This document shows positions 1 through 64,000 of a DNA stretch of 64,000 nt, one piece after another. The stretch lies in IMG/VR virus record IMGVR_UViG_3300035156_000198, positions 1 through 64,000 of that record, one strand, 5' to 3'. The notes under the pieces were generated by a model that did not search any database, was not told the DNA's origin, and saw only the letters and a program-made list of their open reading frames with translations. Source of the DNA: a virus. How positions within the stretch are numbered: position 1 is the stretch's first letter; the number at the start of each line of letters is the position of its first letter. Both the position numbers and the translations under genes were made by a program.

Positions 1-497
1 GCCTTGTCCATCCGTAGCCGAGTTTTGCCAATCTGTGTCGGCGGGGGAGCGGGGCCGGCGTCAAGCTCGGCGGGCGGGAGTCTCGCATCCTGGTTGTCAA
101 CCTGGCGGGGTGCGTGTCTCGGAGTGCGGGCGGTACGGTCGGGCGGTCGCGCCGGCGCTTTCGGGCTCGGGCCCGGGCCTGCCCGTGTGAGGGGACGGCG
201 CCGGCGCGATGGCCGCTCGGTGTGTCGGGCTGGTGCGCTATGGTCGGCGCTGATCCGGCGAGGCGACGGGCCTGGTTGCGCGGATCGGCGGCCCCTGTCC
301 TTCCCGAGAGGCGGGGGCCGTGCCGCGTCTGGGGGGATGGCCGGCGATTCGCTTGGAGCTGGATGGGTAGTGATGGCCGGCCGCCGACGTACTGGGAGGC
401 GTAGGCTGCCGAGCAATCGGGCCCCGGAAGCTGCCGCCGTTTGGCGGGGGGAAACGCGACCGGGGCCCGACGCCCGTCACCCGAGAGGCCGCCACCA
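1..497. other. Non-coding leader region, structured
   Basis: I found no convincing gene: the open frames here lack the GC3 bias and ribosome sites of the neighbouring genes. It holds at least two possible hairpins. One has arms GGCCCCTG (290-297) and CGGGGGCC (312-319). A larger one has 9-bp arms GGGCCCCGG (419-427) and CCGGGGCCC (460-468), with an inner CCGCC/GGCGG stem at 434-447. The second lies 30 bp upstream of the first gene and could be a terminator or 5'-UTR structure. Confidence 0.5.
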
Positions 498-1517
498 GTG
501 ACCACCACCGAGGCGCCGCCGGCGCTGCTCGACATCGCGTTCGGCATCGGCACCTTCAACGTCCAGAACTTGGGCCCCGACCTGACCCGGGCTCAGGTGG
601 TCGCGTGTGGCCGGCTCGCCCGGATGCACGCCGGCTGGATCGGGATGCAGGAGGTCGCCGAGGTCGAGGACGACGAGGACCTCGGCTCCCAGCTCGACGC
701 CGACTACTACCACTGGCACCCCGGCAGCGAGTGCCCGATCTTCGTGCGCAAGTCGCGGTGGCGGCCTACACCGGTCGACCAGCTGCCGGCGGGGTTCAAG
801 CGCACCAGTCTGCGGGTGCTGTCTGACGGGGTGGGCGGACTGAACCCGCGACGTGACCTGACCGGCGCGACGGTGAGCTTCATCGAGAACCCGCTGTTCA
901 CGCCGACGGTGGTGGCCGACACCCACCTGGTCAACGGTGTCGGCAACACCACCGACTACCCCGACACCCAGCTGGTGCGCCGGCAGCTGCGCGCCGAGCA
1001 GTGGGCCGGCCTGGTCGAGCAGACGACGGCGTGGCACCGACTGGGCCTGAACGTGTGCCTGGTCGGCGACATGAACTGGCGGGCCATGCCGGTGCTCGGG
1101 CCGGGGTTCGTGTGGCTGGTGAACGACGGCATCGACAAGATCGGATGGTGGCCGGCCGTCGAGTCGAACTTCGACCTGGTGCTGGTGTCGGCCGAGCGGC
1201 TGACCAACCCGAGCGACCACGACTACCGGGTGGCGAACGTGCGGGCCGTGGCGAACGACCGCTACCCCAAGCCCATCGAGCCGCCGCCGCCGCCGGTGGT
1301 CATCGAGGCGCCGCCCGAGCCGCCGCCGCCGCCGGGCCCGAGCTTGACCGAGCGGGTGGAGACGTGGATCGCCGCCGTCGAGGCCGAGCAGCTCGCCGCC
1401 GCCGAGCAGCTGCGAACCGGTGTGCTGCAGGCGTGGGTCGACGGTGAGGCCGCCGCCCGGGTCGACCGGTTGCGGGAGTTCGAGGCGCTGCGTTCGATCG
1501 TGGGTGAGCTGCCGTGA
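498..1517 (+). CDS. EEP-fold (endonuclease/exonuclease/phosphatase-like) protein
   Basis: The start is GTG 498, with GAGAGG nine bases upstream, rather than the longer ATG frame at 441. The 339-residue product begins with an EEP-like core (FNVQNLG, GMQEV, ADTHLVNG, GDMNWRA, late SDHDYRV), the usual order of metal-binding and catalytic motifs in DNase I-like enzymes, suggesting phosphodiester cleavage. A Pro-rich linker and a helical, probably coiled-coil tail follow. The stop overlaps the next GTG (GTGA), so it heads a translationally coupled cluster. The family is large, so the substrate is unknown. A second EEP domain occurs in the protein at 49143-51539. Confidence 0.7.
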   Translation: MTTTEAPPALLDIAFGIGTFNVQNLGPDLTRAQVVACGRLARMHAGWIGMQEVAEVEDDEDLGSQLDADYYHWHPGSECPIFVRKSRWRPTPVDQLPAGFKRTSLRVLSDGVGGLNPRRDLTGATVSFIENPLFTPTVVADTHLVNGVGNTTDYPDTQLVRRQLRAEQWAGLVEQTTAWHRLGLNVCLVGDMNWRAMPVLGPGFVWLVNDGIDKIGWWPAVESNFDLVLVSAERLTNPSDHDYRVANVRAVANDRYPKPIEPPPPPVVIEAPPEPPPPPGPSLTERVETWIAAVEAEQLAAAEQLRTGVLQAWVDGEAAARVDRLREFEALRSIVGELP

Positions 1518-1687
1518 CCGACGACGACCTGGCGCGCAAGCGGATGCAGCGGCTCATCGAGCGGTCGTCGCTGGGGTCGGCGCCGGCGCGGGCGATGCGC
1601 GCGACGGTGGCCCCCGAGGTCGCCGCCCGTGTCGTGGCCCGCGCCGCCGAGCTGGACGACGACGACGACGACGATGGCCAGCCGTGA
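1514..1687 (+). CDS. Small hypothetical protein with Asp-rich tail
   Basis: This 57-residue frame starts at a GTG inside the preceding stop (GTGA) and ends in a run of Asp. The basic, Ala-rich helical N-terminus and acidic tail match no family I recognise. Coupling to both neighbours and high GC3 support that it is translated. Confidence 0.55.
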   Translation: MTDDDLARKRMQRLIERSSLGSAPARAMRATVAPEVAARVVARAAELDDDDDDDGQP

Positions 1688-1881
1688 CCGAGCCCGGCGA
1701 CACCGACGCGCCGGCGACCCGGCGGCTGGTCGGCGTCGACCTCTCGGTGCTGCCCAGCTCGGACGAGGAGGCCGCCCAGGTGGTGGAGGTCCTGACGCGC
1801 ACCGCCGTCGGCCTGGCCCTCGACGGCATGAGCGTCCAGGTCCGGTGCACCCCGTACGACCATGACCCCGACGATGACTGA
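1684..1881 (+). CDS. Small hypothetical protein
   Basis: A 65-residue protein starting at GTG 1684, overlapping the previous stop by 4 bp. It reads as a small alpha/beta fold with an acidic C-terminus (PDDD). No known family is recognised; the evidence is its place in the overlapping gene chain. Confidence 0.55.
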   Translation: MTEPGDTDAPATRRLVGVDLSVLPSSDEEAAQVVEVLTRTAVGLALDGMSVQVRCTPYDHDPDDD

Positions 1882-1894
1882 CGGAGGAAGCCCT

Positions 1895-2155
1895 GTGGTT
1901 CGATCTGACGGCCTCGACGGCGAAAGTGGCACCGAGGCCCAGCCGACCTCTCCGAACGCGGAGGCGGCTACCCTCCGAAGCCTCCGCCCCGACGCGGAGC
2001 CGATGCGCCCGTTCCCGGTGATGGCTGGCCGGTGCATGGTGTGCGATCCGCGCGCCGACGTGGACGACCTGGTGGGCCATCTGCTCGCCGCTCACCCCGC
2101 GGAGGCCGCCGGCGCCCTGGTCATCGTGCCGCCCGCCGGCCAGGCGCCGTCGTGA
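1895..2155 (+). CDS. Small zinc-finger-like protein
   Basis: The start is GTG 1895, preceded by a strong GGAGGAAG. The 86-residue product has a C-terminal CxxC followed by spaced His residues (CMVCDPRADVDD...GHLLAAHP), resembling a single C2H2-type finger. It overlaps the HNH gene by 4 bp and may be a nucleic-acid-binding partner of that enzyme; this is inferred from position only. Confidence 0.6.
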   Translation: MVRSDGLDGESGTEAQPTSPNAEAATLRSLRPDAEPMRPFPVMAGRCMVCDPRADVDDLVGHLLAAHPAEAAGALVIVPPAGQAPS

Positions 2156-2634
2156 CCGAGTTCGGCGACGACCCGGCCGGGCACGCCGCCCGCCGGGCAC
2201 GCCGCACCGCCGACCGGGCGCCCAGCTCGGCCGGCTCGACCGGGCCGCATCTGCGGTTCCGCGCCGACGACGACGCACCCCCCGACGACTTCGGTGGCAT
2301 CGCCGACAACGGCGAGCCCGACCCGCGCCGGCTGCCGATGCCCCCCGAGGGATGCGTCTGCCGCGCCGAGCACTCACCAGAGCCCCTCGACGGCGACTGG
2401 CACCACGTCTGGCCGCTGGGCATGGGAGGGCCCAACGTGCGAGCGAACCTGGTGTGGCTGTGCCCGACCGCGCACCGCAACGTCCACGAAATCCTGACGC
2501 TGATCGTGGCCCGCAACGGCGAGTTCAGCTGGGGCGACGCCGGCGACCATTACGCCGTGCCGGTCCACCGGTATGCGTTCACACTGGCCCATGAGGGCTA
2601 CCGCCGATTCACAACAGGAAGGCTCGAACCATGA
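2152..2634 (+). CDS. HNH endonuclease-like protein
   Basis: A 160-residue protein from GTG 2152. The C-terminal half has an HNH arrangement: CVC near residue 68, WHHVWPLGMGG, then NLVWLCPTAHRNVH, i.e. a beta-beta-alpha metal finger with paired His and a distal His. These enzymes cut DNA at Mg/Zn-dependent sites; in phages they act in packaging, homing or host-DNA degradation. It is far from the terminase genes, so a packaging role is not indicated. The stop overlaps the metacaspase ATG. Confidence 0.75.
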   Translation: MTEFGDDPAGHAARRARRTADRAPSSAGSTGPHLRFRADDDAPPDDFGGIADNGEPDPRRLPMPPEGCVCRAEHSPEPLDGDWHHVWPLGMGGPNVRANLVWLCPTAHRNVHEILTLIVARNGEFSWGDAGDHYAVPVHRYAFTLAHEGYRRFTTGRLEP

Positions 2635-3515
2635 CCGAGCGCGAGGCCGTCACCATCGGCATCAACGCCTACCCCGACGGGGCGGCCCTGTCCGGGTGCG
2701 TGAACGATGCCGTCGACTGGGGCGACGCGCTGCGCCGGCGCGGCTACAACGTGCTGACCATGCTCGACGGCGTGGCCACCAAGACCAACATCCTCGACAC
2801 CGTGGCCCAGCTGGTCGCCTCGACCGGCTACGGCGACCGGCTGGTGATCCAGTTCAGCGGCCACGGGTCCCGGGTGGTCGACCGGTCAGGCGATGAGGCC
2901 GACGGCTACGACGAAGTGCTGGTGACGATGAACGACGCCGGCGACGGGTTCGACTTCATCCGTGACGACGACATCGCGCGGATCATCGGCGACCGCAAAC
3001 GCGGCGCGAGGCTAACGTTCATCTGCGACTCCTGCTACAGCGGCACGGTGACCCGGTTCGCTGACTTCGACCTCGACGCGGCCCCCGATGAGGTCGACCA
3101 CCGCACGAAGATCCGGTTCATGCCGCCGGCGAAGCTGCTGGGCACCAAGGCCACCAAGGGCACCCCCGAACCGGAGCTCGGGGACGTCGCCGCCGGCCGC
3201 GCCACCAAGGTCGGGCAGACCACCGCGGCGGTGCTGATGAGCGGGTGCGCCGAGGACGAGTACAGCTACGACGCATGGTTCGACCACATCAGCGTCGGCC
3301 GACCCAACGGCGCGTTCACCCGGGTGGCCGTCGATGCGCTGAACGCGCCGCCGGTGCTCGGCGGCGGCACCGTGGTGGCGCTGCCGGTGGTCGAGGACCT
3401 CACCTACAACCGGTGGTACGCGGCGATCCGGGCGAGCTTGCCGTCGGAGGCCTACCCACAGACGCCGATGCTGCTGGGCACGTCGCACCAGCGGCACTAC
3501 ACCGCGGTCGACTGA
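2631..3515 (+). CDS. Metacaspase-like cysteine protease (peptidase C14 family)
   Basis: A 294-residue protein starting in an ATGA overlap with the HNH gene. It has the caspase-hemoglobinase order: an N-terminal strand (VTIGINAY), a helix with CVNDAVDWGDAL, catalytic His in FSGHGS (H78) and catalytic Cys in DSCYSG (C135). Both dyad residues are intact, so it is predicted active; metacaspases typically cleave after Arg/Lys. There is no signal peptide or recruitment domain. It lies between an HNH enzyme and a GH25 lysozyme, an unusual phage context that could mean host-killing, anti-defence or virion processing; none is demonstrated. Confidence 0.85.
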   Translation: MTEREAVTIGINAYPDGAALSGCVNDAVDWGDALRRRGYNVLTMLDGVATKTNILDTVAQLVASTGYGDRLVIQFSGHGSRVVDRSGDEADGYDEVLVTMNDAGDGFDFIRDDDIARIIGDRKRGARLTFICDSCYSGTVTRFADFDLDAAPDEVDHRTKIRFMPPAKLLGTKATKGTPEPELGDVAAGRATKVGQTTAAVLMSGCAEDEYSYDAWFDHISVGRPNGAFTRVAVDALNAPPVLGGGTVVALPVVEDLTYNRWYAAIRASLPSEAYPQTPMLLGTSHQRHYTAVD

Positions 3516-4318
3516 TGGCCACGGTCACCCTCGGCGCCGACGTGTCGACCTACCAGACTGGGCTCACCGTGCCCGAGCTGGTCGCCGCCGGCGTGAAGTT
3601 CCTGGCAGCTCGCGCCACCCGCGGCACCGACTACGCCGACCCGGCCTACCCGGGGTTCCGCGCCGGTGCTGAGAAAGCCGGCCTGCTGTTCAGCCCCTAC
3701 CACTTCCTCTACGCCGGCGAGCCGGTCAAGCAAGCCCGACACATCGCCGCCGTCGTCAAGGACAAGCGGCTGCCGATCACCCTGGACCTCGAGAAGTCGA
3801 CCAAGGGCGGCCGCCCGACGCTGCAGCTGGCCGCCGCGGTGCGCGCCGAGCTGCACGACCTCGGGTTCAGGGTCGGCGCCCTCTACTACCCCCGGTGGTA
3901 CTGGGCCGACTCGGGCCAGCCGTCGCTGCTGACCTGGCGCACCTGGCAATCGGCGTACACCCTCGGCTACAAGAAAGGCGCCCTCCGGGCCCTCTACGCG
4001 CCGGCGCTGGCCGCGGCTGACACGAGCCCGTGGCAGGCGTACGGGGGCGTAGGACCGGCCCTGTGGCAGTTCTCGTCCTCGATCCAGGTGCCGGGGTTCA
4101 CCGCCAACACAGTCGACGGTGACGCTTTCCGCGGCACCCGCACCAGGCTGGCGTCGCTGGACCTGTTCTACGACTACGCGGCGCCGCCGCCGCCGCGGCA
4201 TCCGCAGGCCGTGCAGATTCTCGACCTGGCCCGGCTCGGTGTGCAGCGCAACGCCGACGACCCGGTGCGCAAGGCCAACTTCCAGCGGATCGTGGCCATC
4301 GCCGAGAAACTCGTCTAG
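3515..4318 (+). CDS. GH25 lysozyme-like muramidase with C-terminal extension
   Basis: A 267-residue protein starting in a TGATG overlap. The first 200 residues match the GH25 barrel: GADVSTYQ at the N-terminus, catalytic LDLE (D91, E93), then ALYYPRWYW and LWQFSSS near the barrel end. It should cleave the MurNAc-GlcNAc bond of peptidoglycan. There is no signal peptide. A Pro-rich hinge and about 40 helical residues follow. It lies 30 kb from the M15 lysin/holin cassette, so it is a second, independent wall hydrolase. Confidence 0.85.
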   Translation: MATVTLGADVSTYQTGLTVPELVAAGVKFLAARATRGTDYADPAYPGFRAGAEKAGLLFSPYHFLYAGEPVKQARHIAAVVKDKRLPITLDLEKSTKGGRPTLQLAAAVRAELHDLGFRVGALYYPRWYWADSGQPSLLTWRTWQSAYTLGYKKGALRALYAPALAAADTSPWQAYGGVGPALWQFSSSIQVPGFTANTVDGDAFRGTRTRLASLDLFYDYAAPPPPRHPQAVQILDLARLGVQRNADDPVRKANFQRIVAIAEKLV

Positions 4319-4328
4319 GGGAGACACA

Positions 4329-5453
4329 TTGGACCAGCAGCAGACCGACTCGGTGCGGGCGCTCCTGCAGGAGGCCCTCGCCATCATCGACGCGGCCGCG
4401 GCGCCTCCTGTCACCGAGCCGGCGCCCGAGCAGCCGACGCCGGCCCCGGTCCCCGAGCCGACCCCGACACCACCGCCCGAGCAGCCGACGACCTCGGCGC
4501 GGCTGTGGCTCGACCAGGCCGAGGTCGACCGCATCGCCACCACCGGCACCGCCTGGTCCCGTCTGCTGACCGCCGCGAACGGGTCATGGGGCACCGTCGA
4601 CTTCGGCAACCTGGACAGCAACCACGATGTCTACACCCTCGCCGGCGCCATCGTCGCCGCCCGCACCGGCGACCCGGCCATGCGCGCCAAGGTCGCCGCG
4701 TCGCTGGCGTCGGTCGCCAACGCGACGACGTTCGCGCGGGTGCTGGAGATGTCGAGGCAGGTCCCGCCGTACGGGTTCGCCGCTGACCTGATCGGCCACC
4801 AGGACGCCAAGTTCGACACGTGCCTGACCGGGCTCCTGACCAAGCCGCTAGAGGGGCACTCCGGTGGCCGCAACCTGCTGGAAACCGCCGAGCTGTCGCC
4901 GAACAACTGGGGCACGATGGCCCGCGCGGCCGCCGCGACCATCGCGGTGCGCACCGGGAACACCAAGGTGCTGACCACCGTGGCCAACGCACACCGGTCA
5001 TGGCTCGGCGACACGACGGTGACCGGCCGGCTGGTGTACGGCTCGACCGCGTGGCACGCCTCGACCCCGAAGTGCGGCATCAACCGCAAGGGCGCCACCA
5101 AGGACGGCTACAACTTCGACGGGGTGCTGCCCGAGGACCAGCGGCGCTCGGAAACCGGCGACGCCTACACGTGGGGCAAGAAGGGCACCTACCCGTGGGA
5201 GGCGCTGCAGGGTGCCGTGACCGCCGGGGTGGTGCTGCACCGCGCCGGCCAGGTGCCGTTCACCGCCGTCGATAACGCGCTGGTCCGGGCCGCTCGGTGG
5301 CTGACCGACGTGAACGCCAACCCCGCGACCGGTGACGACCTGTACCTGCCGTGGCTGCTGAACTACTACGGCGGCGCGGGGCTCGCCACGACGACCCCGG
5401 CCGGGCACGGCAAGAACGGCGGGTGGACCGACGCGACGCACGCGCCGCGCTGA
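4329..5453 (+). CDS. Alginate-lyase-like (polysaccharide lyase fold) protein
   Basis: The start is TTG 4329, ten bases after the lysozyme stop, with GGGGAG just upstream. The 374-residue product has a Pro/Glu-rich linker (about residues 25-55) and then an alpha/alpha-toroid-like region (YTLAGAIVAARTGDP, SPNNWGTMARAAAATI, late KNGGWTDATHAPR). NNWG in a Tyr/His context resembles the alginate/chondroitin lyase superfamily. It may depolymerise a surface polysaccharide beside the lysozyme. The family call is from pattern only. Confidence 0.55.
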   Translation: MDQQQTDSVRALLQEALAIIDAAAAPPVTEPAPEQPTPAPVPEPTPTPPPEQPTTSARLWLDQAEVDRIATTGTAWSRLLTAANGSWGTVDFGNLDSNHDVYTLAGAIVAARTGDPAMRAKVAASLASVANATTFARVLEMSRQVPPYGFAADLIGHQDAKFDTCLTGLLTKPLEGHSGGRNLLETAELSPNNWGTMARAAAATIAVRTGNTKVLTTVANAHRSWLGDTTVTGRLVYGSTAWHASTPKCGINRKGATKDGYNFDGVLPEDQRRSETGDAYTWGKKGTYPWEALQGAVTAGVVLHRAGQVPFTAVDNALVRAARWLTDVNANPATGDDLYLPWLLNYYGGAGLATTTPAGHGKNGGWTDATHAPR

Positions 5454-5463
5454 CGCAACACCA

Positions 5464-5497
5464 GAGGCCCCGCCACCCTGGTCAGCGGCGGGGCCTC
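5464..5497. terminator. Bidirectional hairpin terminator between convergent units
   Basis: Perfect 11-bp arms GAGGCCCCGCC (5464-5474) and GGCGGGGCCTC (5487-5497) enclose a 12-base loop. It lies between the stops of the rightward 4329-5453 gene and the leftward 5510-5683 gene, so it can serve both. No T-tract, as is common in actinobacteria. Confidence 0.8.
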
Positions 5498-5509
5498 GGT
5501 GCGCTCGCC

Positions 5510-5683
5510 CTAGCTGGTCGGCGCGTCGGCGAACCGCTCGGGGTGCTGCTCGATGACATCGGCCAGGTCGGCGGCCGCGGCCAGGTACGCCGCCGGCGTG
5601 TTCACCGCGGCCGGCCCGGTGACGCCGGCGCGGAGCCACCACACGATGCGCGCGCGTTCCTCGGCGCGGTGCTGGGCGGTCAC
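5510..5683 (-). CDS. Small helical hypothetical protein
   Basis: A 57-residue, Ala-rich helical protein starting at a GTG that overlaps the upstream stop (GTGA). It is the last gene of the leftward early block and is followed by the hairpin at 5464-5497. No family recognised. Confidence 0.55.
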   Translation of the reverse strand: MTAQHRAEERARIVWWLRAGVTGPAAVNTPAAYLAAAADLADVIEQHPERFADAPTS

Positions 5684-5898
5684 GCCTCGGCCCCGTGCTC
5701 GGCGACCGCGACGCGCACCAGCGCACGCCGGAACGGGTTGTCGCACAACGGGTCACCGTGCGCGTTGGAGAACGCGATGGCGTCCTGCACCAGGTTGAGG
5801 TTCGGCACCCCGTTGCTGGCGATCCACGCGCGGGCGGCCGCGTCGAGCACGGCCGGGTCGGTGAGGTTCACCGGGCGGGTGGTGGTCGAGCTGGTCAT
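5680..5898 (-). CDS. Small hypothetical protein
   Basis: A 72-residue protein; ATG 5898 is preceded by GAAAGGGG. It has a Thr-rich N-terminus and a helical core with LVQDAIAFSNAHGDPLC and a basic helix. Function unknown. Confidence 0.6.
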   Translation of the reverse strand: MTSSTTTRPVNLTDPAVLDAAARAWIASNGVPNLNLVQDAIAFSNAHGDPLCDNPFRRALVRVAVAEHGAEA

Positions 5899-5957
5899 GC
5901 GAGCCCCTTTCGGGCCGGGTGGGGGCCGCCCGAGTGGCGGCCCCGCGGGGTGGTGGG

Positions 5958-6269
5958 TCAGTCGGCGGCGTGGCAGGCGTAGGTGCAGTACTGGTCGAAC
6001 GCCCACATCAGCGTGGTGTCGTCGGCGGCCTCGACCTGGCGGGCCCAGTTCTCGATGGTGCCGGTCCAGCGGTCGGTGCGGCCGAGCGTGGCAAGCTCGC
6101 GGATCATGCCGGCGAGCTGGGCGCGGTCCCAGATGAGCATGATGCTGGTCAGCTGGCCGCGGCCGTCCTTGCCGACGGTGCGGACCTGGCCCTGAATCGT
6201 GCGGAGGGCGGCGACGCGGCGGTCGGTGGCGGTGAGCTTGCGGGCGGCGGGGGCGGTGGTCGTTGTCAT
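5958..6269 (-). CDS. Hypothetical early protein, leaderless mRNA
   Basis: A 103-residue protein with a MTTTT-type N-terminus, an N-terminal basic helix and a WxxxD-containing C-terminus. It is probably translated from a leaderless mRNA: ATG 6269 lies 6 bases after the -10 CAAGAT, with no Shine-Dalgarno sequence. The promoter and its operator are described at 6270-6318. Confidence 0.65.
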   Translation of the reverse strand: MTTTTAPAARKLTATDRRVAALRTIQGQVRTVGKDGRGQLTSIMLIWDRAQLAGMIRELATLGRTDRWTGTIENWARQVEAADDTTLMWAFDQYCTYACHAAD

Positions 6270-6318
6270 GGCACTATCTTGACATGCCCAGCGCCCCTAA
6301 GCAAACCCGGTCTAGACC
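6270..6318 (-). promoter_or_regulatory. Class-1 leaderless promoter with CTAG operator
   Basis: Reading leftward: operator GGTCTAGACC (6309-6318), 4-bp gap, -35 TTGCTT (6299-6304), 17-bp spacer, -10 CAAGAT (6276-6281), 6 bp, then the ATG. The same geometry recurs at 7214-7265, 10706-10748 and 63147-63195. An operator abutting a weak -35 from upstream suggests an activator site, though a repressor is possible. Confidence 0.7.
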
Positions 6319-6322
6319 AGGG

Positions 6323-6538
6323 CTAGACAACCGGCGGCACTCGGCAGCTCACGCACGTGCCGAGCAGCCTGGCCGGCCGGTCGCGCAACGGGTCGTACAG
6401 CTGCCCGTCGCCGTCGGTGATCGAGGTTGCCAGGTGCCGGCACAACCGGCGGCCGCACCCGCGACACTCGATGCGCCCGACCTTGCGCCGGCGGCACGTG
6501 CCGCACACCAGGGCCCGCGGCCGCGCCGGCGCGGTCAC
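6323..6538 (-). CDS. Zinc-ribbon-like small protein
   Basis: A 71-residue protein from GTG 6538 (GTGA overlap). It has Cys pairs CGTC, CRGC and a late CVSC with intervening basic residues and His, typical of a zinc ribbon. A nucleic-acid or protein-contact role is likely but unspecified. Confidence 0.6.
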   Translation of the reverse strand: MTAPARPRALVCGTCRRRKVGRIECRGCGRRLCRHLATSITDGDGQLYDPLRDRPARLLGTCVSCRVPPVV

Positions 6539-6756
6539 GCCGCGGCCCGCCGAAGGTCGGCGACCGCCGCGCGCCGGCTGGTGCGCATCGGCGTCCACAT
6601 CGGCCCACCGACCGGCAGGCTGGCCCAGAAGTCGCCGAACCGGGCGACGCGGCCCGGGCACACCACGGTGCGCCCAGTGTGGTCCTCGACCACGAACGTG
6701 TCGACGGTGCCGACCATGAGGGCGAAGCGGGTACGGGTGCGGGCGGTGGTGGTCAT
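6535..6756 (-). CDS. Small hypothetical protein
   Basis: A 73-residue protein; ATG 6756 is preceded by GAGAGG. It contains a small beta-rich segment (VDTFVVEDHTGRTVVCPG) and a basic C-terminus. Translationally coupled to the zinc-ribbon gene. No family recognised. Confidence 0.6.
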   Translation of the reverse strand: MTTTARTRTRFALMVGTVDTFVVEDHTGRTVVCPGRVARFGDFWASLPVGGPMWTPMRTSRRAAVADLRRAAA

Positions 6757-6799
6757 CGTGGGGCCTCTCGGGGTGGGTGGTGTGGGGTGGTCGAGCTGG

Positions 6800-7213
6800 T
6801 CACATATCGCGGGCGACCGACAGGGACTCGGCCACCTGGTCGGCCGTCGGGTTCGAGGCGTTCAGCAGCACGAACGCGCCGAGGGCCTCGGCGAGCGTCG
6901 GCGACCGGTAGCCGCGAAGGTGCCTGATGTCGCGCGCCGGGATGCCCTTGCGTGTCTTGCGGCCCGGCACGCGCAACCACACGCGGGCGCCGGCCTTCGT
7001 GTGCTGGTCGAAGTAGCCCGGCGTCTCCGAGAGGGTGCCGGTGATCTTCTCGCCGGTGCGCAGGGTGACGGTGACCTCGCGGTTCGCGGTGCAGTAGAGC
7101 ACTTCGTGCAGCTGCTTCCACGGCAGAGTCTTGGCGAGCCGGATCGAGAAGGCCTGGCCGCGGGTGAGCGCGCGCACGTCGGCCGATGTCTTGGGGGTGG
7201 CGGTGTCGGTCAT
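6800..7213 (-). CDS. Hypothetical early protein, leaderless mRNA
   Basis: A 137-residue protein with a central beta-rich region (VTVTLRTGEKITGTLSETPGYF) reminiscent of small OB/SH3-like folds, and a helical C-terminus. ATG 7213 follows the -10 element by 6 bases with no Shine-Dalgarno, so the mRNA is probably leaderless. First gene of its unit under the promoter at 7214-7265. Confidence 0.65.
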   Translation of the reverse strand: MTDTATPKTSADVRALTRGQAFSIRLAKTLPWKQLHEVLYCTANREVTVTLRTGEKITGTLSETPGYFDQHTKAGARVWLRVPGRKTRKGIPARDIRHLRGYRSPTLAEALGAFVLLNASNPTADQVAESLSVARDM

Positions 7214-7265
7214 GGCACTATCTTGACACGCGCTAGGCCCCTGACCAAACGCGGTCTAGACCGCG
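7214..7265 (-). promoter_or_regulatory. Class-1 leaderless promoter with CTAG operator
   Basis: Operator GGTCTAGACC at 7253-7262 lies in a 16-bp perfect palindrome (7250-7265). It is followed leftward by a 4-bp gap, -35 TTGGTC (7243-7248), 17 bp, -10 CAAGAT (7220-7225), 6 bp and ATG 7213. Base-for-base the same layout as the promoter at 6270-6318. Confidence 0.72.
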
Positions 7266-7271
7266 GCCCGC

Positions 7272-7290
7272 CGTCAACCGGCGATTGACA
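7272..7290. promoter_or_regulatory. NGTCAA-N7-TTGACN inverted repeat (site 1 of 5)
   Basis: CGTCAA and TTGACA separated by 7 bp, lying just upstream of the class-1 promoter for the 6800-7213 gene. It belongs to a family of five intergenic sites that resemble stoperators or repressor sites. Confidence 0.55.
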
Positions 7291-7376
7291 GCCTCCCGCC
7301 GGCCAGGCCGGCCCCGGTGTCGTCGCCCGGCCGACGCCGGCGAAGCCCGGAGATCGAACCCTCCCCGCAACGCGAA

Positions 7377-7410
7377 GCGGCGGCGCCCCCTCGACCCGGG
7401 GCACCGCCGC
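7377..7410 (-). terminator. Hairpin terminator downstream of the 7422-8357 genes
   Basis: The arms are GCGGCGG (7377-7383) plus GCCCC (7385-7389), pairing with GGGGC (7398-7402) and CCGCCGC (7404-7410). This is a 12-bp stem with one mismatch. It starts 12 bases beyond the stop of the leftward gene at 7422. Confidence 0.7.
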
Positions 7411-7421
7411 TCGACCCGCTG

Positions 7422-7592
7422 CTACTCGGCGGCCTCGGCCACGATCAGCACCAGGAAGATGAACACCAGCGCGACCAGCGCGATTGCCACGCCGGCGTCG
7501 GTGAGAGCTGGTCGCATCGCCCACAGGTGCACGCCGGCGGTCGCCGCGGTCACCACCAGGCCGATCACCAGCAGCACCAGCTCGCCGGTCAC
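7422..7592 (-). CDS. Small two-helix membrane protein
   Basis: A 56-residue protein from GTG 7592. Two hydrophobic segments (ELVLLVIGLVVTAATAGV and VAIALVALVFIFLVLIVA) are separated by a short basic loop. It overlaps the excisionase-like gene by 4 bp. Holin-like or superinfection-related roles are possible but unsupported. Confidence 0.65.
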   Translation of the reverse strand: MTGELVLLVIGLVVTAATAGVHLWAMRPALTDAGVAIALVALVFIFLVLIVAEAAE

Positions 7593-7900
7593 TTCGTTTC
7601 CGGGGCGCCGGCCAGGGCCTGGTTCGACGGGGCCTCGATGATGCGCGGCCGCCCACCGCCGGCACCGCGGCCGGGCCGGTTGCTCGCCCACTGGTCGACG
7701 GTCGACTCCTGCCAGGCCGGGTGCCCACCGAACCGGGCATCGGGCTCGGGGAAGTCACCGGCCTTCGGGCGGCACGCCGGGGTGTGCACCGCGCACGACC
7801 GGTTGTGGACGGCCTGCTGGTGGTAGTTGCGGACGGTGCGCTCGTTCAGGTCGAGGCGCGCGGCGATGGCTCGGATATCGAGCAACGTGGGGGCGGTCAT
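7589..7900 (-). CDS. Excisionase-like winged-helix DNA-binding protein
   Basis: A 103-residue protein from ATG 7900. An N-terminal helix-turn-helix (IRAIAARLDLNERTVRNY) is followed by a wing with FPEPDARFGG, then WQESTVDQW and a basic tail. This is the MerR/excisionase-type fold seen in actinophage recombination-directionality factors and small regulators. The upstream sequence contains TATAAG at a -10-like position. It could control the nearby early promoters or assist site-specific recombination; position does not decide. Confidence 0.7.
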   Translation of the reverse strand: MTAPTLLDIRAIAARLDLNERTVRNYHQQAVHNRSCAVHTPACRPKAGDFPEPDARFGGHPAWQESTVDQWASNRPGRGAGGGRPRIIEAPSNQALAGAPETK

Positions 7901-7949
7901 GCCTGCCACCTTATACCTTTCGTGGGGGTGATGGAACCGGTGTAGTGGG

Positions 7950-8357
7950 TCAGGCGCCGCGGGCATCCTCGAGCCTCGGCGCGACGGGCGGTGCGGCGGC
8001 CTCGGCGGCCGCCATCAGCTCATCGAACGTCGGCCGGGTGTTCGTGCCGAGGTCGTGCTGCCACGGCTGCTCGGGGAGCTCCACGTCGGTGACGGGCCGG
8101 TACGCCACCGGGTCGAACTCCGATGCGTCGGCGGCCGACCCGAAGTAGTCGCCGGCGTCGCCCAGCTCGGGCCAGGCGGCGAGCACGTCGCCGGGGGTGA
8201 GGCCGGCGCCGAGGGCCTTGTTCGCCCGGCCGGCCAGGTACGCCGCGGCGTCGGCGGCCTCGCCGTCGCTGGGCACCGCGCCGACGGCGCCTCGGCGTGG
8301 CAGGTCCAGCAGATGACGGAGCAGGGTGTTCAGGTGGTTCGCCTCGGTGATCGTCAC
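7950..8357 (-). CDS. Hypothetical early protein
   Basis: A 135-residue, Ala/acid-rich helical protein from GTG 8357, with GAGAGGGG upstream. No motif is recognised beyond the helical N-terminus and acidic C-terminal region. Confidence 0.6.
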   Translation of the reverse strand: MTITEANHLNTLLRHLLDLPRRGAVGAVPSDGEAADAAAYLAGRANKALGAGLTPGDVLAAWPELGDAGDYFGSAADASEFDPVAYRPVTDVELPEQPWQHDLGTNTRPTFDELMAAAEAAAPPVAPRLEDARGA

Positions 8358-8370
8358 GGGTGGTCCCCTC

Positions 8371-8988
8371 TCAGGTGGTGGTGGTGAGCGGTATGCGGAA
8401 CTCGGCGAGGTTGTCGACCACGCGCCGCGCGGCGTCGGGGTCGGTGCCGACCGGGCCGATGAGGGCCCGGTAGTAGCCGGCGTCGAGGTCAGCGACGGCG
8501 ACGGCTTCCAGGGCGGTCATGGCGTGCGCGCGGGCGTCGTCGGGGGTCCACTGACCGGCCGGCTGCCCGTCGAGGTTGACCACCAGGAACGGGCGCAGCT
8601 GGCGGTCGGGGGTCAGGGACACGCCCGGGGTCAGGGTCAGCATCCCGTCGGTCGGGTCGGGCAACGGTGGCCGGTCGGGCCTGACGGAATCGGCGAGCAG
8701 CCCGGCGGCCGTGCGGTGGTCGACACCGAGCCCGTCGGCGCTGGTCAGCTGGCGCAGCACCGCCGCGTCGTAGTCAGCTCGCGCGGCCGCGGCGAGCACC
8801 GCCGAGGCGTACGCGACGGCCAGCGTCGGGGTCAGGGTCAGCACCCGGTCGGCGCTGACTTCCAGGGTCACCACGTAGGTCGACCCGTCGGCCGAGGGTG
8901 CCGACCGGAGCCACACGTGCCCGGCGACCGGCTCGCCCTGGTCGGTGGCCTGGTCGGTGCGGGGTCGGCGTCCGTTCTTGCCCATCAT
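8371..8988 (-). CDS. Hypothetical protein
   Basis: A 205-residue protein. ATG 8988 overlaps the previous stop (ATGA) with GAAGGG five bases upstream; the adjacent ATG at 8985 is an alternative. Contains alternating beta (STYVVTLEVSADRVLTLTP) and Ala-rich helical segments. Function unknown; conserved codon bias supports it as real. Confidence 0.6.
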   Translation of the reverse strand: MMGKNGRRPRTDQATDQGEPVAGHVWLRSAPSADGSTYVVTLEVSADRVLTLTPTLAVAYASAVLAAAARADYDAAVLRQLTSADGLGVDHRTAAGLLADSVRPDRPPLPDPTDGMLTLTPGVSLTPDRQLRPFLVVNLDGQPAGQWTPDDARAHAMTALEAVAVADLDAGYYRALIGPVGTDPDAARRVVDNLAEFRIPLTTTT

Positions 8989-9242
8989 TCGGTCCCTTCG
9001 TCGTCGGTTAGGTCGGGGTCGCCGCCGACGGCGGCGGCGAGTACCTCGCGGTTGCGTAGCTGCTCGGCGGGTGTCAGCTCGGGCACCGCACCAGGTGCCG
9101 GCGCCGGCCGGCGGCGGGGTGCTGCAGCTGCTCGCCGGCGGGGCCGCGGCTCGGGCACGTCGGCGCCCCATGACGGCCGCGGCTGGTATCGCTCGGCGGT
9201 GAGGCGGGCCAGGGTGTCGGCCAGAATCTCGCGGCGGCTCAC
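8985..9242 (-). CDS. Basic hypothetical protein
   Basis: An 85-residue protein from GTG 9242. It has a helical N-terminus, a long Arg/Pro/Ala-rich middle and an acidic end (LTDDEGTE). Coupled to both neighbours. It could bind nucleic acid through the Arg-rich segment, by composition only. Confidence 0.55.
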   Translation of the reverse strand: MSRREILADTLARLTAERYQPRPSWGADVPEPRPRRRAAAAPRRRPAPAPGAVPELTPAEQLRNREVLAAAVGGDPDLTDDEGTE

Positions 9243-9277
9243 CGCTGCCGTACCCTGGCCGTGGTGGTAGTGGTCAT
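9239..9277 (-). CDS. Possible 12-codon leader ORF
   Basis: ATG 9277 has a good ribosome site (CAGGAG, 10 bases upstream) and reads a 12-residue peptide (MTTTTTARVRQR). Its stop overlaps the GTG of the 8985-9242 gene. It probably serves translational coupling of the downstream gene rather than making a functional product. Confidence 0.35.
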   Translation of the reverse strand: MTTTTTARVRQR

Positions 9278-9348
9278 GCGCTGGTTCTCCTGTCTGGGGC
9301 GGCGCGGTGGGCGGCCGGTCCCGGGTGGGGCCGGCCGCCCTGACTGTC

Positions 9349-9549
9349 TCAGCGGTCGGCGCGGTGGGCGCGTTGCACCGCCGACATCGGCACGAAGTCG
9401 CCGCTGCCCTGGTGCACGAACCCGTCGGGCTCGGCGGTGAACCGCCATGGCCCGGTGACCAGCTGGCCGGCCTGGCCGGCGGCGATGGTGAGCATGGCGT
9501 ACACCGGCGCGTCGGTCGGCCTCGGCATCGGGTCGGGCGCCTCGGTCAT
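9349..9549 (-). CDS. Small hypothetical protein
   Basis: A 66-residue protein from ATG 9549 with GAGAGG upstream. It reads as a small beta-rich fold (GPWRFTAEPDGFVHQGSGDF). No family recognised. Confidence 0.55.
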   Translation of the reverse strand: MTEAPDPMPRPTDAPVYAMLTIAAGQAGQLVTGPWRFTAEPDGFVHQGSGDFVPMSAVQRAHRADR

Positions 9550-9637
9550 CGTGTGGTGCCTCTCGTGGTGGTGGTGGCGGGGGAGGGTGCCGGCGGCCCC
9601 CGGGGGAGGGTGCCGCCGGCCGAGGTGGTGCTCAGGC

Positions 9638-10660
9638 TCAGGCGTCGGTGAGCACCCGCGACAGGTTCCAGGCCGCGTCGCGCAACGGCTGGTCGCCACC
9701 GAGAATCGACCGCTCGGCGCGCTTGATGGCCGCGGCCTCGGTCGACTCGGTGCCGCCCTGCACCGGCGCCATGTGGTCGAGGTACTCGGTGATGGCCTGC
9801 AGGCCGGCCCACGCGGTGCCCCGAATGTTGGCTTGCGTGTCGGCGTCGGCCCACAGCTGCACCAGCTTGTCGGTGCGCTTCTTGTGGCTGGTGACGGTGC
9901 GCTTCCCGGCGTCGGGGTCGAGCTTGCCGAACACCCCGTCGATGATGCCGATGAACTCGGCCTCGGTCTGCGTCTGCTGGATCATCGCCTCGGCCTCGGC
10001 CTGGAACGTCGAGAATCCGTCGATGGCCAGGCCCATCTGCTGCCGGGCCTTCTCCACCATGCCGGTCTGGCCGCTGGTGTGCCTGATGCTGGCGGCGCCG
10101 ACGGCGCTGGCCTCGCCGCGCCGCTGGGTGTTCTTGCACACCGTGCGGACCTCGGTGGCGTAGAACCGGGTCGAGCGGCTGCCGTCGTGCGAGGTCACCG
10201 CGGCGATGAACAGGTCGAGCTGGTCGACGCCGCCAATCTTCATGCCCTCGGGCATCTTCGTGGTGACGAAGACCTCGCGGCCGCCGCGCATGCTGCCGGC
10301 CGTCTCGATGTTGCCGTGCGTCTCGTGCACCAGGGCGTCGAGGAAGTCGGTCAGCTCCTCGTTGTGGAACGGCTGCCACTGCTCGCCGACGGCGCTGCCG
10401 ATCAGCTGCTCGGCGCCGGTGAAGGGGTTGTCGCGCACCACGGTGTACGACCCGGTGGGCACCAGCTCGCCGTTCAGCATGACCATGCTGGGCACCTTGC
10501 GCAGATTCCAGCCGGCCAGGTGTGCGTGCTTCAGGGCGACCTCGGCGGTGAGCGGGGTGCCGACCAGCTCGCGGGGGAGGTTGTTCAGGCGGTGCCAGGC
10601 GTCGTCGCGGGTGTCGACGAAAGCGACCTCGGTGCCGTGCTGCTCAAGTTCGTGTGCCAT
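9638..10660 (-). CDS. DUF932 (phage/plasmid-like TIGR03299) protein
   Basis: A 340-residue protein; ATG 10660 has GAAAGG upstream and is preferred over the longer frame from 10717. N-terminal WHRLNNLP, mid-protein RDNPFTGAEQLIG and RRGEASAVGAASIRHTSG, and the length match the DUF932 family common on phages and plasmids. Biochemical role is unknown; roles in DNA repair or anti-restriction have been suggested for relatives. Transcribed from the class-1 promoter at 10706-10748, here with a roughly 40-nt leader. Confidence 0.8.
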   Translation of the reverse strand: MAHELEQHGTEVAFVDTRDDAWHRLNNLPRELVGTPLTAEVALKHAHLAGWNLRKVPSMVMLNGELVPTGSYTVVRDNPFTGAEQLIGSAVGEQWQPFHNEELTDFLDALVHETHGNIETAGSMRGGREVFVTTKMPEGMKIGGVDQLDLFIAAVTSHDGSRSTRFYATEVRTVCKNTQRRGEASAVGAASIRHTSGQTGMVEKARQQMGLAIDGFSTFQAEAEAMIQQTQTEAEFIGIIDGVFGKLDPDAGKRTVTSHKKRTDKLVQLWADADTQANIRGTAWAGLQAITEYLDHMAPVQGGTESTEAAAIKRAERSILGGDQPLRDAAWNLSRVLTDA

Positions 10661-10705
10661 GAGGGTGATGCCTTTCGGGTGGTGGTGAGTGGGTCGAACA
10701 ATGCA

Positions 10706-10748
10706 AGCATAACGCATGCCAGGTTAGACGCAAGCCCCTGTCTAGACC
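10706..10748 (-). promoter_or_regulatory. Class-1 promoter with CTAG operator (leadered)
   Basis: Leftward: operator TGTCTAGACC (plus-strand reading, 10739-10748), 4-bp gap, -35 CTTGCG (10729-10734), 17-bp spacer, -10 TATGCT (10706-10711). The geometry matches the leaderless class-1 promoters, but the gene starts 46 bases downstream with its own ribosome site. Confidence 0.7.
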
Positions 10749-10764
10749 AGGGCTCGAGGATCGG

Positions 10765-11196
10765 TCAGAAGCCCCCCACGACGCGGCCGTCAAGCTCGCG
10801 GGCGATGGTGTCGAGCTGGGCCCGCTTCGGGCCGGTCACCGCCCAGTTCGTGCCGACCACCACGGGCGCGAAACCCTTGGCGATGTCGGCCCAGCTGTCG
10901 CGGGCCTCGGGCCCCTCGAACAGCCACATCTCCGCGGGGCCGCACGTCGCGCCGTCGCTGGTCAGCATCTCCAGCTCGCCGGCCGGCAGGTGCCGCGGCC
11001 GCCGGCCCTGGCAGGCGACCTCGGCCACCTGGTCGAGCGTGAGCAGCTCGGGCGCCGCCGCGCTGCTGCTGGCCACCGCCGAGGCCGACTCGGCGGCCTG
11101 GTCGACCGAGGGCCCAGCACCGCCGCCGCAGCTGGTGAGGGTCACGGCGGCCAGGAGGGCGGCCGCCGAGCGGGTGAGAGTGGTTCTGCGTGCCAT
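10765..11196 (-). CDS. Predicted lipoprotein
   Basis: A 143-residue protein from ATG 11196 (GAAAGG upstream). It has a basic start, a hydrophobic stretch (AAALLAAVTL) and a lipobox-like LTSC, so lipidation at the Cys near residue 23 is expected, with anchoring on the outer face of the membrane. The mature part has a Ser/Ala linker and a compact domain with two Cys residues. Phage lipoproteins are often superinfection-exclusion factors; that is an inference here. Confidence 0.7.
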   Translation of the reverse strand: MARRTTLTRSAAALLAAVTLTSCGGGAGPSVDQAAESASAVASSSAAAPELLTLDQVAEVACQGRRPRHLPAGELEMLTSDGATCGPAEMWLFEGPEARDSWADIAKGFAPVVVGTNWAVTGPKRAQLDTIARELDGRVVGGF

Positions 11197-11227
11197 GAGC
11201 TTGCCTTTCAGGTGAGCGGCCATCTGC

Positions 11228-11246
11228 CGTCAATGGGTAGTTGACA
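11228..11246. promoter_or_regulatory. NGTCAA-N7-TTGACN inverted repeat (site 2 of 5)
   Basis: CGTCAA (11228-11233) and TTGACA (11241-11246) with a 7-bp spacer, in the gap upstream of the lipoprotein gene and 50 bp past the stop of the 11296-11721 gene. Same spacing as the other four copies. Confidence 0.55.
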
Positions 11247-11295
11247 CCAGAGAGCCGACGGTGAGGGGCCCCGAGCGGTTGCCCGGGGCCCCTGG

Positions 11296-11721
11296 TCAGG
11301 GCCCGGAGACAGAAGCCTCCGGGTCGGTGTGATGGTCGGGGTCGGGGCACGTCGCCGGGTGACAGTGACGCGCGCACGCCTTGTTCTCGATGTGGCAGCG
11401 GCCGCACTCCGGCCGCGGCACGCCCGGGCCGACCAGGTGGGCGAGCAGCTCGCCGGTCACGGCCAGCATCGGCGACGAGAGACGTTGCGGCGGCCCAGCT
11501 GGGCGCACCCCTTCGTCGCCGGCGCCGGCCAGGCGGTAGTAGGTGATCACGAACGGCTCGGGCTGCAGCTCGGGCACGTGCCCGATGGTCCAGGTGCCGG
11601 TGTCGCCGGTGACGATGACCAGGCCGGCGTCGAACCCGTGCCCGACGCCGGCGGCGTCGAGGGCCTCGACCACCGGGCCGAGCCCGAGCACGTCGGCCGG
11701 GGTCAGCTCGCCGGCGGTCAC
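11296..11721 (-). CDS. Hypothetical protein with C-terminal Cys/His cluster
   Basis: A 141-residue protein from GTG 11721. The N-terminal part is alpha/beta; the last 40 residues hold a Cys/His-rich cluster (CGRCHIENKACARHC, then CPDPDHH) likely to bind zinc. Function unknown. Confidence 0.6.
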   Translation of the reverse strand: MTAGELTPADVLGLGPVVEALDAAGVGHGFDAGLVIVTGDTGTWTIGHVPELQPEPFVITYYRLAGAGDEGVRPAGPPQRLSSPMLAVTGELLAHLVGPGVPRPECGRCHIENKACARHCHPATCPDPDHHTDPEASVSGP

Positions 11722-12107
11722 CAGGTCACCGCCGCGGTCAGGTCGCGCCGGGCGATGAGGTCGAGGTCCTCGGTGTCCAGCTCGCGCGCGTGGTGGGCGC
11801 ACAGCTGCACCGTGACGTGCCCCCACTTGTCGCGGCCCGGGTCGTCGCCGGGGTCATTGTCGGGCCCGTCGTGCAGGCACGCCGCCCGGTAGGCCTCCCA
11901 TGCGGTGGCCTGGTCGACCCCGAGCGCGGTCATCTGCCCGTCGACCATCATGGCCACGTACGACGCGGCCTGGCCGTCGTCGTAGGTCAGCTCGACGGTG
12001 GCCCGGTCGCTGCACGGCATCGAGTCGCGGCTGCCGTCGAAGTCGGTGAAGTGGTCCTCACCCTCGCATCGGTCGGCGTCGGTGACGCGGGTGGTGTTCA
12101 GATTCAT
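11718..12107 (-). CDS. Hypothetical acidic protein
   Basis: A 129-residue protein from ATG 12107 (GAAAGGCA upstream). It contains several Cys and His residues (CEGED, CSDRA, QLCAHHARELD) within an acidic, mixed alpha/beta sequence. Overlaps the next gene by 4 bp. No family recognised. Confidence 0.6.
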   Translation of the reverse strand: MNLNTTRVTDADRCEGEDHFTDFDGSRDSMPCSDRATVELTYDDGQAASYVAMMVDGQMTALGVDQATAWEAYRAACLHDGPDNDPGDDPGRDKWGHVTVQLCAHHARELDTEDLDLIARRDLTAAVTW

Positions 12108-12397
12108 CGGGTGCTGCCTTTCGTGGTGGTGGTGGTGCGGTTGGCTTCGTGGTGCTCGGTGAGCCACGCGAGGGTGCCCTTCATGGTCTGGGCCTGCGCC
12201 GACTGGTGGTTCAGTCGGGCGCCGTCGGCGTCGAGCTGGCGGGCGATGGCCTCACGGGTGGCCTGGTCCTCGCCGGCGAGGTTGTCGGCTGCCCACTGGT
12301 AGCCCAGCCGGCGGTACTTGTCGCCGCGGCGGTGCTCGGCGTCGGCCGAGGCGTAGTCGCGGCCCTTGTGGTCGGTGCCGCGTGCCACGCCGGTCAC
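12104..12397 (-). CDS. Hypothetical helical protein
   Basis: A 97-residue, charged, mostly helical protein from GTG 12397 (GTGA overlap with the HTH gene). Possible coiled coil in the middle. Function unknown; second gene of the leftward unit that starts at 12690. Confidence 0.6.
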   Translation of the reverse strand: MTGVARGTDHKGRDYASADAEHRRGDKYRRLGYQWAADNLAGEDQATREAIARQLDADGARLNHQSAQAQTMKGTLAWLTEHHEANRTTTTTKGSTR

Positions 12398-12690
12398 TTG
12401 CCGAACTTCTGCTGGGCGGCCTGGCGGGTCATGCCCAGCTCGCGGCCGACCTCGGTCCAGCTGTAGCCGAACTCGCCGTCGTGCAGGCCCTTGGCCGCGG
12501 CGACCATGGCGGCGTCGATGTCGGCGCGGGCCTGTGCCAGCGCGGAGAGGGCCTCAAGGTCGCCGGCCTCGGCGCGGCGGGCCATGCCTCGGGCGACGCG
12601 GCCGATCATGGCGGCCATGTCGGGGGCCTCGTAGGACTTCTTGGCGCGCTTGGCGGTGGTGCGGGTGGCGGTGGTGGTCGTCGTCGTCAT
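12394..12690 (-). CDS. HTH DNA-binding protein, leaderless mRNA
   Basis: A 98-residue protein with a Thr-rich start, a helical middle and a C-terminal helix-turn-helix (YSWTEVGRELGMTRQAAQQK), a small regulator type common in actinobacterial mobile elements. ATG 12690 is 6 bases from the -10. Since its own promoter carries a CTAG palindrome, it is a candidate for the protein that binds that operator family, by autoregulation; not shown. Confidence 0.7.
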   Translation of the reverse strand: MTTTTTTATRTTAKRAKKSYEAPDMAAMIGRVARGMARRAEAGDLEALSALAQARADIDAAMVAAAKGLHDGEFGYSWTEVGRELGMTRQAAQQKFGK

Positions 12691-12764
12691 GTGTCTATCT
12701 TGAGCCCTGGAGCTCGGAAACACAAGCCCTAGGCCCCATTAGTTTCTAGTGGCCTAGACCACCC
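12691..12764 (-). promoter_or_regulatory. Class-2 leaderless promoter with distal CTAG operator
   Basis: Leftward: operator read as GGTCTAGGCC (12751-12760), -35 TTGTGT (12720-12725), 17 bp, -10 CAAGAT (12697-12702), 6 bp, ATG 12690. About 75 bp is near-duplicate to the promoter at 47138-47210. The operator edge lies about 60 bp from the start codon instead of 40 as in class 1, roughly two helical turns more. Confidence 0.7.
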
Positions 12765-12774
12765 CCCGACCGTC

Positions 12775-12810
12775 TACCCTGGTGGGGGCCCCACACCCCC
12801 TACCACCAGG
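12775..12810 (+). promoter_or_regulatory. Putative late promoter and 5'-UTR hairpin for the packaging/head genes
   Basis: TACCCT at 12775-12780 matches the hexamer found upstream of the tail (23227) and lysis (33989) units. It runs into a hairpin with arms CCTGGTGG (12778-12785) and CCACCAGG (12803-12810). TerS starts 58 bp past the hexamer. The -35 is not obvious, as expected if a phage factor assists. Confidence 0.45.
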
Positions 12811-12837
12811 CACGGGGCCCACGACGGAGGCACCACG

Positions 12838-13299
12838 ATGGGAAAGCGCGGACCCGCCAAGAAGCCAACGAACCTCGCCCTGCTCCACGGCGACCGACCC
12901 TCACGGGTCAACCTCGACGCACCCCCCGGCCCCGACGGCCACGCCGAGCCACCCCCCGACATGCCCGCCGACGTGCGCGCCGTCTGGGACTACACCGTGC
13001 AGCAGCTCGACGTGATGCGGCTGGCCTCACCAGCTGACCGCGACGCCCTGGCCTGCTACTGCGAAGCGGTCGTGACCCACCGGAAAGCCTCGGCCCTGGT
13101 CGCCAAGGCCGGCGTCCTGGTGAGCCCCTCACGCGGCACCGTCCCGGTCAGGAACCCCGCCCTGGCCGCCCAACGCGACGCCGCCATCCTGGTGCGCGTG
13201 TACGCCCGCGAGTTCGGCCTGACCCCCTCGGCCCGGTCCGAGCTGACCGCCGGCGACCGCCGCGACACCGCCGGCAGTGCCGCCCGACTCCTGTCCTAG
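12838..13299 (+). CDS. Terminase small subunit, P27 family
   Basis: A 153-residue protein starting MGKRGPAKKPTNL, the signature opening of P27-type TerS, with a conserved later core (VWDYTVQQLDVMRLASPADRDAL, RNPALAAQRDAA). It recognises phage DNA for packaging and loads TerL, encoded two bases after its stop. First gene of the late rightward region. Confidence 0.88.
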   Translation: MGKRGPAKKPTNLALLHGDRPSRVNLDAPPGPDGHAEPPPDMPADVRAVWDYTVQQLDVMRLASPADRDALACYCEAVVTHRKASALVAKAGVLVSPSRGTVPVRNPALAAQRDAAILVRVYAREFGLTPSARSELTAGDRRDTAGSAARLLS

Positions 13300-13301
13300 C
13301 C

Positions 13302-14990
13302 GTGACCGTCGAGGCCCCCCCGAGGCCGACCCGGCGCCCATCCGGCCGCCGGCCGCCGACCAAGCTGCCCCGGTGCGGGTTCACCATGGACGGCCGTACC
13401 TGCCGCCGGCGCGGCGACCACCTGTGCAAGCCGCGCGCCGACCACGTGAGCGCGTTTTTCGGCGAGCTGCTGGTGCACACGAAAGGCCGATGGGCCAGGC
13501 ACCCGTTCCTGCTCGAACAGTGGCAGGCCGACGACATCGTGCGGCCGGTGTTCGGCACGGTCATCTACGACGCCACCGAGGCCCGCTACGTGCGGCGCTA
13601 CAACATCGTGTGGATCGAGGTCGCCCGCAAGAACGGGAAGTCCGAGCTGCTCGCCGGCATCGCCCTGTACCTGCTGGTCGCCGACCACGAGGAAGGCGCC
13701 GAAATCTACGGGTGCGCCAAGGACCGCGACCAGGCCCGCAAGGTGTTCGACGTGGCGCAACGCATGGTCGAGCTGTCGCCGGTGCTGTCAGCTCGGCTCG
13801 ACGTGAAGGCCCAAGCCAAGCGCATCGTGGACCAGGAAACCGGGTCGTTCTACGAGGTCGTCGCCGCCGACGCCGCCGGCAACCTCGGCCACAACCCGCA
13901 CGGCATCGCGTTCGATGAAGTGCTCACCCAACCGAACGGCGACCTGTGGGAAGCGATGAAAACCGGCATGGGCACCAGGTCGCAGCCGATGCTGGTGGCC
14001 GCCACGACCGCCGGGAACGACCCGGCATCGTTCGCCAAGAGCGAGCACGACGAGATGATGCGCATTCTCGAGGACCCGTCCCGGTCGCCGCGCACGTTCG
14101 TCTACATCAGGAACGTGCACAAGGACGCCGACCCGTGGGACGAGAGCTTGTGGCCGCAAGGGAACCCCGGCCTCGGGTCGTTCCTGAAGTGGGAGACGTT
14201 GCGCAGCGAGGCCGTCGAGGCCCGGTCGAACAAGCGCAAGGAGAACAGCTTCCGGCAGTTCCGGCTGAACCAGTGGGTGCAGCAGACCACCCGCTACATC
14301 AGCCTCGACCAGTGGGACGCCAACTGCCGCGAGGTCGCCGCGACACCTGACTGGCTCCGCGAGCGGTACGCAGGCGAGAAGTGCTGGGCCGGCCTGGACC
14401 TGTCATCGAAGCTCGACATGACCGCCTGGACGCTCCTGTTCGGCGACGGCACGATCATGTGGCGGTTTTGGATGCCCGAGTCGGTCGTGCCGATGCTCGA
14501 CAAGCACACCGACGGCCAGGTCGGCCGGTGGGTCGAGGACGGGTGGATCGTGGCCACCGAGGGCGACGTGATCGACTACGAGGCCATCTACACCGCCGTC
14601 GAGGCCGACGCCGAGCACTTCGCCATCGCCTCGGTCGACTACGACAAGTGGAGCGGCGAGCCGGTGCGGCAAGCCATCGAGGCCCGCACCGGCCTGGACG
14701 TGATGCACGAGTCGTCCACCACCTACGAGCGCATGACCCAACCGATGAAAGAGCTGATGAGGGCGCTCAAGGCCGGCGAGCTGAACCATGCCGGCAACCC
14801 CGTGGCCCGCTGGATGGCAGACTGTCTGGAGGCGAAGAGCCCCTCAGATGACCCCGACCGGGTAAGACCGGTCAAGCCTGACCGGGGTCAAAGCGGCAAG
14901 AGGATCGACGGCATGGTCACACTGCTACTAGCACTTGACGGCCGGCTGACTGTCGACGCCGACGAGCTGCCGGCGGCCGACATCTTCTAA
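13302..14990 (+). CDS. Terminase large subunit
   Basis: A 562-residue protein from GTG 13302. The ATPase domain has a Walker A-like ARKNGKSE (K113) and a Walker B region ending in FDEV. The C-terminal RNase H-like nuclease shows GLDLSSKLDMTAW and SVDYDKW acidic positions. It cuts concatemers and drives DNA into the prohead. Belongs to the YmfN/TerL group paired with P27-type TerS. An early CxxxC-type patch (residues 26-47) is a small N-terminal extension. Confidence 0.92.
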   Translation: MTVEAPPRPTRRPSGRRPPTKLPRCGFTMDGRTCRRRGDHLCKPRADHVSAFFGELLVHTKGRWARHPFLLEQWQADDIVRPVFGTVIYDATEARYVRRYNIVWIEVARKNGKSELLAGIALYLLVADHEEGAEIYGCAKDRDQARKVFDVAQRMVELSPVLSARLDVKAQAKRIVDQETGSFYEVVAADAAGNLGHNPHGIAFDEVLTQPNGDLWEAMKTGMGTRSQPMLVAATTAGNDPASFAKSEHDEMMRILEDPSRSPRTFVYIRNVHKDADPWDESLWPQGNPGLGSFLKWETLRSEAVEARSNKRKENSFRQFRLNQWVQQTTRYISLDQWDANCREVAATPDWLRERYAGEKCWAGLDLSSKLDMTAWTLLFGDGTIMWRFWMPESVVPMLDKHTDGQVGRWVEDGWIVATEGDVIDYEAIYTAVEADAEHFAIASVDYDKWSGEPVRQAIEARTGLDVMHESSTTYERMTQPMKELMRALKAGELNHAGNPVARWMADCLEAKSPSDDPDRVRPVKPDRGQSGKRIDGMVTLLLALDGRLTVDADELPAADIF

Positions 14991-15010
14991 GCGCGAGGGA
15001 GCACCCCGAA

Positions 15011-15349
15011 ATGCCACGTCTGGACATGCCCGTCACCACGATCACCCGCGCCGGCGTCGCACCCCCGGCCGAGGTCGTCGGTGACCCGGCGAACAACCAC
15101 CAGTTCGCCAACGATGGCGAGACGTTCCTGATCGTCCGCAACGCCGGCGCCACCGTCGCCCGGGTGGTGTCGGTGGTGTTCTCCCGGTCCGTCGACGGGT
15201 TCGTGCCGGCGCCGCGCACCGTGTCGGTGCCCGTCGGCGCGACCCGCTACCTCGGCACGTATCCACCGGTCGATTACGGCTCGACCGTCGCGGTGAACGT
15301 CGACAACGCCGAGCTTCGCCTGACCGCCCTGTCCACTCAGGGCGCCTAG
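15011..15349 (+). CDS. Putative small virion/decoration protein
   Basis: A 112-residue, beta-rich protein (ETFLIVRNAGATVARVVSV, later VPVGATRYLGTYPPV) resembling small Ig-like structural proteins placed between TerL and portal in actinophages. Likely a capsid decoration or minor virion component; the call rests on position and fold pattern. Confidence 0.5.
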   Translation: MPRLDMPVTTITRAGVAPPAEVVGDPANNHQFANDGETFLIVRNAGATVARVVSVVFSRSVDGFVPAPRTVSVPVGATRYLGTYPPVDYGSTVAVNVDNAELRLTALSTQGA

Positions 15350-15396
15350 CACCCCTGCCGGCCCCCGCAACCGACCGACCGAGAGAGGCGCCCACC

Positions 15397-15588
15397 ATGG
15401 CACCAGCACCCCGCAACTTCGATGAGGACACATCGAGCCCGACGTTCGGCCCAGCCATCGCCAACGTGACCGGCACGCCGGCCGCGACCTACGGGGCCCC
15501 CGAGCAGACCATGCTCGCCGACCTCATCGCACGGGTGAACGCGATGAACGCCGTGCTCAAGGCCGCCGGGCTCACCGAGCAGGACTAG
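15397..15588 (+). CDS. Small structural protein, head-fibre-like
   Basis: A 63-residue protein from ATG 15397 (GAGAGG upstream). The C-terminus (LADLIARVNAMNAVLKAAGL) is a helix typical of short head-fibre or trimerising proteins. It lies between the decoration-like gene and portal. Confidence 0.45.
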   Translation: MAPAPRNFDEDTSSPTFGPAIANVTGTPAATYGAPEQTMLADLIARVNAMNAVLKAAGLTEQD

Positions 15589-15593
15589 GGCCC

Positions 15594-15836
15594 GTGTCGG
15601 ATGACTCGGGCGCCACCAGCCGCATCGACACCCGCGGAGGCCTCCCCCGACGCCGCGTGTGGGCCGCTGACGCCCTCGGCCGTGTCGTGAACCGCCGGCT
15701 GCTGGCCGTCATGCTGCTGGTCGCCGGCCTGATCGTGGTCACCATCGGCGCGGACATTCTGTGGGGCGACGGGTGGGCGCTGCTCACCCTCGGCGGCATG
15801 CTGGTCGCCGCGTCGCTGCTGATCGGCTGGGAGTAA
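15594..15836 (+). CDS. Two-helix membrane protein
   Basis: An 80-residue protein from GTG 15594 with a basic N-terminus and two membrane segments (LLAVMLLVAGLIVVTIGADI and LLTLGGMLVAASLLIGW). It sits immediately before portal. A membrane protein here is unusual; role unknown. Confidence 0.6.
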   Translation: MSDDSGATSRIDTRGGLPRRRVWAADALGRVVNRRLLAVMLLVAGLIVVTIGADILWGDGWALLTLGGMLVAASLLIGWE

Positions 15837-15839
15837 CCG

Positions 15840-17867
15840 ATGGCATGGCTCAGACCGTCGACCAAGGCGAGCATCCCGCCGTTCCCGCCTGGCGCCGGCC
15901 AGGTCGGCGGCGGCACCGCGCCGGTCGCCGGCGGCGCGTTCCTCGACTGGATCGGCCCCAACCCCAACGCGCTGTATCCCGAGCCTGACTTCCTCACTGC
16001 CGCCGATGTCGGGTTCACCCGCAACGAGCTGGTCTACGCATGCATCATGGAGAAGGCCACCAGCCTGCCCGACGCATCGTTCCGGGTGTACGGCGCCGAC
16101 GGCCAGGGCGAGGCCCGCGAGAGCCACCCGCTACGCCGGCTGATGGCCACCCCGAACCCCTCGATGACCGAGTTCGAGCTGCTGGAGCTGACCAGCATCT
16201 ACATGGACCTCGCCGGCATCGCGTTCTGGGAAGTGGTGCTCGACCGGCTCGACCAGCCGGCCGAGCTGTGGCCGCTCAGGCCCGACAACGTGCGCATCTG
16301 GCCGCAACGCAACGGGCGCACCACCTACGGGTACGTCATCGGCGGCGGCCGCGTGGTGCCGCTGGGGGAGAACGTGCTGGCGTTCAAGTACCCGAACCCG
16401 ACGACGCCGGCGCTCGGCCAGGCCCCCATGCGCGGCGCGAACCGGGCCGTCGCGCTGGACAATGAGGCCACCGACTTCGTGAAGGCGCTCCTGCAGAACC
16501 GGGCGGTGCCGGGCACCGTCATCGAGACAGAGCAGCGGATAGACGAGGACCTGACCGACCGGCTGACCGCCAAGTGGCTCGACCGGTTCGGCAGGCAGAA
16601 CCGTGGCGCGCCGGCGTTCCTGCAGAAAGGCATGAAGGTCCACAGCCTCGGCCTCGACCTCGGGCAACTTGAGTTCCCCGACCTCCGCACCATCAGCGAG
16701 TCACGTATTTGCATGAGCTTCGGGGTGCCGCCGATCCTGGTGGGCGCGAAGGTCGGCCTCGACCGGTCGACGTTCGCCAACTACGCCGAGGCCCGCCGGT
16801 CGCTGTGGGAAGAGACGTTGCTGCCCCTGCAGAAGCGCATCCAGCAGGTCGTCGTCGCCAAGCTGATGCCGATGGTCGAGACAGGCCCCCGGCCGCGGCG
16901 GTCGACGGCACGGTTCGACAACTCCGAGGTTCTCGCGTTGCGCGAGAGCGAGGCCAACCGGTGGGAGAAGGGCACCAACGCCCTCCGCGCCGGCGGCCTG
17001 ACCCTCAACCAGTTCTACCGGTACGTCGGCATGCCCACCATCGGCGCCCAGGGCGACGTGTACCTACGGCCGGCCGGCATCGTGCCCACCGACGCCATCG
17101 GCAACGTGCTGGCCGAGCGTCCGGTGACCAGCTTGACCGCCGGCCCGGCACCAGCTGCAGCCGCGGGAGGCGGAACCACAGGAACGACCAGGGGCATCGA
17201 GGCCGCGCCGGCACGAAAGCTCGAGCCCCTGCCGGCAGCCAAGGCCGCGGTCCGGGTGATGACCCGGGCCATCGGCGAGGCCGCCGCCCGGCAGGCCGGG
17301 GTCGTGCTCGACCAGGTGGACGACGCCCTGGCGCTGCTGACCGTCGCCCCCGAGAAGTGGGACGTCCAACGCGACCGCCTGTGGGACACCAAACGGTGGG
17401 AGGTCGACCTGATGACCGTCATGGAGCCGCACATGCGTCAGGCCGCGGTCGCTGCAGCTCGGTCGGTCGGTGACGCGCCGGTCGGGCCCCTGATGGGCTA
17501 CATCAGCGCGGCCGCGCAGAACGAGGCGACCAGGTGGACCGCCACCACCCGCACCGAGCTGGACGCCGCCCTGGTGCTCGGCGGCCCCGACGTGCGAGAC
17601 AACGTGGAAGCGGTGTTCGAGCGCGCCAAGGGCGGCCGCGCCGAGCAGCTCGCCCGCGGCGTGGTCACCGAAATGGTCGGGTTCGCCAAGGTCGACACCG
17701 CCAAGCGGCTCGGGTTCGCCCGCAAGACGTGGGCCGCCGACGCCGAAAGCGACGACCATGCCCCCCTCGACGGTGAGACAGTCCCCGTAGGCGAGGCGTT
17801 CAGCAACGGCGAGAAGTGGCCGCGCGGCGCGACGTGCACGTGCGATGTACGAATCACGGAAGGCTGA
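15840..17867 (+). CDS. Portal protein fused to MuF-like minor head domain
   Basis: A 675-residue protein, far longer than a normal HK97-type portal (about 400). Residues 1-430 read as portal (LVYACIMEKATSLPDASF, FGVPPILVGAKVGLDRSTF near residue 300). After a Gly/Ala linker (about 430-450), the C-terminal third matches a MuF/SPP1 gp7-type minor head domain ending in HAPLDGETVPVGEAF and CTCDV. The dodecameric vertex would therefore carry MuF domains inside the prohead. Followed by the protease gene, as usual for HK97 phages. Confidence 0.85.
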   Translation: MAWLRPSTKASIPPFPPGAGQVGGGTAPVAGGAFLDWIGPNPNALYPEPDFLTAADVGFTRNELVYACIMEKATSLPDASFRVYGADGQGEARESHPLRRLMATPNPSMTEFELLELTSIYMDLAGIAFWEVVLDRLDQPAELWPLRPDNVRIWPQRNGRTTYGYVIGGGRVVPLGENVLAFKYPNPTTPALGQAPMRGANRAVALDNEATDFVKALLQNRAVPGTVIETEQRIDEDLTDRLTAKWLDRFGRQNRGAPAFLQKGMKVHSLGLDLGQLEFPDLRTISESRICMSFGVPPILVGAKVGLDRSTFANYAEARRSLWEETLLPLQKRIQQVVVAKLMPMVETGPRPRRSTARFDNSEVLALRESEANRWEKGTNALRAGGLTLNQFYRYVGMPTIGAQGDVYLRPAGIVPTDAIGNVLAERPVTSLTAGPAPAAAAGGGTTGTTRGIEAAPARKLEPLPAAKAAVRVMTRAIGEAAARQAGVVLDQVDDALALLTVAPEKWDVQRDRLWDTKRWEVDLMTVMEPHMRQAAVAAARSVGDAPVGPLMGYISAAAQNEATRWTATTRTELDAALVLGGPDVRDNVEAVFERAKGGRAEQLARGVVTEMVGFAKVDTAKRLGFARKTWAADAESDDHAPLDGETVPVGEAFSNGEKWPRGATCTCDVRITEG

Positions 17868-17871
17868 CCCG

Positions 17872-18747
17872 ATGACACTGCAAACCCTGGTCGTACCGAT
17901 CGAGTGGAAGGCCGACGACAAGGACGCCGGCGTCATGGTCGGCTACGCCTCGACGTTCGGAAACGTCGACCTCGGCGGCGACGTGGTGATGCCCGGCGCG
18001 TTCGACAAGAGCATCGCCGACATCAAGGCCGACGGCATCCCGCTGCTCGCCGACCACCTGGCCGCCACGTCGCACGTGCTCGGCACCATCTACGACGCCC
18101 TCGCCGACGACAAGGGCCTGAAAATCTGGGCCAGGTTGAGCAAGGCACCGTCCGCGGTCGACACCACCACGAAGATGCGCGAGGGGCACCTAGGCAAGCT
18201 GTCCATCGGCTACGAGACGATGGATGACAGCTTCGAGGACCGCGACGGCATGCGGGTGCGGCTGCTCAACGATGTGAAGCTGTGGGAGACCTCGGTGGTG
18301 GTGTTCCCCATGAACCCGAAGGCGGCCATCACCGGCGTGAAGTCGCTGCTCGGCGCCATGGTCGCCGGCGGTGTCGGCACCCCCGAAGAGTTCGCCGCCG
18401 AGGCCAAGGCCGAGCACGTCAAGGCCGCCGCCGGCGGCGAGGGCCTGTCGACCCTCGACGCCTGGCGCATTGAATACGCGGTGGAGACGAAGACCGGCGT
18501 ACCCTCATCGCAGCCGGCTCCCGCAGAGCCGGGTCGGGCCTCCGCAGGGCCCACCAGCACGGAGGCCCCGCCCTCGGGTGAGGTCAAGAGCACGCCCACC
18601 GACGCCGGCGACCAGCCGACGAAGTGGGATCGGCTCAAGAGCGAGGCGCTCCTGGCCGACCGCCCGACCGGCGAAATCGACGCCACCACTCGGGCCGCCC
18701 TGAAAACCTCTCTGGAGCTGGCCGAGAGCCAGCTGCCCCGCGACTAG
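17872..18747 (+). CDS. HK97-family prohead protease (S78)
   Basis: A 291-residue protein; ATG 17872 with GGAAGG upstream is chosen over 17845. It shows VGYASTFGNVDLGGDVVMPGAF, the His region LADHLAATSHVLGTI and the Ser motif KLSIGYE of herpesvirus-type prohead proteases. It should process the capsid delta domain. The C-terminal 100 residues are a Pro/Glu linker and helix, possibly a scaffold part. Confidence 0.9.
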   Translation: MTLQTLVVPIEWKADDKDAGVMVGYASTFGNVDLGGDVVMPGAFDKSIADIKADGIPLLADHLAATSHVLGTIYDALADDKGLKIWARLSKAPSAVDTTTKMREGHLGKLSIGYETMDDSFEDRDGMRVRLLNDVKLWETSVVVFPMNPKAAITGVKSLLGAMVAGGVGTPEEFAAEAKAEHVKAAAGGEGLSTLDAWRIEYAVETKTGVPSSQPAPAEPGRASAGPTSTEAPPSGEVKSTPTDAGDQPTKWDRLKSEALLADRPTGEIDATTRAALKTSLELAESQLPRD

Positions 18748-18759
18748 GAGACACCCCCC

Positions 18760-20112
18760 ATGGATCACACCGTTCACCCTCGCCTCGACCCGGCCGCTCA
18801 GGCATGGCTCGACGCGACCATCGCCCGCAACGCGGCACGGTTCGGCGGCTACCGCATGGCTCACCCGCTGCTGGAGAAGGCCGCCCAGCACACCGCGCAG
18901 GCCCGCGCGATCAATGACGAGTTCGAGGGCAAGTCGATGCCGGCCGAGGCCGCGCATCAGATGAAGGCCCACCTCGACGCCGCCCGGGAGTACCGCAGCC
19001 GCGTCGGCCTGGAAGCGTCACTGACCGACGTGGAGAGCTGGATCAAGGAGCCGCAGCACAAGCACGACATGAGCGGCGGCCAGGCCGACTACTCCGCGGC
19101 CTCGGGCGGCGAGTTCAAGGGCGGCTCGATCCCGTCGGCGTTCGGCAACGGCGCCGAGGTCTACGAGCAGCAGCGGCAGGCGAGCAAGAACCACAGCTTC
19201 TTCGAGTACGTCCGCAAGGGCCTCGACGGGGTGACGATGGAGCAGAAGGCCGACCTTGTGGAGAACGCCACCGGTCAGAACCTGGTGCCCACCGACTACG
19301 CCGGCACGATCATCAAGCAGCTGCCGCGCGAGGGTGTCATCCGTGACCTGGCGTTCGTGCGGCCCACGAACCGCAACGTGGTCGACATCGGCAACGTGGT
19401 GATCAACACCGCCGGATGGGGGAAGCTCGAAACCGGCACCACCCCGACCGACGGCATGGGCACCGCCGGGAAGGACACCATCACGGTGTACGACCTGAAC
19501 GCCCTGGTCAAGCTCGGCAACGACGAGCTGGAGGACACCGACGAGAACCTCGCGGAGATCATCCGGGTGGCGCTGGTGGCCAAGCTCGCCGAGCTCGAAG
19601 ACGACGCGTTCGCGGCCGGCACCGGCACCGGCATGCCGTGGGGCATCACCCACAACGTCACCCAGAACGTCACCGCGGCGGCGAACAACACCGTCACGAG
19701 CGACGACTTGAAGCGGCTGCCGTTCCAGGTGCCGGCCCAGTTCCGTCGGGCTGGTCGGGCGTGCTTCCTCGGGCACACGCTGGTCACTCAGGCCATCGCG
19801 CTGCTCAAGGACACCACCGGGGCGTACATGCTGCAGCAGTCCGCGGCCCTCGGTGAGCCGGACACCCTGTTCGGGTACCGGTACTACACCGTCGACGGGC
19901 TCGCCGCGCCGACCACGACGGGCACCGCCACCGACGCCTCCCTGGTGTTCGGTGACATCAACGCCGGCTACATGATTGCCGACCGGCGTCGGTTCACGGT
20001 GACCCGCCTGAACGAGCTGTACGCCGCCGAGGGCAAGGTCGGCCTGTTGTTCACCCACCGCGTCGGCGGTGACGTGATCCGGCCGCAGGCCCTCGCCACG
20101 TACCGCCTGTGA
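18760..20112 (+). CDS. Major capsid protein (HK97 gp5 fold)
   Basis: A 450-residue protein. The N-terminal 110 residues are a helical delta/scaffold domain; the body has LPREGVIRDLAFVRP, ELEDTDENLAEIIRVALVAKLAELEDDAFAAG (read in part) and the P-domain end FTHRVGGDVIRPQALATYRL. Preceded by the protease as expected. A strong hairpin follows at 20117-20156. Confidence 0.92.
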   Translation: MDHTVHPRLDPAAQAWLDATIARNAARFGGYRMAHPLLEKAAQHTAQARAINDEFEGKSMPAEAAHQMKAHLDAAREYRSRVGLEASLTDVESWIKEPQHKHDMSGGQADYSAASGGEFKGGSIPSAFGNGAEVYEQQRQASKNHSFFEYVRKGLDGVTMEQKADLVENATGQNLVPTDYAGTIIKQLPREGVIRDLAFVRPTNRNVVDIGNVVINTAGWGKLETGTTPTDGMGTAGKDTITVYDLNALVKLGNDELEDTDENLAEIIRVALVAKLAELEDDAFAAGTGTGMPWGITHNVTQNVTAAANNTVTSDDLKRLPFQVPAQFRRAGRACFLGHTLVTQAIALLKDTTGAYMLQQSAALGEPDTLFGYRYYTVDGLAAPTTTGTATDASLVFGDINAGYMIADRRRFTVTRLNELYAAEGKVGLLFTHRVGGDVIRPQALATYRL

Positions 20113-20116
20113 TCCG

Positions 20117-20156
20117 GTGAGGGGGCCGGCCGGCCTGGAGCGGCCGGCCCCCTCAC
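20117..20156 (+). terminator. Strong 16-bp hairpin after the major capsid gene
   Basis: Perfect arms GTGAGGGGGCCGGCCG (20117-20132) and CGGCCGGCCCCCTCAC (20141-20156) with an 8-base loop, five bases after the capsid stop. Probably a partial terminator or mRNA-stabilising element that raises capsid expression over downstream genes. Confidence 0.75.
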
Positions 20157-20197
20157 CCTGGCCCCTCTCGCCGCCACGACCAGCAAAGGAACCCCCG

Positions 20198-21091
20198 ATG
20201 ACCACCGTCGCACCGACTCAGAACTTCGTGACCTACGTCAAGGGCCAGGCGGTGTCGGCGACCCCTGACACGCCCGTCGAGCTGCCCGACGACATCGCCC
20301 GGCAGCTGGTCGACGCCGGCATGGCCCAGTCGGTCGCCGACGCGAGCAAGGCGAAGGCCGACCTCGGCGACGCCTACCAGGCGACCGCCGCGGTGGACGC
20401 CACCGTCGCCGAGCGGCGCCGGCGCACCACCGACTCAACCTCGGGGAAGCTGGTCACCGGCCCGCCGGCCGAGCTGGACGAGAAGAGCGTCCAGGGTGAC
20501 CGGGCCGCCGACATCATCAAGGCCACCACCGAGGGCACCACGTTCACCGACGGGCCGGCGTACATCCCGGCCGACGTCGACGTGAACGTGGTCAAGGGTG
20601 ACCGGGCCGCCGACATCATCAAGGAGACGACGAAGGACGTGCGAACCAACCCCGGGGCCGATGACGCGGCCACCTACAGCCGGCCCGCCGAGGTCGATAC
20701 CAACACCATCGAGGGCGACCGGGCCGCCCAGGTCATCAAGGACACCGCCCGCACCGAGCCCGACGACGACGACCAGCCGGACGGCGCCGACGCCGAGGCC
20801 AAGCCGAAGCCGACCGGCAAGCCGAAGGGCCGGCAGGCCAAGCCCGCCAAGGCTGGCGCCAACCCCGTCGCCAAGCCGAAGCCCGGCCCCAAGGACACCC
20901 CCAACACGCGGCCCGAGCTGCCCGGTGACGGGCCCGACCAGACCGCCGAGGCATCAGGGGTCGGCATCGGCGCCACGCTGGCGGAGAACACCGAGAACAC
21001 CATCGAAGAGCAGACCGAGAACACCCTGTCCGAGCAGACACCAGCCGAGCACCAGGCGCCCGGCGCGACCGACACGCCCGACGCCCAGTAG
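20198..21091 (+). CDS. Low-complexity virion-region protein with three GDRAAxxIK repeats
   Basis: A 298-residue protein from ATG 20198 (AAAGGA upstream). Residues 1-75 form a small domain (NFVTYVKGQAVSATPDTPVELP) like capsid-vertex or decoration helpers. Three repeats follow about 33-37 residues apart: QGDRAADIIKATT, KGDRAADIIKETT and EGDRAAQVIKDTA. A Lys/Pro/Ala-rich tract and an acidic Glu/Thr tail end the protein. Bracketed by two hairpins and between capsid and connector genes; function unknown. Confidence 0.65.
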   Translation: MTTVAPTQNFVTYVKGQAVSATPDTPVELPDDIARQLVDAGMAQSVADASKAKADLGDAYQATAAVDATVAERRRRTTDSTSGKLVTGPPAELDEKSVQGDRAADIIKATTEGTTFTDGPAYIPADVDVNVVKGDRAADIIKETTKDVRTNPGADDAATYSRPAEVDTNTIEGDRAAQVIKDTARTEPDDDDQPDGADAEAKPKPTGKPKGRQAKPAKAGANPVAKPKPGPKDTPNTRPELPGDGPDQTAEASGVGIGATLAENTENTIEEQTENTLSEQTPAEHQAPGATDTPDAQ

Positions 21092-21106
21092 AGCCCGCCG
21101 ACCATC

Positions 21107-21143
21107 GCACCGGTGAGCGCGGCCCTGGTCCCCTCACCGGTGC
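21107..21143 (+). terminator. Hairpin between repeat protein and connector genes
   Basis: Arms GCACCGGTGAG (21107-21117) and CTCACCGGTGC (21133-21143), 11 bp perfect, 15-base loop. Could attenuate read-through or separate mRNA segments of the late operon. Confidence 0.6.
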
Positions 21144-21161
21144 CCGGCTGGAAGGGCCGCC

Positions 21162-21698
21162 ATGACCCCGTTCGCCACCCCGGCCGACCTCCGCACCCTG
21201 ATGCCCGGGCTCGAGGATGGGCCCGCCCGCCTGGCCCTAGAGCTGGTCAGCGGCGCCATCAGGGACAGCATCGGGTGGAACGTGGACGAGACCGTCGGCG
21301 CCGTCTACGAGCGCGTGGTGCCGCCACGTCGCGGCGGCGCCGCGGTTGAGACCGTCGTGCTGCCCGCCCAGCACATCACCGCGGTGGGCCCCGTGGTGGT
21401 CGACGGCCGCACCCTGGCCATGTCGCAGTACGACGTGACCGAGAGCGGAATCGTGTACCTGTACGTGCCGGCCCGCCGGCGGGTGCACATCACCTACACC
21501 GCCGGGTGGCGCCGGGCCCCGGTCGACGCCGCCCCGGCAGTGTTCCGCACCGTGGCGCTGGACCTCGCCGCCCGCCTGGCCGACAACCCGACCAGCACCA
21601 ACAGCTACCGCATGGGCCTGGTCAGCGAGGACCTCACCCCGGCCCGTGACGCCGCCGACACCGACGGCCGCCTGGACGCCTACCGGGTGAACCTGTGA
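21162..21698 (+). CDS. Head-tail connector (adaptor) protein
   Basis: A 178-residue protein opening MTPFATPADLRTLMPG, with helical bundle plus beta region (ITAVGPVVVDG, VHITYTAGW) and APAVFRTVALDLAARL. This matches HK97 gp6-type adaptor rings below the portal. It overlaps the next gene by 4 bp. Confidence 0.75.
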   Translation: MTPFATPADLRTLMPGLEDGPARLALELVSGAIRDSIGWNVDETVGAVYERVVPPRRGGAAVETVVLPAQHITAVGPVVVDGRTLAMSQYDVTESGIVYLYVPARRRVHITYTAGWRRAPVDAAPAVFRTVALDLAARLADNPTSTNSYRMGLVSEDLTPARDAADTDGRLDAYRVNL

Positions 21699-22063
21699 GC
21701 ATCGCCGGCAAGATCACCGGGCCCGGGGTGCTGCACCGGCACACCGCCGGCGGCCGCAACGCATCAGGGGACTACGACGCGCCGACGTTCACCGACGAGC
21801 CGGTGTACGTCGAGGCCCAACAGCTCGCCCGAGCTGAGGACCGCGGCGGCGCGGTCACCACCGTGGGCACATGGGTGGCCCTGCTCCGGCCCGACGTTGC
21901 CGACCTCACCGGCGACGATGAGGTCACCGTAGGCGGCCGCCTGGTCGACGGTGAGACTGTCGGCGGCACCAGGTACGCATTCCAGGGCGACCCGTGGCAC
22001 GTGCGCCACCCTCGCACCGGCCGGGCGACCCACTGGGAAGCGACCTTGCGGGTGGTGTCGTGA
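21695..22063 (+). CDS. Head-tail stopper-like protein
   Basis: A 122-residue, beta-rich protein from GTG 21695 (DEPVYVEAQQLARAEDRGG, GDPWHVRHPRTGR). Size, beta-barrel pattern and position between adaptor and gp10-like genes fit a head-completion stopper. Confidence 0.65.
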   Translation: MSIAGKITGPGVLHRHTAGGRNASGDYDAPTFTDEPVYVEAQQLARAEDRGGAVTTVGTWVALLRPDVADLTGDDEVTVGGRLVDGETVGGTRYAFQGDPWHVRHPRTGRATHWEATLRVVS

Positions 22064-22386
22064 GCTTCACACCCAACGCCGGCGCGGGCCGCGAGCTGCT
22101 GTCGACACCGGAGGCGATGGCCGCGGTGAAGGCCGACGCCGACACCGTGGCGCAACGCGCCGCCGACATCATGGCCGGCATCGGCGAGGGCACCGAGGCC
22201 GCCTACTACTACGCCGGCGACCCCTACATCGACCCGGCCACCGGCACCGCCCGATGCGACGCCGGCAGCACGTCGAGCATCTGGCACATCATCGAGTACG
22301 GGTCGGTGAACAACCCCGCCTACCGGCCGCTGACGACCGCCGTGGAGAGCCTCGGCATCGAGTACGACCCCGAGGCCGCCCCGTGA
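22060..22386 (+). CDS. HK97 gp10-like minor tail/neck protein
   Basis: A 108-residue protein from GTG 22060. The C-terminal IWHIIEYGSVNNPAYRPL is characteristic of the HK97-gp10-like family that joins neck and tail. Overlaps both neighbours by 4 bp. Confidence 0.65.
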   Translation: MSFTPNAGAGRELLSTPEAMAAVKADADTVAQRAADIMAGIGEGTEAAYYYAGDPYIDPATGTARCDAGSTSSIWHIIEYGSVNNPAYRPLTTAVESLGIEYDPEAAP

Positions 22387-22610
22387 CCTCGCCGACGATG
22401 ATTGCCACCGAGGCCGACGTAGCCGCCCTGTGGCTGCACATGCTCGACGCGCACGGCGTCGGGTCGACCATGACGCACGGCGACCCGGTGCTGATGCACG
22501 GCGCGCTGAACGCCTTCCACCTGTGCGACCAGGTGTACCGCTACGCCCCCGAGGCCCCCGACTTCCGCGCCGGCCACGGGTCACGCCTGCCACCAGGGGC
22601 CGCCCGATGA
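22383..22610 (+). CDS. Small neck-region hypothetical protein
   Basis: A 75-residue protein from GTG 22383, helical, with several His residues (LWLHMLDAHGVG, FHLCDQVYRY). It sits between gp10-like and tail-terminator genes in an overlapping chain; role unknown. Confidence 0.55.
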   Translation: MTSPTMIATEADVAALWLHMLDAHGVGSTMTHGDPVLMHGALNAFHLCDQVYRYAPEAPDFRAGHGSRLPPGAAR

Positions 22611-23059
22611 CGACCATGCCGCTGATGAGGCTGCCGAACGCCGAAATGCTGCTGTCGCAGTTCTACCGGGCCGACCCCGACGTGCTGGCCATCCAGGGCG
22701 ACGACACCTACACCGAGCTGCCGTCGAGGTTCACCGGCTGGCCGGCCACCAAGATCACCCGGGTGGGTGGTGCGCCGCCGTTCACCGACCCGCTGGTCAT
22801 CGACCGGCCACTGATGCAAGTGGAGGTCTACGGCGGCCCGAAGTCGCTGGCCGCCGATGTCGCCGAGACACAACGGGCGGCGCTGGTGGCCGTCGGGCGG
22901 CTGCCGTTCGTGGCCCTCGGCGTCGGTGAGCTGTCCACGGTGGTCAGGTTCGGGACGTTGCGCTACGTGCCGGACCCGACATGGGACCCCGCGAGGCCCA
23001 GGTACATCTACGACCTGGTGCTGCAGACCCGCGCGCTCCCTGGCCCTCCTACGGCCTGA
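22607..23059 (+). CDS. Tail terminator/completion-like protein
   Basis: A 150-residue protein from ATG 22607 (ATGA overlap). The alpha-beta pattern (IDRPLMQVEVYGGPKSLAADVAE, ARPRYIYDLVLQTR) is typical of tail terminators that cap the tail tube. Position just before the major tail protein agrees. Confidence 0.65.
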   Translation: MTTMPLMRLPNAEMLLSQFYRADPDVLAIQGDDTYTELPSRFTGWPATKITRVGGAPPFTDPLVIDRPLMQVEVYGGPKSLAADVAETQRAALVAVGRLPFVALGVGELSTVVRFGTLRYVPDPTWDPARPRYIYDLVLQTRALPGPPTA

Positions 23060-23105
23060 CCGGCCCCCGACGGCACCAGCACCCGGGGCACGTCCCCGCC
23101 GTAGG
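23048..23105 (+). terminator. Hairpin at the end of the head/neck unit
   Basis: Arms CCTACGGC (23048-23055) and GCCGTAGG (23098-23105), with an inner GGGG/CCCC stem near 23084-23096. It overlaps the end of the tail-terminator gene. A closely similar hairpin lies at 33906-33963. Confidence 0.5.
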
Positions 23106-23109
23106 CCAC

Positions 23110-23128
23110 TGTCAACGATCCGTTGACG
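23110..23128. promoter_or_regulatory. NGTCAA-N7-TTGACN inverted repeat (site 3 of 5)
   Basis: TGTCAA (23110-23115), 7-bp spacer, TTGACG (23123-23128), followed by CCCTCCTACG, which is also found next to site 4. It lies 51 bp past the neck-unit stop and upstream of the tail unit. Confidence 0.6.
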
Positions 23129-23217
23129 CCCTCCTACGCGGCGGCGCTCGGGCCGGCCGATCACCCACAAAAGATGTCCGCGGCCGTCTCCGGGCATTCT
23201 CCGGCCATCGACGGCCG

Positions 23218-23238
23218 ACCCGTGCGTACCCTGACCGC
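23218..23238 (+). promoter_or_regulatory. Putative late promoter for the tail unit
   Basis: A 21-bp block containing GTGCGTACCCTGACC is identical to one at 33980-34000 before the lysis unit. TACCCT (23227-23232) is the likely -10. The major tail gene starts 70 bp downstream. No standard -35. Confidence 0.5.
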
Positions 23239-23301
23239 GCCGGCAAGCCCGCCGACGCTGCACCAGCTGCACCCCCCTTTCAAGCCCGGAAGGTCACAGA
23301 C

Positions 23302-23850
23302 ATGCCACAGGACGCAACTAGGGTTCGCGTAGCCCTCACCGGCACGGTATGGAACAGCGACATCGGCGCGGTCGTGCCCGCCGACATCACTGTCACCCCG
23401 GCCGCCACGTGGGCCGACGCCGGCTACACCACCGAGGACGGGGTCACCTTCTCCGTCGAGCAGAACACCGAGGACCTGCCGGCCTGGCAGTCCAACGAGG
23501 CGCTCCGCACCATCGTCACCAGCGAGCCCAAGAGCTTCAACTTCACCCTTCGGCAGCTTGAGCGGCAGTCGTTCCTGCTGGCGTTCGGTGGCACCGTGAC
23601 CACCATCGGCGCCAACAACTACCGGTGGACGCCGCCGACGGCCGGCGCGCAGCTGGCCAAGCAGTGGATCATCGAGTTCCTCGACGGGGCCCTGAAATAC
23701 CGGTTCGTCTACCGCAACTGTGTGCAGCAGGGCGCCCGCGAGCTGAACTTCGTGCGCTCCAACGCCGTCAACATTCCCCTGTCGTACAAGGTGCTCGCCG
23801 CGTCTCCCCAGACGTGGGAGCTGCAGACCAACGACCCGGCGTTCGCCTGA
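23302..23850 (+). CDS. Major tail protein
   Basis: A 182-residue protein from ATG 23302 (GGAAGG upstream). It has the beta-rich tube-protein pattern (VTFSVEQNTEDLPAWQS, RTIVTSEPKSFNFTLRQ, LSYKVLAASPQTWEL). Placed directly before the tail chaperones and tape measure; own promoter region upstream suits high expression. Confidence 0.85.
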   Translation: MPQDATRVRVALTGTVWNSDIGAVVPADITVTPAATWADAGYTTEDGVTFSVEQNTEDLPAWQSNEALRTIVTSEPKSFNFTLRQLERQSFLLAFGGTVTTIGANNYRWTPPTAGAQLAKQWIIEFLDGALKYRFVYRNCVQQGARELNFVRSNAVNIPLSYKVLAASPQTWELQTNDPAFA

Positions 23851-24164
23851 TGGGCGCCGTGAAGCCGTTGCGTGACGGCGACGAGCAGCCGGCCATCCCT
23901 CGCCCGGAGGACTTGCGCGAGGGCCAGGCTCGCATCGTGGTGCACTACGACGACGGGCGCCGGGCGGTGTTCAACCCGAACCGGCCTCGGCTGCTGCTGA
24001 ACATGGAGGCCAAGTGGGGCGTCCAGCAGCCTGACAAGCATGAGCAGATCGCATGGCTGGCCCACCACGCCGTCGCCCCGGGCGAGCCGTACGAGGACTG
24101 GGTAGACACCGTGGACGAGTTCGAGTCCATCGAGGGCACCGGCCCAAAAGCCGACCCGTCCTAG
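23850..24164 (+). CDS. Tail assembly chaperone (G-type, unshifted product)
   Basis: A 104-residue protein starting in a TGATG overlap. It begins with an acidic Pro-rich stretch and has the usual helical chaperone body. CCCAAAA at 24143-24149 in the correct register (C CCA AAA) near its end allows a -1 shift into the next frame. Confidence 0.8.
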   Translation: MGAVKPLRDGDEQPAIPRPEDLREGQARIVVHYDDGRRAVFNPNRPRLLLNMEAKWGVQQPDKHEQIAWLAHHAVAPGEPYEDWVDTVDEFESIEGTGPKADPS

Positions 24165-24535
24165 ACGCCCTCTGCAGCGTCGCCGTAGCCGCCGGCATGC
24201 GGCCGCGCGACGTGGCCGAGCTTGACGAGGACGAGTACGGCGCCGTAGTCGAGGCGCTGCAGGACAAGGACAGGGCCGAGCAGTGGGCCAACCTGCACGA
24301 GCTGCAGGCCGCCACCGTCGAGGCGCTGTGGGCCATCCTGTCGCGGCTCGACGCCGGCGTCGTCACCGTCGCAGCGAACCAGACCAAGGCGCCCAAGGAC
24401 CGCGGCCGCTACCCCCGGCCGCAGTGGGTCACCGACGACGACCCCGAGGGCGACGACGAGGGCGACGTGATCGTGGTGCACCACGTCGCCGACGCGGTGC
24501 ACATGATGCGCAAGGGGGTGTCCCATGGCGACTGA
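23850..24535 (+). CDS. Tail assembly chaperone (GT-type -1 frameshift product)
   Basis: A -1 slip on CCCAAAA (24143-24149) joins the first 100 codons of the 23850-24164 gene to the frame running 24149-24535, giving a product of about 228 residues (after GTGPK the reading continues SRPVLDALCS). The extension is helical and acidic with MRPRDVAELDEDEYGAV. GT chaperones coat the tape measure protein during tail assembly. The coordinates span both frames; an internal ATG start near 24196 is an alternative for the distal part. Confidence 0.75.
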
Positions 24536-27500
24536 GATAGGCCGCGGCGTCATCCCGGTTGGGCTCGATGACTCCCGGCTGAACCGTGACCTGTCTCGGG
24601 TCGGCGCCAACGTCAACAGCCACTTCGACAAGGTGGGCCGGCAGGCCGGCGGCGTCGGCGGCCGGCAGTTCGGCAGCGAGTTCTCACGCAACAGCAGCGG
24701 CGCGCTACGCGGGTCGACCAGGGCCATCGAGGCCGACGCCGACGACACCGGCCGCCGAGCTGGGCGGCGCATGGGCGGCTCGTTCTCAGGTGCCGTCGGT
24801 GGCCTCGCCGCGCGAGCTGGCGGCGCGCTCGGTGTGACCGTCGGGGTGGCCGCCGTCGGTGGGTTCGTGAAGCAAGCCGTCACCCTCGAAGCCGAGTTCG
24901 GCAAGACCATGAACCTCATCCAAGCGACCACCGGGCTGCCGGCCGCCGGCATGAGGTCGCTGTCGGACCTGGCCCTGAAGATGGGCCGCGACACCGTGTT
25001 CTCCGCGTCCGACGCGAGCGCGGCGATGCTTGAGCTGGCCCGCGGCGGCATGACCGCGGCGACCATCAAGGGCGGCGCGCTGCAGGGCACCCTGACGCTG
25101 GCCGCAGCTGGCGGCCTCGACATGGCCACCGCGGCGAACGTCGCGGTCAAGGCGATGGGCGCCTTCAACCTGCAGGGCCGCGACATGGACTCAGTGGCCG
25201 CCGCCCTGGCCGGCGCCGCGAACGCCTCGGCCGCGTCGGTCGGGGACTTGTCCATCGCGCTGTCTCAGACCGGCCTCGCCGCCAACGCTGTCGGGTTCTC
25301 CGTGCAGGAGACGACCGGCATCCTGGCGGCGTTCAGCAACGCCGGCCTGAACGGGTCAGACGCCGGCACGTCACTGAAAACGATGCTGTCGAGCCTCACC
25401 CCGAGCACCAAGAGCGCGACCGAGGCGTTCCGCACGCTGGGCATCATCACCGAGGACGGCCGCAACCGGTTCATCAACGCCAACGGCACCTACAAGAGCG
25501 CGGCGCAGATAGCCGAGATTCTCAGGCAAGGCACCGTCAAGCTCACCGACGCGCAACGTAACCAGGCCATCAGGCAAGGTTTCGGCTCAGACGCCCAGCG
25601 GGCCGCGAATATCCTGGCCAATGAGGGCGCCCGCGGGATCAACCGCATGGTCAAGGCCACCAGCGACCAGGGCGCCGCGCAGCGCACCGCCCAGGCCGCC
25701 ATGAAGGGCACCGCCGGCGCCATCGAGTCGCTGAAAGGGTCCCTGGAGACCGCCACCCTCCGGTTCGGTCAGCTGATCCAACCGGCCGTCATCGGCGGGC
25801 TACGCCTGGCCACCCGGGCCATCAACGGCATCGAGCCGGCCATCGGTCGGGTCGCCTCGGCGTTCCGCTCCGGGGAGGCCTCGACCGGCCAGTACGGCGC
25901 GATCATCAGGAACACCGGCCGCGCCATCGGTGACTTCGTGGCCTCGGTGCTGCCCACTCTGCGCCGGGTCGGCCGCGAAATCGCCGGCACCGTCGGCCCG
26001 GCCCTACGCGATATCGGCCGCATGGTGATGACCGACCTGCTGCCGGCGTTTCAGCGGGTGCTGCCGATCATCGCGCCGGTGGCCAGGTTCATCATCCGGG
26101 TCATCGGCGGCGCCATCGTGGGGGCCATCAAGGGCGCTGTCCAGGTCATCAAGGGCATCGTGAACGTCATCGCCGGCGTGTTCAAGCTGGTGTCTGCCCT
26201 GGTGCGAGGCGAGTGGGGTGGCGCGTGGCGGGCCCTGGTGCAGATTATGAAGGGCGTCCTGCAGATCGTCGTCGGCGCGATCCGCGTGTGGTTCAACGTG
26301 GGCATCCTCGGCATCTTCAAGGGCGGCGTCGTCCGGCTGCTGACCAGCTGGCGGGGCCTGTGGACCGGCGCCCGGCAAGTCGGGTCGAGGGCCATGGCGC
26401 TGCTCGGGCGCATCATCGACGCCGGGTTCCGCGCCGTCGGCGCCATCTTCCGCGGCGCAGCTCGCATCATCGGCGGCATCTTCCGGGGCATGTTCACGCT
26501 GCTCGGGCGGCTGGCGACCGCCGGCTGGCGGGTGGTGTCGGGCATCTTCACCAGGTCGTTCACCGCGGTGCGAGGCATCGTGACCCGAGGGGTGACCGCG
26601 GTGACCGGGTTCTTCCGGGGCCTGTTCACCGCCATCGGCCGGCGCACATCTGACGGGTGGCGGAACCTGACTGGCCTGTTCCGCCGCGGCCTGGAAACCG
26701 TGCGCACCGTGACCCGGCAGGTGCTCGACAAGGTGACCGGCATCTTCGCCGGCGCGTGGCGCAGCATCAAGGCCACCGGCGACCGGCTCCGGGGGCTGCT
26801 GACTGGCACCCTGCCGCGGGCGTTCCGCAGCGGCCGTGACGCCATCGGCCGCATCTGGGACGGCCTCAAGGGCGTAGCCAAGCGGCCTGTGCAGTTCATC
26901 GTGAACACCGTCTACATGAAGGGCATCTACCGCGTTGTCGCCGCCCTGCCGGGGAAGAACCCGCTGCCGCCGCTGCACTTCAAGCGCGGCGGGCCGGTGC
27001 CCGAGCACCTTGGCACCAAGGGCAAAGACTCGGTGCCGGCGCTGCTGATGCCGAACGAGCACGTGCTGACCGCCCGCGAGGTCGCCAAGGCCGGCGGCCA
27101 CAAGGTCATCGAGGCATGGCGGCGGCGCATCATCGGCGGCAGCGGCTACCACCTGAAGGAAGCGCGGGCCGAGCGGCTCGCAGCTGGCGGCCCGGTGCAA
27201 CGGTTCTGGCTCGGTGGTGGTGTCAAGCCCGCCGCCGGCTCGGTCAACCGGCACGGCGACTACTCGTTCGCCCGGTGGGCCGGCGACATCAACGAACCAG
27301 GGTCGGTCGACATCGGGCACCCGGTGCGAGCCTGGAAGGCCGGCACGGTGTCGTTCGCCGGCTGGGGTGGCGGCGACTCGTACGGCAACTACATGAAGGT
27401 CAACCACGGCGACGTGACGACCTACTACGCGCACCTGTCAGCGTTCGGGAAGCGACCCGGCACCCGAGTCAGGGCCGGCGAGCGCATCGGGTCCAAGGGC

Positions 27501-28490
27501 GGCACCGGCAACGCCTCGGGGCCGCACCTTCACTTCGAGATCCGTGGCGGCGGGTCGGCGATCCAACGTGGCAGCAAGGGCGCCCGCGGCGGCATCGACT
27601 CAGGCAACGATGGCGGCGCGATCCGCACCCGTGTGAACACCTACGACGGCATGAGCATCGCCGACGCGGTGAGCCGGCTCAACCCCGCCAAGTGGGTCGC
27701 CGGGGTGCGCCGGTTCGGCGACTGGGGCCGGCTGATGGCCGGCGTGCCGAAGACGATGGCCGGGCAGGCGGTCAGCTACGCGAAGCGCACCATCACCCGG
27801 GCCATCGCCAAGGCATGGAAGTGGGTCACGTCGCATGTCGGTGGCGCGTTCGGTGGCGGCGCCGGCAAGACACTGAACCAGGTCACCGGCCGCCTGGTGC
27901 CGGCCATGCGCGCGGCGTACAAGTTCGCTCAGCAGACCCTCGGCATCCGCAACATCGGCGGCTACTCCTACCGGCCGAACACCGCCAACCCCTCGCAGCT
28001 GTCAGACCACGCCTACGGCAAGGCGCTAGACCTGATGGGCGCCAAACAGAACGTCGCCGACTACTTCGCGTTCGGGCCCGGCCGGCGCCGGTTCAACATC
28101 GAGAACGTCATCTACAACCGGCGAATCACCAACCCCGGGCGAGGCTGGAAGTGGGGCTACTACAGCGGCCCGAACCCGCACACCGACCACGTGCACATCG
28201 ACACCTTCGACCGCGGCGGCCTGGCCCGCGGCATCGGGGTGCTGCCGAAGCGCACCATCAAGCCCGAGCGCATGCTGGACCCCCGCACCACCGTCGCGTT
28301 CGAGCGGCTGGTCGACGGGCTCACCCGGGCCCCGACGGCGGCCGCAGCCGGCGGCACCGCCCGCGCCGCCGGCGCCGCTGCCCTGACGATCACCAACTGG
28401 GAAGAGGGGCGCGGGTACATCAGGTTCCTGGCAGCTGATGAGGTCGGCGCCGACCGTGAGTTCCAAGCCGCCCGAGGAAGGGCCCGATGA
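24525..28490 (+). CDS. Tape measure protein with C-terminal M23-like and M15-like domains
   Basis: A 1321-residue protein overlapping the chaperone by 11 bp. The N-terminus has the tape-measure core (NLIQATTGLPAAGMRSLSDL, SIALSQTGLAANAVGFSV) and long Ile/Val/Arg-rich hydrophobic helices (about 500-770). Near 900-1010 lies an M23/LytM-like domain ending HLHFE; the expected first zinc His appears replaced (FARWAGDI). Near 1150-1230 lies an M15-like domain (LSDHAYGKALDLM, DHVHID). These could open peptidoglycan during DNA entry. Length predicts a tail of roughly 200 nm at about 0.15 nm per residue. Confidence 0.9.
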   Translation: MATEIGRGVIPVGLDDSRLNRDLSRVGANVNSHFDKVGRQAGGVGGRQFGSEFSRNSSGALRGSTRAIEADADDTGRRAGRRMGGSFSGAVGGLAARAGGALGVTVGVAAVGGFVKQAVTLEAEFGKTMNLIQATTGLPAAGMRSLSDLALKMGRDTVFSASDASAAMLELARGGMTAATIKGGALQGTLTLAAAGGLDMATAANVAVKAMGAFNLQGRDMDSVAAALAGAANASAASVGDLSIALSQTGLAANAVGFSVQETTGILAAFSNAGLNGSDAGTSLKTMLSSLTPSTKSATEAFRTLGIITEDGRNRFINANGTYKSAAQIAEILRQGTVKLTDAQRNQAIRQGFGSDAQRAANILANEGARGINRMVKATSDQGAAQRTAQAAMKGTAGAIESLKGSLETATLRFGQLIQPAVIGGLRLATRAINGIEPAIGRVASAFRSGEASTGQYGAIIRNTGRAIGDFVASVLPTLRRVGREIAGTVGPALRDIGRMVMTDLLPAFQRVLPIIAPVARFIIRVIGGAIVGAIKGAVQVIKGIVNVIAGVFKLVSALVRGEWGGAWRALVQIMKGVLQIVVGAIRVWFNVGILGIFKGGVVRLLTSWRGLWTGARQVGSRAMALLGRIIDAGFRAVGAIFRGAARIIGGIFRGMFTLLGRLATAGWRVVSGIFTRSFTAVRGIVTRGVTAVTGFFRGLFTAIGRRTSDGWRNLTGLFRRGLETVRTVTRQVLDKVTGIFAGAWRSIKATGDRLRGLLTGTLPRAFRSGRDAIGRIWDGLKGVAKRPVQFIVNTVYMKGIYRVVAALPGKNPLPPLHFKRGGPVPEHLGTKGKDSVPALLMPNEHVLTAREVAKAGGHKVIEAWRRRIIGGSGYHLKEARAERLAAGGPVQRFWLGGGVKPAAGSVNRHGDYSFARWAGDINEPGSVDIGHPVRAWKAGTVSFAGWGGGDSYGNYMKVNHGDVTTYYAHLSAFGKRPGTRVRAGERIGSKGGTGNASGPHLHFEIRGGGSAIQRGSKGARGGIDSGNDGGAIRTRVNTYDGMSIADAVSRLNPAKWVAGVRRFGDWGRLMAGVPKTMAGQAVSYAKRTITRAIAKAWKWVTSHVGGAFGGGAGKTLNQVTGRLVPAMRAAYKFAQQTLGIRNIGGYSYRPNTANPSQLSDHAYGKALDLMGAKQNVADYFAFGPGRRRFNIENVIYNRRITNPGRGWKWGYYSGPNPHTDHVHIDTFDRGGLARGIGVLPKRTIKPERMLDPRTTVAFERLVDGLTRAPTAAAAGGTARAAGAAALTITNWEEGRGYIRFLAADEVGADREFQAARGRAR

Positions 28491-30775
28491 GCGCGACCCC
28501 TGTCACCCTGCAGAACGCCACCGACGCGACTGTCTTTCAACAGCGGCCGTCGACCAACTACGCCGACGCGCCGGGGCTCAGGTTGCGGGCCGGCTCCGGG
28601 GCCGAGGCCCGGTCGCTGATCTACTTCGCGCGGCCGTTCCCGCTGGGCGCCACCATCCTCGACGCGACACTTCGGCTGTACGCGACGGCCGCGTGGCCGG
28701 CCCAGTCCCGCCGGATCAACGCCTACCGGTGCACGCAACGGTGGGTCGCCCCGACCGTCACCTGGAACAACCAGCCGCCGCACACCACCAGCGCCGGCGC
28801 GTCGCTGACCAAGACGACCGCGGTGGCCGCCGACGAAGTGTGGGCCATCGACGTGACCGACCACATGCAGCTGGTCGCCGACGGTACCGCCTGGTTCGGC
28901 TGGAAGCTGACCACCGACGACACGACTCTGCGCTACCTGCACTCCACGCAAGGGGAGATAAAGCCGACCCTGACGGTGACCTACGCGATGGTGCCGACCA
29001 AGCCGTCCACCCTGTCACCAGCTGGCGGGCGCGCCACCAGCCTCGCCGCGCCGCCGCTCCGGTTCGACTTCACCGACCAGGTGGCCTCCTCGAGTATCCA
29101 GGCCGCCCAGGTGCGCATCGGCACCGACGCGACGCTGACGACCGGCGTGTGGGACTCCGGGGTGGTGTACGTCGACGCTCCGCAGGTCGACCTCGCCGGG
29201 CTGATCCTGCCGAGGGTCGCCAACGGCGGTTTCGACACCGACCTGTCGGGGTGGGTCGGCGGCACGAACACCACCCTGGCCCGCACCACGAACACCGCCC
29301 TGACCAACGGTGGCAGCGCGGGCGCCGCCCAGCTGACCGCCGTCGCCGCCGGCGACATGCACCTGCAGACCAACGTCTACTACGACGTGGTGCCCGGTCA
29401 GTCGTACGCGCTGCTCGGGTCGGTCAGGACCGCCGCCACCGGTCGAACCGTCGAGGCGATAATCGACTGGCGCGACGCCGGCGGCACCATCATCAGCTCG
29501 ACGGTCGGCACCGGGTCGACTGACACCACCAGCTACGCCGGCCGCACCGTGACCGGTGTCGCCCCCGTGGGCGCCGACACCGCCCGGCTCCGGTTCCGAG
29601 TCGCCGGCGCGGCCGCCGCCGAGGTCCACTACGTCGACTCGGTGAACTTCAAGAGCGGCAACCAAACGACCTTCAACGGGGTGCCGACCGGCACGACGTA
29701 CTACTGGCAGGCGCGGGTGCAGGACCAGGCCGGCCTGTGGTCGCCGTACAGCGACATCGTGGCTTTCAGCCGGCAGACCAAGGCCACCACGACCATCACC
29801 AACCCGCCGGCCACCGGCCTCATCACCGAGGCGACCCCGCCGATAGCGTGGACGTTCACCGGCCAGCAGCGGGCCTTTCAGGTCATCATCACCGACGCCG
29901 CCGGCAACACTGACGCCAACAGCGGGGTCCAGGCGTCCACGGCGACCAGCTGGGCGGTGCCGGCCAAGGTGCTGCACGACGGCGAGACGTACACCGCCAC
30001 GGTGCGCGTCTGGGACCAGCACGACCGAGAGAAGGTGCCCGGGGACACCCCTTGGGCCGCCGACTCTCAGACGTTCACCCTGTCTCAGTCGGCGACCGTC
30101 GCCGCGGTGACGGCGTTCACGTCGACCGACCTGTCACCGCAACCGGCCGCGCAGCTGGATTGGACCAGCGCGACGATGCCGGACTCCTACACCATCGTGC
30201 GCGACGGCCGCACCATCGAGGCCGAGCTAGAGCCGTCGCTGCTGCTGGTGTCGGGCACCGCGTACCGCTACGTCGACTGGGGCGCGAGCCCACGCCGGTC
30301 GCACACCTGGATCGTGCGGCGCGTGGTGAACGGTGTCACGTCGTCGGGCAACCCGTCGGCGGTGCGCACCCTGAACCCGCAAGGGGTATGGCTGATTGAC
30401 GACGCCAACGATGTCCAGGTGCAGATACTCGGGCAGGACCCCGGCAGCTGGGAGATGCCCGAGCAAGCCGCGAACTTCGACGTGCTCGGCGCCACCCGCA
30501 CCATCCGCATCACTCAAGGGTTGCAGGGGTTCCAGGGCGAGATAAGCGGCACCCTGGCCGCGTACGGCGGTCAGACGTTGGCGCAGATCGAGGCCGACTT
30601 CTACGCCATCAAGGGCCGGCCCGGGCGGCCGGTGCGGCTGGTCGTCGCCGACTTGAACCTGCCGGTCATCGTGTGGGGGCTGGTCAGCGCGCCGACGCCG
30701 GCGCCCGACCTGAACCGGGCCGTGAAGTTCAACTTCGCGCAGACCGGTGGGCTGCCTTTCAAGGTGACGCTGTGA
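28487..30775 (+). CDS. Distal tail/minor tail protein with DNRLRE-like and Fn3-like domains
   Basis: A 762-residue protein from ATG 28487. The N-terminal 170 residues resemble a DNRLRE carbohydrate-binding module (NYADAPGLRLRAGSGAEARSLIYFA, ...WAIDVTDHMQLVADG). Fn3-like or jelly-roll segments follow. The C-terminus (IRITQGLQGFQGEISGTLA, later GGLPFKVTL) looks like a distal-tail (Dit) hub domain. Probably part of the tail tip with a glycan-binding arm. Confidence 0.7.
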   Translation: MSATPVTLQNATDATVFQQRPSTNYADAPGLRLRAGSGAEARSLIYFARPFPLGATILDATLRLYATAAWPAQSRRINAYRCTQRWVAPTVTWNNQPPHTTSAGASLTKTTAVAADEVWAIDVTDHMQLVADGTAWFGWKLTTDDTTLRYLHSTQGEIKPTLTVTYAMVPTKPSTLSPAGGRATSLAAPPLRFDFTDQVASSSIQAAQVRIGTDATLTTGVWDSGVVYVDAPQVDLAGLILPRVANGGFDTDLSGWVGGTNTTLARTTNTALTNGGSAGAAQLTAVAAGDMHLQTNVYYDVVPGQSYALLGSVRTAATGRTVEAIIDWRDAGGTIISSTVGTGSTDTTSYAGRTVTGVAPVGADTARLRFRVAGAAAAEVHYVDSVNFKSGNQTTFNGVPTGTTYYWQARVQDQAGLWSPYSDIVAFSRQTKATTTITNPPATGLITEATPPIAWTFTGQQRAFQVIITDAAGNTDANSGVQASTATSWAVPAKVLHDGETYTATVRVWDQHDREKVPGDTPWAADSQTFTLSQSATVAAVTAFTSTDLSPQPAAQLDWTSATMPDSYTIVRDGRTIEAELEPSLLLVSGTAYRYVDWGASPRRSHTWIVRRVVNGVTSSGNPSAVRTLNPQGVWLIDDANDVQVQILGQDPGSWEMPEQAANFDVLGATRTIRITQGLQGFQGEISGTLAAYGGQTLAQIEADFYAIKGRPGRPVRLVVADLNLPVIVWGLVSAPTPAPDLNRAVKFNFAQTGGLPFKVTL

Positions 30776-31938
30776 TCCCTCTGGGGCTCGACACCGCCGA
30801 CCAGCGGGCCTACCTGCAGACGGTGGTCGGCAGCCACTCAATGCGCACCCTGGTGCAGCTGACGAACATGGACGGTGACCGGCTCGGTGACCTGACCGGC
30901 ATGCTGATCGACGGCCAGGTCGACGTGAACCACGACTCATCGCCGACGCGCACGTGCTCCCTGTCGCTGATCGACGTGCACAACCGGCTGACGTTCGACT
31001 CCGACGCACCCGACGAGGGCGCCATCTACATGGACCGGATGGTGCGGGTGCACCGGGGCGCGCTGGTGCCTGGTGTCGGGTGGGTCGACGTGCCGGTGTT
31101 CCTCGGCCCGGTGACCAAGATGGACCGCGACGGCGACGTGGTGAACATCGAGGCCGGCGGGAAAGAGCTGCTCGCCCAAGGGGCCATCTGGAAGCCCATG
31201 ACCATCAGGCGCGGCCACCGCAAGACGTGGGCGGCCCAGCACATCCTGGCGCAAGGCGCCGGCGAGACACGTTTCAGCTTCCCCGAGTCGAACCTGAAGA
31301 TGCCGCACAACCTGTCGCTGTCCCGTGAGTCGACACCTTGGGCGGCCGCGTCGGCCATCGCCAACGGCATGAACCGGCACCTGTTCTACGACGGCCGCGG
31401 TGTCTGCTGGATGCGGCCGCGAGGCACGAACGTGGTGTGGACGTTCCGCGACGGTGACGGCGGCTCGGTGACCAGCACCCCGCAGATTAGCTACTCCACC
31501 GAGGACCTACGGAACATCGTGTGGGTCAAGGGCGGCGTCCCGACCGGCAAGAAGCAAGCCATCAGCGTGACCGCCACCGCCCCCCGGTCGCACCCGTTGT
31601 CGCCGTGGCGGCTCGGCCGGCACCTACGCGACGGCACCCTGGTGCCCCGGTGGCTGCTGGAAACCGTCGAGAACACCACGCTCCGCACCGCCGCCGAGGC
31701 CCGCGAGGTCGCCCGCAACAGGGTGGAGGCGTCCCTGCTGGAGTCGGTCGACGTGTCGTTCGACTCCCTGCCGCTGCCGTTTTTCGACCCGCTCGACCTG
31801 GCGCGGCTCGACACCACCGGCGCCGGCATGGTCTTCCGCATCCGGTCGTTCTCGATACCGCTGGGCGCCACCGAGGGCATGAGCGTCGGCGCGAACAAGC
31901 GGGTCAGTGTGCGGCCCCGTCGAGCTCGGAGGCCCTGA
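30772..31938 (+). CDS. Minor tail (Tal/hub-like) protein
   Basis: A 388-residue protein from GTG 30772 (GTGA overlap). The core (LTNMDGDRLGDLTGMLIDGQ, FLGPVTKMDRDGDVVNIEAGG) matches the gp27/hub-like minor tail proteins that follow Dit in siphoviruses. The C-terminus is beta-rich and ends in a basic tail. Confidence 0.7.
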   Translation: MIPLGLDTADQRAYLQTVVGSHSMRTLVQLTNMDGDRLGDLTGMLIDGQVDVNHDSSPTRTCSLSLIDVHNRLTFDSDAPDEGAIYMDRMVRVHRGALVPGVGWVDVPVFLGPVTKMDRDGDVVNIEAGGKELLAQGAIWKPMTIRRGHRKTWAAQHILAQGAGETRFSFPESNLKMPHNLSLSRESTPWAAASAIANGMNRHLFYDGRGVCWMRPRGTNVVWTFRDGDGGSVTSTPQISYSTEDLRNIVWVKGGVPTGKKQAISVTATAPRSHPLSPWRLGRHLRDGTLVPRWLLETVENTTLRTAAEAREVARNRVEASLLESVDVSFDSLPLPFFDPLDLARLDTTGAGMVFRIRSFSIPLGATEGMSVGANKRVSVRPRRARRP

Positions 31939-33596
31939 TGGCCAGGAACACCGACCAGGGGTTCATCCACTCGGTGACCAGCACCCCGCACGGCAGCCGC
32001 CTGGTCACCGCCGAGGCCGCCGGGTCGACGGTGCTGAACGTCAATGACGCCGGCGACTTCGCCGAGGACGGCGGCACCCTGGTGGTCAGCACCCCCGACA
32101 CTGGCGACCTGACCAAAGTGAACGAGACGGAGTACGACTACAGCACGGTCGACTACGACGCCGACACCGTGACGCTGACCAGTGGGCTAGTCGTCGCCGC
32201 CGAGGAAGGCGACTGGGTAAAGGTGGTGCCGCAAGGGTTGAGCAAGGTGGCCACCGTGGTGATAGCTGACCGCGACGAAGCGGTGCTCGCCGCGGTGCCG
32301 GTCAGCTTGACCCGCGTGGTGCCTGACGGGGTGCGCACCGAGGGCGAGCACGAGCCGGTGGTCATCGCCCTACGCGACTACGAGTGGACGATCACCGACC
32401 TGCCTGGCCGGGCCGCGGCGCTCCGATCGGTGGACTACTCGGCGGGCACGACCGGGTGGGGCCTCGACGACGACGGCGCGCAGTTCGAGAACGCCAACGT
32501 CACCGGGTCACTCGGCGTCACCGACGTGACCACCGAGTCGCTCCGGCTGGGCGACCGTGACCTGGAAACCGACGTGCTCGGCCCGCTCGCCGGTGGAGTC
32601 GTCGCGTTCGCCAACGTGGCGACCGGCACCGGCACCGCGTCCATCGCCGCGACCGAGACGGCGATGTTCGAGTTCAACGCCGGCGACCTGCTCGACGGGC
32701 ACGTCTACTACATCGTCGTGCACGGGCACATGCCCGCCTCGACCGCTGGTGACGCCTTCGACTTCCGGTTGCGGTGGACCGGTGACAACACTGCCCCCGC
32801 CCTGACCTCGGGCATCATCGACGGCAGCCTGACCCGCGTGAACGTCCCCACCGTCACGTCAACCCACTTCGCCATCCACGGCATCTTCTACCTGCCGGCC
32901 GCGCCGTCGTACCCCTCCCCGTTGCGGTTGCTGCTCACCCAACAGCGGGTCGCAGGGACCGGCACCGGTTCGATCTACATGGTGAGCGCCGACCGATCCC
33001 TGCAGTTCTGGGTTTTCGACATGGGGCTCCGCGAGGAGTTGCCCGGGTCGGTCATCCAACGGTCCGGCGGCGCCGGCACCGGCACCCCGACGGCGACCTA
33101 CACCAAGTCGTGGAACTCCACCGACACGATGAGCTACGACTTCGACGGGCAGATCCGCGCCGACATGACCTACGACCTGTTCCAGGGGTACGGCGGGTCG
33201 TCCGAGCACGGCAACACGAGGTCGATGGCGATGTTCGATGACGCCGCGATCCGGGCGGCGCTGGCCGGCGCGACCATCACCAAGGTCACGTGCACGTTCC
33301 GGGTGAAGTACGCCCCCTACGGGCCCCTCGATGTCAGGATCAACCAGCACAACTCCGCGGGGCCGATTAGCCCCGACCTCTACACCGGCGGCCCGGTCAT
33401 CGCCAACCGCGACAACGGTGCTGTGGGCTCGACGTACACCGTGACGCTGCCGGTGTCGTTCGGCAACGCGCTGAAAGCTGGCACCGCGCGAGGGTTCGGG
33501 TTCTCAGCACCGACCACCGAGCGGCGCTACCACGGGGCGATGTACGGGTCGGTGGCCACCGTCAAGCCGAAGCTGACCATCACCTACACGAAGTGA
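31938..33596 (+). CDS. Minor tail/fibre protein
   Basis: A 552-residue protein from ATG 31938 (TGATG overlap). An N-terminal beta-rich attachment region carries SVTSTPHGSRLVTAEAAGS and a central ENANVTGSLGVTDVTTESLRL, a helix-forming trimerisation pattern typical of fibres. The C-terminal 170 residues again resemble a DNRLRE-like module (YDFDGQIRADMTYDLFQGYGG, VATVKPKLTITYTK). Likely receptor-contact protein. Confidence 0.65.
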   Translation: MARNTDQGFIHSVTSTPHGSRLVTAEAAGSTVLNVNDAGDFAEDGGTLVVSTPDTGDLTKVNETEYDYSTVDYDADTVTLTSGLVVAAEEGDWVKVVPQGLSKVATVVIADRDEAVLAAVPVSLTRVVPDGVRTEGEHEPVVIALRDYEWTITDLPGRAAALRSVDYSAGTTGWGLDDDGAQFENANVTGSLGVTDVTTESLRLGDRDLETDVLGPLAGGVVAFANVATGTGTASIAATETAMFEFNAGDLLDGHVYYIVVHGHMPASTAGDAFDFRLRWTGDNTAPALTSGIIDGSLTRVNVPTVTSTHFAIHGIFYLPAAPSYPSPLRLLLTQQRVAGTGTGSIYMVSADRSLQFWVFDMGLREELPGSVIQRSGGAGTGTPTATYTKSWNSTDTMSYDFDGQIRADMTYDLFQGYGGSSEHGNTRSMAMFDDAAIRAALAGATITKVTCTFRVKYAPYGPLDVRINQHNSAGPISPDLYTGGPVIANRDNGAVGSTYTVTLPVSFGNALKAGTARGFGFSAPTTERRYHGAMYGSVATVKPKLTITYTK

Positions 33597-33632
33597 CCGC
33601 GGCCGCCCAGCTGGGCGGCTACCGTCGAGGGC

Positions 33633-33842
33633 ATGCGCGCCAAGGACGTCAAGCTGCTCGACGCGGTGATCGACCGCATCTCCAGCAGCATCACCGCCGC
33701 CGACATGCCAGGGGTGTCCATCTCCCAGGTGAACCTGGTCATGCCCGACGGGCTGCCGGTGGTGCTGCTGTGGGAGGCCGACCCACCCGCCGACGACGGG
33801 ACGGCGGCCACGACCGGCGACTGGCGCATTCAGGCGCAGTAG
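33633..33842 (+). CDS. Small hypothetical protein
   Basis: A 69-residue protein from ATG 33633 (GAGGGC upstream). One N-terminal helix and a short beta region (ISQVNLVMPDGLPVVLLWEAD). Last gene of the tail unit, before a regulatory gap. Confidence 0.55.
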   Translation: MRAKDVKLLDAVIDRISSSITAADMPGVSISQVNLVMPDGLPVVLLWEADPPADDGTAATTGDWRIQAQ

Positions 33843-33882
33843 CCGGGCCCTCACACCCGGCCCCCGGTAGCCGGCGAAACGC

Positions 33883-33901
33883 TGTCAATGGATGCTTGAC
33901 A
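33883..33901. promoter_or_regulatory. NGTCAA-N7-TTGACN inverted repeat (site 4 of 5)
   Basis: TGTCAA (33883-33888), 7-bp spacer, TTGACA (33896-33901). The preceding GGCGAAACG also precedes site 5, and the following CCCTCCTACG also follows site 3, showing that the three are related copies. Confidence 0.6.
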
Positions 33902-33905
33902 CCCT

Positions 33906-33963
33906 CCTACGGCCCGGCGTGACGGTGGGCCCCGGGCCCGGCCGGCCCCTCCGAGGCCGTAGG
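33906..33963 (+). terminator. Hairpin at the end of the tail unit
   Basis: Arms CCTACGGCC (33906-33914) and GGCCGTAGG (33955-33963), 9 bp perfect, with strong inner GC pairing (GGGCCC near 33927-33938). Similar in sequence and placement to the hairpin at 23048-23105. Confidence 0.6.
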
Positions 33964-33979
33964 ACGGCACACCACGGCC

Positions 33980-34000
33980 ACCCGTGCGTACCCTGACCGC
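33980..34000 (+). promoter_or_regulatory. Putative late promoter for the lysis/fibre unit
   Basis: A 21-bp block identical to that at 23218-23238, with TACCCT at 33989-33994 as likely -10. The first gene of the unit starts 29 bp downstream of the hexamer. Confidence 0.5.
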
Positions 34001-34022
34001 ACCGACTCTGGAGGGCGACACC

Positions 34023-34160
34023 GTGCCGACACCGATCCCCGAGCTTGACGCCTACGACGACATCGACCCCGATGTCGACTCACTGGTGGGCGAGCCGGCC
34101 GACGCCGACCACGACCTCGACCCGGACACCTTCACCGAGGAAGAGGACGACACCCCGTGA
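34023..34160 (+). CDS. Small acidic protein heading the lysis unit
   Basis: A 45-residue, very acidic protein from GTG 34023 with GGAGGG seven bases upstream. Its stop overlaps the endolysin GTG (GTGA). No fold is evident; it may couple translation of the lysin or act as a small regulator. Confidence 0.6.
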   Translation: MPTPIPELDAYDDIDPDVDSLVGEPADADHDLDPDTFTEEEDDTP

Positions 34161-34879
34161 GTAGCTACTTCCTGGCGCCGGCGCTGCTGCAGCTCCGCGA
34201 CGAAGTGAACACCGCGTTTCCGCACCGCGACAAGTCATCGTGCGGCTGGATCGGTGACACGTCGCACGCCGCCCGGGTGAGCGACCATAACCCGTGCTGG
34301 TCGTGCTCGGGCCGCCTGGAAGGTGTCGTGCGGGCCCTGGACACCGACATAGACGACGGCGACCCCGGCCGCGACTTGCGCCGGCAGATTCTGAACGCCG
34401 CGGTCGGTGACCGGCGCGTGTGGTACGTCATCAGCAACGGCACCATCTACAGCCGCACCTACGGGTGGGCGGCCCGCCGCTACACCGGCAGCAACGGCCA
34501 CTTCAAGCACGTGCACATCAGTCTCAGGCACGGGGTCGGGGAGTTCGACACGTCGCGCTGGTTCCCCGACATGAAGCGGCCCGGCCTGGCGCCGAGCTTG
34601 GCGCCGGCCGTCGACCTGTCGAACGTGCGCGAGCAGTTCCTTCGGGCGCTGGGCGTCGAGGCCGGCGAGGTCACCGCCCTGCCCGGGGTGGCCCGGGTGC
34701 AGCGGTCGCTGAACCAGAAGTACGGCATGACGCTGACCGTGGACGGCTACGTCGGCGAGGGCACCCTGCACGGCTACGGGGTGCACGAGGCCGCCCGCGG
34801 CATCGAGGGCCGCCCCCGGGTGCCCGACGAGAAGACCCTGCCGCCGCTGATCGGCCCGACGTACCGCATGGTCGCCTGA
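34157..34879 (+). CDS. Endolysin: M15-type peptidase with C-terminal helical domain
   Basis: A 240-residue protein from GTG 34157. The N-terminal 140 residues have the M15/VanY-like zinc pattern (HAARVSDHNP, VRALDTDIDDG, HFKHVHISL). The C-terminal 80 residues (VARVQRSLNQKYGMTLTVDGYVG) look like a peptidoglycan-binding domain. It should cut peptidoglycan cross-bridges or stem peptides. Next to a holin-like gene, so this is the main lysin; GH25 at 3515 is separate. Confidence 0.82.
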   Translation: MSSYFLAPALLQLRDEVNTAFPHRDKSSCGWIGDTSHAARVSDHNPCWSCSGRLEGVVRALDTDIDDGDPGRDLRRQILNAAVGDRRVWYVISNGTIYSRTYGWAARRYTGSNGHFKHVHISLRHGVGEFDTSRWFPDMKRPGLAPSLAPAVDLSNVREQFLRALGVEAGEVTALPGVARVQRSLNQKYGMTLTVDGYVGEGTLHGYGVHEAARGIEGRPRVPDEKTLPPLIGPTYRMVA

Positions 34880-35157
34880 TGCCCGCGCACCGCTACGACC
34901 AGGGCGGCGACGGGCTGCCGCGGCCGTCGCCGGAGTCGACCAGCTCGGGCGCCGACGTGGTGGCCCGCGAGCCGGTGCGCACCTACCTGTACGCCGTCGG
35001 GGTCGCCTGCCTGCTGGTGCTCAACGGCTACGGCATCGTCGCCGACGAGCGAACCGCACTCTGGGGCAACCTGCTGGCCGTCGTGTTCGTCCCAGCCGTC
35101 GAGGCTGCACGCGCCCGCGTGACGCCTGTCCGTAAGCACAGAAGGAGCACCCCGTGA
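34879..35157 (+). CDS. Holin-like membrane protein
   Basis: A 92-residue protein from ATG 34879 (TGATG overlap with the lysin). Two membrane segments (YLYAVGVACLLVLNGYGIV and WGNLLAVVFVPAVEAARA) and a basic C-terminus fit actinophage holins. Its position after the lysin supports the call. Confidence 0.7.
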   Translation: MPAHRYDQGGDGLPRPSPESTSSGADVVAREPVRTYLYAVGVACLLVLNGYGIVADERTALWGNLLAVVFVPAVEAARARVTPVRKHRRSTP

Positions 35158-35984
35158 GAGTCGTCCTCGGCAACCGTGACGCCGCCATCCACCCGTCACC
35201 AGCTGACCCGGTGGAGGTCGAAGTGCAGCCGCGCGCCAAGCGCGCCACCGTGTTCGATGACAACCCCGACGACGGGCACACCCTCGGGCAGCTGTTCACG
35301 TCCATCACCCACCCGACACAAGGTGTCTGGGCAAGCCACGCCGTCGAGGGGTCGAAGCCGGCATGGGTGGCCTCGGACAGCGAGGGCATGGCCGCGCTGC
35401 TCGCCGAGCACTACGGCGGCATCGAGATTCGGGAGCTCGAGGACCCCTTCGCCGACCCGGCCGCCGGCATCAAGGGCACCGACGACTCGGTGCGCGACTC
35501 ACGCCGACGCGGCGGCGGCGGCGCGGGAGGGGCCAAGGGTGCGGCGGCGCTGAACCTGATGCTGCTGGCCACGGTGGCGATGCTGGCCAAGGTCCAGCCG
35601 TGGCTGAAGACCAGCTACGGAAACGACTTCCAGGCCCGGCAGATGGCCGGCGCCGCGTCGGCCACCGCGGTCGCCCGGTTCGTGGGCCTGTCAGCGAACA
35701 CGACCGCGCCGGCAGCTGGCGACACCACCCTGACGGGGGAGATCGTCACCGCCGGCCTCACCCGGCAGGGCGGCACGTACGCCCACACAACCGGCGTCGC
35801 GTCGTACACGATCACCACGACGTTCACAGCTCAGGCCGCCGACGTGCCGGTGACGGTCGGCAAGCGGGGCACGTTCGAGGCGCTCGCCGGCGGCTCCCAG
35901 GTGTTCTCCACCCTCATCACGCCGACGGCGACCCTGTCCGCAGCCGGGGACACCCTGACGCTGACCGACACTGTGACGCTGTAG
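35154..35984 (+). CDS. Structural (fibre/tip) protein
   Basis: A 276-residue protein from GTG 35154. The N-terminal 115 residues form a compact domain; a Gly-rich linker and a hydrophobic stretch (LNLMLLATVAMLA) follow; the C-terminal half is the beta-rich pattern common in phage fibre/baseplate proteins (TTLTGEIVTAGLTRQGGTYA, VTVGKRGTFEALAGG). The exact position in the virion is unknown. Confidence 0.55.
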   Translation: MRVVLGNRDAAIHPSPADPVEVEVQPRAKRATVFDDNPDDGHTLGQLFTSITHPTQGVWASHAVEGSKPAWVASDSEGMAALLAEHYGGIEIRELEDPFADPAAGIKGTDDSVRDSRRRGGGGAGGAKGAAALNLMLLATVAMLAKVQPWLKTSYGNDFQARQMAGAASATAVARFVGLSANTTAPAAGDTTLTGEIVTAGLTRQGGTYAHTTGVASYTITTTFTAQAADVPVTVGKRGTFEALAGGSQVFSTLITPTATLSAAGDTLTLTDTVTL

Positions 35985-35985
35985 C

Positions 35986-36438
35986 GTGCGCGTCGCCCTG
36001 TCCGGTCGCAGCGCAGCGACGGCCGCGACCATCAACGCCGTCGGCGCCGCCCTGTGGAACCCGCACGCCTCGATCCGGCTCAGGGTCTACGAGATTTCGT
36101 GGGCCAAGACGGTGGCGACCGTCGACAACATGGCGCTGGTCCGCACCACCACCCGCGGCACGGTGACCACCATCGCATCGACCGTCGACAACGAAACCGA
36201 CCGGGCCGCCGTCGCCCCGTCCGGTGCTGGCCTCGACGTGACGTACACCGCCCAGCCGACCATCGCATCAGCTGCCGCGCCGCTGGCCCGGTGGAACCTG
36301 CCGGCGGCCATCGGCGCGGGGTTCGTGTGGTCACTGCCCGAGGAGTGGGAGATACCGCCGGGCACGGGCCTGGCGATTATGACGCCGGTGGCGACGATCC
36401 TGCAGCCGGCCGACGTGTCGTTCCGCTGGGCCGAGTAG
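35986..36438 (+). CDS. Structural protein, fibre-associated
   Basis: A 150-residue, beta-rich protein from GTG 35986. The C-terminus (GFVWSLPEEWEIPPGTGLAI) resembles small tail-fibre-associated jelly-roll proteins. Lies between two fibre-type genes. Confidence 0.5.
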   Translation: MRVALSGRSAATAATINAVGAALWNPHASIRLRVYEISWAKTVATVDNMALVRTTTRGTVTTIASTVDNETDRAAVAPSGAGLDVTYTAQPTIASAAAPLARWNLPAAIGAGFVWSLPEEWEIPPGTGLAIMTPVATILQPADVSFRWAE

Positions 36439-36455
36439 CCCCGGGGGGCTAGGCC

Positions 36456-39400
36456 ATGCCCGTCATCCGGTACACCGACTACCTCGGCGTCACCCGCAAC
36501 CGGCTGCCGACCTCGCCGACGGCGCTGCACTCACCGCGCACCGGCAGCCGCGAGATAGACGGCGGGCCGGGCAACCCGGTCCTGTTCGCTGACGACTTCA
36601 ACCGGCCCGACCAGGCGCTGAACGCCAACGGCAACTGGATCAACGCCTCGGCCGGCACACCCATGTCCATCATCGGCGGCCAGCTGGTCGGCGGCACCAC
36701 CGCGTCGCCGGCGTTCCGGTGGGCCGCCCCAACGGCCAGCGACGACCAGTTCTCCGAGGTCCAATGGCTCGGCGGCAGCTTCAACGGGCCGAACGTGCAG
36801 ATGAGCAGCTACGCCGCCAACGCCGGCGCGAGCACGGTGCCGCCGTTCTACGTGTTCCGGTGGAACTCCGCGACGAACGTCGGGCTGGGCTACAAGACCG
36901 CCGGCAGCTCGACGTACACCGCCCTCACGTCGGCCACCTACACCCTGACCCCGGGCGACCTGATGCGCCTGGAGTACGTGGGCGGCATCCTGCGCTGCTA
37001 CGTGAACGACGTGCTGCTGATCACCCACGACCCGGTGGCGCTCAGGATCACCGGTCAGCGGCACGTCGGCATCGGCGTGAACACCGGGTCGGCCTCGGGC
37101 CTGACCCTGTTCGACAACTGGCGCGGCGGTGACGCGGCCGCCTACGTGCCGGCGGTCCTGCCGACGGCGTACGTGGCGACCACCAGCGACGCGGCACCAG
37201 CTGCCGACACCGCGAGCGCAGCGGTCACCCCGGCGACCCCGCCGAGCACCGTGGTGTTCTTCGATGACTTCACCGGCCCGGCCGGCACCGCCCCGTCGGC
37301 GGCGTCCTGGTCGTACGACATCGGCGACCTCGGGGTGAACAACGAGCTGCAGACCTACACCAGCTCGGCGGCCAACGTGGCCACCGACGGCGCCGGGAAC
37401 CTGGCCATCGTCGCCCGCTCGGACGGCGCCGGCGGCTACACCAGCGGCCGCATCCACGCCATCGGCAAGGTCGCCCAGCAGTTCGGGCGCATCGAGGCCC
37501 GGATCAAGGTGCCCAAGGGCACGGGGCTGTGGCCGGCGTTCTGGGCGATGAGCGACCCGGCGGTGTACGGCGCGTGGCCCCGCAACGGCGAAATCGACAT
37601 CCTCGAATCGGTGAACGCGATGCTCACCGACACCACATCGCTGCACGGGCCGATGACCGCCGCACCGGGCACACCCTGGCACCTGAACCGCACATGGACC
37701 CCCGGCCTGGACCTCTCGGCTGACTTCCACGTGTACGCCGTCGAGTGGCAAACCAACCTCATCGCGTTCTACCTCGACGGGGGCCTGGCGCACGTGCTGA
37801 CGCCGGCGGACATGCCGGCGGGGGCGACGTGGCCTTTCAACGACAAGCCGTTCTCCCCGATCCTGAACCTCGCCGTCGGTGGCGACTTCCCCGGGCAGAC
37901 CGTCGACCCGGCGGCGCTGCCGGCGACCATGCTTGTCGACTACGTGCGGATCACCACCCCGCCGACTGGTGGGTTCACCGCCGCCCGCCCCAAGGTGTCG
38001 ACGCTGGTTACCGCGTTCACCGACCAACGCGAGTTCGAGGGCTGGTGGGCCGCGGCCGCCCTCGCCGGCGGCGCCCTGGTGCTGCAGGTCAACAATCAGT
38101 ACGGCGGCATCCTGCGCTCCGAGCGACGCTTCGACCTCACCAGCTCGCAGATGTCCGCGCAGCTGGTCGCCCCGCCCAACGTCGGCGCCGGCACCACCGA
38201 GACGCAATTCCAGGCGCTGGCCAACCCGAGCAACTACGTGGACTTCGGGTGGGTGAACGGCACCCTCTACTGCCGCGAAGTGGTCAACGGGGCCTCCGAC
38301 GCGACGTACCCGGGCTACACCCCGGCGCAAGACAAGTTCCTCCGCATGCGCCACGACGGCACGAACCTCATCTGGGAGACCTCACCTGACGGCGTGACCG
38401 GGTGGGTGACGCGCCGGTCGAAGGTGCCCGTCGTGCCGCTGACGAACCTCGGGGTGCAGCTGGTCGCCGGCTACTACGGCACCGAGACGGCGCCGGGCAC
38501 CGCGACGTGGGACGACCTGAACACCACCGCCGCCGCGCCGGCGCAGCTCGCCCGAGCTGCAGCTGACACCGCCTCTGCAGCTGACGCCACGACCAGGGCG
38601 ACCACCCGGACCAGGGCGACCGGCGACGCGGCCGCCGCCGCCGACCAGCTGACCCGTGCGGCGACCCGGGCCAGGGCGACCCTAGACACCGCACCAGCTG
38701 CCGACACCGTGGCCACCAGCGCGGTGCCGGCCCTGGCGCAGCTGACCCGCTCGACCACCGACACCGCGGCCGCGAGCGACGCCCTGACGGCCGCACGAGA
38801 CGCGGCCAGGGCGACGGTCGACACCGCAACAGCTGCCGACACCGCCACCGCCGAGGTCACCCCGGCGGCCACTGGGCCAGCGATCACCGCCGGCAACGGG
38901 TTCGAGGGCCTCGCCGACGGCACCACGATCACCCCGGCCAACAGCGGCGGCGCGTCGGGCACCGCGTTCGACGCCGCCACCATCCCGTCGTCTGGGCAGA
39001 CCATCGCCGTGTCGGCGGCCAGGGCCGCGCACGGCACCCGGTCGCTGCAGATCGGCACCGGCGCGACCGCGACGACCTCGAACCTGTCATGGATGGCCGC
39101 CGTCGGTGCGCGCACCACGTTCTACCTCCGGTGGTACGCCTACTTCACGGCGCTGCCGGCGTCGTCCTCGACGTTGTGGCGGGGGCTGCTCGGCGGCACA
39201 ACCGGCATGGGCATCAACCTGTCATCGGCCGGCGCGCTTCGGGCCCAGGACGCCGCCGGCGCATCATCGACGGCGACGACCGTCCCGGGCTCGATCCCGC
39301 TGAATCAGTGGTTCCGGGTCGAGGCTCGGGTCGTAGCCGGCACCGGCGGCACCGGCACCATCGAGATCCGCCGCTACGACACCGCAGACGCACCGGTCGG

Positions 39401-41438
39401 GTCACCGTCGGCGAGCATCACCGCCACCGGCCTGACCCTCACCGCGTCGTTCGACACGTACCGATTCGGCCTGATGACCTCCCTGGCCAACTGGGGGCCG
39501 GTGTGGATTGACGACCTCGGGGTGAACCTCACCGACTGGTGCGGCCCGGCGGTCGCCACCGGCCCGCCGGGCCCGGTGACAGTCGACGCTGACATCACCG
39601 ACCTGGCACCGGCCGCCGACACCACCGCCGCGGCGGTCACGACGGCGCGAGCTGCAGCTGACACCGCGCCGGCTGCCGACACCACCGCGGCCGCGGTGAC
39701 CCGCGTCCTGGCCGCGACGGTCGCCGACCCCGCTCCCGCCGTGGACGCTGCCACCCGGGTCACCACCCGAGCAAGGGCCGCCACCGACGCCACAGGAGGC
39801 GCTGACAGCGTCGCAGCGGCGTCGGCGAGGGTCAGGGCGGTCAGCGACTCCGCGGCCGGGAGCGACGCGCTGGTGGCTTCCAGTGGCCGCACACGCGCCG
39901 CCGGCGACACCGCACCGGCCGTCGACCAGCTCACCCGCGCCGAGACCCGGGCCCGCGCCGCGGTCGACACCGCGGCCGCCGCTGACCAGCTGACCCGGGC
40001 CCGGGCTGGAGCTCGGGCGGTCACCGACGCGGCCGCCGCCGGCGACGCCCTCACCACCAGGTCGGCGCGAGCCCGTACCCTCACCGACGCGGCGGGCGCC
40101 GGCGACACCACCGCATCGTCGTCGGCGCACGTCCTGACCGCGGCCGCAGCTGACACCGCGCCGGCAGCTGACACCACGACCGCCCGAGCGGCCCGCGTGC
40201 GAGCTGCAGCCGACACCGCCGCCGCTGCCGACACCACCACCAGGGGCACGACCCGGGCCCGAGCTGCCGGCGACACCGCGCCGGCGGCTGACTCGGCCAC
40301 CAGGGGAGCGGCCGCCGCCCGCCCGACCACCGACACCGCCCCGACCGTCGACACCCTGACGACCAGGGCCACCCGGGCCCGGGCCCTCACCGACACCGCG
40401 CCGGCGGGCGACATCACCGCCGCCGGCGCGGCCCACCAGCTCGCCGCCACGACCACCGACACCGCGGCCGCCGTCGACCAGCTGGCCCGCACCGTGGCAC
40501 GGACCCGGACGGCAGGCGACACCGCCCCGACCGTCGACACCACCGCGCGGGCCGGTTCTCGAGCCCGGGCCTCCATCGACGCCGCGCCGGCAGCTGATGC
40601 CGCCGCGCAGACCTCTACGCACGTCCTGGCCCGGGCGGCCAGCGATACCGCCGCCGCCGTCGACCAGCCGGCCAGGGCGACCAGCTCGGCGCGAGCTGCA
40701 GCCGACACGGCGCCGGCGGGCGACCAGACGGCCAGGGCGACGACCCGCGCGCGAGCCGTGGGCGACACCGCGCCGGCAGCTGACACGACCGCCCAAACCT
40801 CCGCGCACGTCCTCACCAGGGCCACCAGCGACGCCGCGGCGGCCGCCGATGCCACCGCCCGGGCCACCAGCCGCGCGCGAGCTGTCACCGACGTATCGGC
40901 TGTGACCGATACGCCGACCAGGGCCACCACCCGCGGCCGCGCGACCCTCGACGCCGCTGCAGCTGCCGACCAGCTGGCCGTCGCCGTCGCGCAGGCGCTG
41001 GCCGCGGCCGCCGCCGACACGGCACCGGCGACCGATGTCACCAGCCGCCGGGTCATGCGGGCCCGCACACCGACCGACACCGCACCAGCGGTCGACGTGA
41101 CGACCAGGGCCACCACCGCCGGCAGCCTGGTCACCGACGCCGCACCGCTGGCCGACCTGGTGACGCGAGCCGCGGCGACCGCACGGGCCCAGCTCGACAC
41201 CGCCCTGGCCGTCGACCTGGCCGGCGCCGTGGTCGAGGTCTACGTGCCGCCGGTGTTCATCGTCACCCGGCCTGGCCTGACCGTGACCGCGCGAGCTGGC
41301 GGCCTGACCGTCACCGCCCGAGCTGGCGGGCTGCAGCTGGTCGGCAACGGCGCCGGCCTGGTCATCGAGCAACCGGCGGCCGGCCTGGCCGTCACCGGCC
41401 ACCGCACCGACGCGGGCATGGTGCCCGCCGACGCCTGA
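36456..41438 (+). CDS. Giant tail fibre: lectin-like domains, GH16 glycanase and 33 DxAxxxD repeats
   Basis: A 1660-residue protein. Domains: lectin-like (about 45-225); short repeat linker; GH16 beta-glucanase-type domain (about 265-510) with catalytic EIDILE (E379, D381, E384); second lectin-like domain (about 515-690); five repeats; third lectin-like domain (about 810-1030); then 27 repeats (about 1042-1588) of 20-22 residues centred on D-x5-D such as DTAPAAD with flanking TRAR. The C-terminus carries tandem GLTVTARAG. It probably degrades a beta-glucan-type surface glycan while the repeat shaft extends the fibre. Confidence 0.8.
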   Translation: MPVIRYTDYLGVTRNRLPTSPTALHSPRTGSREIDGGPGNPVLFADDFNRPDQALNANGNWINASAGTPMSIIGGQLVGGTTASPAFRWAAPTASDDQFSEVQWLGGSFNGPNVQMSSYAANAGASTVPPFYVFRWNSATNVGLGYKTAGSSTYTALTSATYTLTPGDLMRLEYVGGILRCYVNDVLLITHDPVALRITGQRHVGIGVNTGSASGLTLFDNWRGGDAAAYVPAVLPTAYVATTSDAAPAADTASAAVTPATPPSTVVFFDDFTGPAGTAPSAASWSYDIGDLGVNNELQTYTSSAANVATDGAGNLAIVARSDGAGGYTSGRIHAIGKVAQQFGRIEARIKVPKGTGLWPAFWAMSDPAVYGAWPRNGEIDILESVNAMLTDTTSLHGPMTAAPGTPWHLNRTWTPGLDLSADFHVYAVEWQTNLIAFYLDGGLAHVLTPADMPAGATWPFNDKPFSPILNLAVGGDFPGQTVDPAALPATMLVDYVRITTPPTGGFTAARPKVSTLVTAFTDQREFEGWWAAAALAGGALVLQVNNQYGGILRSERRFDLTSSQMSAQLVAPPNVGAGTTETQFQALANPSNYVDFGWVNGTLYCREVVNGASDATYPGYTPAQDKFLRMRHDGTNLIWETSPDGVTGWVTRRSKVPVVPLTNLGVQLVAGYYGTETAPGTATWDDLNTTAAAPAQLARAAADTASAADATTRATTRTRATGDAAAAADQLTRAATRARATLDTAPAADTVATSAVPALAQLTRSTTDTAAASDALTAARDAARATVDTATAADTATAEVTPAATGPAITAGNGFEGLADGTTITPANSGGASGTAFDAATIPSSGQTIAVSAARAAHGTRSLQIGTGATATTSNLSWMAAVGARTTFYLRWYAYFTALPASSSTLWRGLLGGTTGMGINLSSAGALRAQDAAGASSTATTVPGSIPLNQWFRVEARVVAGTGGTGTIEIRRYDTADAPVGSPSASITATGLTLTASFDTYRFGLMTSLANWGPVWIDDLGVNLTDWCGPAVATGPPGPVTVDADITDLAPAADTTAAAVTTARAAADTAPAADTTAAAVTRVLAATVADPAPAVDAATRVTTRARAATDATGGADSVAAASARVRAVSDSAAGSDALVASSGRTRAAGDTAPAVDQLTRAETRARAAVDTAAAADQLTRARAGARAVTDAAAAGDALTTRSARARTLTDAAGAGDTTASSSAHVLTAAAADTAPAADTTTARAARVRAAADTAAAADTTTRGTTRARAAGDTAPAADSATRGAAAARPTTDTAPTVDTLTTRATRARALTDTAPAGDITAAGAAHQLAATTTDTAAAVDQLARTVARTRTAGDTAPTVDTTARAGSRARASIDAAPAADAAAQTSTHVLARAASDTAAAVDQPARATSSARAAADTAPAGDQTARATTRARAVGDTAPAADTTAQTSAHVLTRATSDAAAAADATARATSRARAVTDVSAVTDTPTRATTRGRATLDAAAAADQLAVAVAQALAAAAADTAPATDVTSRRVMRARTPTDTAPAVDVTTRATTAGSLVTDAAPLADLVTRAAATARAQLDTALAVDLAGAVVEVYVPPVFIVTRPGLTVTARAGGLTVTARAGGLQLVGNGAGLVIEQPAAGLAVTGHRTDAGMVPADA
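39580..41220 (+). repeat. Tandem 60-66-bp coding repeat tract (27 units)
   Basis: The DNA coding the DxAxxxD shaft shows repeated GACACCGCxCCGGCxGxxGAC cores at 60-66-bp intervals. The units are diverged, so the tract is old, but recombination could still change its length. Very long reverse-strand open frames here are a by-product of the GC-rich repeats. Confidence 0.75.
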
Positions 41439-41455
41439 CGCGAGAGGATCACACC

Positions 41456-41764
41456 ATGCTGGAGATGAAGCGGGGCGACCTGATGCCGCCACTGACCGGT
41501 GTCATCACCGACAACGGCGAGCCGGTGAACGGGTCGACGGCGGTCCTTGCCCGGGTCATCGCCTGGCGCAACGGCGCGGCCCTGTTCAAGCGGCCGGTGG
41601 CCATCGGCGCCGACGGGGCCTGGACGATGCCGTGGGTCGAGGGTGACACCGACCAGGTGGGCGACCTGCTGGTGGAGGTCGAGGTCACCTGGCCGGGCAC
41701 CCGGCCGCAGACGTTCCCCGGTGACGGCTACGAGACGGTGCGGGTGCACCAGGACCTCGGCTAG
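41456..41764 (+). CDS. Baseplate/upper-fibre-like small structural protein
   Basis: A 102-residue protein from ATG 41456 (GAGAGG upstream). MKRGDLMPPLTGVITDNGEPV and the following beta pattern match small BppU-like N-terminal domains. Last late gene; its stop overlaps, on the opposite strand, the stop of the leftward 41761-41865 gene (shared CTAG). Confidence 0.6.
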   Translation: MLEMKRGDLMPPLTGVITDNGEPVNGSTAVLARVIAWRNGAALFKRPVAIGADGAWTMPWVEGDTDQVGDLLVEVEVTWPGTRPQTFPGDGYETVRVHQDLG

Positions 41765-41865
41765 TACGTGCCTGTGAGGGCCTTGGCCAGCAGCCACACC
41801 GACCAGATGATGAAGTAGACGACCAGCGCGGCCAGGATGCACGACACCCACGCTTTCGGGGTCAC
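41761..41865 (-). CDS. 34-residue single-pass membrane protein
   Basis: GTG 41865 overlaps the upstream stop. The product is almost all one hydrophobic helix (WVSCILAALVVYFIIWSVW). Its short size and codon bias fit a real small membrane protein; function unknown. Confidence 0.55.
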   Translation of the reverse strand: MTPKAWVSCILAALVVYFIIWSVWLLAKALTGTY

Positions 41866-42164
41866 GATGGCACCGGCTGCTCGGTGACGATGCCGAGCCG
41901 CTCGGCGGCCTGCAGCAGCGGCACCTGGTGGCGGTAGCTGTCCCAGAAACCGCGGCAGATGGCCCGCGGCTGCTCGGCTGACATTAGGGTGGCATGGCAG
42001 GTCAGGCCGGCGCCGGCGGCGACGTTGCGCCGCACCAGGTCGGCGAGCCGCCCGGGCTGCAGGTCCATCCGGTTGCCCGGGTGGAACACGCACGTCGGGC
42101 ACTTCTCGGTGAGCACGTGCACCCGGCCGTCGCGGTACACCGGGCGAGCTGCTCGGCGGGTCAC
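41862..42164 (-). CDS. Cys-rich conserved phage protein
   Basis: A 100-residue protein from GTG 42164. It contains KCPTCVFHPGNRMDLQPGRL, AGLTCH and ICRGFWDSY; this spaced Cys/His set resembles a conserved small protein I recall from actinophages. Probably zinc- or Fe-S-binding; role unknown. Confidence 0.65.
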   Translation of the reverse strand: MTRRAARPVYRDGRVHVLTEKCPTCVFHPGNRMDLQPGRLADLVRRNVAAGAGLTCHATLMSAEQPRAICRGFWDSYRHQVPLLQAAERLGIVTEQPVPS

Positions 42165-42475
42165 GTGACGGGCCGTAGCGGGATGACCGGTGCCGGCTCG
42201 ACCGGGGTGGTGTCGAGCGACTGGACGACCGGGGACACGACATGCTGCCAAGCGGCGTCGTTCCCCTCGGCCTCGGTGAGCCCGTCGAAGCTGAACACGA
42301 TGACGCGGCGACCGAACATGGCGACCTCTCGCCGGTAGTACAGCGCGTGCGGCGGCGCCACCCGCTCGGTGTCGTGCACCGGCGGCAACGGTTCGGCGAC
42401 CTCGACGGCGACCACTCCGGGGTCCACGTCGAACACCTGGCCGTCGGCGGGGCCGCCGAGGAACAGGGCCCTCAC
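42161..42475 (-). CDS. Hypothetical protein
   Basis: A 104-residue protein from GTG 42475. Opens VRALFLGGPADGQVF, a small beta-rich fold seen in several phage accessory genes, with HALYYRREVAMFGRRVIVF in the middle. Coupled to both neighbours. Confidence 0.55.
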   Translation of the reverse strand: MRALFLGGPADGQVFDVDPGVVAVEVAEPLPPVHDTERVAPPHALYYRREVAMFGRRVIVFSFDGLTEAEGNDAAWQHVVSPVVQSLDTTPVEPAPVIPLRPVT

Positions 42476-43293
42476 GCGCCGGCCCCCGTGACCCCGGCGG
42501 CGAAGGCGCCGGCGACGATGCCCAGCGTGCGAATGACGCCGGCGGCGAACGTGGCCAGGCCGGCCGGGTCGAGCACACCCCACACCGTCAAGGCCATGAC
42601 CGGCAGCCACCGCAGCGTGAACGACGCGAACATCAGCACGTCGTCGCCGTCGAGGCCGCTGGCGGCCCACTTGCGGCGCACGCCGCGCACCATGGCGGCG
42701 ACGCCCTTGGCGACGACCCACAGCAGCGTCACCGGGAAGATGAGCACGGCCGGCAGGCGTAGGTCGCCGATCCGGTCGAGCCGCCCGCGCCGGTTGTAGC
42801 CGCTCACCGGGGCCGGCCCCAACCATGCCGGCCGACCGCCCGGCTCGGCGGTGCGGTCGATGCTGTGCGCGCCCGGCACGTACGCGCCGCGGTACAGCAG
42901 CCGCCCGTCGGCGTCGCGCAGCTCGTACTCGGCGCGCGGCGTCGAGCCGCCGTGGTCGATGACCTGGCGCTCGCTGATCGTGTAGCCGTCGGGCAGCTTG
43001 CGGGTCAGCGGCACGGGCCGGTGCGGCGCCATCGACGCCGGCGGCTCGAAGTCGGCTGGCAGCTGGGCCGAGCACTCGGGGTTCAGGCACAAGTGCGCGA
43101 CGACCTCGCCGGCGGGGACCGCCGCGGTCGGCCTCACGCGCACCGGGTCGACCTTGGTGTGCTCACATTGGACCCTCTGGACCGGCGTCACCTTGCGGCG
43201 GGTGAAGCGGTACAGCGGCGGGGCCGCGAGCATCATGCCGCAGCCGAGCAACGCCGCGGCGGCGTACAGGACGAGCTGCAGGTACTCAGTCAT
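42472..43293 (-). CDS. Multi-pass membrane protein
   Basis: A 273-residue protein from ATG 43293 (GAAAGG upstream). One N-terminal membrane helix, a cytoplasmic/external domain with paired Cys (VQCEHTK, HLCLNPEC), and three C-terminal hydrophobic segments (AVLIFPVTLLWVVA, LPVMALTVWGVL, IVAGAFAAGVTGAGA). Role unknown. Confidence 0.6.
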   Translation of the reverse strand: MTEYLQLVLYAAAALLGCGMMLAAPPLYRFTRRKVTPVQRVQCEHTKVDPVRVRPTAAVPAGEVVAHLCLNPECSAQLPADFEPPASMAPHRPVPLTRKLPDGYTISERQVIDHGGSTPRAEYELRDADGRLLYRGAYVPGAHSIDRTAEPGGRPAWLGPAPVSGYNRRGRLDRIGDLRLPAVLIFPVTLLWVVAKGVAAMVRGVRRKWAASGLDGDDVLMFASFTLRWLPVMALTVWGVLDPAGLATFAAGVIRTLGIVAGAFAAGVTGAGA

Positions 43294-43338
43294 CGGGGGC
43301 CTTTCGGGTGGGTGGTGGTGGTGGTGGTGAGGCCATTG

Positions 43339-43542
43339 TCAGGGTCGGGGCCCTCGATTCAGGATCAACAGGCTGGCGCCGGCCGCGGCGAACGTGAACC
43401 CGACGACCTCGACCAGCAACCCGACGCCGACCAGCACGAACACGTGGTCGTCGCGGTCGCTGGCGACGCCGGCCCAGTACGCGCCGGCGCTGCCGACGAC
43501 CAGGCCCACCAGGGCGACGACCGCGCCGACCAGCCGGTTCAC
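43339..43542 (-). CDS. Small two-helix membrane protein
   Basis: A 67-residue protein from GTG 43542 with two membrane helices (VVALVGLVVGSAGAYWAGV, VFVLVGVGLLVEVVGFTFAA). Overlaps the next upstream gene by 4 bp. Confidence 0.6.
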   Translation of the reverse strand: MNRLVGAVVALVGLVVGSAGAYWAGVASDRDDHVFVLVGVGLLVEVVGFTFAAAGASLLILNRGPRP

Positions 43543-43856
43543 GGCTGCCGCCCGCACAACGGGCACGAGTCGCCGTCGGGCACGGTGACGGTGCCCATGC
43601 CCGGGCAATCGTGGGCGACGTGCGGCCCGTTGCAGATCGACGCCGGGCACCCGTCGGGGTCGCACCAGTCGAGCAGCTCGGCGGTCAGCGCGATGGCGCC
43701 GTCGGGCTGCAGCTCGGCGGCGACAACCTCGGCGGCGACCGGCCCCGGCGCACCGGGCACCGTCATGGTCGGGGTCTGCCCCACCAGGCCGGCGGCCGCC
43801 GACGGCGCGAACACGTCGCCTGGTGTCTCGGGGTACATCCTGAACTCAACCCGCAT
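43539..43856 (-). CDS. Hypothetical protein with Cys-rich C-terminus
   Basis: A 105-residue protein from ATG 43856, overlapping the recombinase end by 11 bp. Beta-rich N-terminus; C-terminus CDPDGCPASIC ... HDCPG ... CPLCG is a probable zinc-binding cluster. Confidence 0.55.
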   Translation of the reverse strand: MRVEFRMYPETPGDVFAPSAAAGLVGQTPTMTVPGAPGPVAAEVVAAELQPDGAIALTAELLDWCDPDGCPASICNGPHVAHDCPGMGTVTVPDGDSCPLCGRQP

Positions 43857-44535
43857 CCCGGGCTCCCTTCGTGGTGGTGGCCGTGGCGCGGTGCTCGACG
43901 GCGCGCACCGTCGCCGCGTACCACTTCCGGCCGCCCTGCCCGGTCGGCACGGCGCCGGCGTTCAGATCGTTGGCGATGGCCTGGTATGACTTCCCGGCGG
44001 CGCGGGCCTCGATGATGCCGGCGCGCACCGTCTCCGGGACGGTGATCGACCGGCCCAGCGCGACGCCCTGTTTCTGCAGCTCGCCGAGGGCGGCCTTCGT
44101 GCGCTCGCCGATGATGCGCCGCTCCCATTGGGCGAACACCGCCATGACGCCGGCGAGCACTTCCCCGGCGGGGCTGGTCAGGTCCACGCCCAGGTCGAGG
44201 GCCACCAGGTTCCACCCGCCCTCCCTGGCCTCGGCGGTGATCGTGGCGAAGTCCAGCAGCGACCGGGAGAGCCGGTCGAGCTTGGCGACCATCAGGGTGC
44301 CGGCGTCGCCGTCGCGCACCAGGTCGAGCGCGTCGGCGAGCTGGGGCCGGCGGGCCCGAGACTTCCCCGACGCGACATCGACACGCACGGGCTCGAGAAG
44401 CCGCCAACCGCGGCGGTCGCACTCGGCCCGGATGGTGGCCTCCTGCGCGGCGAGCCCTAGCCCGCGTTCGCCTTGTTCGTCGGTGCTGACCCTGATGTAC
44501 CCGACGACGACCTCGGGGCCGACGCGGCCGGTCAC
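43846..44535 (-). CDS. Small serine recombinase (resolvase/invertase family)
   Basis: A 229-residue protein from GTG 44535. It has the catalytic YIRVSTDEQ (S17), conserved VAKLDRLSRS, and FAQWERRIIGERTKAAL leading to the E-helix, then a C-terminal HTH (VRAGIIEARAAGKSYQAI). Size excludes a typical large serine integrase; resolvase, invertase or transposase-type activity is expected. No tyrosine or large serine integrase is seen in the window. It lies 2.4 kb from the fibre gene, so a fibre-switching role was considered, but I saw no inverted target sites. Confidence 0.82.
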   Translation of the reverse strand: MTGRVGPEVVVGYIRVSTDEQGERGLGLAAQEATIRAECDRRGWRLLEPVRVDVASGKSRARRPQLADALDLVRDGDAGTLMVAKLDRLSRSLLDFATITAEAREGGWNLVALDLGVDLTSPAGEVLAGVMAVFAQWERRIIGERTKAALGELQKQGVALGRSITVPETVRAGIIEARAAGKSYQAIANDLNAGAVPTGQGGRKWYAATVRAVEHRATATTTKGARDAG

Positions 44536-44747
44536 AGTCGGACCTCGTAGACCTCGGCCACGGCGCCGTCGTCGCGGACCTCGAACCGGCCCGACGGCAC
44601 GGCGACGGCCCCGTCGAGCGGGATCGGCTCGCCGGGCCGAATGGTTGTGAGGTCGTACCACCGGCCCTCGACCTCGGGGGGCAGGAAATCGGCGGGCAGG
44701 TCAGCGGCCGCCCGAATCACCGCGTGGTCGGCGTGATCGGCGGTCAC
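44532..44747 (-). CDS. Small hypothetical protein
   Basis: A 71-residue acidic protein from GTG 44747 (GTGA overlap). Small alpha/beta pattern (FEVRDDGAVAEVYEVRL). Directly upstream of the recombinase with a 4-bp overlap. Confidence 0.55.
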   Translation of the reverse strand: MTADHADHAVIRAAADLPADFLPPEVEGRWYDLTTIRPGEPIPLDGAVAVPSGRFEVRDDGAVAEVYEVRL

Positions 44748-44956
44748 GGCCGCCGCCACACTCTGACGCACGCGCACGGCCGAGCGACCACGACCGTCGG
44801 CGGCCGGTGCCACTCGGTGCAAGGCCCGAGCGGGTGCCACGGGTGACCGCAACCGCAGACCGCCGGGGCCTTCGGGTCGACCACGTAGACGATGACGCCC
44901 GGCGCGCGGCCGGCCCGGGCGATGGCCCGCCATAGCTCGACCTGGCGCGGCGTCAC
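44744..44956 (-). CDS. Small Cys/His-rich protein
   Basis: A 70-residue protein from GTG 44956 with CGCGHPWHPLGPCTEWH and a late CAC; likely a zinc-binding fold. Unknown function. Confidence 0.55.
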   Translation of the reverse strand: MTPRQVELWRAIARAGRAPGVIVYVVDPKAPAVCGCGHPWHPLGPCTEWHRPPTVVVARPCACVRVWRRP

Positions 44957-45195
44957 TGGTCGACCGCCGGGTTCTCGCCCTGGTCGACCCGGCCGATGTC
45001 GGTGCGCGACCGCAACGCGCGCAGCTCCATGTCGCGGCTCACCTTGTCGGCGTGCACGGTGGCGATGGCGAGGTCCCCTTCCAGCTCACCGGGCCGACCT
45101 CGGTTCGGCAGGCCGGGCCGCGACGCGCGACCGCCGGGCCCGTAGTACGCCTCGACCCAGTACGGCCGGGTCCGGTCGGGCACCCGGCGGCTCAC
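44953..45195 (-). CDS. Small hypothetical protein
   Basis: An 80-residue protein from GTG 45195. Charged, with a helical centre (VHADKVSRDMELRALRSRTD). Overlaps both neighbours. Confidence 0.5.
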   Translation of the reverse strand: MSRRVPDRTRPYWVEAYYGPGGRASRPGLPNRGRPGELEGDLAIATVHADKVSRDMELRALRSRTDIGRVDQGENPAVDQ

Positions 45196-45392
45196 CGTCG
45201 CACCCCCCGGGCCCGCAACAGCTCGGTCTGGTCGAACATGCCGTGCACGACGGTCCACCCGGTGATGCGTGCACCGTCACGCTCGGCCCAGTGGCGAACC
45301 TCGGCCATCCTTCGCCGGCACACGGCGAGCCGCATGGCCAGGGGCGCGGTGTCAGGGGCGAGGAACGCCTGACCTGTCCACTGATCGGTCAC
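45192..45392 (-). CDS. Small hypothetical protein
   Basis: A 66-residue protein from GTG 45392. Reads as a compact alpha/beta unit (ARITGWTVVHGMFDQTELL). No family recognised. Confidence 0.5.
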   Translation of the reverse strand: MTDQWTGQAFLAPDTAPLAMRLAVCRRRMAEVRHWAERDGARITGWTVVHGMFDQTELLRARGVRR

Positions 45393-45754
45393 GGCCGAAG
45401 CTCGGAGAGGGTGAGGGTGACCAACCCGTCGACCGGCTCGGCCTCGATGACGCGGAACACGCCGGCGCCGTACACCGTGACGGCCTCATCGCCTGGCACG
45501 GCGACCAGCCGCACGATGTCGCCCACGTCGGGCGCCGCCGACACATCCCGACGCGGCGGGGTCCAGTGGTCGTCGGTGGGCGAGTCGAGCAGCGGGCCCT
45601 TCTTGCCGCCGGCGAAGTCGGACCCGCGGAAATCGTGCGGGGTCGCCGAGAAGTGCCGCAGCTTGGCGCGCTCGGCGGGTGACAAGTCAGGCGCCGGCAG
45701 ACGCTTGTCGGTGCGGCGGTCGGTGAACGGCACGAACGGGTCGGTGGTGGTCAC
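45389..45754 (-). CDS. Hypothetical protein
   Basis: A 121-residue protein from GTG 45754 (GAAAGG upstream). An N-terminal disordered/charged half and a C-terminal small barrel-like half (DIVRLVAVPGDEAVTVYGAG). Confidence 0.55.
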   Translation of the reverse strand: MTTTDPFVPFTDRRTDKRLPAPDLSPAERAKLRHFSATPHDFRGSDFAGGKKGPLLDSPTDDHWTPPRRDVSAAPDVGDIVRLVAVPGDEAVTVYGAGVFRVIEAEPVDGLVTLTLSELRP

Positions 45755-45909
45755 AGTGGGTCCTTTCGGCAGCGGCGGCAGTAGCGGTGCGAAGCGGTGA
45801 CACGGAACGCGAGCGACCCGGCGATGGTGCTGCCACCGAAGGGCTCGACGGCATCGAACACGAGCACCGGGCGGTGACCGCGCACCCGGCACACCAGCCG
45901 GCGGATCAC
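45751..45909 (-). CDS. Small basic protein with CxxC
   Basis: A 52-residue protein from GTG 45909. Basic, with RLVCRVRGH and a late YCRRCRKD, suggesting one zinc site; possible nucleic-acid binding. Confidence 0.5.
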   Translation of the reverse strand: MIRRLVCRVRGHRPVLVFDAVEPFGGSTIAGSLAFRVTASHRYCRRCRKDPL

Positions 45910-46673
45910 CACGGGCTCGGGTCGCGCGGCTCGACGGTGAGGGCCGGCACGACCAGCTGGTGCTGGTCGTCCACGTCGTCGGTGTGCCGGTAGCCGCCCT
46001 CGTAGCGGTGGCGGCCGCACTGGCGGCAGCTCGGCTCGGCGCCGTAGCCAACGGGGTCGACCTGGAAGGTGTGCGGCTCATCGTCGGCGGCGGCGTCGTC
46101 CGGCTGGGCGCCGAGGTCATCGCCGAGCGCGGCGCGCAGCACCGGGGTCGGGACAGCTGACGCCCATTCGGGTGTCTCGACCAGCGCGCGCACCCGGGCG
46201 AGTTGGGCGGCCGGCGAGGTTGGGTCGGCCGGCCCGGCGACATGGCCGGGCCACCCGGGGGCATCGACCCGGAACGACCCGACCAGGTGGCCGTGGCATG
46301 GCGGGTCGGTGTCGGGGTCATGGGCCCGCTCGCACGTCACGGCGGCGCCGTCGGCGTCGAGCCACTGCCGGCCACACAGGACCTCGGCGTCGGGGTCGGC
46401 GGCGACCTCGGCGAGCCGGCGGCATAGGGCCTCGACCACCCGGGCGAGGCCCATGGTGTTCGCGTCGGCCTCGGCGAGCCACCGGGCCAGGTTGGGGCCG
46501 GTGACCGGCTGACCCTCTCGGGTGTCGGTGTCCCATCGGGCACTCTCGGCGACCAGCGCGGCGCGGCTTTCCAGGTCGGCGAGTGAGGCACCGTCGAAGG
46601 GGGCCTCTGACGGGCCCTCTCCGGGCCTGTCGAGGGTTGGGGGTTCTGATCGGCTGACGGGCTCCATCGGCAT
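45906..46673 (-). CDS. Hypothetical protein, first gene of the leftward unit
   Basis: A 255-residue protein from ATG 46673. Acidic N-terminus, helical middle (LARWLAEADANTMGLARVVEAL), scattered Cys/His and a C-terminal CRQCGRHRYEGGYRH zinc-like motif. It is divergently transcribed from the 46789 gene across an AT-richer promoter region. Confidence 0.6.
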   Translation of the reverse strand: MPMEPVSRSEPPTLDRPGEGPSEAPFDGASLADLESRAALVAESARWDTDTREGQPVTGPNLARWLAEADANTMGLARVVEALCRRLAEVAADPDAEVLCGRQWLDADGAAVTCERAHDPDTDPPCHGHLVGSFRVDAPGWPGHVAGPADPTSPAAQLARVRALVETPEWASAVPTPVLRAALGDDLGAQPDDAAADDEPHTFQVDPVGYGAEPSCRQCGRHRYEGGYRHTDDVDDQHQLVVPALTVEPRDPSPW

Positions 46674-46788
46674 CCTTGCAGGTCAGGAGGGGGTTTGCTA
46701 TATGTGGGCCCCACGTTACACCCGCATAAACCTGACGCACAACAGCTATATGAAACCCGGCGTGTCGCCCCTCACGTAACCTCTCGGC
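46674..46788. promoter_or_regulatory. Divergent AT-richer promoter region with GCTATATG direct repeats
   Basis: Between the leftward gene (start 46673) and rightward gene (start 46789). Two exact GCTATATG repeats lie at 46697-46704 and 46745-46752. Rightward, TAACCT (46777-46782) lies 6 bases before ATG 46789, so that mRNA is probably leaderless. Leftward, TTGTGC with a TAACGT hexamer 18 bp farther is a plausible promoter. The low GC is unusual for this genome. Confidence 0.5.
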
Positions 46789-46920
46789 ATGGCACACGAC
46801 CCCGAGCCGCGCCGGTTGAGCTGGGACGAGCCGGCGCCGAGCGACCTGTTCGATGACCTCATCGCCGGCGCCGAGGCTGACGAGGCTGCCGAGCTGGCCG
46901 AGCCCGAGCCCGACCAGTAG
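46789..46920 (+). CDS. Small acidic protein
   Basis: A 43-residue acidic protein from ATG 46789, with no ribosome site but a -10-like TAACCT six bases before it. Composition (SWDEPAPSDLFDDLIAGAEA) is helical and acidic; it could be a small regulator or inhibitor, by composition only. Confidence 0.5.
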   Translation: MAHDPEPRRLSWDEPAPSDLFDDLIAGAEADEAAELAEPEPDQ

Positions 46921-47137
46921 GGTGCCGGGCACATCGCCGTCGGCTCCCGTGACTTACGCAGCTCCGGGGGTCGGCGGCCCCTGGTGTGACATCGCCGGGA
47001 ATGTTATTCGGCTCGATGCCACAGGGGCACCGTGCCATTGACGTATCTGTCCGTACGGGTGCACACTGATCGAGTGTCGGCCCCGGCCAGGGTTTCCTCC
47101 CCCGGCCTCCCTGCTGTCGGGGTCGACGCCTGTCAGG

Positions 47138-47210
47138 TGGTGGTCTAGCCCACCTAAACTATCGGGGCGCTGGGCTTGTGTTTCAGGGCTCCGAGGCTGA
47201 CAATAGACAC
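47138..47210 (+). promoter_or_regulatory. Class-2 leaderless promoter with distal CTAG operator
   Basis: Operator GGTCTAGCCC (47142-47151), -35 TTGTGT (47176-47181), 17-bp spacer, -10 GACAAT (47199-47204), 6 bp, ATG 47211. The segment is a near-copy of 12691-12764, sharing GGCTTGTGTTTC and the flanking AAACTA. Confidence 0.7.
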
Positions 47211-47459
47211 ATGCACACCACCACCGCCCAGAACAAGGCACACCGCACCGACATCGCCTGGCACAAGAGCGCGGGCCGCAAGTTCCAGGCCGCCGGCGAG
47301 CACTTCACCAGCGAGTACCTCAACCCCTTCACCGGCCAGGCGATCCGCAAGAGCTGGCGCATGACCGGCCGCGACTGGTTCATCTTCGACGCCGCCGGCC
47401 AGGTCATCGGCCGCGCGCACTCCCTCACGTGGGCCAAGCTCGACGCGGCGGCCGCGTGA
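47211..47459 (+). CDS. Hypothetical early protein, leaderless mRNA
   Basis: An 82-residue protein from ATG 47211, which directly follows the -10 by 6 bases. Basic; contains a beta-rich core (RMTGRDWFIFDAAGQVIGRA). Its stop overlaps the next ATG (TGATG). Confidence 0.6.
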   Translation: MHTTTAQNKAHRTDIAWHKSAGRKFQAAGEHFTSEYLNPFTGQAIRKSWRMTGRDWFIFDAAGQVIGRAHSLTWAKLDAAAA

Positions 47460-47572
47460 TGGCCGTGCGCGTGTACGCCGACGACCGCGACGAGTCCGAC
47501 ACCTGCCAGGCCGGCACCGCCGGCTGCTGCATCGACCACGCCGCCGACCGCGGCAGCTGCGAGGGCTGGTGA
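47459..47572 (+). CDS. 37-residue Cys-rich protein
   Basis: Starts and ends in TGATG overlaps with its neighbours. It has four Cys residues (DTCQAG, GCCIDHAA, GSCEGW) and could bind zinc. Small size lowers certainty, but the chain of overlaps is convincing. Confidence 0.5.
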   Translation: MAVRVYADDRDESDTCQAGTAGCCIDHAADRGSCEGW

Positions 47573-47850
47573 TGGCGCGCTCCACGCAAGTCATCGCCCG
47601 CCGCGGCGAAGAGAGCTGCCGCCACTGCGGCGACCGGCCCGAGGTCACCGTCACCGGGCCGACCCCGGCCGGCGAGCTGACGATCCGCACGTGCGCGATC
47701 CACGCCGGCACCTACCTGCGCGACGACCGCCTGACCGTCACCCCCGACCCTGACCGGCGCCTCGCCGTGTGCGCCTGCCGGCAGCTGGTCGGCCACAACG
47801 GCCGCGCCGCCCACCGCTGCCCGGCGGCGCTCGACCACCACCCCACCTGA
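47572..47850 (+). CDS. Zinc-finger-like small protein
   Basis: A 92-residue protein from ATG 47572 with CRHCGDRP, TCAIHAG, CACRQLVGHN and HRCPAALDHH; two probable zinc sites. Function unknown; DNA or RNA binding is plausible. Confidence 0.6.
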   Translation: MARSTQVIARRGEESCRHCGDRPEVTVTGPTPAGELTIRTCAIHAGTYLRDDRLTVTPDPDRRLAVCACRQLVGHNGRAAHRCPAALDHHPT

Positions 47851-47862
47851 AAGGGCTCGACC

Positions 47863-48150
47863 ATGACCACCGCCACCGCCACCACCGCCGTCGCCGCCAC
47901 GATTGAGCGCGAGATTCGCGCGGCCGCCTCGGGCATCATCGCCGCGGTCACCAACCGCCGCCACCACCCGACGTTCGGCTACACCAAGGCGAGCATCCGC
48001 ACCCGCCTCGACCAGCTCGACGGCATGGCGTTCCTGTACGGCGTGCTCACCGACCAGGGCCTGAACCCGCTGCCCGGCCTGGTGGAGTACGCCGACCCGG
48101 CCACCACCGAGCGCGTCGCCGCGGCCCGAGCTGCCGTCGCCGGCATGTGA
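47863..48150 (+). CDS. Hypothetical helical protein
   Basis: A 95-residue protein from ATG 47863 (GAAAGGG upstream). Ala/Thr-rich helical N-terminus then FGYTKASIRTRLDQLDGM. Ends before the hairpin at 48163-48190. Confidence 0.6.
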   Translation: MTTATATTAVAATIEREIRAAASGIIAAVTNRRHHPTFGYTKASIRTRLDQLDGMAFLYGVLTDQGLNPLPGLVEYADPATTERVAAARAAVAGM

Positions 48151-48162
48151 TCAGCTCGACCG

Positions 48163-48190
48163 AGGGCCCCGCCGACCCGGCGGGGGCCCT
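48163..48190 (+). terminator. Hairpin terminator before the sigma-factor gene
   Basis: AGGGCCCCGCCG (48163-48174) pairs with CGGCGGGGGCCCT, with one bulged G, around a short loop. It follows the 47863-48150 stop by 12 bases. Confidence 0.7.
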
Positions 48191-48248
48191 TCGTCGTCGT
48201 AACGCAAGGTGCCCCCGTCGCCGCGGCCGATAGCCGCTGCTTGTGTGC

Positions 48249-48270
48249 GGCCACTGGGCGGACAGTGGCC
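48249..48270 (+). promoter_or_regulatory. Perfect inverted repeat at the sigma-factor start
   Basis: GGCCACTG (48249-48256) and CAGTGGCC (48263-48270) with a 6-base loop end three bases before ATG 48274; no Shine-Dalgarno is visible. It could be an operator or an RNA hairpin limiting translation of the sigma factor. Confidence 0.5.
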
Positions 48271-48273
48271 CCC

Positions 48274-48837
48274 ATGCCCGCCGTCGAGGTCACCGAGAAG
48301 CACGTCGACCAGGTGACCGCCATCGCGCGCCGGGTCGGCGAGCTGCCCGCCTGCCGACTGGCCGGCGGGGTCGATGAAGCGATCTCCCAGGCCTACGTCG
48401 TGCTGTGGGACCTCGCCCTGAGCTGGGACCCCGACCGTGGTGTCCCGTTCGAGGTCTACGTGTCCATGCACACCCGGCACCGGCTGCTGGACTGGGTGCG
48501 CCGCGAGGTCGGCCGCGCCGGCACCCCCCGGTTGAAGATCATCGCCGAGTCGGCGTGGTTCGAGGCCGTCGACCCCTACGACCCGGAGCGGGACATCGAG
48601 CTGGGCGCCGGCCCGGAGATGACCGCGTTCGCCCGCGAGACTCTCGCCGAGGTCGTCGGCGCCGCGAACGGCAACCTCTCGCGCCGGCAACGCGACGTAC
48701 TGTTCGCCGAGCTGGAAGCCGCCGGCGGCATCGCCGAGGTCGCCGACGACTGGGGCATGTCGACGGCCACGGCGATGACTCACCGCTCCCAGGCCCGCCG
48801 GCGGCTACGTGAGGCCCTCACCCGCGGCCCACCCTGA
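48274..48837 (+). CDS. Sigma-70-family RNA polymerase sigma factor
   Basis: A 187-residue protein from ATG 48274. Region 2 is clear (DEAISQAYVVLWDLAL, WDPDRGVPFEVYVSMHTRHR, LLDWVRRE), and region 4 forms a C-terminal HTH (LSRRQRDVLFAELEAAGG, MSTATAMTHRSQARRRL). It lacks regions 1 and 3, so it is a short group 3/4-type factor. Phage sigma factors redirect host RNA polymerase to phage promoters; the TACCCT late motif is a candidate target. Confidence 0.78.
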   Translation: MPAVEVTEKHVDQVTAIARRVGELPACRLAGGVDEAISQAYVVLWDLALSWDPDRGVPFEVYVSMHTRHRLLDWVRREVGRAGTPRLKIIAESAWFEAVDPYDPERDIELGAGPEMTAFARETLAEVVGAANGNLSRRQRDVLFAELEAAGGIAEVADDWGMSTATAMTHRSQARRRLREALTRGPP

Positions 48838-48849
48838 CCGGCGAAACGG

Positions 48850-48868
48850 TGTCAACGGAGCGTTGACA
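48850..48868. promoter_or_regulatory. NGTCAA-N7-TTGACN inverted repeat (site 5 of 5)
   Basis: TGTCAA (48850-48855), 7-bp spacer, TTGACA (48863-48868), 12 bases after the sigma-factor stop, between convergent units. Preceded by GGCGAAACG as at site 4. Placement at a unit end rather than a start fits a stoperator-like role. Confidence 0.6.
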
Positions 48869-48900
48869 GCGGATCGGCGGTCACCGGTGAGCCCGGGCGA

Positions 48901-49146
48901 TCACCCGTCCGTGACCGGTGAGGCCGTAGGAGGGGCGATAGACGAACGTGCAACCATCGCCGCGTGCCGGGCCTGATGCTCGGCCAGCGCGATGTCGTCG
49001 GGCTTGGCGTTCCAGTCATCGAGGAACGCGCGCAACACCTCCGAGAGCCCGTCGGCGATGCGCAACCGCTGCGCCTTGTCGATGGCCGGCGACCATAGGT
49101 AGCCCTCCGCGCGGAACTGGCGGTGCCTGGTGCCGGTCTGACTCAT
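48901..49146 (-). CDS. Small helical hypothetical protein
   Basis: An 81-residue protein from ATG 49146 (ATGA overlap with the large hydrolase gene). Helical core AQRLRIADGLSEVLRAFLDD. Last gene of the transfer-like operon. No family recognised. Confidence 0.55.
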   Translation of the reverse strand: MSQTGTRHRQFRAEGYLWSPAIDKAQRLRIADGLSEVLRAFLDDWNAKPDDIALAEHQARHAAMVARSSIAPPTASPVTDG

Positions 49147-51539
49147 GGCCGGAATCCTCCCATGATCGTGTCGTCGGCGGCGGCTGCACGAGTCACGACG
49201 ATGGGATGGTCGGTGGCGGCGTCGACCTGGCGGCTGTCATCGACCACCGTCCTCGAGAAACGGGTGCCCGGCGAGCCGGTGATCCAGTCGATACCGCGGT
49301 ACGCCCAGCTGGTCGCCGACACCATGCCGGCAGCTCGGGCGCGGCGGCCGAACTCGGCCTTCTCGTTCATGTCGCCGACCAGGTACACCGGGTCGCCGTA
49401 GCCGGCGAGCTGACGCACCGCCCGGAGCTCGATGGCCAGGGCCTCACGCCGCCACCGGTCCTGGTTCCCTCGGTGGGTTTTGCTCGACGGGTTGTGCACC
49501 GAGAGGAACCACGACGCCCGGCCTGCCCGGTCGACCAGCCGCACCGCCGGCATGTCGCGGCCGTGCCCACCGAAGTACGGCACCCGCACCAGCCTGGTCG
49601 CCACCCCGTCGGCGAGGGTGAACGCCGCCCGTCGCCACGCGACCTGATTGTCACCGCTCCCCCACCTGGCGAACGCGCCGCCGGTGAGCTTGTCGAACGC
49701 CCGCACCTGGCGGCCTTGCGCTTCCTGCAGGCCGATCACGTCGACCCGGTGCCGGGCGATCACGTCGACGGCGTGCACGATGCGCCGGTCAGCTGACGCC
49801 GCGCCGGTGTGCGAGGCGCCGCGAATGTTGAAGGTGGCCAGGGCGAACGAGTCGCCGCCGGCGATGGTCGACCACGACGCCGGCAACGTGCCGACGCTGC
49901 TGGCGCGGCCGACCTTGCGGGCGAGCCACCTGGTCGGGTCCACCCCGTCGGCGTAGATGCTGCCGTTGCGCGGGTGAACCTCGAAGTGCAGATGGCACCC
50001 GGTGGCGTTCCCCTCGGCGCCGACCTCGCCGAGCTGCTGCCCGGCGCGCACCGTCTGCCCGTCGGTCACGTCGAGGGCTTGCATGTGGGCGTACCACGTG
50101 GTCAGCGACGCCGGCCCTGTCTCGACCTTCACCAGCCACCGGCCCGCCCAGCTCGCCGACGTGTCGACCCGCACGGTGCCGGCCGTGGCGGCGACCACCG
50201 GGGTGCCGCATGACGCCGAGAAGTCGGTGCCGGTGTGCTCACGTGCCCACCGTGACCCCGACCGGCCGTAGTTGCGTCGGTCGGTGGCAGCCACCGGCGC
50301 GACCACCGAGAGCGACCCGCCGCTGCTGCAGCTGGGCGCCGGCGCCGCGGCGCGCGGCGCCTGGTCGTGGAAGTCGATGTGCACGTGGTCGTAGTGCGGT
50401 GACCCGCCGGGCGGCACGTCGTAGTCGTGCAGGCCGCGGCCGCGGTTGAAGATCCGCATGCTGTAGATCACGTTGTCGGCGCCGCTGGTGGTGTAGCCCG
50501 GCCCCGCGAAGTAGTCGAAGATGGCGCGGCCCTGGTCGGCGTCGGTGGGGAACACGTCGATGGCGAGCCCGTCGGCATGCTTGGACCGGCGGCCGGTGCT
50601 GCCGATGTTCCGGTCGGCGTACCCGTCGATGCGCACGTCGCCCCAACGTGACCGCACCAGGTCAGCGGCGGCGGCCGCCACAGGCCGGAGGCCGTTCGGT
50701 GTCGAGCTGGTCGCCGACGCCGGGGTGACGGTGCCGGCGGGGTCGCCGGCGACGGTGAGCCGGTCGATGGCTGCGCGGGCCTCGGCTAGATGCGCCCGGT
50801 AGTCACCGTTGCGCCATGTCGTCCACGGGTCCCAACCCTCGGCGGTCCAGAGCTTGTGCGCGGCGGCCGCGTTGTCGCCCAGGTCGTCCCACCTGGTGCC
50901 AGGTGGGAACAGGCCGGCGTGCATCGGCAGCATCATCTGCATCAGGCCCGACGCGCCGGATGGGTTGCGGGCCCGACGCTTGTAGCGGGACTCCGCGCCG
51001 CCGATGGCCAGGGCGGTCACCGCGTCATCGCCGGCCCACCCGGCCCGGAGGATGGCGCGAGCTGCCGGGTCGATGCCGTCGGCGTCGGCGGCAGCTGCAG
51101 CGGGCAAGACCGTGGTCGGGCACGGGTCGCACGCGCCGGCCGGCAGCACACCAGGCGCCGGGTCGGGCTCGGGCTCGACCGGTGCGGCGGCACCCTTCGC
51201 TGCAGCGGTGAACACCCCGACCAGGCGGCCGGCCTCGCGGTAGCCGTCGTTCACCGCGCGGGTCACCCCGGCCACCGACGGCGGCCCAGCCTCAAGGTCA
51301 CGGAACACCGCGCCGGCCTTCGCCGCGACACCGGTGGCGCCGCCGGCCGGCTTCCCGTCGGGTGCAGCCTGAGACACCCCGCCGGCGCTGCAGCTGATGA
51401 ACGGCACCCCGTCGAGGTCGCCGTCGTAGAACTGCGGCAGCACCATCAGCAGCATCCCGCCGGCGATGAGCAGCCGAGCCCACATCGGTGTGCTGGTCTT
51501 GCGCACCACGATGGTGCGCGTCACCACCCGGTCAGGCAT
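49143..51539 (-). CDS. Membrane-anchored four-domain enzyme: transglycosylase, M15-like, M23 and EEP nuclease
   Basis: A 798-residue protein from ATG 51539. A membrane helix (LLIAGGMLLMVLPQFYDGD) is near the N-terminus. Domains: lysozyme-like transglycosylase (about 170-250; GGAESRY, GLMQM); M15-like (about 290-400; SKHADGLAIDVF, DHVHID); M23 (about 425-530; HTGTDF, HLHFEV, zinc ligands intact); EEP nuclease (about 565-785; FNIRG, GLQEAQ, GDMNE, TDHPIVV). Three domains cut glycan or peptide bonds of the wall, the fourth phosphodiesters. Coupled to the FtsK-like gene, it resembles conjugation wall hydrolases but with an extra nuclease. Confidence 0.85.
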   Translation of the reverse strand: MPDRVVTRTIVVRKTSTPMWARLLIAGGMLLMVLPQFYDGDLDGVPFISCSAGGVSQAAPDGKPAGGATGVAAKAGAVFRDLEAGPPSVAGVTRAVNDGYREAGRLVGVFTAAAKGAAAPVEPEPDPAPGVLPAGACDPCPTTVLPAAAAADADGIDPAARAILRAGWAGDDAVTALAIGGAESRYKRRARNPSGASGLMQMMLPMHAGLFPPGTRWDDLGDNAAAAHKLWTAEGWDPWTTWRNGDYRAHLAEARAAIDRLTVAGDPAGTVTPASATSSTPNGLRPVAAAAADLVRSRWGDVRIDGYADRNIGSTGRRSKHADGLAIDVFPTDADQGRAIFDYFAGPGYTTSGADNVIYSMRIFNRGRGLHDYDVPPGGSPHYDHVHIDFHDQAPRAAAPAPSCSSGGSLSVVAPVAATDRRNYGRSGSRWAREHTGTDFSASCGTPVVAATAGTVRVDTSASWAGRWLVKVETGPASLTTWYAHMQALDVTDGQTVRAGQQLGEVGAEGNATGCHLHFEVHPRNGSIYADGVDPTRWLARKVGRASSVGTLPASWSTIAGGDSFALATFNIRGASHTGAASADRRIVHAVDVIARHRVDVIGLQEAQGRQVRAFDKLTGGAFARWGSGDNQVAWRRAAFTLADGVATRLVRVPYFGGHGRDMPAVRLVDRAGRASWFLSVHNPSSKTHRGNQDRWRREALAIELRAVRQLAGYGDPVYLVGDMNEKAEFGRRARAAGMVSATSWAYRGIDWITGSPGTRFSRTVVDDSRQVDAATDHPIVVTRAAAADDTIMGGFRP

Positions 51540-53364
51540 CGAGCTTCTCGCGGGACTCCTCGGCCTCGGCCTGCCGGCGGCGGCGAGCTGCCGGCAGCTC
51601 GATGCGCCGGTGGGCGTTGCGGCCGTTGTGGACCTTGTTGTAGATCGGGTTCTCCGTCTCGATGGCCCGCTTCTCGGCGGCCTCGGCGAGCTTGCGGGTG
51701 TCGAACCATTCGACGGTGCGCTGCACGTCGCCCTCCATGAACTCGCGGAGCGCGGCGGTGTGCTGGGACTCGCGGCGCAGAATGTCGAAGCTGATGCCGA
51801 TGTAGCCCGGCCGGTCGACCTCGGGGTTCGCGTCGGCGTGGAACCAGCGGTACAGGGCGGTGCGCCTCGGCGCGGTGTCACGCACGGCCCGCTCGGAGCG
51901 GGCGTCGGTGGCTTCCTGGTGTGCGCGCTCGACGTTGCGCGGCAGCTCGCCGCGGGCGATGAGCTTCACTTCGGCGTCGGTGACCTCCGCGGCCCGGAAC
52001 TTCGCCGGCCGGCGCTCACCCTCGGCGTCTGACCAGCCGACGCCGGGCTCCTGGACCTCTGAGCACAGGGCGCCCTTGGATTCGGCGTACCCGCCGAGCA
52101 CCGCGTCGGTGGTCTGCGGCGCGTCGGTCGCCACGCAAATGCGCTGCGGGATGAACGACCTGACCCGGCCGAGCACGTCGAGCTGGGCGGCCTGAGTGTT
52201 CATCCACACCACGTACCAAGCCGCGGCGCCCATGTAGGCGATGCGGCCCAGCGGGCTGTCCTGGCCCTTGGTCAAGATGGCCTGGAGCGCGACGGTCTCA
52301 TCGAGCAGCACCACCACGAGCGGGTACTTCTCCGAGGCCTTCTCGAGCTTGCGCACCCCGTCGAGCTTCATGTGATGCTTGCGGGCCTTCATCGCCTTCT
52401 CGGCGTGGCCGATCATCTCGATGGTGGCCGCCACCGTCGGCGCGTACTCCCGAACCGTGATGAGCCGGTGCAGCGGCAGGACGTTGCCCTTGGCCGCCTC
52501 GGCCTCACGCATCGCCCGCTCGAACTCCTGCAGCTCCAACCCTTCCTTGGGGTCGCTGACGTAAATCTCGACGGGCAACCCCTGCCGGATGCAATCGGCG
52601 AGCAGGGCCCAGCAGATGTTCGACTTCCCCATGCGGGTCAGGCCGCCGATCAGCACCGACTGGTTCGCGATGATGGTGGCCGGTGTGCCGTCCTGCCTGA
52701 TGCCGTAGGCCAGGCGCGTGTCGCCCCTGGACCCGAGCGACGCCGGCGGCATGGCGGCCAGCGGCAGCACCCGTCCGATCGGGTCACGGAAGTGGAACGC
52801 GAACCTCCCGACGCCCGAGCCCGTCGGCGTGACGGTGACCTCGGCGCACCCGATGACTTCCTTCAGGAACTCGGTCTTGGCCTGGAACTTGAATACCGGG
52901 ACGCCGACCTCGCCGCACCTGACCTCGGCCGTGAATGACCCGTGGCCGTTCCCTCGCAACCGGCGCAACGCGGGAGGGCCGGTCCGCTTGGCTGTCAGCT
53001 CGGCCGCCTCGCATGCCAGCGGCCACTGAGCCCGGATCACGTGCTTCTGCTGGGCGTCTTCCCATAGCTCCCGCGGGGTGGGCGCGGCGCCTTCGGCGCC
53101 GCGACACCGCCACGCTACCCATGCTGTCAACCCCATGACCACCAGAACCGCGGCCCGGATGACCGCCCCCTGAAAGCCGAACCGGCTCCACGCCCACAGG
53201 AACGCGACCGTCACCGCGGTCACCCGGTAGTGACGGATGCACCACCGGGCCAGGCGGCCGGTGTGGTACATCCCGAACGGCATCGGGAACTCATCTACCA
53301 GGCGTGTGCCCGAGCCGAAGGTTCGGTGCCTGATGTTCCTCACGGTGTCAGGTCGACGGGACAT
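51532..53364 (-). CDS. FtsK/TraB-like DNA translocase fused to a GIY-YIG domain
   Basis: A 610-residue protein. Two N-terminal membrane helices (residues about 40-90) precede a RecA-like motor with Walker A GGLTRMGKSN and Walker B VVVLLDETVAL, typical of the FtsK/SpoIIIE/TraB group that pumps double-stranded DNA. The C-terminal 110 residues form a GIY-YIG-like domain (ALYRWFHADA, GYIGISFDILRRESQH, Glu in ETENPIYNKV). In actinomycete plasmids and AICEs a TraB-type FtsK protein alone can mediate conjugal transfer. The fused nuclease domain is unusual. The stop overlaps the hydrolase start region. Confidence 0.85.
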   Translation of the reverse strand: MSRRPDTVRNIRHRTFGSGTRLVDEFPMPFGMYHTGRLARWCIRHYRVTAVTVAFLWAWSRFGFQGAVIRAAVLVVMGLTAWVAWRCRGAEGAAPTPRELWEDAQQKHVIRAQWPLACEAAELTAKRTGPPALRRLRGNGHGSFTAEVRCGEVGVPVFKFQAKTEFLKEVIGCAEVTVTPTGSGVGRFAFHFRDPIGRVLPLAAMPPASLGSRGDTRLAYGIRQDGTPATIIANQSVLIGGLTRMGKSNICWALLADCIRQGLPVEIYVSDPKEGLELQEFERAMREAEAAKGNVLPLHRLITVREYAPTVAATIEMIGHAEKAMKARKHHMKLDGVRKLEKASEKYPLVVVLLDETVALQAILTKGQDSPLGRIAYMGAAAWYVVWMNTQAAQLDVLGRVRSFIPQRICVATDAPQTTDAVLGGYAESKGALCSEVQEPGVGWSDAEGERRPAKFRAAEVTDAEVKLIARGELPRNVERAHQEATDARSERAVRDTAPRRTALYRWFHADANPEVDRPGYIGISFDILRRESQHTAALREFMEGDVQRTVEWFDTRKLAEAAEKRAIETENPIYNKVHNGRNAHRRIELPAARRRRQAEAEESREKLDA

Positions 53365-53430
53365 GCGCGCTCACCTTCGGGGCTGGGACGGTCGGGTGGG
53401 GGGTGTGGGGGGAGGGGTCGAGCCGGCCGG

Positions 53431-53562
53431 TCATCGCTGGCAGCCGTGGCCCCATGCGCACAGGTAGCGGCGCCGGAAGATGCCTTGCACGGTGTTCGTG
53501 GTGCGGCGCTTGCACGCCCAGCAGTAGCCGCGGCGGGTGCGCTTGGTGGTGGTAGTGGCCAT
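53431..53562 (-). CDS. 43-residue Cys-rich protein
   Basis: ATG 53562, Thr-rich start and YCWACKRRTTN with a later Cys (YLCAWGHGC), a single zinc-finger-like unit. Between the basic protein and the translocase. Confidence 0.5.
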   Translation of the reverse strand: MATTTTKRTRRGYCWACKRRTTNTVQGIFRRRYLCAWGHGCQR

Positions 53563-53567
53563 GCCGG

Positions 53568-53945
53568 TCAGGCCCAGCCGCCGAGGCTGTAGGTGGGCGC
53601 CTTCTTCTTCGCCGGTGCGCGCTTGGCGGCCGGCTTCCTGGTGGTCGGCTTCCTGGCGGCGGGCGGCTTCTTGCCCTTGCGGGCCCGGTCGGCGGCGATG
53701 CGCGCGGCGTGGGCCTTGGTGACGGTGCCCTTCGGTGTGCGGCACGGCTGGTAGGGCCGAGCGTGGCACGTGGTGCACCGGTTGGGTCGGCGGCTGTCAA
53801 GCCCGAGCTTGAACGCCTTGCCGCCGGCTCGGGCCTTGCGTGCGCCGGCGCGGGCCTTGCGTGCGCCCTTGGCTGCGCCGAACAGCGGCGAGGTCACCAG
53901 GCCGCGTTTCCCGAACAGGGTGAACGTCTGGCCCTTGCGTGCCAT
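53568..53945 (-). CDS. Histone-H1-like basic protein with zinc motif
   Basis: A 125-residue, very basic protein from ATG 53945. It has repeated KARAGARKARAGG, a CTTCHARPYQPCRT...H zinc-like motif often seen in actinobacterial mobile elements, and a Lys/Pro/Ala tail (KKPPAARKPTTRKPAAKR) like histone H1. Probably a DNA-condensing or guiding protein; stop-start overlap with the upstream membrane gene. Confidence 0.6.
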   Translation of the reverse strand: MARKGQTFTLFGKRGLVTSPLFGAAKGARKARAGARKARAGGKAFKLGLDSRRPNRCTTCHARPYQPCRTPKGTVTKAHAARIAADRARKGKKPPAARKPTTRKPAAKRAPAKKKAPTYSLGGWA

Positions 53946-54274
53946 CAGCGGCCGCCGGCGATCACGCCGCCGCGGGGTGCGGCCTGGCGCTGCTGGCTCC
54001 GGGGTGCCGGCCTGGCCGCCGCCCCCCGGTTGGAGCCGCCGCCTCGGTTGGCGGTCGGCTTCTGCGCCATGCCGCTGCGGTCGGCGGCGGTGCGGGCTGC
54101 CTGGAACCCGCTGGTGGCCTCATCGAACCCGCCGAGCACGGCGCCGGCGGTGATGCCGATGGTGCCCATGCTGTTCCCTGCGATCCTGGCGGCCGCCGGG
54201 GCCCCCGCGACGAGGCCGACGGCGGCCACGATCCCGAGTAGCCACGTGACGACGACCGCTGCTGCGTGCTGCAT
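53945..54274 (-). CDS. Membrane protein, first gene of the transfer-like operon
   Basis: A 109-residue protein from ATG 54274 (AGGGAGA upstream). Two hydrophobic segments at the N-terminus (VVVTWLLGIVAAVGLVAG, IGITAGAVLGG) and a basic, Gly/Arg-rich tail. Could be a small membrane partner of the translocase, like Spd proteins of Streptomyces plasmids; by analogy only. Confidence 0.55.
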   Translation of the reverse strand: MQHAAAVVVTWLLGIVAAVGLVAGAPAAARIAGNSMGTIGITAGAVLGGFDEATSGFQAARTAADRSGMAQKPTANRGGGSNRGAAARPAPRSQQRQAAPRGGVIAGGR

Positions 54275-54339
54275 TCGCGTCTCCCTGGAGTGGTGTCGAG
54301 CGCACGGGCTGTCCGTACGCCTGTCCGCACGGTAGCACC

Positions 54340-54398
54340 GGTCTAGGCCACCTGTCCGTGGGTCGATGGTTGCGGGGGCTGGACAAAGGGGCTACGTT
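54340..54398 (+). promoter_or_regulatory. Promoter region with CTAG operator for the replication/recombination genes
   Basis: Operator GGTCTAGGCC (54340-54349), -35 TTGCGG (54370-54375), 17-bp spacer, -10 TACGTT (54393-54398), then ATG 54407 of a short leader ORF. Spacing resembles the class-2 promoters. The operator also lies 66 bp upstream of the divergent 54274 gene, so it may affect both. Confidence 0.55.
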
Positions 54399-54406
54399 TG
54401 GGCACC

Positions 54407-54451
54407 ATGAGGCACCAGGAGCAACCAACAGGCATCAGGAGGAACCAGTGA
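54407..54451 (+). CDS. Possible 14-codon leader peptide in a tandem repeat
   Basis: ATG 54407 reads a 14-residue peptide whose stop overlaps the GTG of the excisionase-like gene. It is encoded by two tandem copies of a 20-bp unit (AGGCACCAGGAGCAACCAAC and a near-copy), the second providing the AGGAGG ribosome site. Likely a translational coupling device. Confidence 0.4.
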   Translation: MRHQEQPTGIRRNQ

Positions 54452-54693
54452 CGGCCACAGATGACACGCCCGACGCCGGCGGCGATGGCGCCATGATGAC
54501 CAGCACCCAAGCCGCCGAGCAGCTCGGCGTGTCGGTGATGACGCTGCGCCGGTACGTCGAGGCCGGCGAGCTGCGCGCGTCACGCATCGGCCCGAAGAAG
54601 CTGATCCGCATCCGGCCGGCCGACCTGGCCGCCTACGTCGAGGCGAACCAGACCCCGACACCGGCCGCGCCGGCCTCGCCGGCCTCGGCCTGA
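54448..54693 (+). CDS. Excisionase-family HTH DNA-binding protein
   Basis: An 81-residue protein from GTG 54448 with AGGAGG upstream. TSTQAAEQLGVSVMTLRRYV, GELRASRIG and RIRPADLAAYVE are the excisionase/MerR-type HTH signature. It may be a recombination directionality factor or a regulator of this early operon. Pro/Ala-rich tail. Confidence 0.75.
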   Translation: MTATDDTPDAGGDGAMMTSTQAAEQLGVSVMTLRRYVEAGELRASRIGPKKLIRIRPADLAAYVEANQTPTPAAPASPASA

Positions 54694-54735
54694 CCCCCGT
54701 CGACCACGACCACCACCACCCGCGAAGAGGCGACG

Positions 54736-55191
54736 ATGACCACCACGAGCACCACCACCCGCGGCCTGTTCGGCCTCGGCATGTACCCACACACCCACCA
54801 GCTGAAAGCCGTGCCGGTGCCCGCCGACGCGACGCTGACGTTCGACTCGGCGAGCCCGTGGGAGTACCGGATCACCACGACCGCCGCACCGGGCCGCGTG
54901 TGGCCCGCCGAGCGGTCACTGATGAAAGCCGCCCTGGCCGCCACCGGTCGAGCGTGGGGCGCCGGCGACGTGCGCATGGCTTGCATGCCCGGCTCGGCGC
55001 ACGTGTGGATGCGGCTGGCCACCGACCCCGGCCGCCCCGATGAGGCCACCGACGGCTACCTGACGATCAAGCGTGCCGCGGTCGTGGCGTTCATCCAGGC
55101 GGTCGACGCGCTGCACGGCACCACCCCGGTGTACGACGTGGGTCCCGACATCGAGCAGCTGCGCGACACCGCCTCGGCGGGTGCGCGATGA
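54736..55191 (+). CDS. Hypothetical early protein
   Basis: A 151-residue protein from ATG 54736. Contains LKAVPVPADATLTFDSASPW and a helical C-terminus. Overlaps the exonuclease start by 4 bp, so it may belong to the recombination set. No family recognised. Confidence 0.55.
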   Translation: MTTTSTTTRGLFGLGMYPHTHQLKAVPVPADATLTFDSASPWEYRITTTAAPGRVWPAERSLMKAALAATGRAWGAGDVRMACMPGSAHVWMRLATDPGRPDEATDGYLTIKRAAVVAFIQAVDALHGTTPVYDVGPDIEQLRDTASAGAR

Positions 55192-56273
55192 CCGACGACG
55201 TGCTGACCGAGCCGCTGCCGCTGGGCCCGGAGTTCGAGCCGCCGACCGAGGTCACCCGGCGCATCAGCGACGCCGCCGTCGAGGTCGTCACCGCCGAGTA
55301 CCGCACCGATGCGTGGTACGCCGCCCGGCGGGCGTCGGTGTCAGCGTCGGAGGTCGCCGCCATCTGCAACGTGCCGGGCGCCTACGACTCGGCGTTCAAC
55401 CTGTGGTGGTCCAAGCGCACCGGCGAGGGCGGCAGCGACGACACCAAGGAAACCCGCCGCGGCCGCCGCGTCGAGCCGTTGGTGCTGGAGGACTTCGCCG
55501 ACGACTACCCGGGCCTGACGTTGCGGTCGGGGCTGGGCCTGGTGCGCAACGTCGACCAGCCGTGGATGGTCGCCACCCCCGACGCCATCGCCTACGACGG
55601 GTTCACCGGCGGCCGTCGAGCCGGCGAGGGGTACGCCGTCGGCGCCGACGACTGGGCGGCGAGCCTCGACCCGGTGGCGACCATCGAGGCCAAGACCGCC
55701 GGCGGCCCCGAGGGTTGGGGCGAGCGCGGCACCGACGCGATCCCGGTGCACTACCGAGCACAGGCCCTCTGGCAGATGGCCGTGCTCGGTGTCGACCTGG
55801 CCTACGTGCCGGTGTGGATCGGGTTCGACTATCGGCTGTACGTCATCGAGCGCGACACCGACGCCCAGCTGGACATCGAGTGGATGGCCGAGCGGGCCGC
55901 GGCGTTCCTCGACACCCTCGACGCTGGCCTGCCGCCCGACCTCGACGGGCACGACGCGACGACGCGCCGGCTGCGGCAGCTGCACGAGAAGCTAGACGAC
56001 ACCACCGCCGAGCTGGACCCGCACGTGGTCGCCCAGTTCCAGGCCGCCCGCCGGTTGCGCGACGCGGCCAGCGACCGCATGGACCTGGCCCTGAACCGGA
56101 TGCGCGCCGACCTCGGCCGCGCCGCCATCGGCAACGTCGGCGGCCGCAAGGTGGTGTCCCGGTCGGTGTACGACGTGCCGGCCCGCACCCAAGAGGTCAA
56201 GGCGTTCACCGTCGACAAGCTCAACGTTTCCAAGCCCCGCACCACCACCACTAGGAAGAGGGTTCGCCCATGA
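55188..56273 (+). CDS. YqaJ-type phage exonuclease/recombinase
   Basis: A 361-residue protein from ATG 55188. The YqaJ pattern is present: WYAARRASVSASEVAAICNV, then R..R..EPLVLEDF, WMVATPDAI, ATIEAKTAGG and YRAQALWQMAV, i.e. the PD-(D/E)XK core. Long helical C-terminus. It should resect DNA ends 5'-3' to load the adjacent RecT, as in lambda Red-type recombination. Confidence 0.85.
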   Translation: MTDDVLTEPLPLGPEFEPPTEVTRRISDAAVEVVTAEYRTDAWYAARRASVSASEVAAICNVPGAYDSAFNLWWSKRTGEGGSDDTKETRRGRRVEPLVLEDFADDYPGLTLRSGLGLVRNVDQPWMVATPDAIAYDGFTGGRRAGEGYAVGADDWAASLDPVATIEAKTAGGPEGWGERGTDAIPVHYRAQALWQMAVLGVDLAYVPVWIGFDYRLYVIERDTDAQLDIEWMAERAAAFLDTLDAGLPPDLDGHDATTRRLRQLHEKLDDTTAELDPHVVAQFQAARRLRDAASDRMDLALNRMRADLGRAAIGNVGGRKVVSRSVYDVPARTQEVKAFTVDKLNVSKPRTTTTRKRVRP

Positions 56274-57199
56274 GCAACACCACCACCAGGCCCGGCCGCG
56301 ACAACGTGCGAGGGTCGGCCCCGGCCGGCTCGGTCCGCGGCGAGGTCGCCAAGCGGGAGACCGATTACCAGTCGGTCGTCGTGGCCCGGCAGTATCAGGC
56401 CAAGTTCGCCGAGGTCCTGCCCGAGCACATCGCCGCGCCGGCGTTCGTCGGTGCCGCCATCGGCGCGCTACGCAAGGACCCCGACTTGCTGCAGGCCGCC
56501 GAGAACTCGCCGGCGGCGCTGGTCGTGGCGATGATGCACTGCGCGTCGCTGGGGCACGTGCCCGGCGGCAAGGACTACTACCTGACCCCCCGGTGGAACG
56601 GCAAGACCAAGCGGCTCGAAATCGTGGGGATGGAGGGCTACCAGGGTGTCATCGAGCGCATGTACCGCTCGGGTGCGGTCGCCGCGGTCAAGGTGCGCGA
56701 GGTCTGCGTCGGCGACAAGTTCCGGTTCGTTGAGGGCGAAATGAGCCGGCCGGTGCACGAGGTCGACTGGTTCGCCGACGACGACCGGCACTCCCCCGAC
56801 GCGATCATCGGGGTGTATGCCTACGCGGAGCTCACCACCGGCGCCACGTCGCGGGTGGTGGTGCTCAACCGCCGCGACATCGAGCGGGCGAAGCAGCAGT
56901 CCGACCTCGGCAAGCAAGACAAGGGCCCGTGGCGGGACAACTACCGGGCCATGGTGCTCAAGACAGGCGCGCACCGGCTGGAGCCGTGGGTGCCGACCAG
57001 CGCGGAGTACCGCCGCGAGCAGCTGCGCGCCGAGGCCGCGGCCGCCGAGGCTGTGCCCGAGGCGCCGGCAGCTGGCGGGTCGGTCGACCAGGCGCCGGCC
57101 GGCCCACCGCCCGGGGTCGACCCGGGCACCGGCGAGGTCACCGGCGACGATGGTGTCATCGACGGCGTGGTCGTGTCCGACACGGCGGTGAACCAGTGA
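56270..57199 (+). CDS. RecT-family single-strand annealing protein
   Basis: A 309-residue protein from ATG 56270. It has AAPAFVGAAIGALRKDPDLL, LVVAMMHCASLGHVPGG, GYQGVIERMYRSGAV, VFD-type strands and RDNYRAMVLKTGAHRLEPWVP. With the YqaJ exonuclease just before it, it makes a complete exonuclease/annealase pair for homologous recombination and concatemer formation. Disordered Pro/Gly C-terminus. Confidence 0.88.
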   Translation: MSNTTTRPGRDNVRGSAPAGSVRGEVAKRETDYQSVVVARQYQAKFAEVLPEHIAAPAFVGAAIGALRKDPDLLQAAENSPAALVVAMMHCASLGHVPGGKDYYLTPRWNGKTKRLEIVGMEGYQGVIERMYRSGAVAAVKVREVCVGDKFRFVEGEMSRPVHEVDWFADDDRHSPDAIIGVYAYAELTTGATSRVVVLNRRDIERAKQQSDLGKQDKGPWRDNYRAMVLKTGAHRLEPWVPTSAEYRREQLRAEAAAAEAVPEAPAAGGSVDQAPAGPPPGVDPGTGEVTGDDGVIDGVVVSDTAVNQ

Positions 57200-57552
57200 C
57201 GACCGCCAAGGGCAAGGGCCCCGACGACCGGGGCGAGGCGACCACGCCGGCGCCGACGCCGGTGCCTGACCCGGGGCCCGGCCGCGCGCTGATGGTGTGC
57301 AAGGTGTGCCAGCGCGACGAGAACCAGGTGCCCGGCACGTGGGTCGATGCCGACCTGTGCGGCGAGTGTGGGGCCCCGCCGGCCCCACCGAACCGGTCGG
57401 TGACCCGGGCCCACATTGACGACCACCCCGAGCCCGGCCGCGAGGCCCGGGTGCGGGTGTCGTGCCCGACGTGCGGCCAGACCAACGTCGTGCGGGTGGT
57501 CATCCCCGCCGACCAGCTGCAGGCGCCGGCGCCGGGGTCGCTGCTCGAATGA
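57196..57552 (+). CDS. Zinc-ribbon-like protein
   Basis: A 118-residue protein from GTG 57196 with CKVCQRDE, CGECGAPP and CPTCGQT; three CxxC units, consistent with one or two zinc sites. GTGA-coupled to RecT. Confidence 0.6.
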   Translation: MTTAKGKGPDDRGEATTPAPTPVPDPGPGRALMVCKVCQRDENQVPGTWVDADLCGECGAPPAPPNRSVTRAHIDDHPEPGREARVRVSCPTCGQTNVVRVVIPADQLQAPAPGSLLE

Positions 57553-57911
57553 CCCCCGTCGAGCTGGCCGACTGGAACGCGCGCAACCCGCGCGGCACCG
57601 TCGTGGTCGCCTGGCCCGGCGGCCGCCTCGACGGTGCGGCGCTGCACACCCGCACCAGGTCGGCGGCGTGGATCGACCTGGACACGGTGCCGCGGGTGGC
57701 GGTCAAGGGTTACCCCGGTGGTGTGCCCCTGGCCGATGTCGACGTGCTCGACGGCGATGTCGACGTGCTGAACGGGGTACGCCGGCACGTCGTGCCGGCC
57801 GGGTACGCCGGCGGCGACAGTGGCACGGTCGTCGTGGTTCGGCTCGATGACGTCCGGGCCGCCCTGCAGCGACTGATGGGCGACGACGACACCGGGCCGC
57901 CGAGAGGGTGA
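57549..57911 (+). CDS. Hypothetical protein
   Basis: A 120-residue protein from ATG 57549. Alpha/beta sequence with RGTVVVAWPGGRLDGAALHT and an acidic C-terminus. Unknown function. Confidence 0.55.
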   Translation: MTPVELADWNARNPRGTVVVAWPGGRLDGAALHTRTRSAAWIDLDTVPRVAVKGYPGGVPLADVDVLDGDVDVLNGVRRHVVPAGYAGGDSGTVVVVRLDDVRAALQRLMGDDDTGPPRG

Positions 57912-57915
57912 TGCC

Positions 57916-58248
57916 GTGGCGAAGCGGGAGCCACCCGACGACGCCGACACGAGGCCGATCCCTCGACCTGACCAGTACCTCCAAGGGCCCGACCTCCGCT
58001 CGATGCGGTTGAAGGTGTGCGAGTGGGCAAGGCCGGCCGACGCCGGCCGAGGCGACCCGGGCTACCCGGCCCGGGTCGCCGACGCCGCCGAGCTGCTCGA
58101 CCAGCTGGGGCTGCACGGCACACCACCACCGCCTGACCCCCGGACCCGCGATGCGTGGGGCCGGGCCCGATCACTGGAAGCCAAACGCAACACAAGCCGC
58201 ACCGCGGCGGCCCGCAAACGGCGGGTCACCGACGACAAGGAGGTATGA
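57916..58248 (+). CDS. Hypothetical protein
   Basis: A 110-residue protein from GTG 57916. Helical centre (YPARVADAAELLDQLGLHG) and basic C-terminus (SRTAAARKRRVTDDKEV). Its end carries AAGGAGG, the ribosome site of the next gene. Confidence 0.55.
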   Translation: MAKREPPDDADTRPIPRPDQYLQGPDLRSMRLKVCEWARPADAGRGDPGYPARVADAAELLDQLGLHGTPPPPDPRTRDAWGRARSLEAKRNTSRTAAARKRRVTDDKEV

Positions 58249-58251
58249 GCT

Positions 58252-58401
58252 GTGGGAGACATCGGAACACCACGCCGCACCATCGAGGCCCCCGAGCCGG
58301 TGATCGAACCGGTGACCGAGCCGACCAGACGCGAGGACGCACCCGAGAGGCTCGAGCCCGCCCTGGACCCGCAACGGCCTGTCCCGGCGCCGGCGCCATG
58401 A
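58252..58401 (+). CDS. Small Pro/Glu-rich conserved phage peptide
   Basis: A 49-residue protein from GTG 58252 (AAGGAGG upstream). VGDIGTPRRTIEAPEPVIEP is a motif I recall from very small actinophage proteins; the rest is a disordered acidic/Pro tail. Overlaps the next gene by 4 bp. Function unknown. Confidence 0.6.
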   Translation: MGDIGTPRRTIEAPEPVIEPVTEPTRREDAPERLEPALDPQRPVPAPAP

Positions 58402-59240
58402 CCGGGCCGCACCCGCCGATCCGGCCGGCGCTGCACGCTGAGTTCTCCAAGGCGACGGCCTACGAGCCGGTGGCCGCGGCGCTGGTGGGGTTCCGCGCGT
58501 TCCTCATCGGCACCGACCCCGACGTGCCGGCCGAGCCGCTCGGCGCGGTCACGCCGGTGCATGCGTTGCGCGGCACCGCCGGCCCCGAGGGTGTGCTGCA
58601 CGGCATCCACCAGTCGGCCTACCGGTGGGGCCCGGGCGCGAACGAGGCCATCTGCTTCGCCCGGCCGCTCGGCCTACCCGGCCCGGTGACGCCGCACGCC
58701 GACGTGATGCCGGTGGACTGTGGGTGCGGCCTGTGGGCCTACACCGGCGGTGATCACGTCATGTCGGTGCAGTGGCCGACGGTGCTCGGGGTGGTCGTCG
58801 GGTGGGGCCGCATGGTCGTCGGCCCGTCGGGGTTCCGGGCCCAGTACGCGCGGATCGTGGGGTTGGCGTTCCCCGACGCCGGCGTGCCCGTCGTCGGTGA
58901 CCGGCTGACCCTCGACACCAACGCCGGCCGGTTGGCCGACGCGACCGAGGCGATGCGCCGCGGCCTGGCGGTGGCCGCGCACGGCATCGGTGTGCAGCTG
59001 GGCAACGTCGGCCGGGCGATGCGTCACGAGCCGCTGCTGCCGGTCCCCAAGCCGGCTCCGCCGGCGCCGCCGGTGCGAGCTGCCCGAGCTTGGGAAGCGG
59101 TGCCCGAGCACCTGCAGCAACGGGTCGCCGAGCTGTACCCCGAGGTCGACGTGTTCGGCACCGTGGCCGAGCTGCAGACCGCCTACCCCCTGACCGACCT
59201 GACCCCCTACCTGACAGGCGACGACGATGCCGAACAGTGA
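58398..59240 (+). CDS. Hypothetical protein
   Basis: A 280-residue protein from ATG 58398. The middle half looks like a compact alpha/beta domain with DCGCGLWAYT and FRAQYARIVGLAFPDAGVPVVG; C-terminal Pro linker and helix. Not recognised. Confidence 0.6.
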   Translation: MTGPHPPIRPALHAEFSKATAYEPVAAALVGFRAFLIGTDPDVPAEPLGAVTPVHALRGTAGPEGVLHGIHQSAYRWGPGANEAICFARPLGLPGPVTPHADVMPVDCGCGLWAYTGGDHVMSVQWPTVLGVVVGWGRMVVGPSGFRAQYARIVGLAFPDAGVPVVGDRLTLDTNAGRLADATEAMRRGLAVAAHGIGVQLGNVGRAMRHEPLLPVPKPAPPAPPVRAARAWEAVPEHLQQRVAELYPEVDVFGTVAELQTAYPLTDLTPYLTGDDDAEQ

Positions 59241-59457
59241 CGACTACGACGACGACATGCCCGAGCGCGAGCTGCTCACCGACGAGCCGACGCCGGCGTG
59301 GATGCGCACCAGCGGCGAGCGCGACCCCGGCCCGTACGACTTCGCCCGCGAGCGGCGCGAGGCCCTCGAAGCCGACGAGCCCTACCAGCTGGTGAAGATC
59401 GGCGGCCAGCTGTACGACGCCAACGATGTGCCCGACCGCTCGGACCTCCTGTGGTGA
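59227..59457 (+). CDS. Small acidic hypothetical protein
   Basis: A 76-residue acidic protein from ATG 59227, overlapping the previous gene by 14 bp. Contains YQLVKIGGQLYDANDVPDRS. Unknown function. Confidence 0.55.
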   Translation: MPNSDDYDDDMPERELLTDEPTPAWMRTSGERDPGPYDFARERREALEADEPYQLVKIGGQLYDANDVPDRSDLLW

Positions 59458-59684
59458 CCGCGGGCGGCTACGGCTGGGCCGACGTGGTGTCCGCCGTCGC
59501 CGACATCAGCATCGACCACGTGCACGACTGGCGGCCGCCGCCCGAGTGGTCCGCGCGCGAGACTAGCTTCCGCGTCTGCACGAGCTGCCAGGCCACCGGG
59601 TTCGCCGAGTACGTGCCGACGCGCCCGACCGTCGAAGCCTCACCAGGTGGTGACCCGACCGGTGCTAACGTCACGGGCGCTTGA
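59454..59684 (+). CDS. Small hypothetical protein
   Basis: A 76-residue protein from GTG 59454 (GTGA overlap). Contains HVHDWRPPPEW and a CTSC motif. Last gene before the replication unit. Confidence 0.55.
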   Translation: MTAGGYGWADVVSAVADISIDHVHDWRPPPEWSARETSFRVCTSCQATGFAEYVPTRPTVEASPGGDPTGANVTGA

Positions 59685-59719
59685 CTTGTTTGTACCAGGG
59701 GTCGACTCTGGGCCGAGTC
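59681..59719 (+). promoter_or_regulatory. Weak promoter candidate before the replication genes
   Basis: TTGACT (59681-59686), 17 bp, GACTCT (59704-59709). The latter is part of an inverted repeat GACTC/GAGTC (59704-59719) that could be an operator. The -10 is poor, so this is only suggestive; the first gene follows at 59837. Confidence 0.3.
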
Positions 59720-59836
59720 AGACCAACGTAGACCGGGGTCGGTGGTTCGTTGTGGAGCTGCAGCGCGCGAGGGCAGGGCCCCCGCGCACCGTCGCCCATG
59801 CGACGCCCGCCTGCCCCCCCTCGGGAGGGGAGCGCC

Positions 59837-60367
59837 ATGGCCCGTGACCACAGTCGCATCTTCGTGTCCATCTGGACCGACCCTGCGTTCCTGGCCCTCG
59901 ACCGCGACGCGCAACGCATGTACCTGGTGCTGCTGAGTCAACCCCGGTTGAGCTACTGCGGGGTGCTCGACTACGTGCCGGCGCGGCTGGCGCGGCTGGC
60001 CGCTGACGAGGACGAGGCATCGGTCGACCATGCTGTCAAGCTGCTCGAACCTGACCGGTTCGTCGTGGTCGACCGGTCGACTCAAGAGCTGCTGATTCGG
60101 TCGTTCGTGCGCCGCGACGGCCTGCTGAAAACCCCGAACGTGACGAAAGCGATGGTCACCGCGCGGGCCCTGGTGATGAGTGAGCAGCTGCGCGATGTCA
60201 TCGACGCCGAGCTGGCCCGGGCCTACCAGGAAGATCCGACGATGGCCGGGTGGGCCGGGTCGGGGTCGCAACCTGGTGGCCTGCTGGTCGCTGATGTCGA
60301 GCTGTACGCCAAGGTCATCGAGGGGTCGGCGAACGGCTCACTCAACGGTTCGGGGGCGACCGCATGA
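59837..60367 (+). CDS. Replication initiator-like phage protein
   Basis: A 176-residue protein from ATG 59837 (GGGAGGGGAG upstream). The N-terminus (HSRIFVSIWTDPAFLALDRD, LSQPRLSYCGVLDYVPARLA) and FVRRDGLLKTPNVTKAM resemble a helical DNA-binding replication protein common in actinophages. The C-terminus has Gly/Ser/Asn repeats and seems cut short; the following frame continues the same composition. Adjacent to the candidate origin. Confidence 0.65.
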   Translation: MARDHSRIFVSIWTDPAFLALDRDAQRMYLVLLSQPRLSYCGVLDYVPARLARLAADEDEASVDHAVKLLEPDRFVVVDRSTQELLIRSFVRRDGLLKTPNVTKAMVTARALVMSEQLRDVIDAELARAYQEDPTMAGWAGSGSQPGGLLVADVELYAKVIEGSANGSLNGSGATA

Positions 60368-60579
60368 GGGGTTACTTTAGGGGTTCGGCGAAGGGTTCCG
60401 GCAAGGGTTGCGCGAGCCCCTCGGGCAAGGGTCGGCGCAACCGTTCGGCGAACCCTAGGGCAACTCCTTACTCCTTACTCCTTACTCCTAACTCCTCTCT
60501 CCCTGTGGTTGCGTTAACCAATCCAATCAAGTCTGTAACGTGCGAGGTTTTTTTTGGATTGGAGACGACGAAATGCTGA
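60364..60579 (+). CDS. Possible frameshifted continuation of the replication protein
   Basis: This 71-residue frame opens RGYFRGSAKGSGKGC and continues the Gly/Ser/Lys/Asn repeat style of the preceding protein in the -1 frame, ending in TPYSLLLTPNSSLP. It covers the 7-bp iteron tract. It may be the true C-terminus after a frameshift or sequence error, or a separate ORF. Confidence 0.35.
   Translation: MRGYFRGSAKGSGKGCASPSGKGRRNRSANPRATPYSLLLTPNSSLPVVALTNPIKSVTCEVFFGLETTKC
60463..60562. other. Candidate replication origin: 7-bp iterons and AT-rich segment
   Basis: Five tandem 7-mers (three ACTCCTT, then ACTCCTA, ACTCCTC; 60463-60497) are followed by a segment of low GC (about 60507-60562) with GTTAACC, a run of eight T (60548-60555) and inverted CCAATCC (60518-60524) / GGATTGG (60556-60562). 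Iterons beside an AT-rich segment within replication genes are typical of origins. Confidence 0.5.
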
Positions 60580-61127
60580 CCGAAGTGCAAATCGCTCGGC
60601 TCGCCGCGGCCGTGTCGCACCTGCGACCCGAGTGGCCGCAAGCGTCGCTCCACTCGTTCATCAGCAGGAACCTCGCCGGCTACACGGTCCGCGACGCTGC
60701 GGTGATGCTCACGTGGGTGGCCGTCGACCCCGACACCGAGACGCCGGCCCGGATGCTTGAGGCCGGCCCGTGGCGGCAGACCGCGACGCTGAACGCCGCC
60801 CCTGGCACCAGGTCGCCGCACGACCGGCAGCGCACGTGCTCGGTGTGCGCGCTCGCCGAGGTCGACTGCCGCTCGAAGTGGTCGACTGACCACCCGTTCG
60901 TGTCGGTGGCCGAGGCCCGCGCCGTCGCCCTGGCCGACCGCCGGCGAGCTGTCGACGCCGCGGCCGCTGCCCGAGCTGCGCTGCGACCGGTGCCGGCCGA
61001 GCTGTCCCCTGAGCCCGTCGGCGGCGGTGAGCCCGACGCCCCCGCGTGCGTACCCCCCGCCGCGGGCGAGCCCCCGTCGAGCCCCGCCGTCGGCGGCCCC
61101 GCCGAGCCCGCCGAGGCCGGCCGATGA
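60573..61127 (+). CDS. Hypothetical replication-region protein
   Basis: A 184-residue protein from ATG 60573 (GGAG upstream in the AT-rich segment). A helical N-terminal domain (IARLAAAVSHLRPEWPQASLH, YTVRDAAVMLTWVAV) and TCSVCALAEVDC, a likely zinc site. The layout resembles phage proteins that work with the initiator; helicase-loader-like function is possible. Confidence 0.55.
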   Translation: MLTEVQIARLAAAVSHLRPEWPQASLHSFISRNLAGYTVRDAAVMLTWVAVDPDTETPARMLEAGPWRQTATLNAAPGTRSPHDRQRTCSVCALAEVDCRSKWSTDHPFVSVAEARAVALADRRRAVDAAAAARAALRPVPAELSPEPVGGGEPDAPACVPPAAGEPPSSPAVGGPAEPAEAGR

Positions 61128-61387
61128 GCACCCGCCTGGAGCAGCTGTACGCCCTACGCCGCAAGGTGGCCCGGGCGATCATCGCCGAGGAAGCCAAGGA
61201 ACGCCGCTACCGGCCGGCGCCAACCGTCACCGCCACCGACTCGGAGATTCGGGACTGGGCCCGAGCCGAGGGCATCGACGTGAACCCCCGCGGCCGGCTG
61301 CGCGAGGAAGTGCGCGCCGCCTACGTCGAGGCCCACCGCGACCCGCTGCTGGGGTTCGACGCGACCAGGCGGCAGGCCCATGGTTGA
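61124..61387 (+). CDS. Lsr2-type DNA-binding protein
   Basis: An 87-residue protein from ATG 61124. The C-terminal segment (EIRDWARAEGIDVNPRGRL) is the Lsr2 DNA-binding helix pair with its AT-hook-like RGR. Lsr2 is an actinobacterial xenogeneic silencer that binds AT-rich DNA. The N-terminal half is a short helix and lacks the Lsr2 dimerisation sheet. It may counteract host Lsr2 or regulate the phage's AT-rich spots. Confidence 0.7.
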   Translation: MSTRLEQLYALRRKVARAIIAEEAKERRYRPAPTVTATDSEIRDWARAEGIDVNPRGRLREEVRAAYVEAHRDPLLGFDATRRQAHG

Positions 61388-61658
61388 CCCCCGGCACGTC
61401 ACCGCCGCCGCGAACCACCACCCCGCGACGCCCGCCCGGGACACCGCCGGCCTGATCGACCAGCTGCAGCTGGTCGACGCCCAGCTGCGCGAGCTGGTCG
61501 CCGCCACGTTCGCCCGGTGGGACACCGCCGGGCCCGGCGCGGCCTACCACGCCCTCGATGTGAACGGCCGGCCGGTGCTCGCCGACATACTGGCCGCCCG
61601 AGCCACCACCCTCGCCGCCCTCGCCACCCTCACCACCACCGGAAGGAACCACCCGTGA
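61380..61658 (+). CDS. Hypothetical protein
   Basis: A 92-residue protein from ATG 61380, overlapping the Lsr2-like gene by 8 bp. Helical (LIDQLQLVDAQLRELVAATFA). Unknown function. Confidence 0.55.
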   Translation: MVDPRHVTAAANHHPATPARDTAGLIDQLQLVDAQLRELVAATFARWDTAGPGAAYHALDVNGRPVLADILAARATTLAALATLTTTGRNHP

Positions 61659-62125
61659 CCGACCTACGCGACCAGCTGCGCGAGCCGTTGCACGCGGCCA
61701 TCAGCAACGCCTACTACGACGCCCGCAACAGCGGCCGCACCATGACCGACGCGGCCGACGCCGCCACCGACGCGGCGACCGACGTGGTGCTGGCCATCGT
61801 CGCCGCCGACGTACCCCTGGACCTGGCCGCCGCCGCGAGGTCGTATCTCGAGGATGCCGACCCGGCCCGCTACCGGCCTAGCCCGCCTCGCCCGGTGCTG
61901 CTGCTCGGCGGCGCCGAGCGGGTGTGGGAAGCCCTGACCGGCATGACCGGCGACGCCGGCCGCGAACTGGCCGCCAAGATCGTCGCCCAGCAGGAAGCCG
62001 GAGGGTTCGCCCTCCCGGCCTCGGACAACGCCGGCGGGCCAGGTGTCGGGGCCGACCCGGCGCGGCTGGACGCTGCCAACGCCGCATTGACAGCAGAATC
62101 GCTCCCAGCTGAGGGCCCGGCATGA
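61655..62125 (+). CDS. Hypothetical protein
   Basis: A 156-residue, Ala-rich helical protein from GTG 61655. A repeated DAADAATDAATD segment sits in the N-terminal third. Unknown function. Confidence 0.55.
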   Translation: MTDLRDQLREPLHAAISNAYYDARNSGRTMTDAADAATDAATDVVLAIVAADVPLDLAAAARSYLEDADPARYRPSPPRPVLLLGGAERVWEALTGMTGDAGRELAAKIVAQQEAGGFALPASDNAGGPGVGADPARLDAANAALTAESLPAEGPA

Positions 62126-62448
62126 GCCGCGAGCGGGTGTCTGTGTGCGCCACATGCCACGGCTCGATTACGTGGGGCCGCACCGTCCCCGGCGGCCGCC
62201 CGATGCCGCTGGACCTGCCGGTGTACGCCCAGGACGACACCGCCGCGACGTGCGCGGTGTACGCCGATGCCACCGGCCGGCTGAACGTGCGCGTGCTCAA
62301 GGACGGCGAGCAACCCGAGCCGTTCGAGCGGCGACGCATGACGCACTTCGCCACGTGCGCGGCCAGGGTCGAGGCCGCCAAGGCCCGCCGCGGTGAGGTC
62401 GAGAACGTCATCCCGTTCCCGACCCGGGCCGAGAGGGCGAAGCGATGA
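62122..62448 (+). CDS. Hypothetical protein with CxxC
   Basis: A 108-residue protein from ATG 62122. It has CATCHGSI and a later HFATCAARV; probable zinc-binding fold with a beta-rich centre. Unknown function. Confidence 0.6.
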   Translation: MSRERVSVCATCHGSITWGRTVPGGRPMPLDLPVYAQDDTAATCAVYADATGRLNVRVLKDGEQPEPFERRRMTHFATCAARVEAAKARRGEVENVIPFPTRAERAKR

Positions 62449-62630
62449 TGTGCAAACACTGCGGGATCGAGGTCGCGCCGATGCCGGCGCCGGGGTCGTG
62501 GAAGCATGTCGCCACGAACCTCGGTCGATGCCAGGACCCGGCCGTCGAGTACGGCCACCTGGCCGAGCCGGTCGGTGTGCCGTGCCGGGCCGACGGGCCG
62601 AACCCGTGCCTCGGGTCGGTGGTGAGCTGA
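62445..62630 (+). CDS. Small zinc-finger-like protein
   Basis: A 61-residue protein from ATG 62445 with CKHCGIEV and two further Cys residues. ATGA-coupled to both neighbours. Confidence 0.55.
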   Translation: MMCKHCGIEVAPMPAPGSWKHVATNLGRCQDPAVEYGHLAEPVGVPCRADGPNPCLGSVVS

Positions 62631-62872
62631 TGGCCACCGTGCTGCCGGCGTCGGTGCTCGCCGACATCGACCGGGCCCTAGCCTCACCGTCGCCACGGGC
62701 GGCCGTCGCCGCGACGCTGCAACGGCTCGCCGATGGCGCCTACGCCGACGGGGTGCGCGAGGGCGGCGAGCGCGCCGCGGCGGTCATCTACGACGCGCTG
62801 ATGCCCGAGCACCGGGCCGCGTTCGCGGCGGTCCAGGCGCACATGGCCCGCGTGCGGAACATCGCGCTGTGA
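62630..62872 (+). CDS. Small helical hypothetical protein
   Basis: An 80-residue protein from ATG 62630 (TGATG overlap). All-helical, Ala-rich. Unknown function. Confidence 0.55.
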   Translation: MATVLPASVLADIDRALASPSPRAAVAATLQRLADGAYADGVREGGERAAAVIYDALMPEHRAAFAAVQAHMARVRNIAL

Positions 62873-63153
62873 CCACCGCGCTGCTGATGGTCGCCGGCCT
62901 GGTCGCCGTCGTCGCCGCGTTCGCGCTGGTCGCCCCCTGGCAGCACCGGCACCGCGACGACGACTGGCAGGCCCGCGGCGCGTGGCGGTACGACGAGTGC
63001 AGCTGCGGCGCCCGCCGGGTGCGGCGCCTCTACAGCAACTTCATGTCCCCGGTCGAGGGTGACTGGCCGCGGCCGGTCGACCGGCACGGCATGCCGGTGC
63101 ACGACACCGGCTGGCAGCGGCCGGCCGGCGACCACGACTGGCGACCGGTCTAG
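62869..63153 (+). CDS. Small membrane protein
   Basis: A 94-residue protein from GTG 62869. One N-terminal membrane helix (LLMVAGLVAVVAAFALVAP) and a basic extramembrane part with ECSCGARRVRRL. Its end carries the GGTCTAGACC operator of the next unit close behind. Confidence 0.6.
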   Translation: MTTALLMVAGLVAVVAAFALVAPWQHRHRDDDWQARGAWRYDECSCGARRVRRLYSNFMSPVEGDWPRPVDRHGMPVHDTGWQRPAGDHDWRPV

Positions 63154-63195
63154 ACCGCGGCACGCCGGAAACGTGAGGGGCGCTAGACTGGCGAT
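63147..63195 (+). promoter_or_regulatory. Class-1 leaderless promoter with CTAG operator
   Basis: Operator GGTCTAGACC (63147-63156), 4-bp gap, non-consensus -35 CACGCC (63161-63166), 17 bp, -10 TAGACT (63184-63189), 6 bp, ATG 63196. The operator-to-ATG distance equals that at 6269 and 7213. The very poor -35 suggests dependence on an activator. Confidence 0.65.
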
Positions 63196-63471
63196 ATGAC
63201 CACCACCAAGAGCACCGCCACCAGCACCCCGACCACCGCGACCCTCACCGCCGCCGAGGCGTTCGTCCAGGCATGCCGCGCCGGCGGCTACCAGGCCCGC
63301 ATCGTCACCACCGCGGAGTTCCCCGAGTTCACCGAGCGGCCCGGCGCCCGCCGCACCGACGCCGGCGACGAGTACGTGCACACCTACGACGACGAGCCGT
63401 GCGACCTGCCCGGCGACCGCGCCGACGACGAGCACATCTGCGGCCACGGGTTCGGGGTGAGGCTGGCATGA
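63196..63471 (+). CDS. Hypothetical early protein, leaderless mRNA
   Basis: A 91-residue protein from ATG 63196, 6 bases after the -10, no ribosome site. Thr-rich start, helical centre, acidic His/Cys-containing end (CDLPGDRADDEHICGHG). Confidence 0.6.
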   Translation: MTTTKSTATSTPTTATLTAAEAFVQACRAGGYQARIVTTAEFPEFTERPGARRTDAGDEYVHTYDDEPCDLPGDRADDEHICGHGFGVRLA

Positions 63472-63701
63472 GCCGCCGCGCGCGGCCGACCCGCGCCGAG
63501 ATAGCGGCCGCCTTCAACGCCCGGTGCACGTTCGGCTGCCCGAGCTGCAGCCGAGCGTGCACGTTCGCCGGCGGGTACAACCATCGGTTCGACTGCTGCG
63601 GCGAGGTCGTCGCCCACGTCATGGAGAACCTGGTGCGCCGCGTCTCGGGGGTGCCGGCGTACGCCGTCGGTGTCTCGACCACCACCAGGCCGCCGTCGTG
63701 A
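63468..63701 (+). CDS. Cys-rich hypothetical protein
   Basis: A 77-residue protein from ATG 63468 with CTFGCPSCSRACTF and a later DCCGEVVAHV; likely zinc- or Fe-S-binding. Unknown function. Confidence 0.55.
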   Translation: MSRRARPTRAEIAAAFNARCTFGCPSCSRACTFAGGYNHRFDCCGEVVAHVMENLVRRVSGVPAYAVGVSTTTRPPS

Positions 63702-64000
63702 GGGTCTGGGACATCGAGCGCGACTGTGGTCACACCACCCGGCACGACCACGTGCCGACGGTGCCTGACTACCCGTGCCCGTCCGGTTGCGTCGAGGACG
63801 AGCTGCCCGTGCAGCTGCTGGTTCAAGCCCGAGCCCGACCCCGACCCCGAGCCGGCACCGGAGCTGCCGGCCGTCGACCCCGAGCCGACGACGCCACCGC
63901 CGGCCAAGGTCGAGCGGGCCCCCGTGCGACCCGCGGCCCGCCGCCCGCCCCCGACACCGCCGCGCGGCCGCGCACCCGCCGGCCCGCTGACCCGAGTCGA
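63698..64000 (+). CDS. Partial gene at window end, with apparent frame change
   Basis: GTG 63698 opens a frame with CGHTTRHDHVPTVPDYPCPSGC. At about 63795-63820 the high-GC3 signal moves to the +1 frame, which continues as CWFKPEPDPDPEPAPELP and a Pro-rich tail. So the gene may contain a frameshift or a sequence error. It runs off the window, so its end is unknown. Confidence 0.45.
   Translation, partial: MRVWDIERDCGHTTRHDHVPTVPDYPCPSGCVEDELPVQLLVQARARPRPRAGTGAAGRRPRADDATAGQGRAGPRATRGPPPAPDTAARPRTRRPADPSR

Follow-up and report, generated by a model that had tools for sequence, protein, structure and literature searches.

A stand-alone, type I-like metacaspase is encoded by an uncultured tailed phage, IMG/VR record IMGVR_UViG_3300035156_000198 (linear; 74,174 bases), of which positions 1 to 64,000 constitute the stretch of DNA analyzed here (the window). 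Its gene (positions 2631 to 3515, plus strand; 294 amino acids from an ATG start codon) overlaps that of an endolysin, and in several phage clades, though not in all, its relatives occur next to small membrane proteins and to peptidoglycan hydrolases that belong to unrelated families, a link to lysis which the original prediction had missed. We put the chances at roughly even that the product is an active, Arg/Lys-specific, prodomain-less enzyme which is made late and forms part of the lysis programme, alongside the endolysin. In the proposed scheme, the metacaspase would be expressed with the late genes, coupled to the GH25 endolysin through overlapping stop and start codons, and would cleave cytoplasmic or inner-membrane-facing proteins when infection ends, candidate substrates being host proteins of the envelope or of cell division, the holin or endolysin of the phage itself, or host protein in bulk. 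Such cleavage would help to open the cell and release the virions.

The record represents a genuine tailed phage, as the same contig carries genes for the terminase large subunit, portal, S78 head protease, major capsid protein, tape measure protein, and a RecE-like exonuclease. The terminase is closest to that of Streptomyces phage Chymera (52%) and to those of mycobacteriophages such as Bask21 (47%), which makes an actinobacterial host likely.

Fold, S1 pocket, and calcium site of the metacaspase

The metacaspase open reading frame shows strong coding bias (codon-position GC) and a single Pfam match, to Peptidase_C14 (PF00656; 2e-21, 77 bits against a cutoff of 21). The PADLOC caspase model also matches, PHROGs return just a weak, unnamed family, and no second domain was found with any of these three resources. 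A profile alignment covers both the p20 and the p10 part of yeast Yca1, with p10 directly following p20 as in type I metacaspases, and no N-terminal prodomain is present. The AlphaFold2 model (pLDDT 82, pTM 0.83) places the first strand from residue 4 onwards, and a Foldseek search with this model returned GSU0716 of Geobacter sulfurreducens (PDB 3bij) first, followed by plant, fungal, and trypanosome metacaspases; GSU0716 is likewise the best match by sequence (2e-21; profile, 3e-61). The His/Cys dyad, which the original prediction had described as intact, is formed by H78 (within SGHG) and C135 (within DSC), both of which are invariant in an alignment of 51 sequences. With this dyad in a caspase fold, the protein is a member of peptidase family C14, and the description of a stand-alone, phage-encoded metacaspase-like protease holds, given the one Pfam domain and the viral hallmark genes on the contig.

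The S1 pocket is formed by C23, D26, S76, and D133, which are retained in all 51 aligned sequences with the exception of S76 (50 of 51). These residues correspond to C92, D95, S156, and D211 of TbMCA2, the acidic pocket accommodating Arg or Lys in that enzyme, and their retention suggests the same specificity for the phage protein.

The calcium site appears to be altered. Three aspartates (D94, D112, and D113) corresponding to the Yca1 site are kept. At the fourth ligand site, where Yca1 has D283, the phage protein has R142 (50 of the 51 sequences carry Arg here and one carries Lys). The Yca1 ligands D236, D252, and D283 are those reported previously (PMC12914765), their numbering having been transferred to the phage protein via the profile alignment. 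Judged from its residues, the protein thus has the architecture of a type I metacaspase but lacks a prodomain and the full type I Ca2+ site; R142 may act as a stand-in for the cation or as a self-cleavage site. An influx of Ca2+ upon holin opening was considered as the trigger of proteolysis; this idea is attractive but doubtful because the fourth ligand is invariantly Arg or Lys.

Certain relatives bear features that suggest a membrane location. C-terminal membrane helices are present in the metacaspases of contigs L017 and L019, and the N termini of those of L004, L034, L052, L056, L058, and L060 look amphipathic or bear MC(W/F)KK-like starts; no membrane tail was found in the window metacaspase. 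A further variation concerns segment order. In five contigs (L052, positions 5427 to 6239; L056, 9914 to 10711; L057, 54 to 602; L058, 9734 to 10540; and L060, 9335 to 10159), which encode proteins with 41 to 72% identity to that of L056, the Cys motif DSC(F/Y)SGT and p10 come first, and the His-bearing strand, HNS(S/T)HG...GDE...DD, is located at the C terminus. An assembly slip was ruled out as the source of this order because it is conserved across the five contigs; the structural model of a member of this group is weak (pLDDT 62). The known type III metacaspases represent a different rearrangement, in which p10 precedes p20.

The endolysin gene and lysis context across phages

The metacaspase gene lies within a codirectional run from position 498 to 5453 (plus strand), in which most open reading frames overlap slightly. 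The original prediction had placed the protease beside HNH, EEP, and lysozyme genes, and these assignments now differ in strength. The lysozyme assignment is solid, being a GH25 endolysin (3515 to 4318; PF01183, 4e-16; PHROG endolysin, 8e-36) of the LysA type of actinophages, which resembles lysin A of mycobacteriophages Gaia, Minerva, and Optimus and lysins of the same type from corynephages and Rhodococcus phages. The HNH-like nuclease (2152 to 2634) has modest support from PHROG_655, a homing endonuclease family (1.8e-5). The EEP-like nuclease or phosphoesterase heading the run (498 to 1517) has no Pfam match and is recognized from the motifs FNVQN, MQEV, DTHL, GDMN, and SDHDYR and from similarity to genes of Streptomyces phages (27% identity, 2e-12), a number of which are annotated as phosphoesterase. 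Between the two putative nuclease genes lie three small open reading frames, two of which are supported by coding bias and overlap (1514 to 1687 and 1684 to 1881), while the third, taken from the open reading frame list (1862 to 2155), has an uncertain start and no Pfam match. The run ends with a 374-amino-acid protein with a Pro-rich linker (4329 to 5453; start codon uncertain), possibly an alginate lyase-like toroid as judged from a weak, subcutoff match to Pfam Alginate_lyase (0.0077); no relatives of it were found in phage records.

The HNH and metacaspase genes share the sequence ATGA at their stop and start codons (a 4-nucleotide overlap), and the metacaspase stop codon TGA (3513 to 3515) shares one nucleotide with the endolysin start codon ATG (3515 to 3517; TGATG). 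No holin-like small membrane protein is encoded within the run, candidates being located elsewhere in the window. Beyond the tail genes, positions 34157 to 35157 encode a 240-amino-acid protein resembling a Glutamicibacter phage gene product, directly followed by a 92-amino-acid protein with one helix, which may represent a second endolysin-holin pair; such a pair would weigh against the proposed lysis role of the metacaspase.

Lysis context was assessed across 49 viral records carrying metacaspase relatives. A tally of the two neighbors on either side (Pfam and PHROGs) had yielded few lysis matches per family and prompted family searches of each whole record. GH25 was found in 2 of the 49 records, DUF5675 (itself without assigned function) in 3, and N-acetylmuramidase and CHAP in 1 each, in every case by the metacaspase gene, while one of the two GH108 records showed the same arrangement; all matches to these five families, bar one GH108, lay within 1.2 kb of the metacaspase. 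None of the four records with an Amidase_2 match had it nearby, and a subthreshold match to this family (1.7e-4) adjoins the L056 gene. When Amidase_2 and the GH25 gene of the window were included, 9 of 14 matches (15 when counting Phage_lysozyme) lay at most 1.5 kb from a metacaspase gene, as opposed to 1.1 expected, and the resulting P value of about 1e-8 is optimistic since the families were partly or mostly chosen after the neighbors had been read. Restricting the comparison by excluding the window and contigs shorter than 20 kb left 5 of 10 matches against 0.35 expected (P = 9e-6). For the families of which no neighboring match had been seen beforehand, adjacency was absent: Phage_lysozyme had a single match among the 49 records, distant from the metacaspase, and Peptidase_M15_3 had none.

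Small hydrophobic proteins follow a similar pattern. In four clades, they account for 27 of 88 genes within two positions of the metacaspase versus 6 of 242 genes further off (P = 3e-12), as compared to 6 of 59 versus 11 of 176 (not significant) in the remaining clades; the four clades were grouped after reading. Contigs within a clade are related, so the P values of this test and of the adjacency test overstate independence. Most of the small membrane neighbors have no match to holin profiles, and the label "holin-like" reflects their size and hydropathy alone. In contig L009 (record 62001 to 74174), positions 3981 to 4526 encode a 181-amino-acid protein which, judged by eye, resembles a permuted hydrolase of the NlpC/P60 or YiiX type; a protein bearing a membrane helix is encoded nearby. 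The context is also uneven within the five-member clade of the window, in which an endolysin gene is the immediate neighbor in the window alone and the metacaspase genes of L002, L012, and L013 are surrounded by those for terminase and portal, and no lysis context was seen in the jumbo-phage relatives.

Relatives and alternative roles

By tblastn, only 1 of 50,697 INPHARED phage records, an uncultured 485-kb phage, carries a relative of the metacaspase, and the caspases below 1e-3 in BFVD derive from giant viruses, with no phage caspase among them. Scans of IMG/VR yielded 52 loci with relatives, nearly all stand-alone; the uncultured viral contigs carrying such genes number about 50. In the tree, the window protein groups with that of L011 (support 99/93), also from a phage contig, and both are joined by those of L002, L012, and L013 (94/89); this clade adjoins one of beta-proteobacterial and cyanobacterial proteins, the combined group being supported at 98/98. 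A second clade of 12 members is entirely viral (98/95). An archaeal-virus origin of the L022 to L039 group was considered and dropped, as the capsid protein is closest to those of phages of bacteria. Homologs and neighbors had been proposed as a check on the original prediction. The matches of the gene itself are not restricted to host chromosomes, its nearest tree neighbor being a phage contig and its relatives lying on some 50 viral contigs; the full gene arrangement seen in the window was found nowhere else.

Of the best 80 genome loci, most are from beta-proteobacteria, with full-length matches at about 41% identity by tblastn (about 41 to 46% for the beta-proteobacterial chromosomal relatives). 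These cellular relatives are chromosomal, and most of the loci read adjoin a gene for a giant protein of 1,800 to 2,000 amino acids. In L067, L071, L073, L075, L093, L094, and L103 (at around positions 8000 to 15000), the beta-proteobacterial metacaspase is followed by an uncharacterized protein of 1,800 to 2,060 amino acids, a conserved pair which looks like a conflict system.

Such chromosomal loci, together with the PADLOC caspase match, make it plausible that the phage gene is a copy of a defense protein, and the jumbo-phage relatives occur in nonlysis contexts. The metacaspase could thus serve counterdefense or host takeover by cleaving immune or other regulatory proteins of the host, its proximity to the endolysin being incidental; we regard this as unlikely, given that the endolysin gene overlap and the late-gene neighbors in several clades do not suggest early host takeover. 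An effector of exclusion or abortive infection, carried as phage cargo and killing the cell upon entry of a rival phage, would be consistent with the use of caspase-like protease effectors by bacterial conflict systems (PMC8195603) and with the neighboring HNH and EEP nucleases. As no sensor domain or family and no known signaling gene was found in the run from 498 to 5453 with Pfam, PHROGs, or PADLOC, we consider this role very unlikely, and nothing in this analysis supports the earlier suggestion that the protease kills the hosts of competitors.

The original prediction had also raised the processing of virion proteins, a suggestion which is now weakened. A protease acting on a structural protein during head or tail morphogenesis would fit the location of the metacaspase gene after the portal gene in L012 (where an HNH-like open reading frame, read from the sequence, lies 3' of it), between the terminase and portal genes in L013, and between neck-like and sheath genes in L016. 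The structural neighbor, however, varies from phage to phage, and a canonical S78 head protease is present in L002 and L013 as well as in the window phage. That of the window (17872 to 18747, plus strand; PHROG_80, 2.4e-38) occupies the HK97-type place between the portal and capsid genes. Head maturation was rejected as the main role because the phage has its own S78 protease, and assembly proteolysis in general is quite unlikely. That a host fragment was fused to a phage contig is scarcely conceivable: the beta-proteobacterial chromosomal relatives are as near in identity as the phage relatives, but GC content is constant along the contig, the metacaspase gene overlaps a phage-type endolysin gene, and its nearest kin in the tree are phage contigs. 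Contamination was rejected on the grounds of the constant GC content and this phage kinship.

Returning to a function in lysis, we tentatively extend the proposal beyond the window, though with the balance somewhat against so broad a claim: metacaspases may constitute a recurrent and overlooked fourth lysis component, beside holin, endolysin, and spanin, which was acquired more than once, in which the basic residue that replaces one Ca2+ ligand would free the enzyme from Ca2+ control and of which one phage group would have moved the His strand to the C terminus.

Comparison with known systems

An association of metacaspases with phages is not in itself new. A 2012 survey described phage-related metacaspase operons in Clostridium botulinum, which have their phage association in common with the window gene, with no lysis link reported there; the same survey noted an amidase within the metacaspase operon of G. 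sulfurreducens (PMC3501461), the metacaspase in question presumably being GSU0716. We found no report on phage-encoded caspases linked to lysis, and the link across unrelated phages is new as far as our literature searches show.

GSU0716 resembles the window protein in its single-chain p20 and p10 caspase fold, similar length, and basic residue (Lys) at the Ca2+ ligand position, and differs in being cellular and uncharacterized; the two proteins are 24% identical over their structural match. Type I metacaspases (Yca1, 4f6o; TbMCA2, 4af8; Candida glabrata, 7qp0/7qp1) share the order p20 then p10, the motifs GCxND, SGHG, and DSC, the S1 pocket residues, and three of the four Ca2+ ligand aspartates; unlike them, the window protein is prodomain-less and phage-encoded, and the fourth ligand is Arg or Lys in 51 of 51 sequences. 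Prokaryotic orthocaspases are C14 proteases that also prefer basic residues (PMC5756287, PMC6426788), but they possess, by definition, p20 without p10, and the window protein, having a p10-like part, is not an orthocaspase. Metacaspases of the giant viruses Fadolivirus, Clandestinovirus, and Medusavirus are alike in fold (BFVD, E value of 5e-15 and weaker), their hosts being eukaryotic. The stand-alone metacaspases of Dechloromonas, Rhodoferax, Accumulibacter, and Cyanobium form a supported group with the window clade and differ in being chromosomal, by the giant-protein gene in most loci read.

Bacterial caspase homologs are mostly treated as host suicide or defense proteins, and a fused or adjacent sensor is expected of the defense effectors among them; none was found in the run of the window metacaspase with Pfam, PHROGs, or PADLOC. 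If a lysis-tied phage family is confirmed, proteolysis would join the known steps of phage lysis, substrates of prokaryotic metacaspases would become directly testable through one simple late enzyme, and the same fold would serve the attacker at the killing of its host.

Follow-up and report, generated by a model that had tools for sequence, protein, structure and literature searches.

A predicted phage tail-fibre protein joins a GH16 beta-1,3-glucanase-type domain to a widespread D-x5-D repeat

Results

We describe a viral gene for a 1660-residue protein in which a GH16 glycanase domain is set among tandem repeats of a short aspartate-containing unit. We consider it rather likely that it serves as the payload arm in an accessory tail-fibre module of a predicted siphophage with a probable actinobacterial host. 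In this reading the GH16 domain would trim beta-1,3-glucan at the surface of the host, and the repeats would form a spacer shaft. The protein combines a known principle, the modular depolymerase fibre, with an undescribed and widespread repeat.

The stretch analysed (hereafter the window) comprises 64,000 of the 74,174 bases of IMG/VR record IMGVR_UViG_3300035156_000198 and has a GC content of 72%. Its structural genes follow the standard siphophage order of terminase, portal, protease, capsid, major tail protein, tape measure, tail proteins and an ORF with a holin match; the tape measure carries an M23 peptidase, and the closest terminase from an isolate is that of Streptomyces phage Chymera (52%). 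Judged by these genes, the phage is probably a siphophage with an actinobacterial host of soil type. A second carbohydrate-related protein, with a CBM96 and a Rha78A-type Ig domain, is encoded in the tail region (28487-30775), and two frames on the minus strand are unusual phage neighbours: a long one with an M23-type endolysin match (49143-51881) is paired with one matching FtsK/SpoIIIE and an endonuclease (51532-53364).

The fibre gene is an open frame with coding-type GC by codon position (0.67/0.65/0.91 overall and 0.75/0.76/0.87 in the repeat part); long frames also run opposite to it on the minus strand, as is usual in DNA of high GC. Its product consists of four globular modules and 33 copies of one 20-22-residue unit, arranged as follows.

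36456..41438, plus strand: giant fibre gene, 1660 aa (open frame, coding GC3)
36579..37133, plus strand: N-terminal domain, aa 42-226, DDFNRPDQALNANGNW (BLASTP match to the N-domain of L078)
37161..37220, plus strand: single D-x5-D linker unit, D245 (motif count)
37242..37961, plus strand: GH16 beta-1,3-glucanase (laminarinase-type) domain, aa 263-502 (PF00722, PDB 2hyk)
37587..37607, plus strand: catalytic motif GEIDILE, aa 378-384, with E379, D381 and E384 (aligned to GEIDIME of 2hyk)
37989..38525, plus strand: third globular domain, aa 512-690 (without Pfam or PDB match)
38538..38879, plus strand: linker of 5 D-x5-D units, D704-D789 (motif count)
38889..39560, plus strand: fourth globular domain, aa 812-1035 (homologous to the pre-repeat domain of L018)
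39573..41240, plus strand: C-terminal shaft of 27 D-x5-D units, D1049-D1581 (spacing 20 or 22)
41274..41408, plus strand: five 9-residue repeats, GLTVTARAG-like, after the shaft (27-base tandem repeat)

The 9-residue repeats that follow the shaft read GLTVTARAG (twice), GLQLVGNGA, GLVIEQPAA and GLAVTGHRT.

An initial sequence-only reading of this DNA had proposed a GH16 glycanase with an EIDILE motif, and both the Pfam and the PDB searches bear this out. The domain scores 58.7 bits with PF00722 against a cut-off of 22 (E 6.6e-16), and its best PDB sequence matches are the bacterial beta-1,3-glucanases 2hyk (E 6.1e-53) and 3atg (1e-49), which we take to be actinobacterial enzymes. The intact GEIDILE motif pairs with GEIDIME in 2hyk and has the longer ExDxxE form, which is that of laminarinase-type GH16 enzymes. 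The whole catalytic domain and the GEID[IM]xE motif are thus shared with these glucanases, but here the domain is embedded in a 1660-aa phage fibre amid repeat linkers. Family membership suggests that the substrate is beta-1,3-glucan. A curdlan-type beta-1,3-glucan has been found in an actinobacterium, Cellulomonas flavigena (PMC10819609); that such a glucan is the polymer of this phage's host is speculation. Another IMG/VR phage contig (L084) encodes GH16 as a separate 282-aa protein, and the gene for it lies downstream of a 1,031-aa ORF.

The domains around GH16 had also been described as lectin-like, which we could not establish. Residues 42-226, 512-690 and 812-1035 gave no Pfam match even at E 10 and no convincing PDB sequence match, so that 'lectin-like' is a guess; CBM, LamG and ConA-like profiles were sought in all three domains and none matched. 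The fourth domain is related to a domain that precedes the repeats of L018 (29% identity, E 2e-7 / 4.5e-6). The N-terminal half of the fibre had no relative in the IMG/VR scan, and the N-terminal domain has a weak BLASTP match (27%, E 0.002) to the N-domain of L078, where D-x5-D repeats likewise follow.

The fibre contains 35 matches to D-x5-D, 33 of them in in-register repeat units, while residue-shuffled versions of the protein contain 8.2 on average and 20 at most. One unit lies at D245, five at D704-D789 and 27 at D1049-D1581, confirming by motif count the proposed 33 repeats with 27 in a C-terminal shaft and the others (1+5) reused as linkers. Within the shaft the spacing is 20 residues (20 times) or 22 (6 times) and takes no other value; a spacing of 25 occurs once, in the middle linker. 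From about 375 units in 14 proteins we derived the consensus R(-4)-x3-D(0)-[TS]-A-[PA]-A-x-D(+6)-x-[VAL]-x-R(+10), with R-4 in 86%, D0 in 97%, A+2 in 90%, A+4 in 88% and R+10 in 64% of units, and D+6 in 100% by the way units were selected. The R-x3-D-x5-D-x3-R motif is mirror-symmetric about position +3. Units of the form R-x3-D-x-A-x-A-x-D-x3-R stand in tandem at 18-22 residues, which places them in the D-x5-D repeat family of phage fibres as defined in this analysis; a literature search for the unit string returned no match. Nucleotide identity between units is 0.57-0.60 at every lag, with no fall over distance. We therefore rejected recent tandem duplication as the origin of the array, which must be either old or homogenised.

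We found related repeats in many other viral contigs. IMG/VR scans yielded about 15 distinct contigs with 7-38 related units, mostly of 20-21 residues, and a freshwater branch with E/D-x5-D units contributed about 50 more loci; the scan with L024 of this branch gave 54 loci, nearly all encoding one small protein, and L024 itself matched no Pfam family. These small phage proteins (L025-L076, for which 'freshwater' is a habitat guess) have a near-invariant N-terminus, M[PA][DE]GGWxSGTWGEAGWGM, followed by a variable number of 20-residue E-x5-D repeats and a C-terminal DDxQxxxW repeat. Profile comparison of the two branches scored 38.1 (P 3.6e-6), against a maximum of 16.0 among 20 controls in which period and composition were kept, and an 18-residue variant in L078 scored 24.2 against a control maximum of 12.6. 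In L077:4371-5801, His replaces the second Asp (D-x5-H) in 6 of 8 units, which shows that an acid at this position is not indispensable.

The cargo that accompanies the repeats differs between relatives. L022 has a GDSL lipase and a match to a PHROG annotated 'tail protein', L012 a CBM_4_9-like match that falls under the curated cut-off, L018 the relative of the window's domain 4, and L015 a Gly-rich domain; L007 has none. At L022:4048-7470 the D-x5-D repeats lie on both sides of the lipase, a plug-in design with another enzyme. As for the suggestion that the repeat family is unrecognised, it holds for Pfam, which has no such family, but PHROG 12240 and 23524 (unknown function) match the repeat regions of L007, L018 and L013, and do not match the window repeats; neither carries a function or structure annotation. 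No isolate phage with the repeat emerged from tblastn and distant blastn searches with the repeats, the whole gene and the upstream gene, a negative weakened by Ala-rich masking; these searches returned only an unannotated faecal contig, through its GH16 domain, and a marginal match outside the repeats. Two short-pattern scans of 84,980 bacterial and archaeal species genomes likewise gave no relative, and divergent copies could escape such patterns.

To ask what kind of structure the unit might adopt, we compared substitutions between close relatives. In the L013/L014 orthologues, substitutions fall at 9 of 280 even and 50 of 245 odd unit positions (p 2e-10), and the contrast persists when the four signature residues are left out (p 8e-6). 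The same alternation is seen in L013/L023 and L006/L008, the three pairs not being independent of one another: from -4 to +10, every other position is constrained and those between vary. D0, A+2 and D+6 were unchanged in 105 of 105 comparisons, with D0 and D+6 conserved in part because units were picked in one sequence, and 16-28 changes were counted at +1, +3, +5, +7 and +9. The dN/dS ratio in the repeats is 0.33-0.34. Extended strands produce just such a two-residue alternation, which here runs over fifteen residues and argues for beta structure rather than disorder.

Predicted models are of low confidence. AlphaFold gave a pLDDT of 37 for seven window units and 49 for L040, the latter with 18-residue strands and turns inside the D-x5-D motif; because both values are low, we claim no fold. 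Foldseek with the predicted model found nothing under E 0.001 in the PDB, and its BFVD matches were uncultured-phage proteins of unknown function and, weakly (E 0.003), a 'minor tail protein' of Gordonia phage Phendrix. The earlier idea of a repeating fibre fold nevertheless gains support from the alternating constraint and from the strands in these weak models, and we infer that the unit forms beta strands in a regular shaft, probably only when assembled.

Two other accounts of the repeats bear on this proposal. They could be intrinsically disordered Pro/Ala/Ser/Thr-rich linkers or tethers in which Asp and Arg serve only for solubility and neutrality, as the pLDDT of 37 and the composition of the shaft (Ala/Thr/Pro/Asp/Arg, one aromatic residue, charges 58:55) might suggest. 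However, a disordered tether accords poorly with the constraint on every second position from -4 to +10 while the alternates drift, with a shaft spacing restricted to 20 or 22, and with a unit that can still be identified in phages whose composition differs widely (score 38.1, with no period-preserving control above 16.0), and we regard it as unlikely. Pure disorder together with absence from relatives is not what we found, since many phages carry the repeat and its pattern of constraint is unlike that of disorder. Alternatively, the units may be metal sites, for example for calcium, that stiffen the shaft in the manner of RTX or dockerin repeats without belonging to those families. The invariance of D0 and D+6 in all 105 comparisons would suit such sites, which could also tolerate the Glu at position 0 of the freshwater branch and the His at +6 in L077; on the other hand, the RTX and dockerin Pfam profiles had no match in the fibre, nor did any Pfam calcium repeat, and Arg at -4 and +10 could pair with the Asp residues instead. 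The conserved acids (D/E at 0, D or H at +6) are compatible with metal binding and do not prove it, and dedicated metal sites appear to us about as improbable as disorder. Our own, tentative proposal, which we hold at somewhat less than even confidence, is that the D-x5-D unit (period 18-22) represents an undescribed, widespread fibre-shaft fold of long beta strands that would become ordered only on oligomerisation or on metal or ion-pair formation, and that could serve as a general plug-in scaffold for swapped enzymes and binding domains. The triple beta-spiral of adenovirus and reovirus fibres is likewise an extended shaft built from a short repeat with alternating residues; its unit has 15 residues and lacks D-x5-D.

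We then considered the genes directly upstream of the fibre gene, which are listed below.

34420..35157, plus strand: ORF with holin match, directly upstream of the module (PF23809 E 6.3e-7, phrog_565)
35154..35984, plus strand: upstream partner, 276 aa, adaptor/fibril candidate (homologues near repeat genes)
35986..36438, plus strand: small protein, 150 aa, between adaptor and fibre (counterparts elsewhere; BLASTP E 6e-5 to an L021 frame)

Homologues of the 276-aa protein lie upstream of a repeat gene at 12 or more loci, often adjacent to it and always within 3.6 kb. The L009 homologue passes the threshold of Pfam Gp80 (PF23140, 'Podophage GP4 fiber I') with 34.1 against 27 bits; the window's own copy is below that cut-off and is linked to Gp80 only through this relative. 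The likeness to gp80 of Ralstonia phage GP4 therefore runs through a relative of the upstream gene, and GP4 is a podophage whereas the window phage is a siphophage. Counterparts of the 150-aa protein (156-183 aa) occupy the same place at several other loci; at L007:7030-7863 a homing-endonuclease-like reading frame separates the small middle gene from the repeat gene.

A comparable arrangement has been reported for Alishewanella phage LSH1 in a 2026 paper (PMC13243795), where gp34-36 form a cluster downstream of lysis that encodes an enzyme-like payload, a GP4-like fibril and an Ig-fold protein. Its authors call these virion proteins, propose gp36 for attachment, gp35 as fibril and gp34 as payload, and ask whether a poorly modelled payload region is repetitive (PMC13243795). 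Both loci have three adjacent genes, comprising a payload enzyme, a GP4-type fibril candidate and a small protein, downstream of holin or lysis functions. The LSH1 payload is polysaccharide-lyase-like, whereas that of the window is GH16, and the comparison with LSH1 is one of published descriptions. By this analogy the window locus reads as the same kind of module. A different 20-residue repeat occurs in Slickus01 (OQ508957), a relative of LSH1, and no similarity between it and D-x5-D could be detected; the likeness to LSH1 and Slickus01 is consequently one of build and not of shown homology. The Slickus01 protein (L081:7380-14321) has 2313 aa, repeated payload-type domains and a C-terminal 20-residue period (autocorrelation 230 versus about 160); we rejected it as a D-x5-D homologue, as it shares the period and has no sequence link.

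The position of the fibre gene downstream of a holin match could also indicate that the protein stays outside the virion, either as an enzyme set free when the cell lyses or as the product of an auxiliary gene, and breaks down biofilm or storage glucan in the surroundings of the host. In marine Bacteroidetes viruses, GH16 has been interpreted as an auxiliary metabolic gene (PMC11019789). We find this improbable, more so than either alternative for the repeats. The enzyme is fused to 33 repeat units and three further modules, the repeat proteins of relatives lie in the same module as a fibre-I homologue, L022 matches a PHROG annotated as tail protein, and the comparable LSH1 module is reported to consist of virion proteins (PMC13243795).

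Discussion

Together, these observations favour a fibre carried on the virion. The adaptor pair, the 276-aa protein of GP4 fibre-I type and the 150-aa protein, would anchor the fibre to the particle, and the 27-unit shaft would give it reach. The GH16 domain would cut beta-1,3-glucan in the outer polysaccharide of the host while the flanking domains hold it, and cutting and holding together would allow the phage to reach the wall. Exchange of cargo between the repeats could let lineages change their target sugar while shaft and anchor are retained.

The GH16 domain points to a host surface that bears beta-1,3-glucan. The repeats may account for one class of 'unpredictable' regions next to payload enzymes, and they offer a shaft module with a testable fold. 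Which bacteria a phage attacks depends in part on fibres with swappable enzymes, and D-x5-D provides a defined, countable marker of such fibres in uncultured phages.
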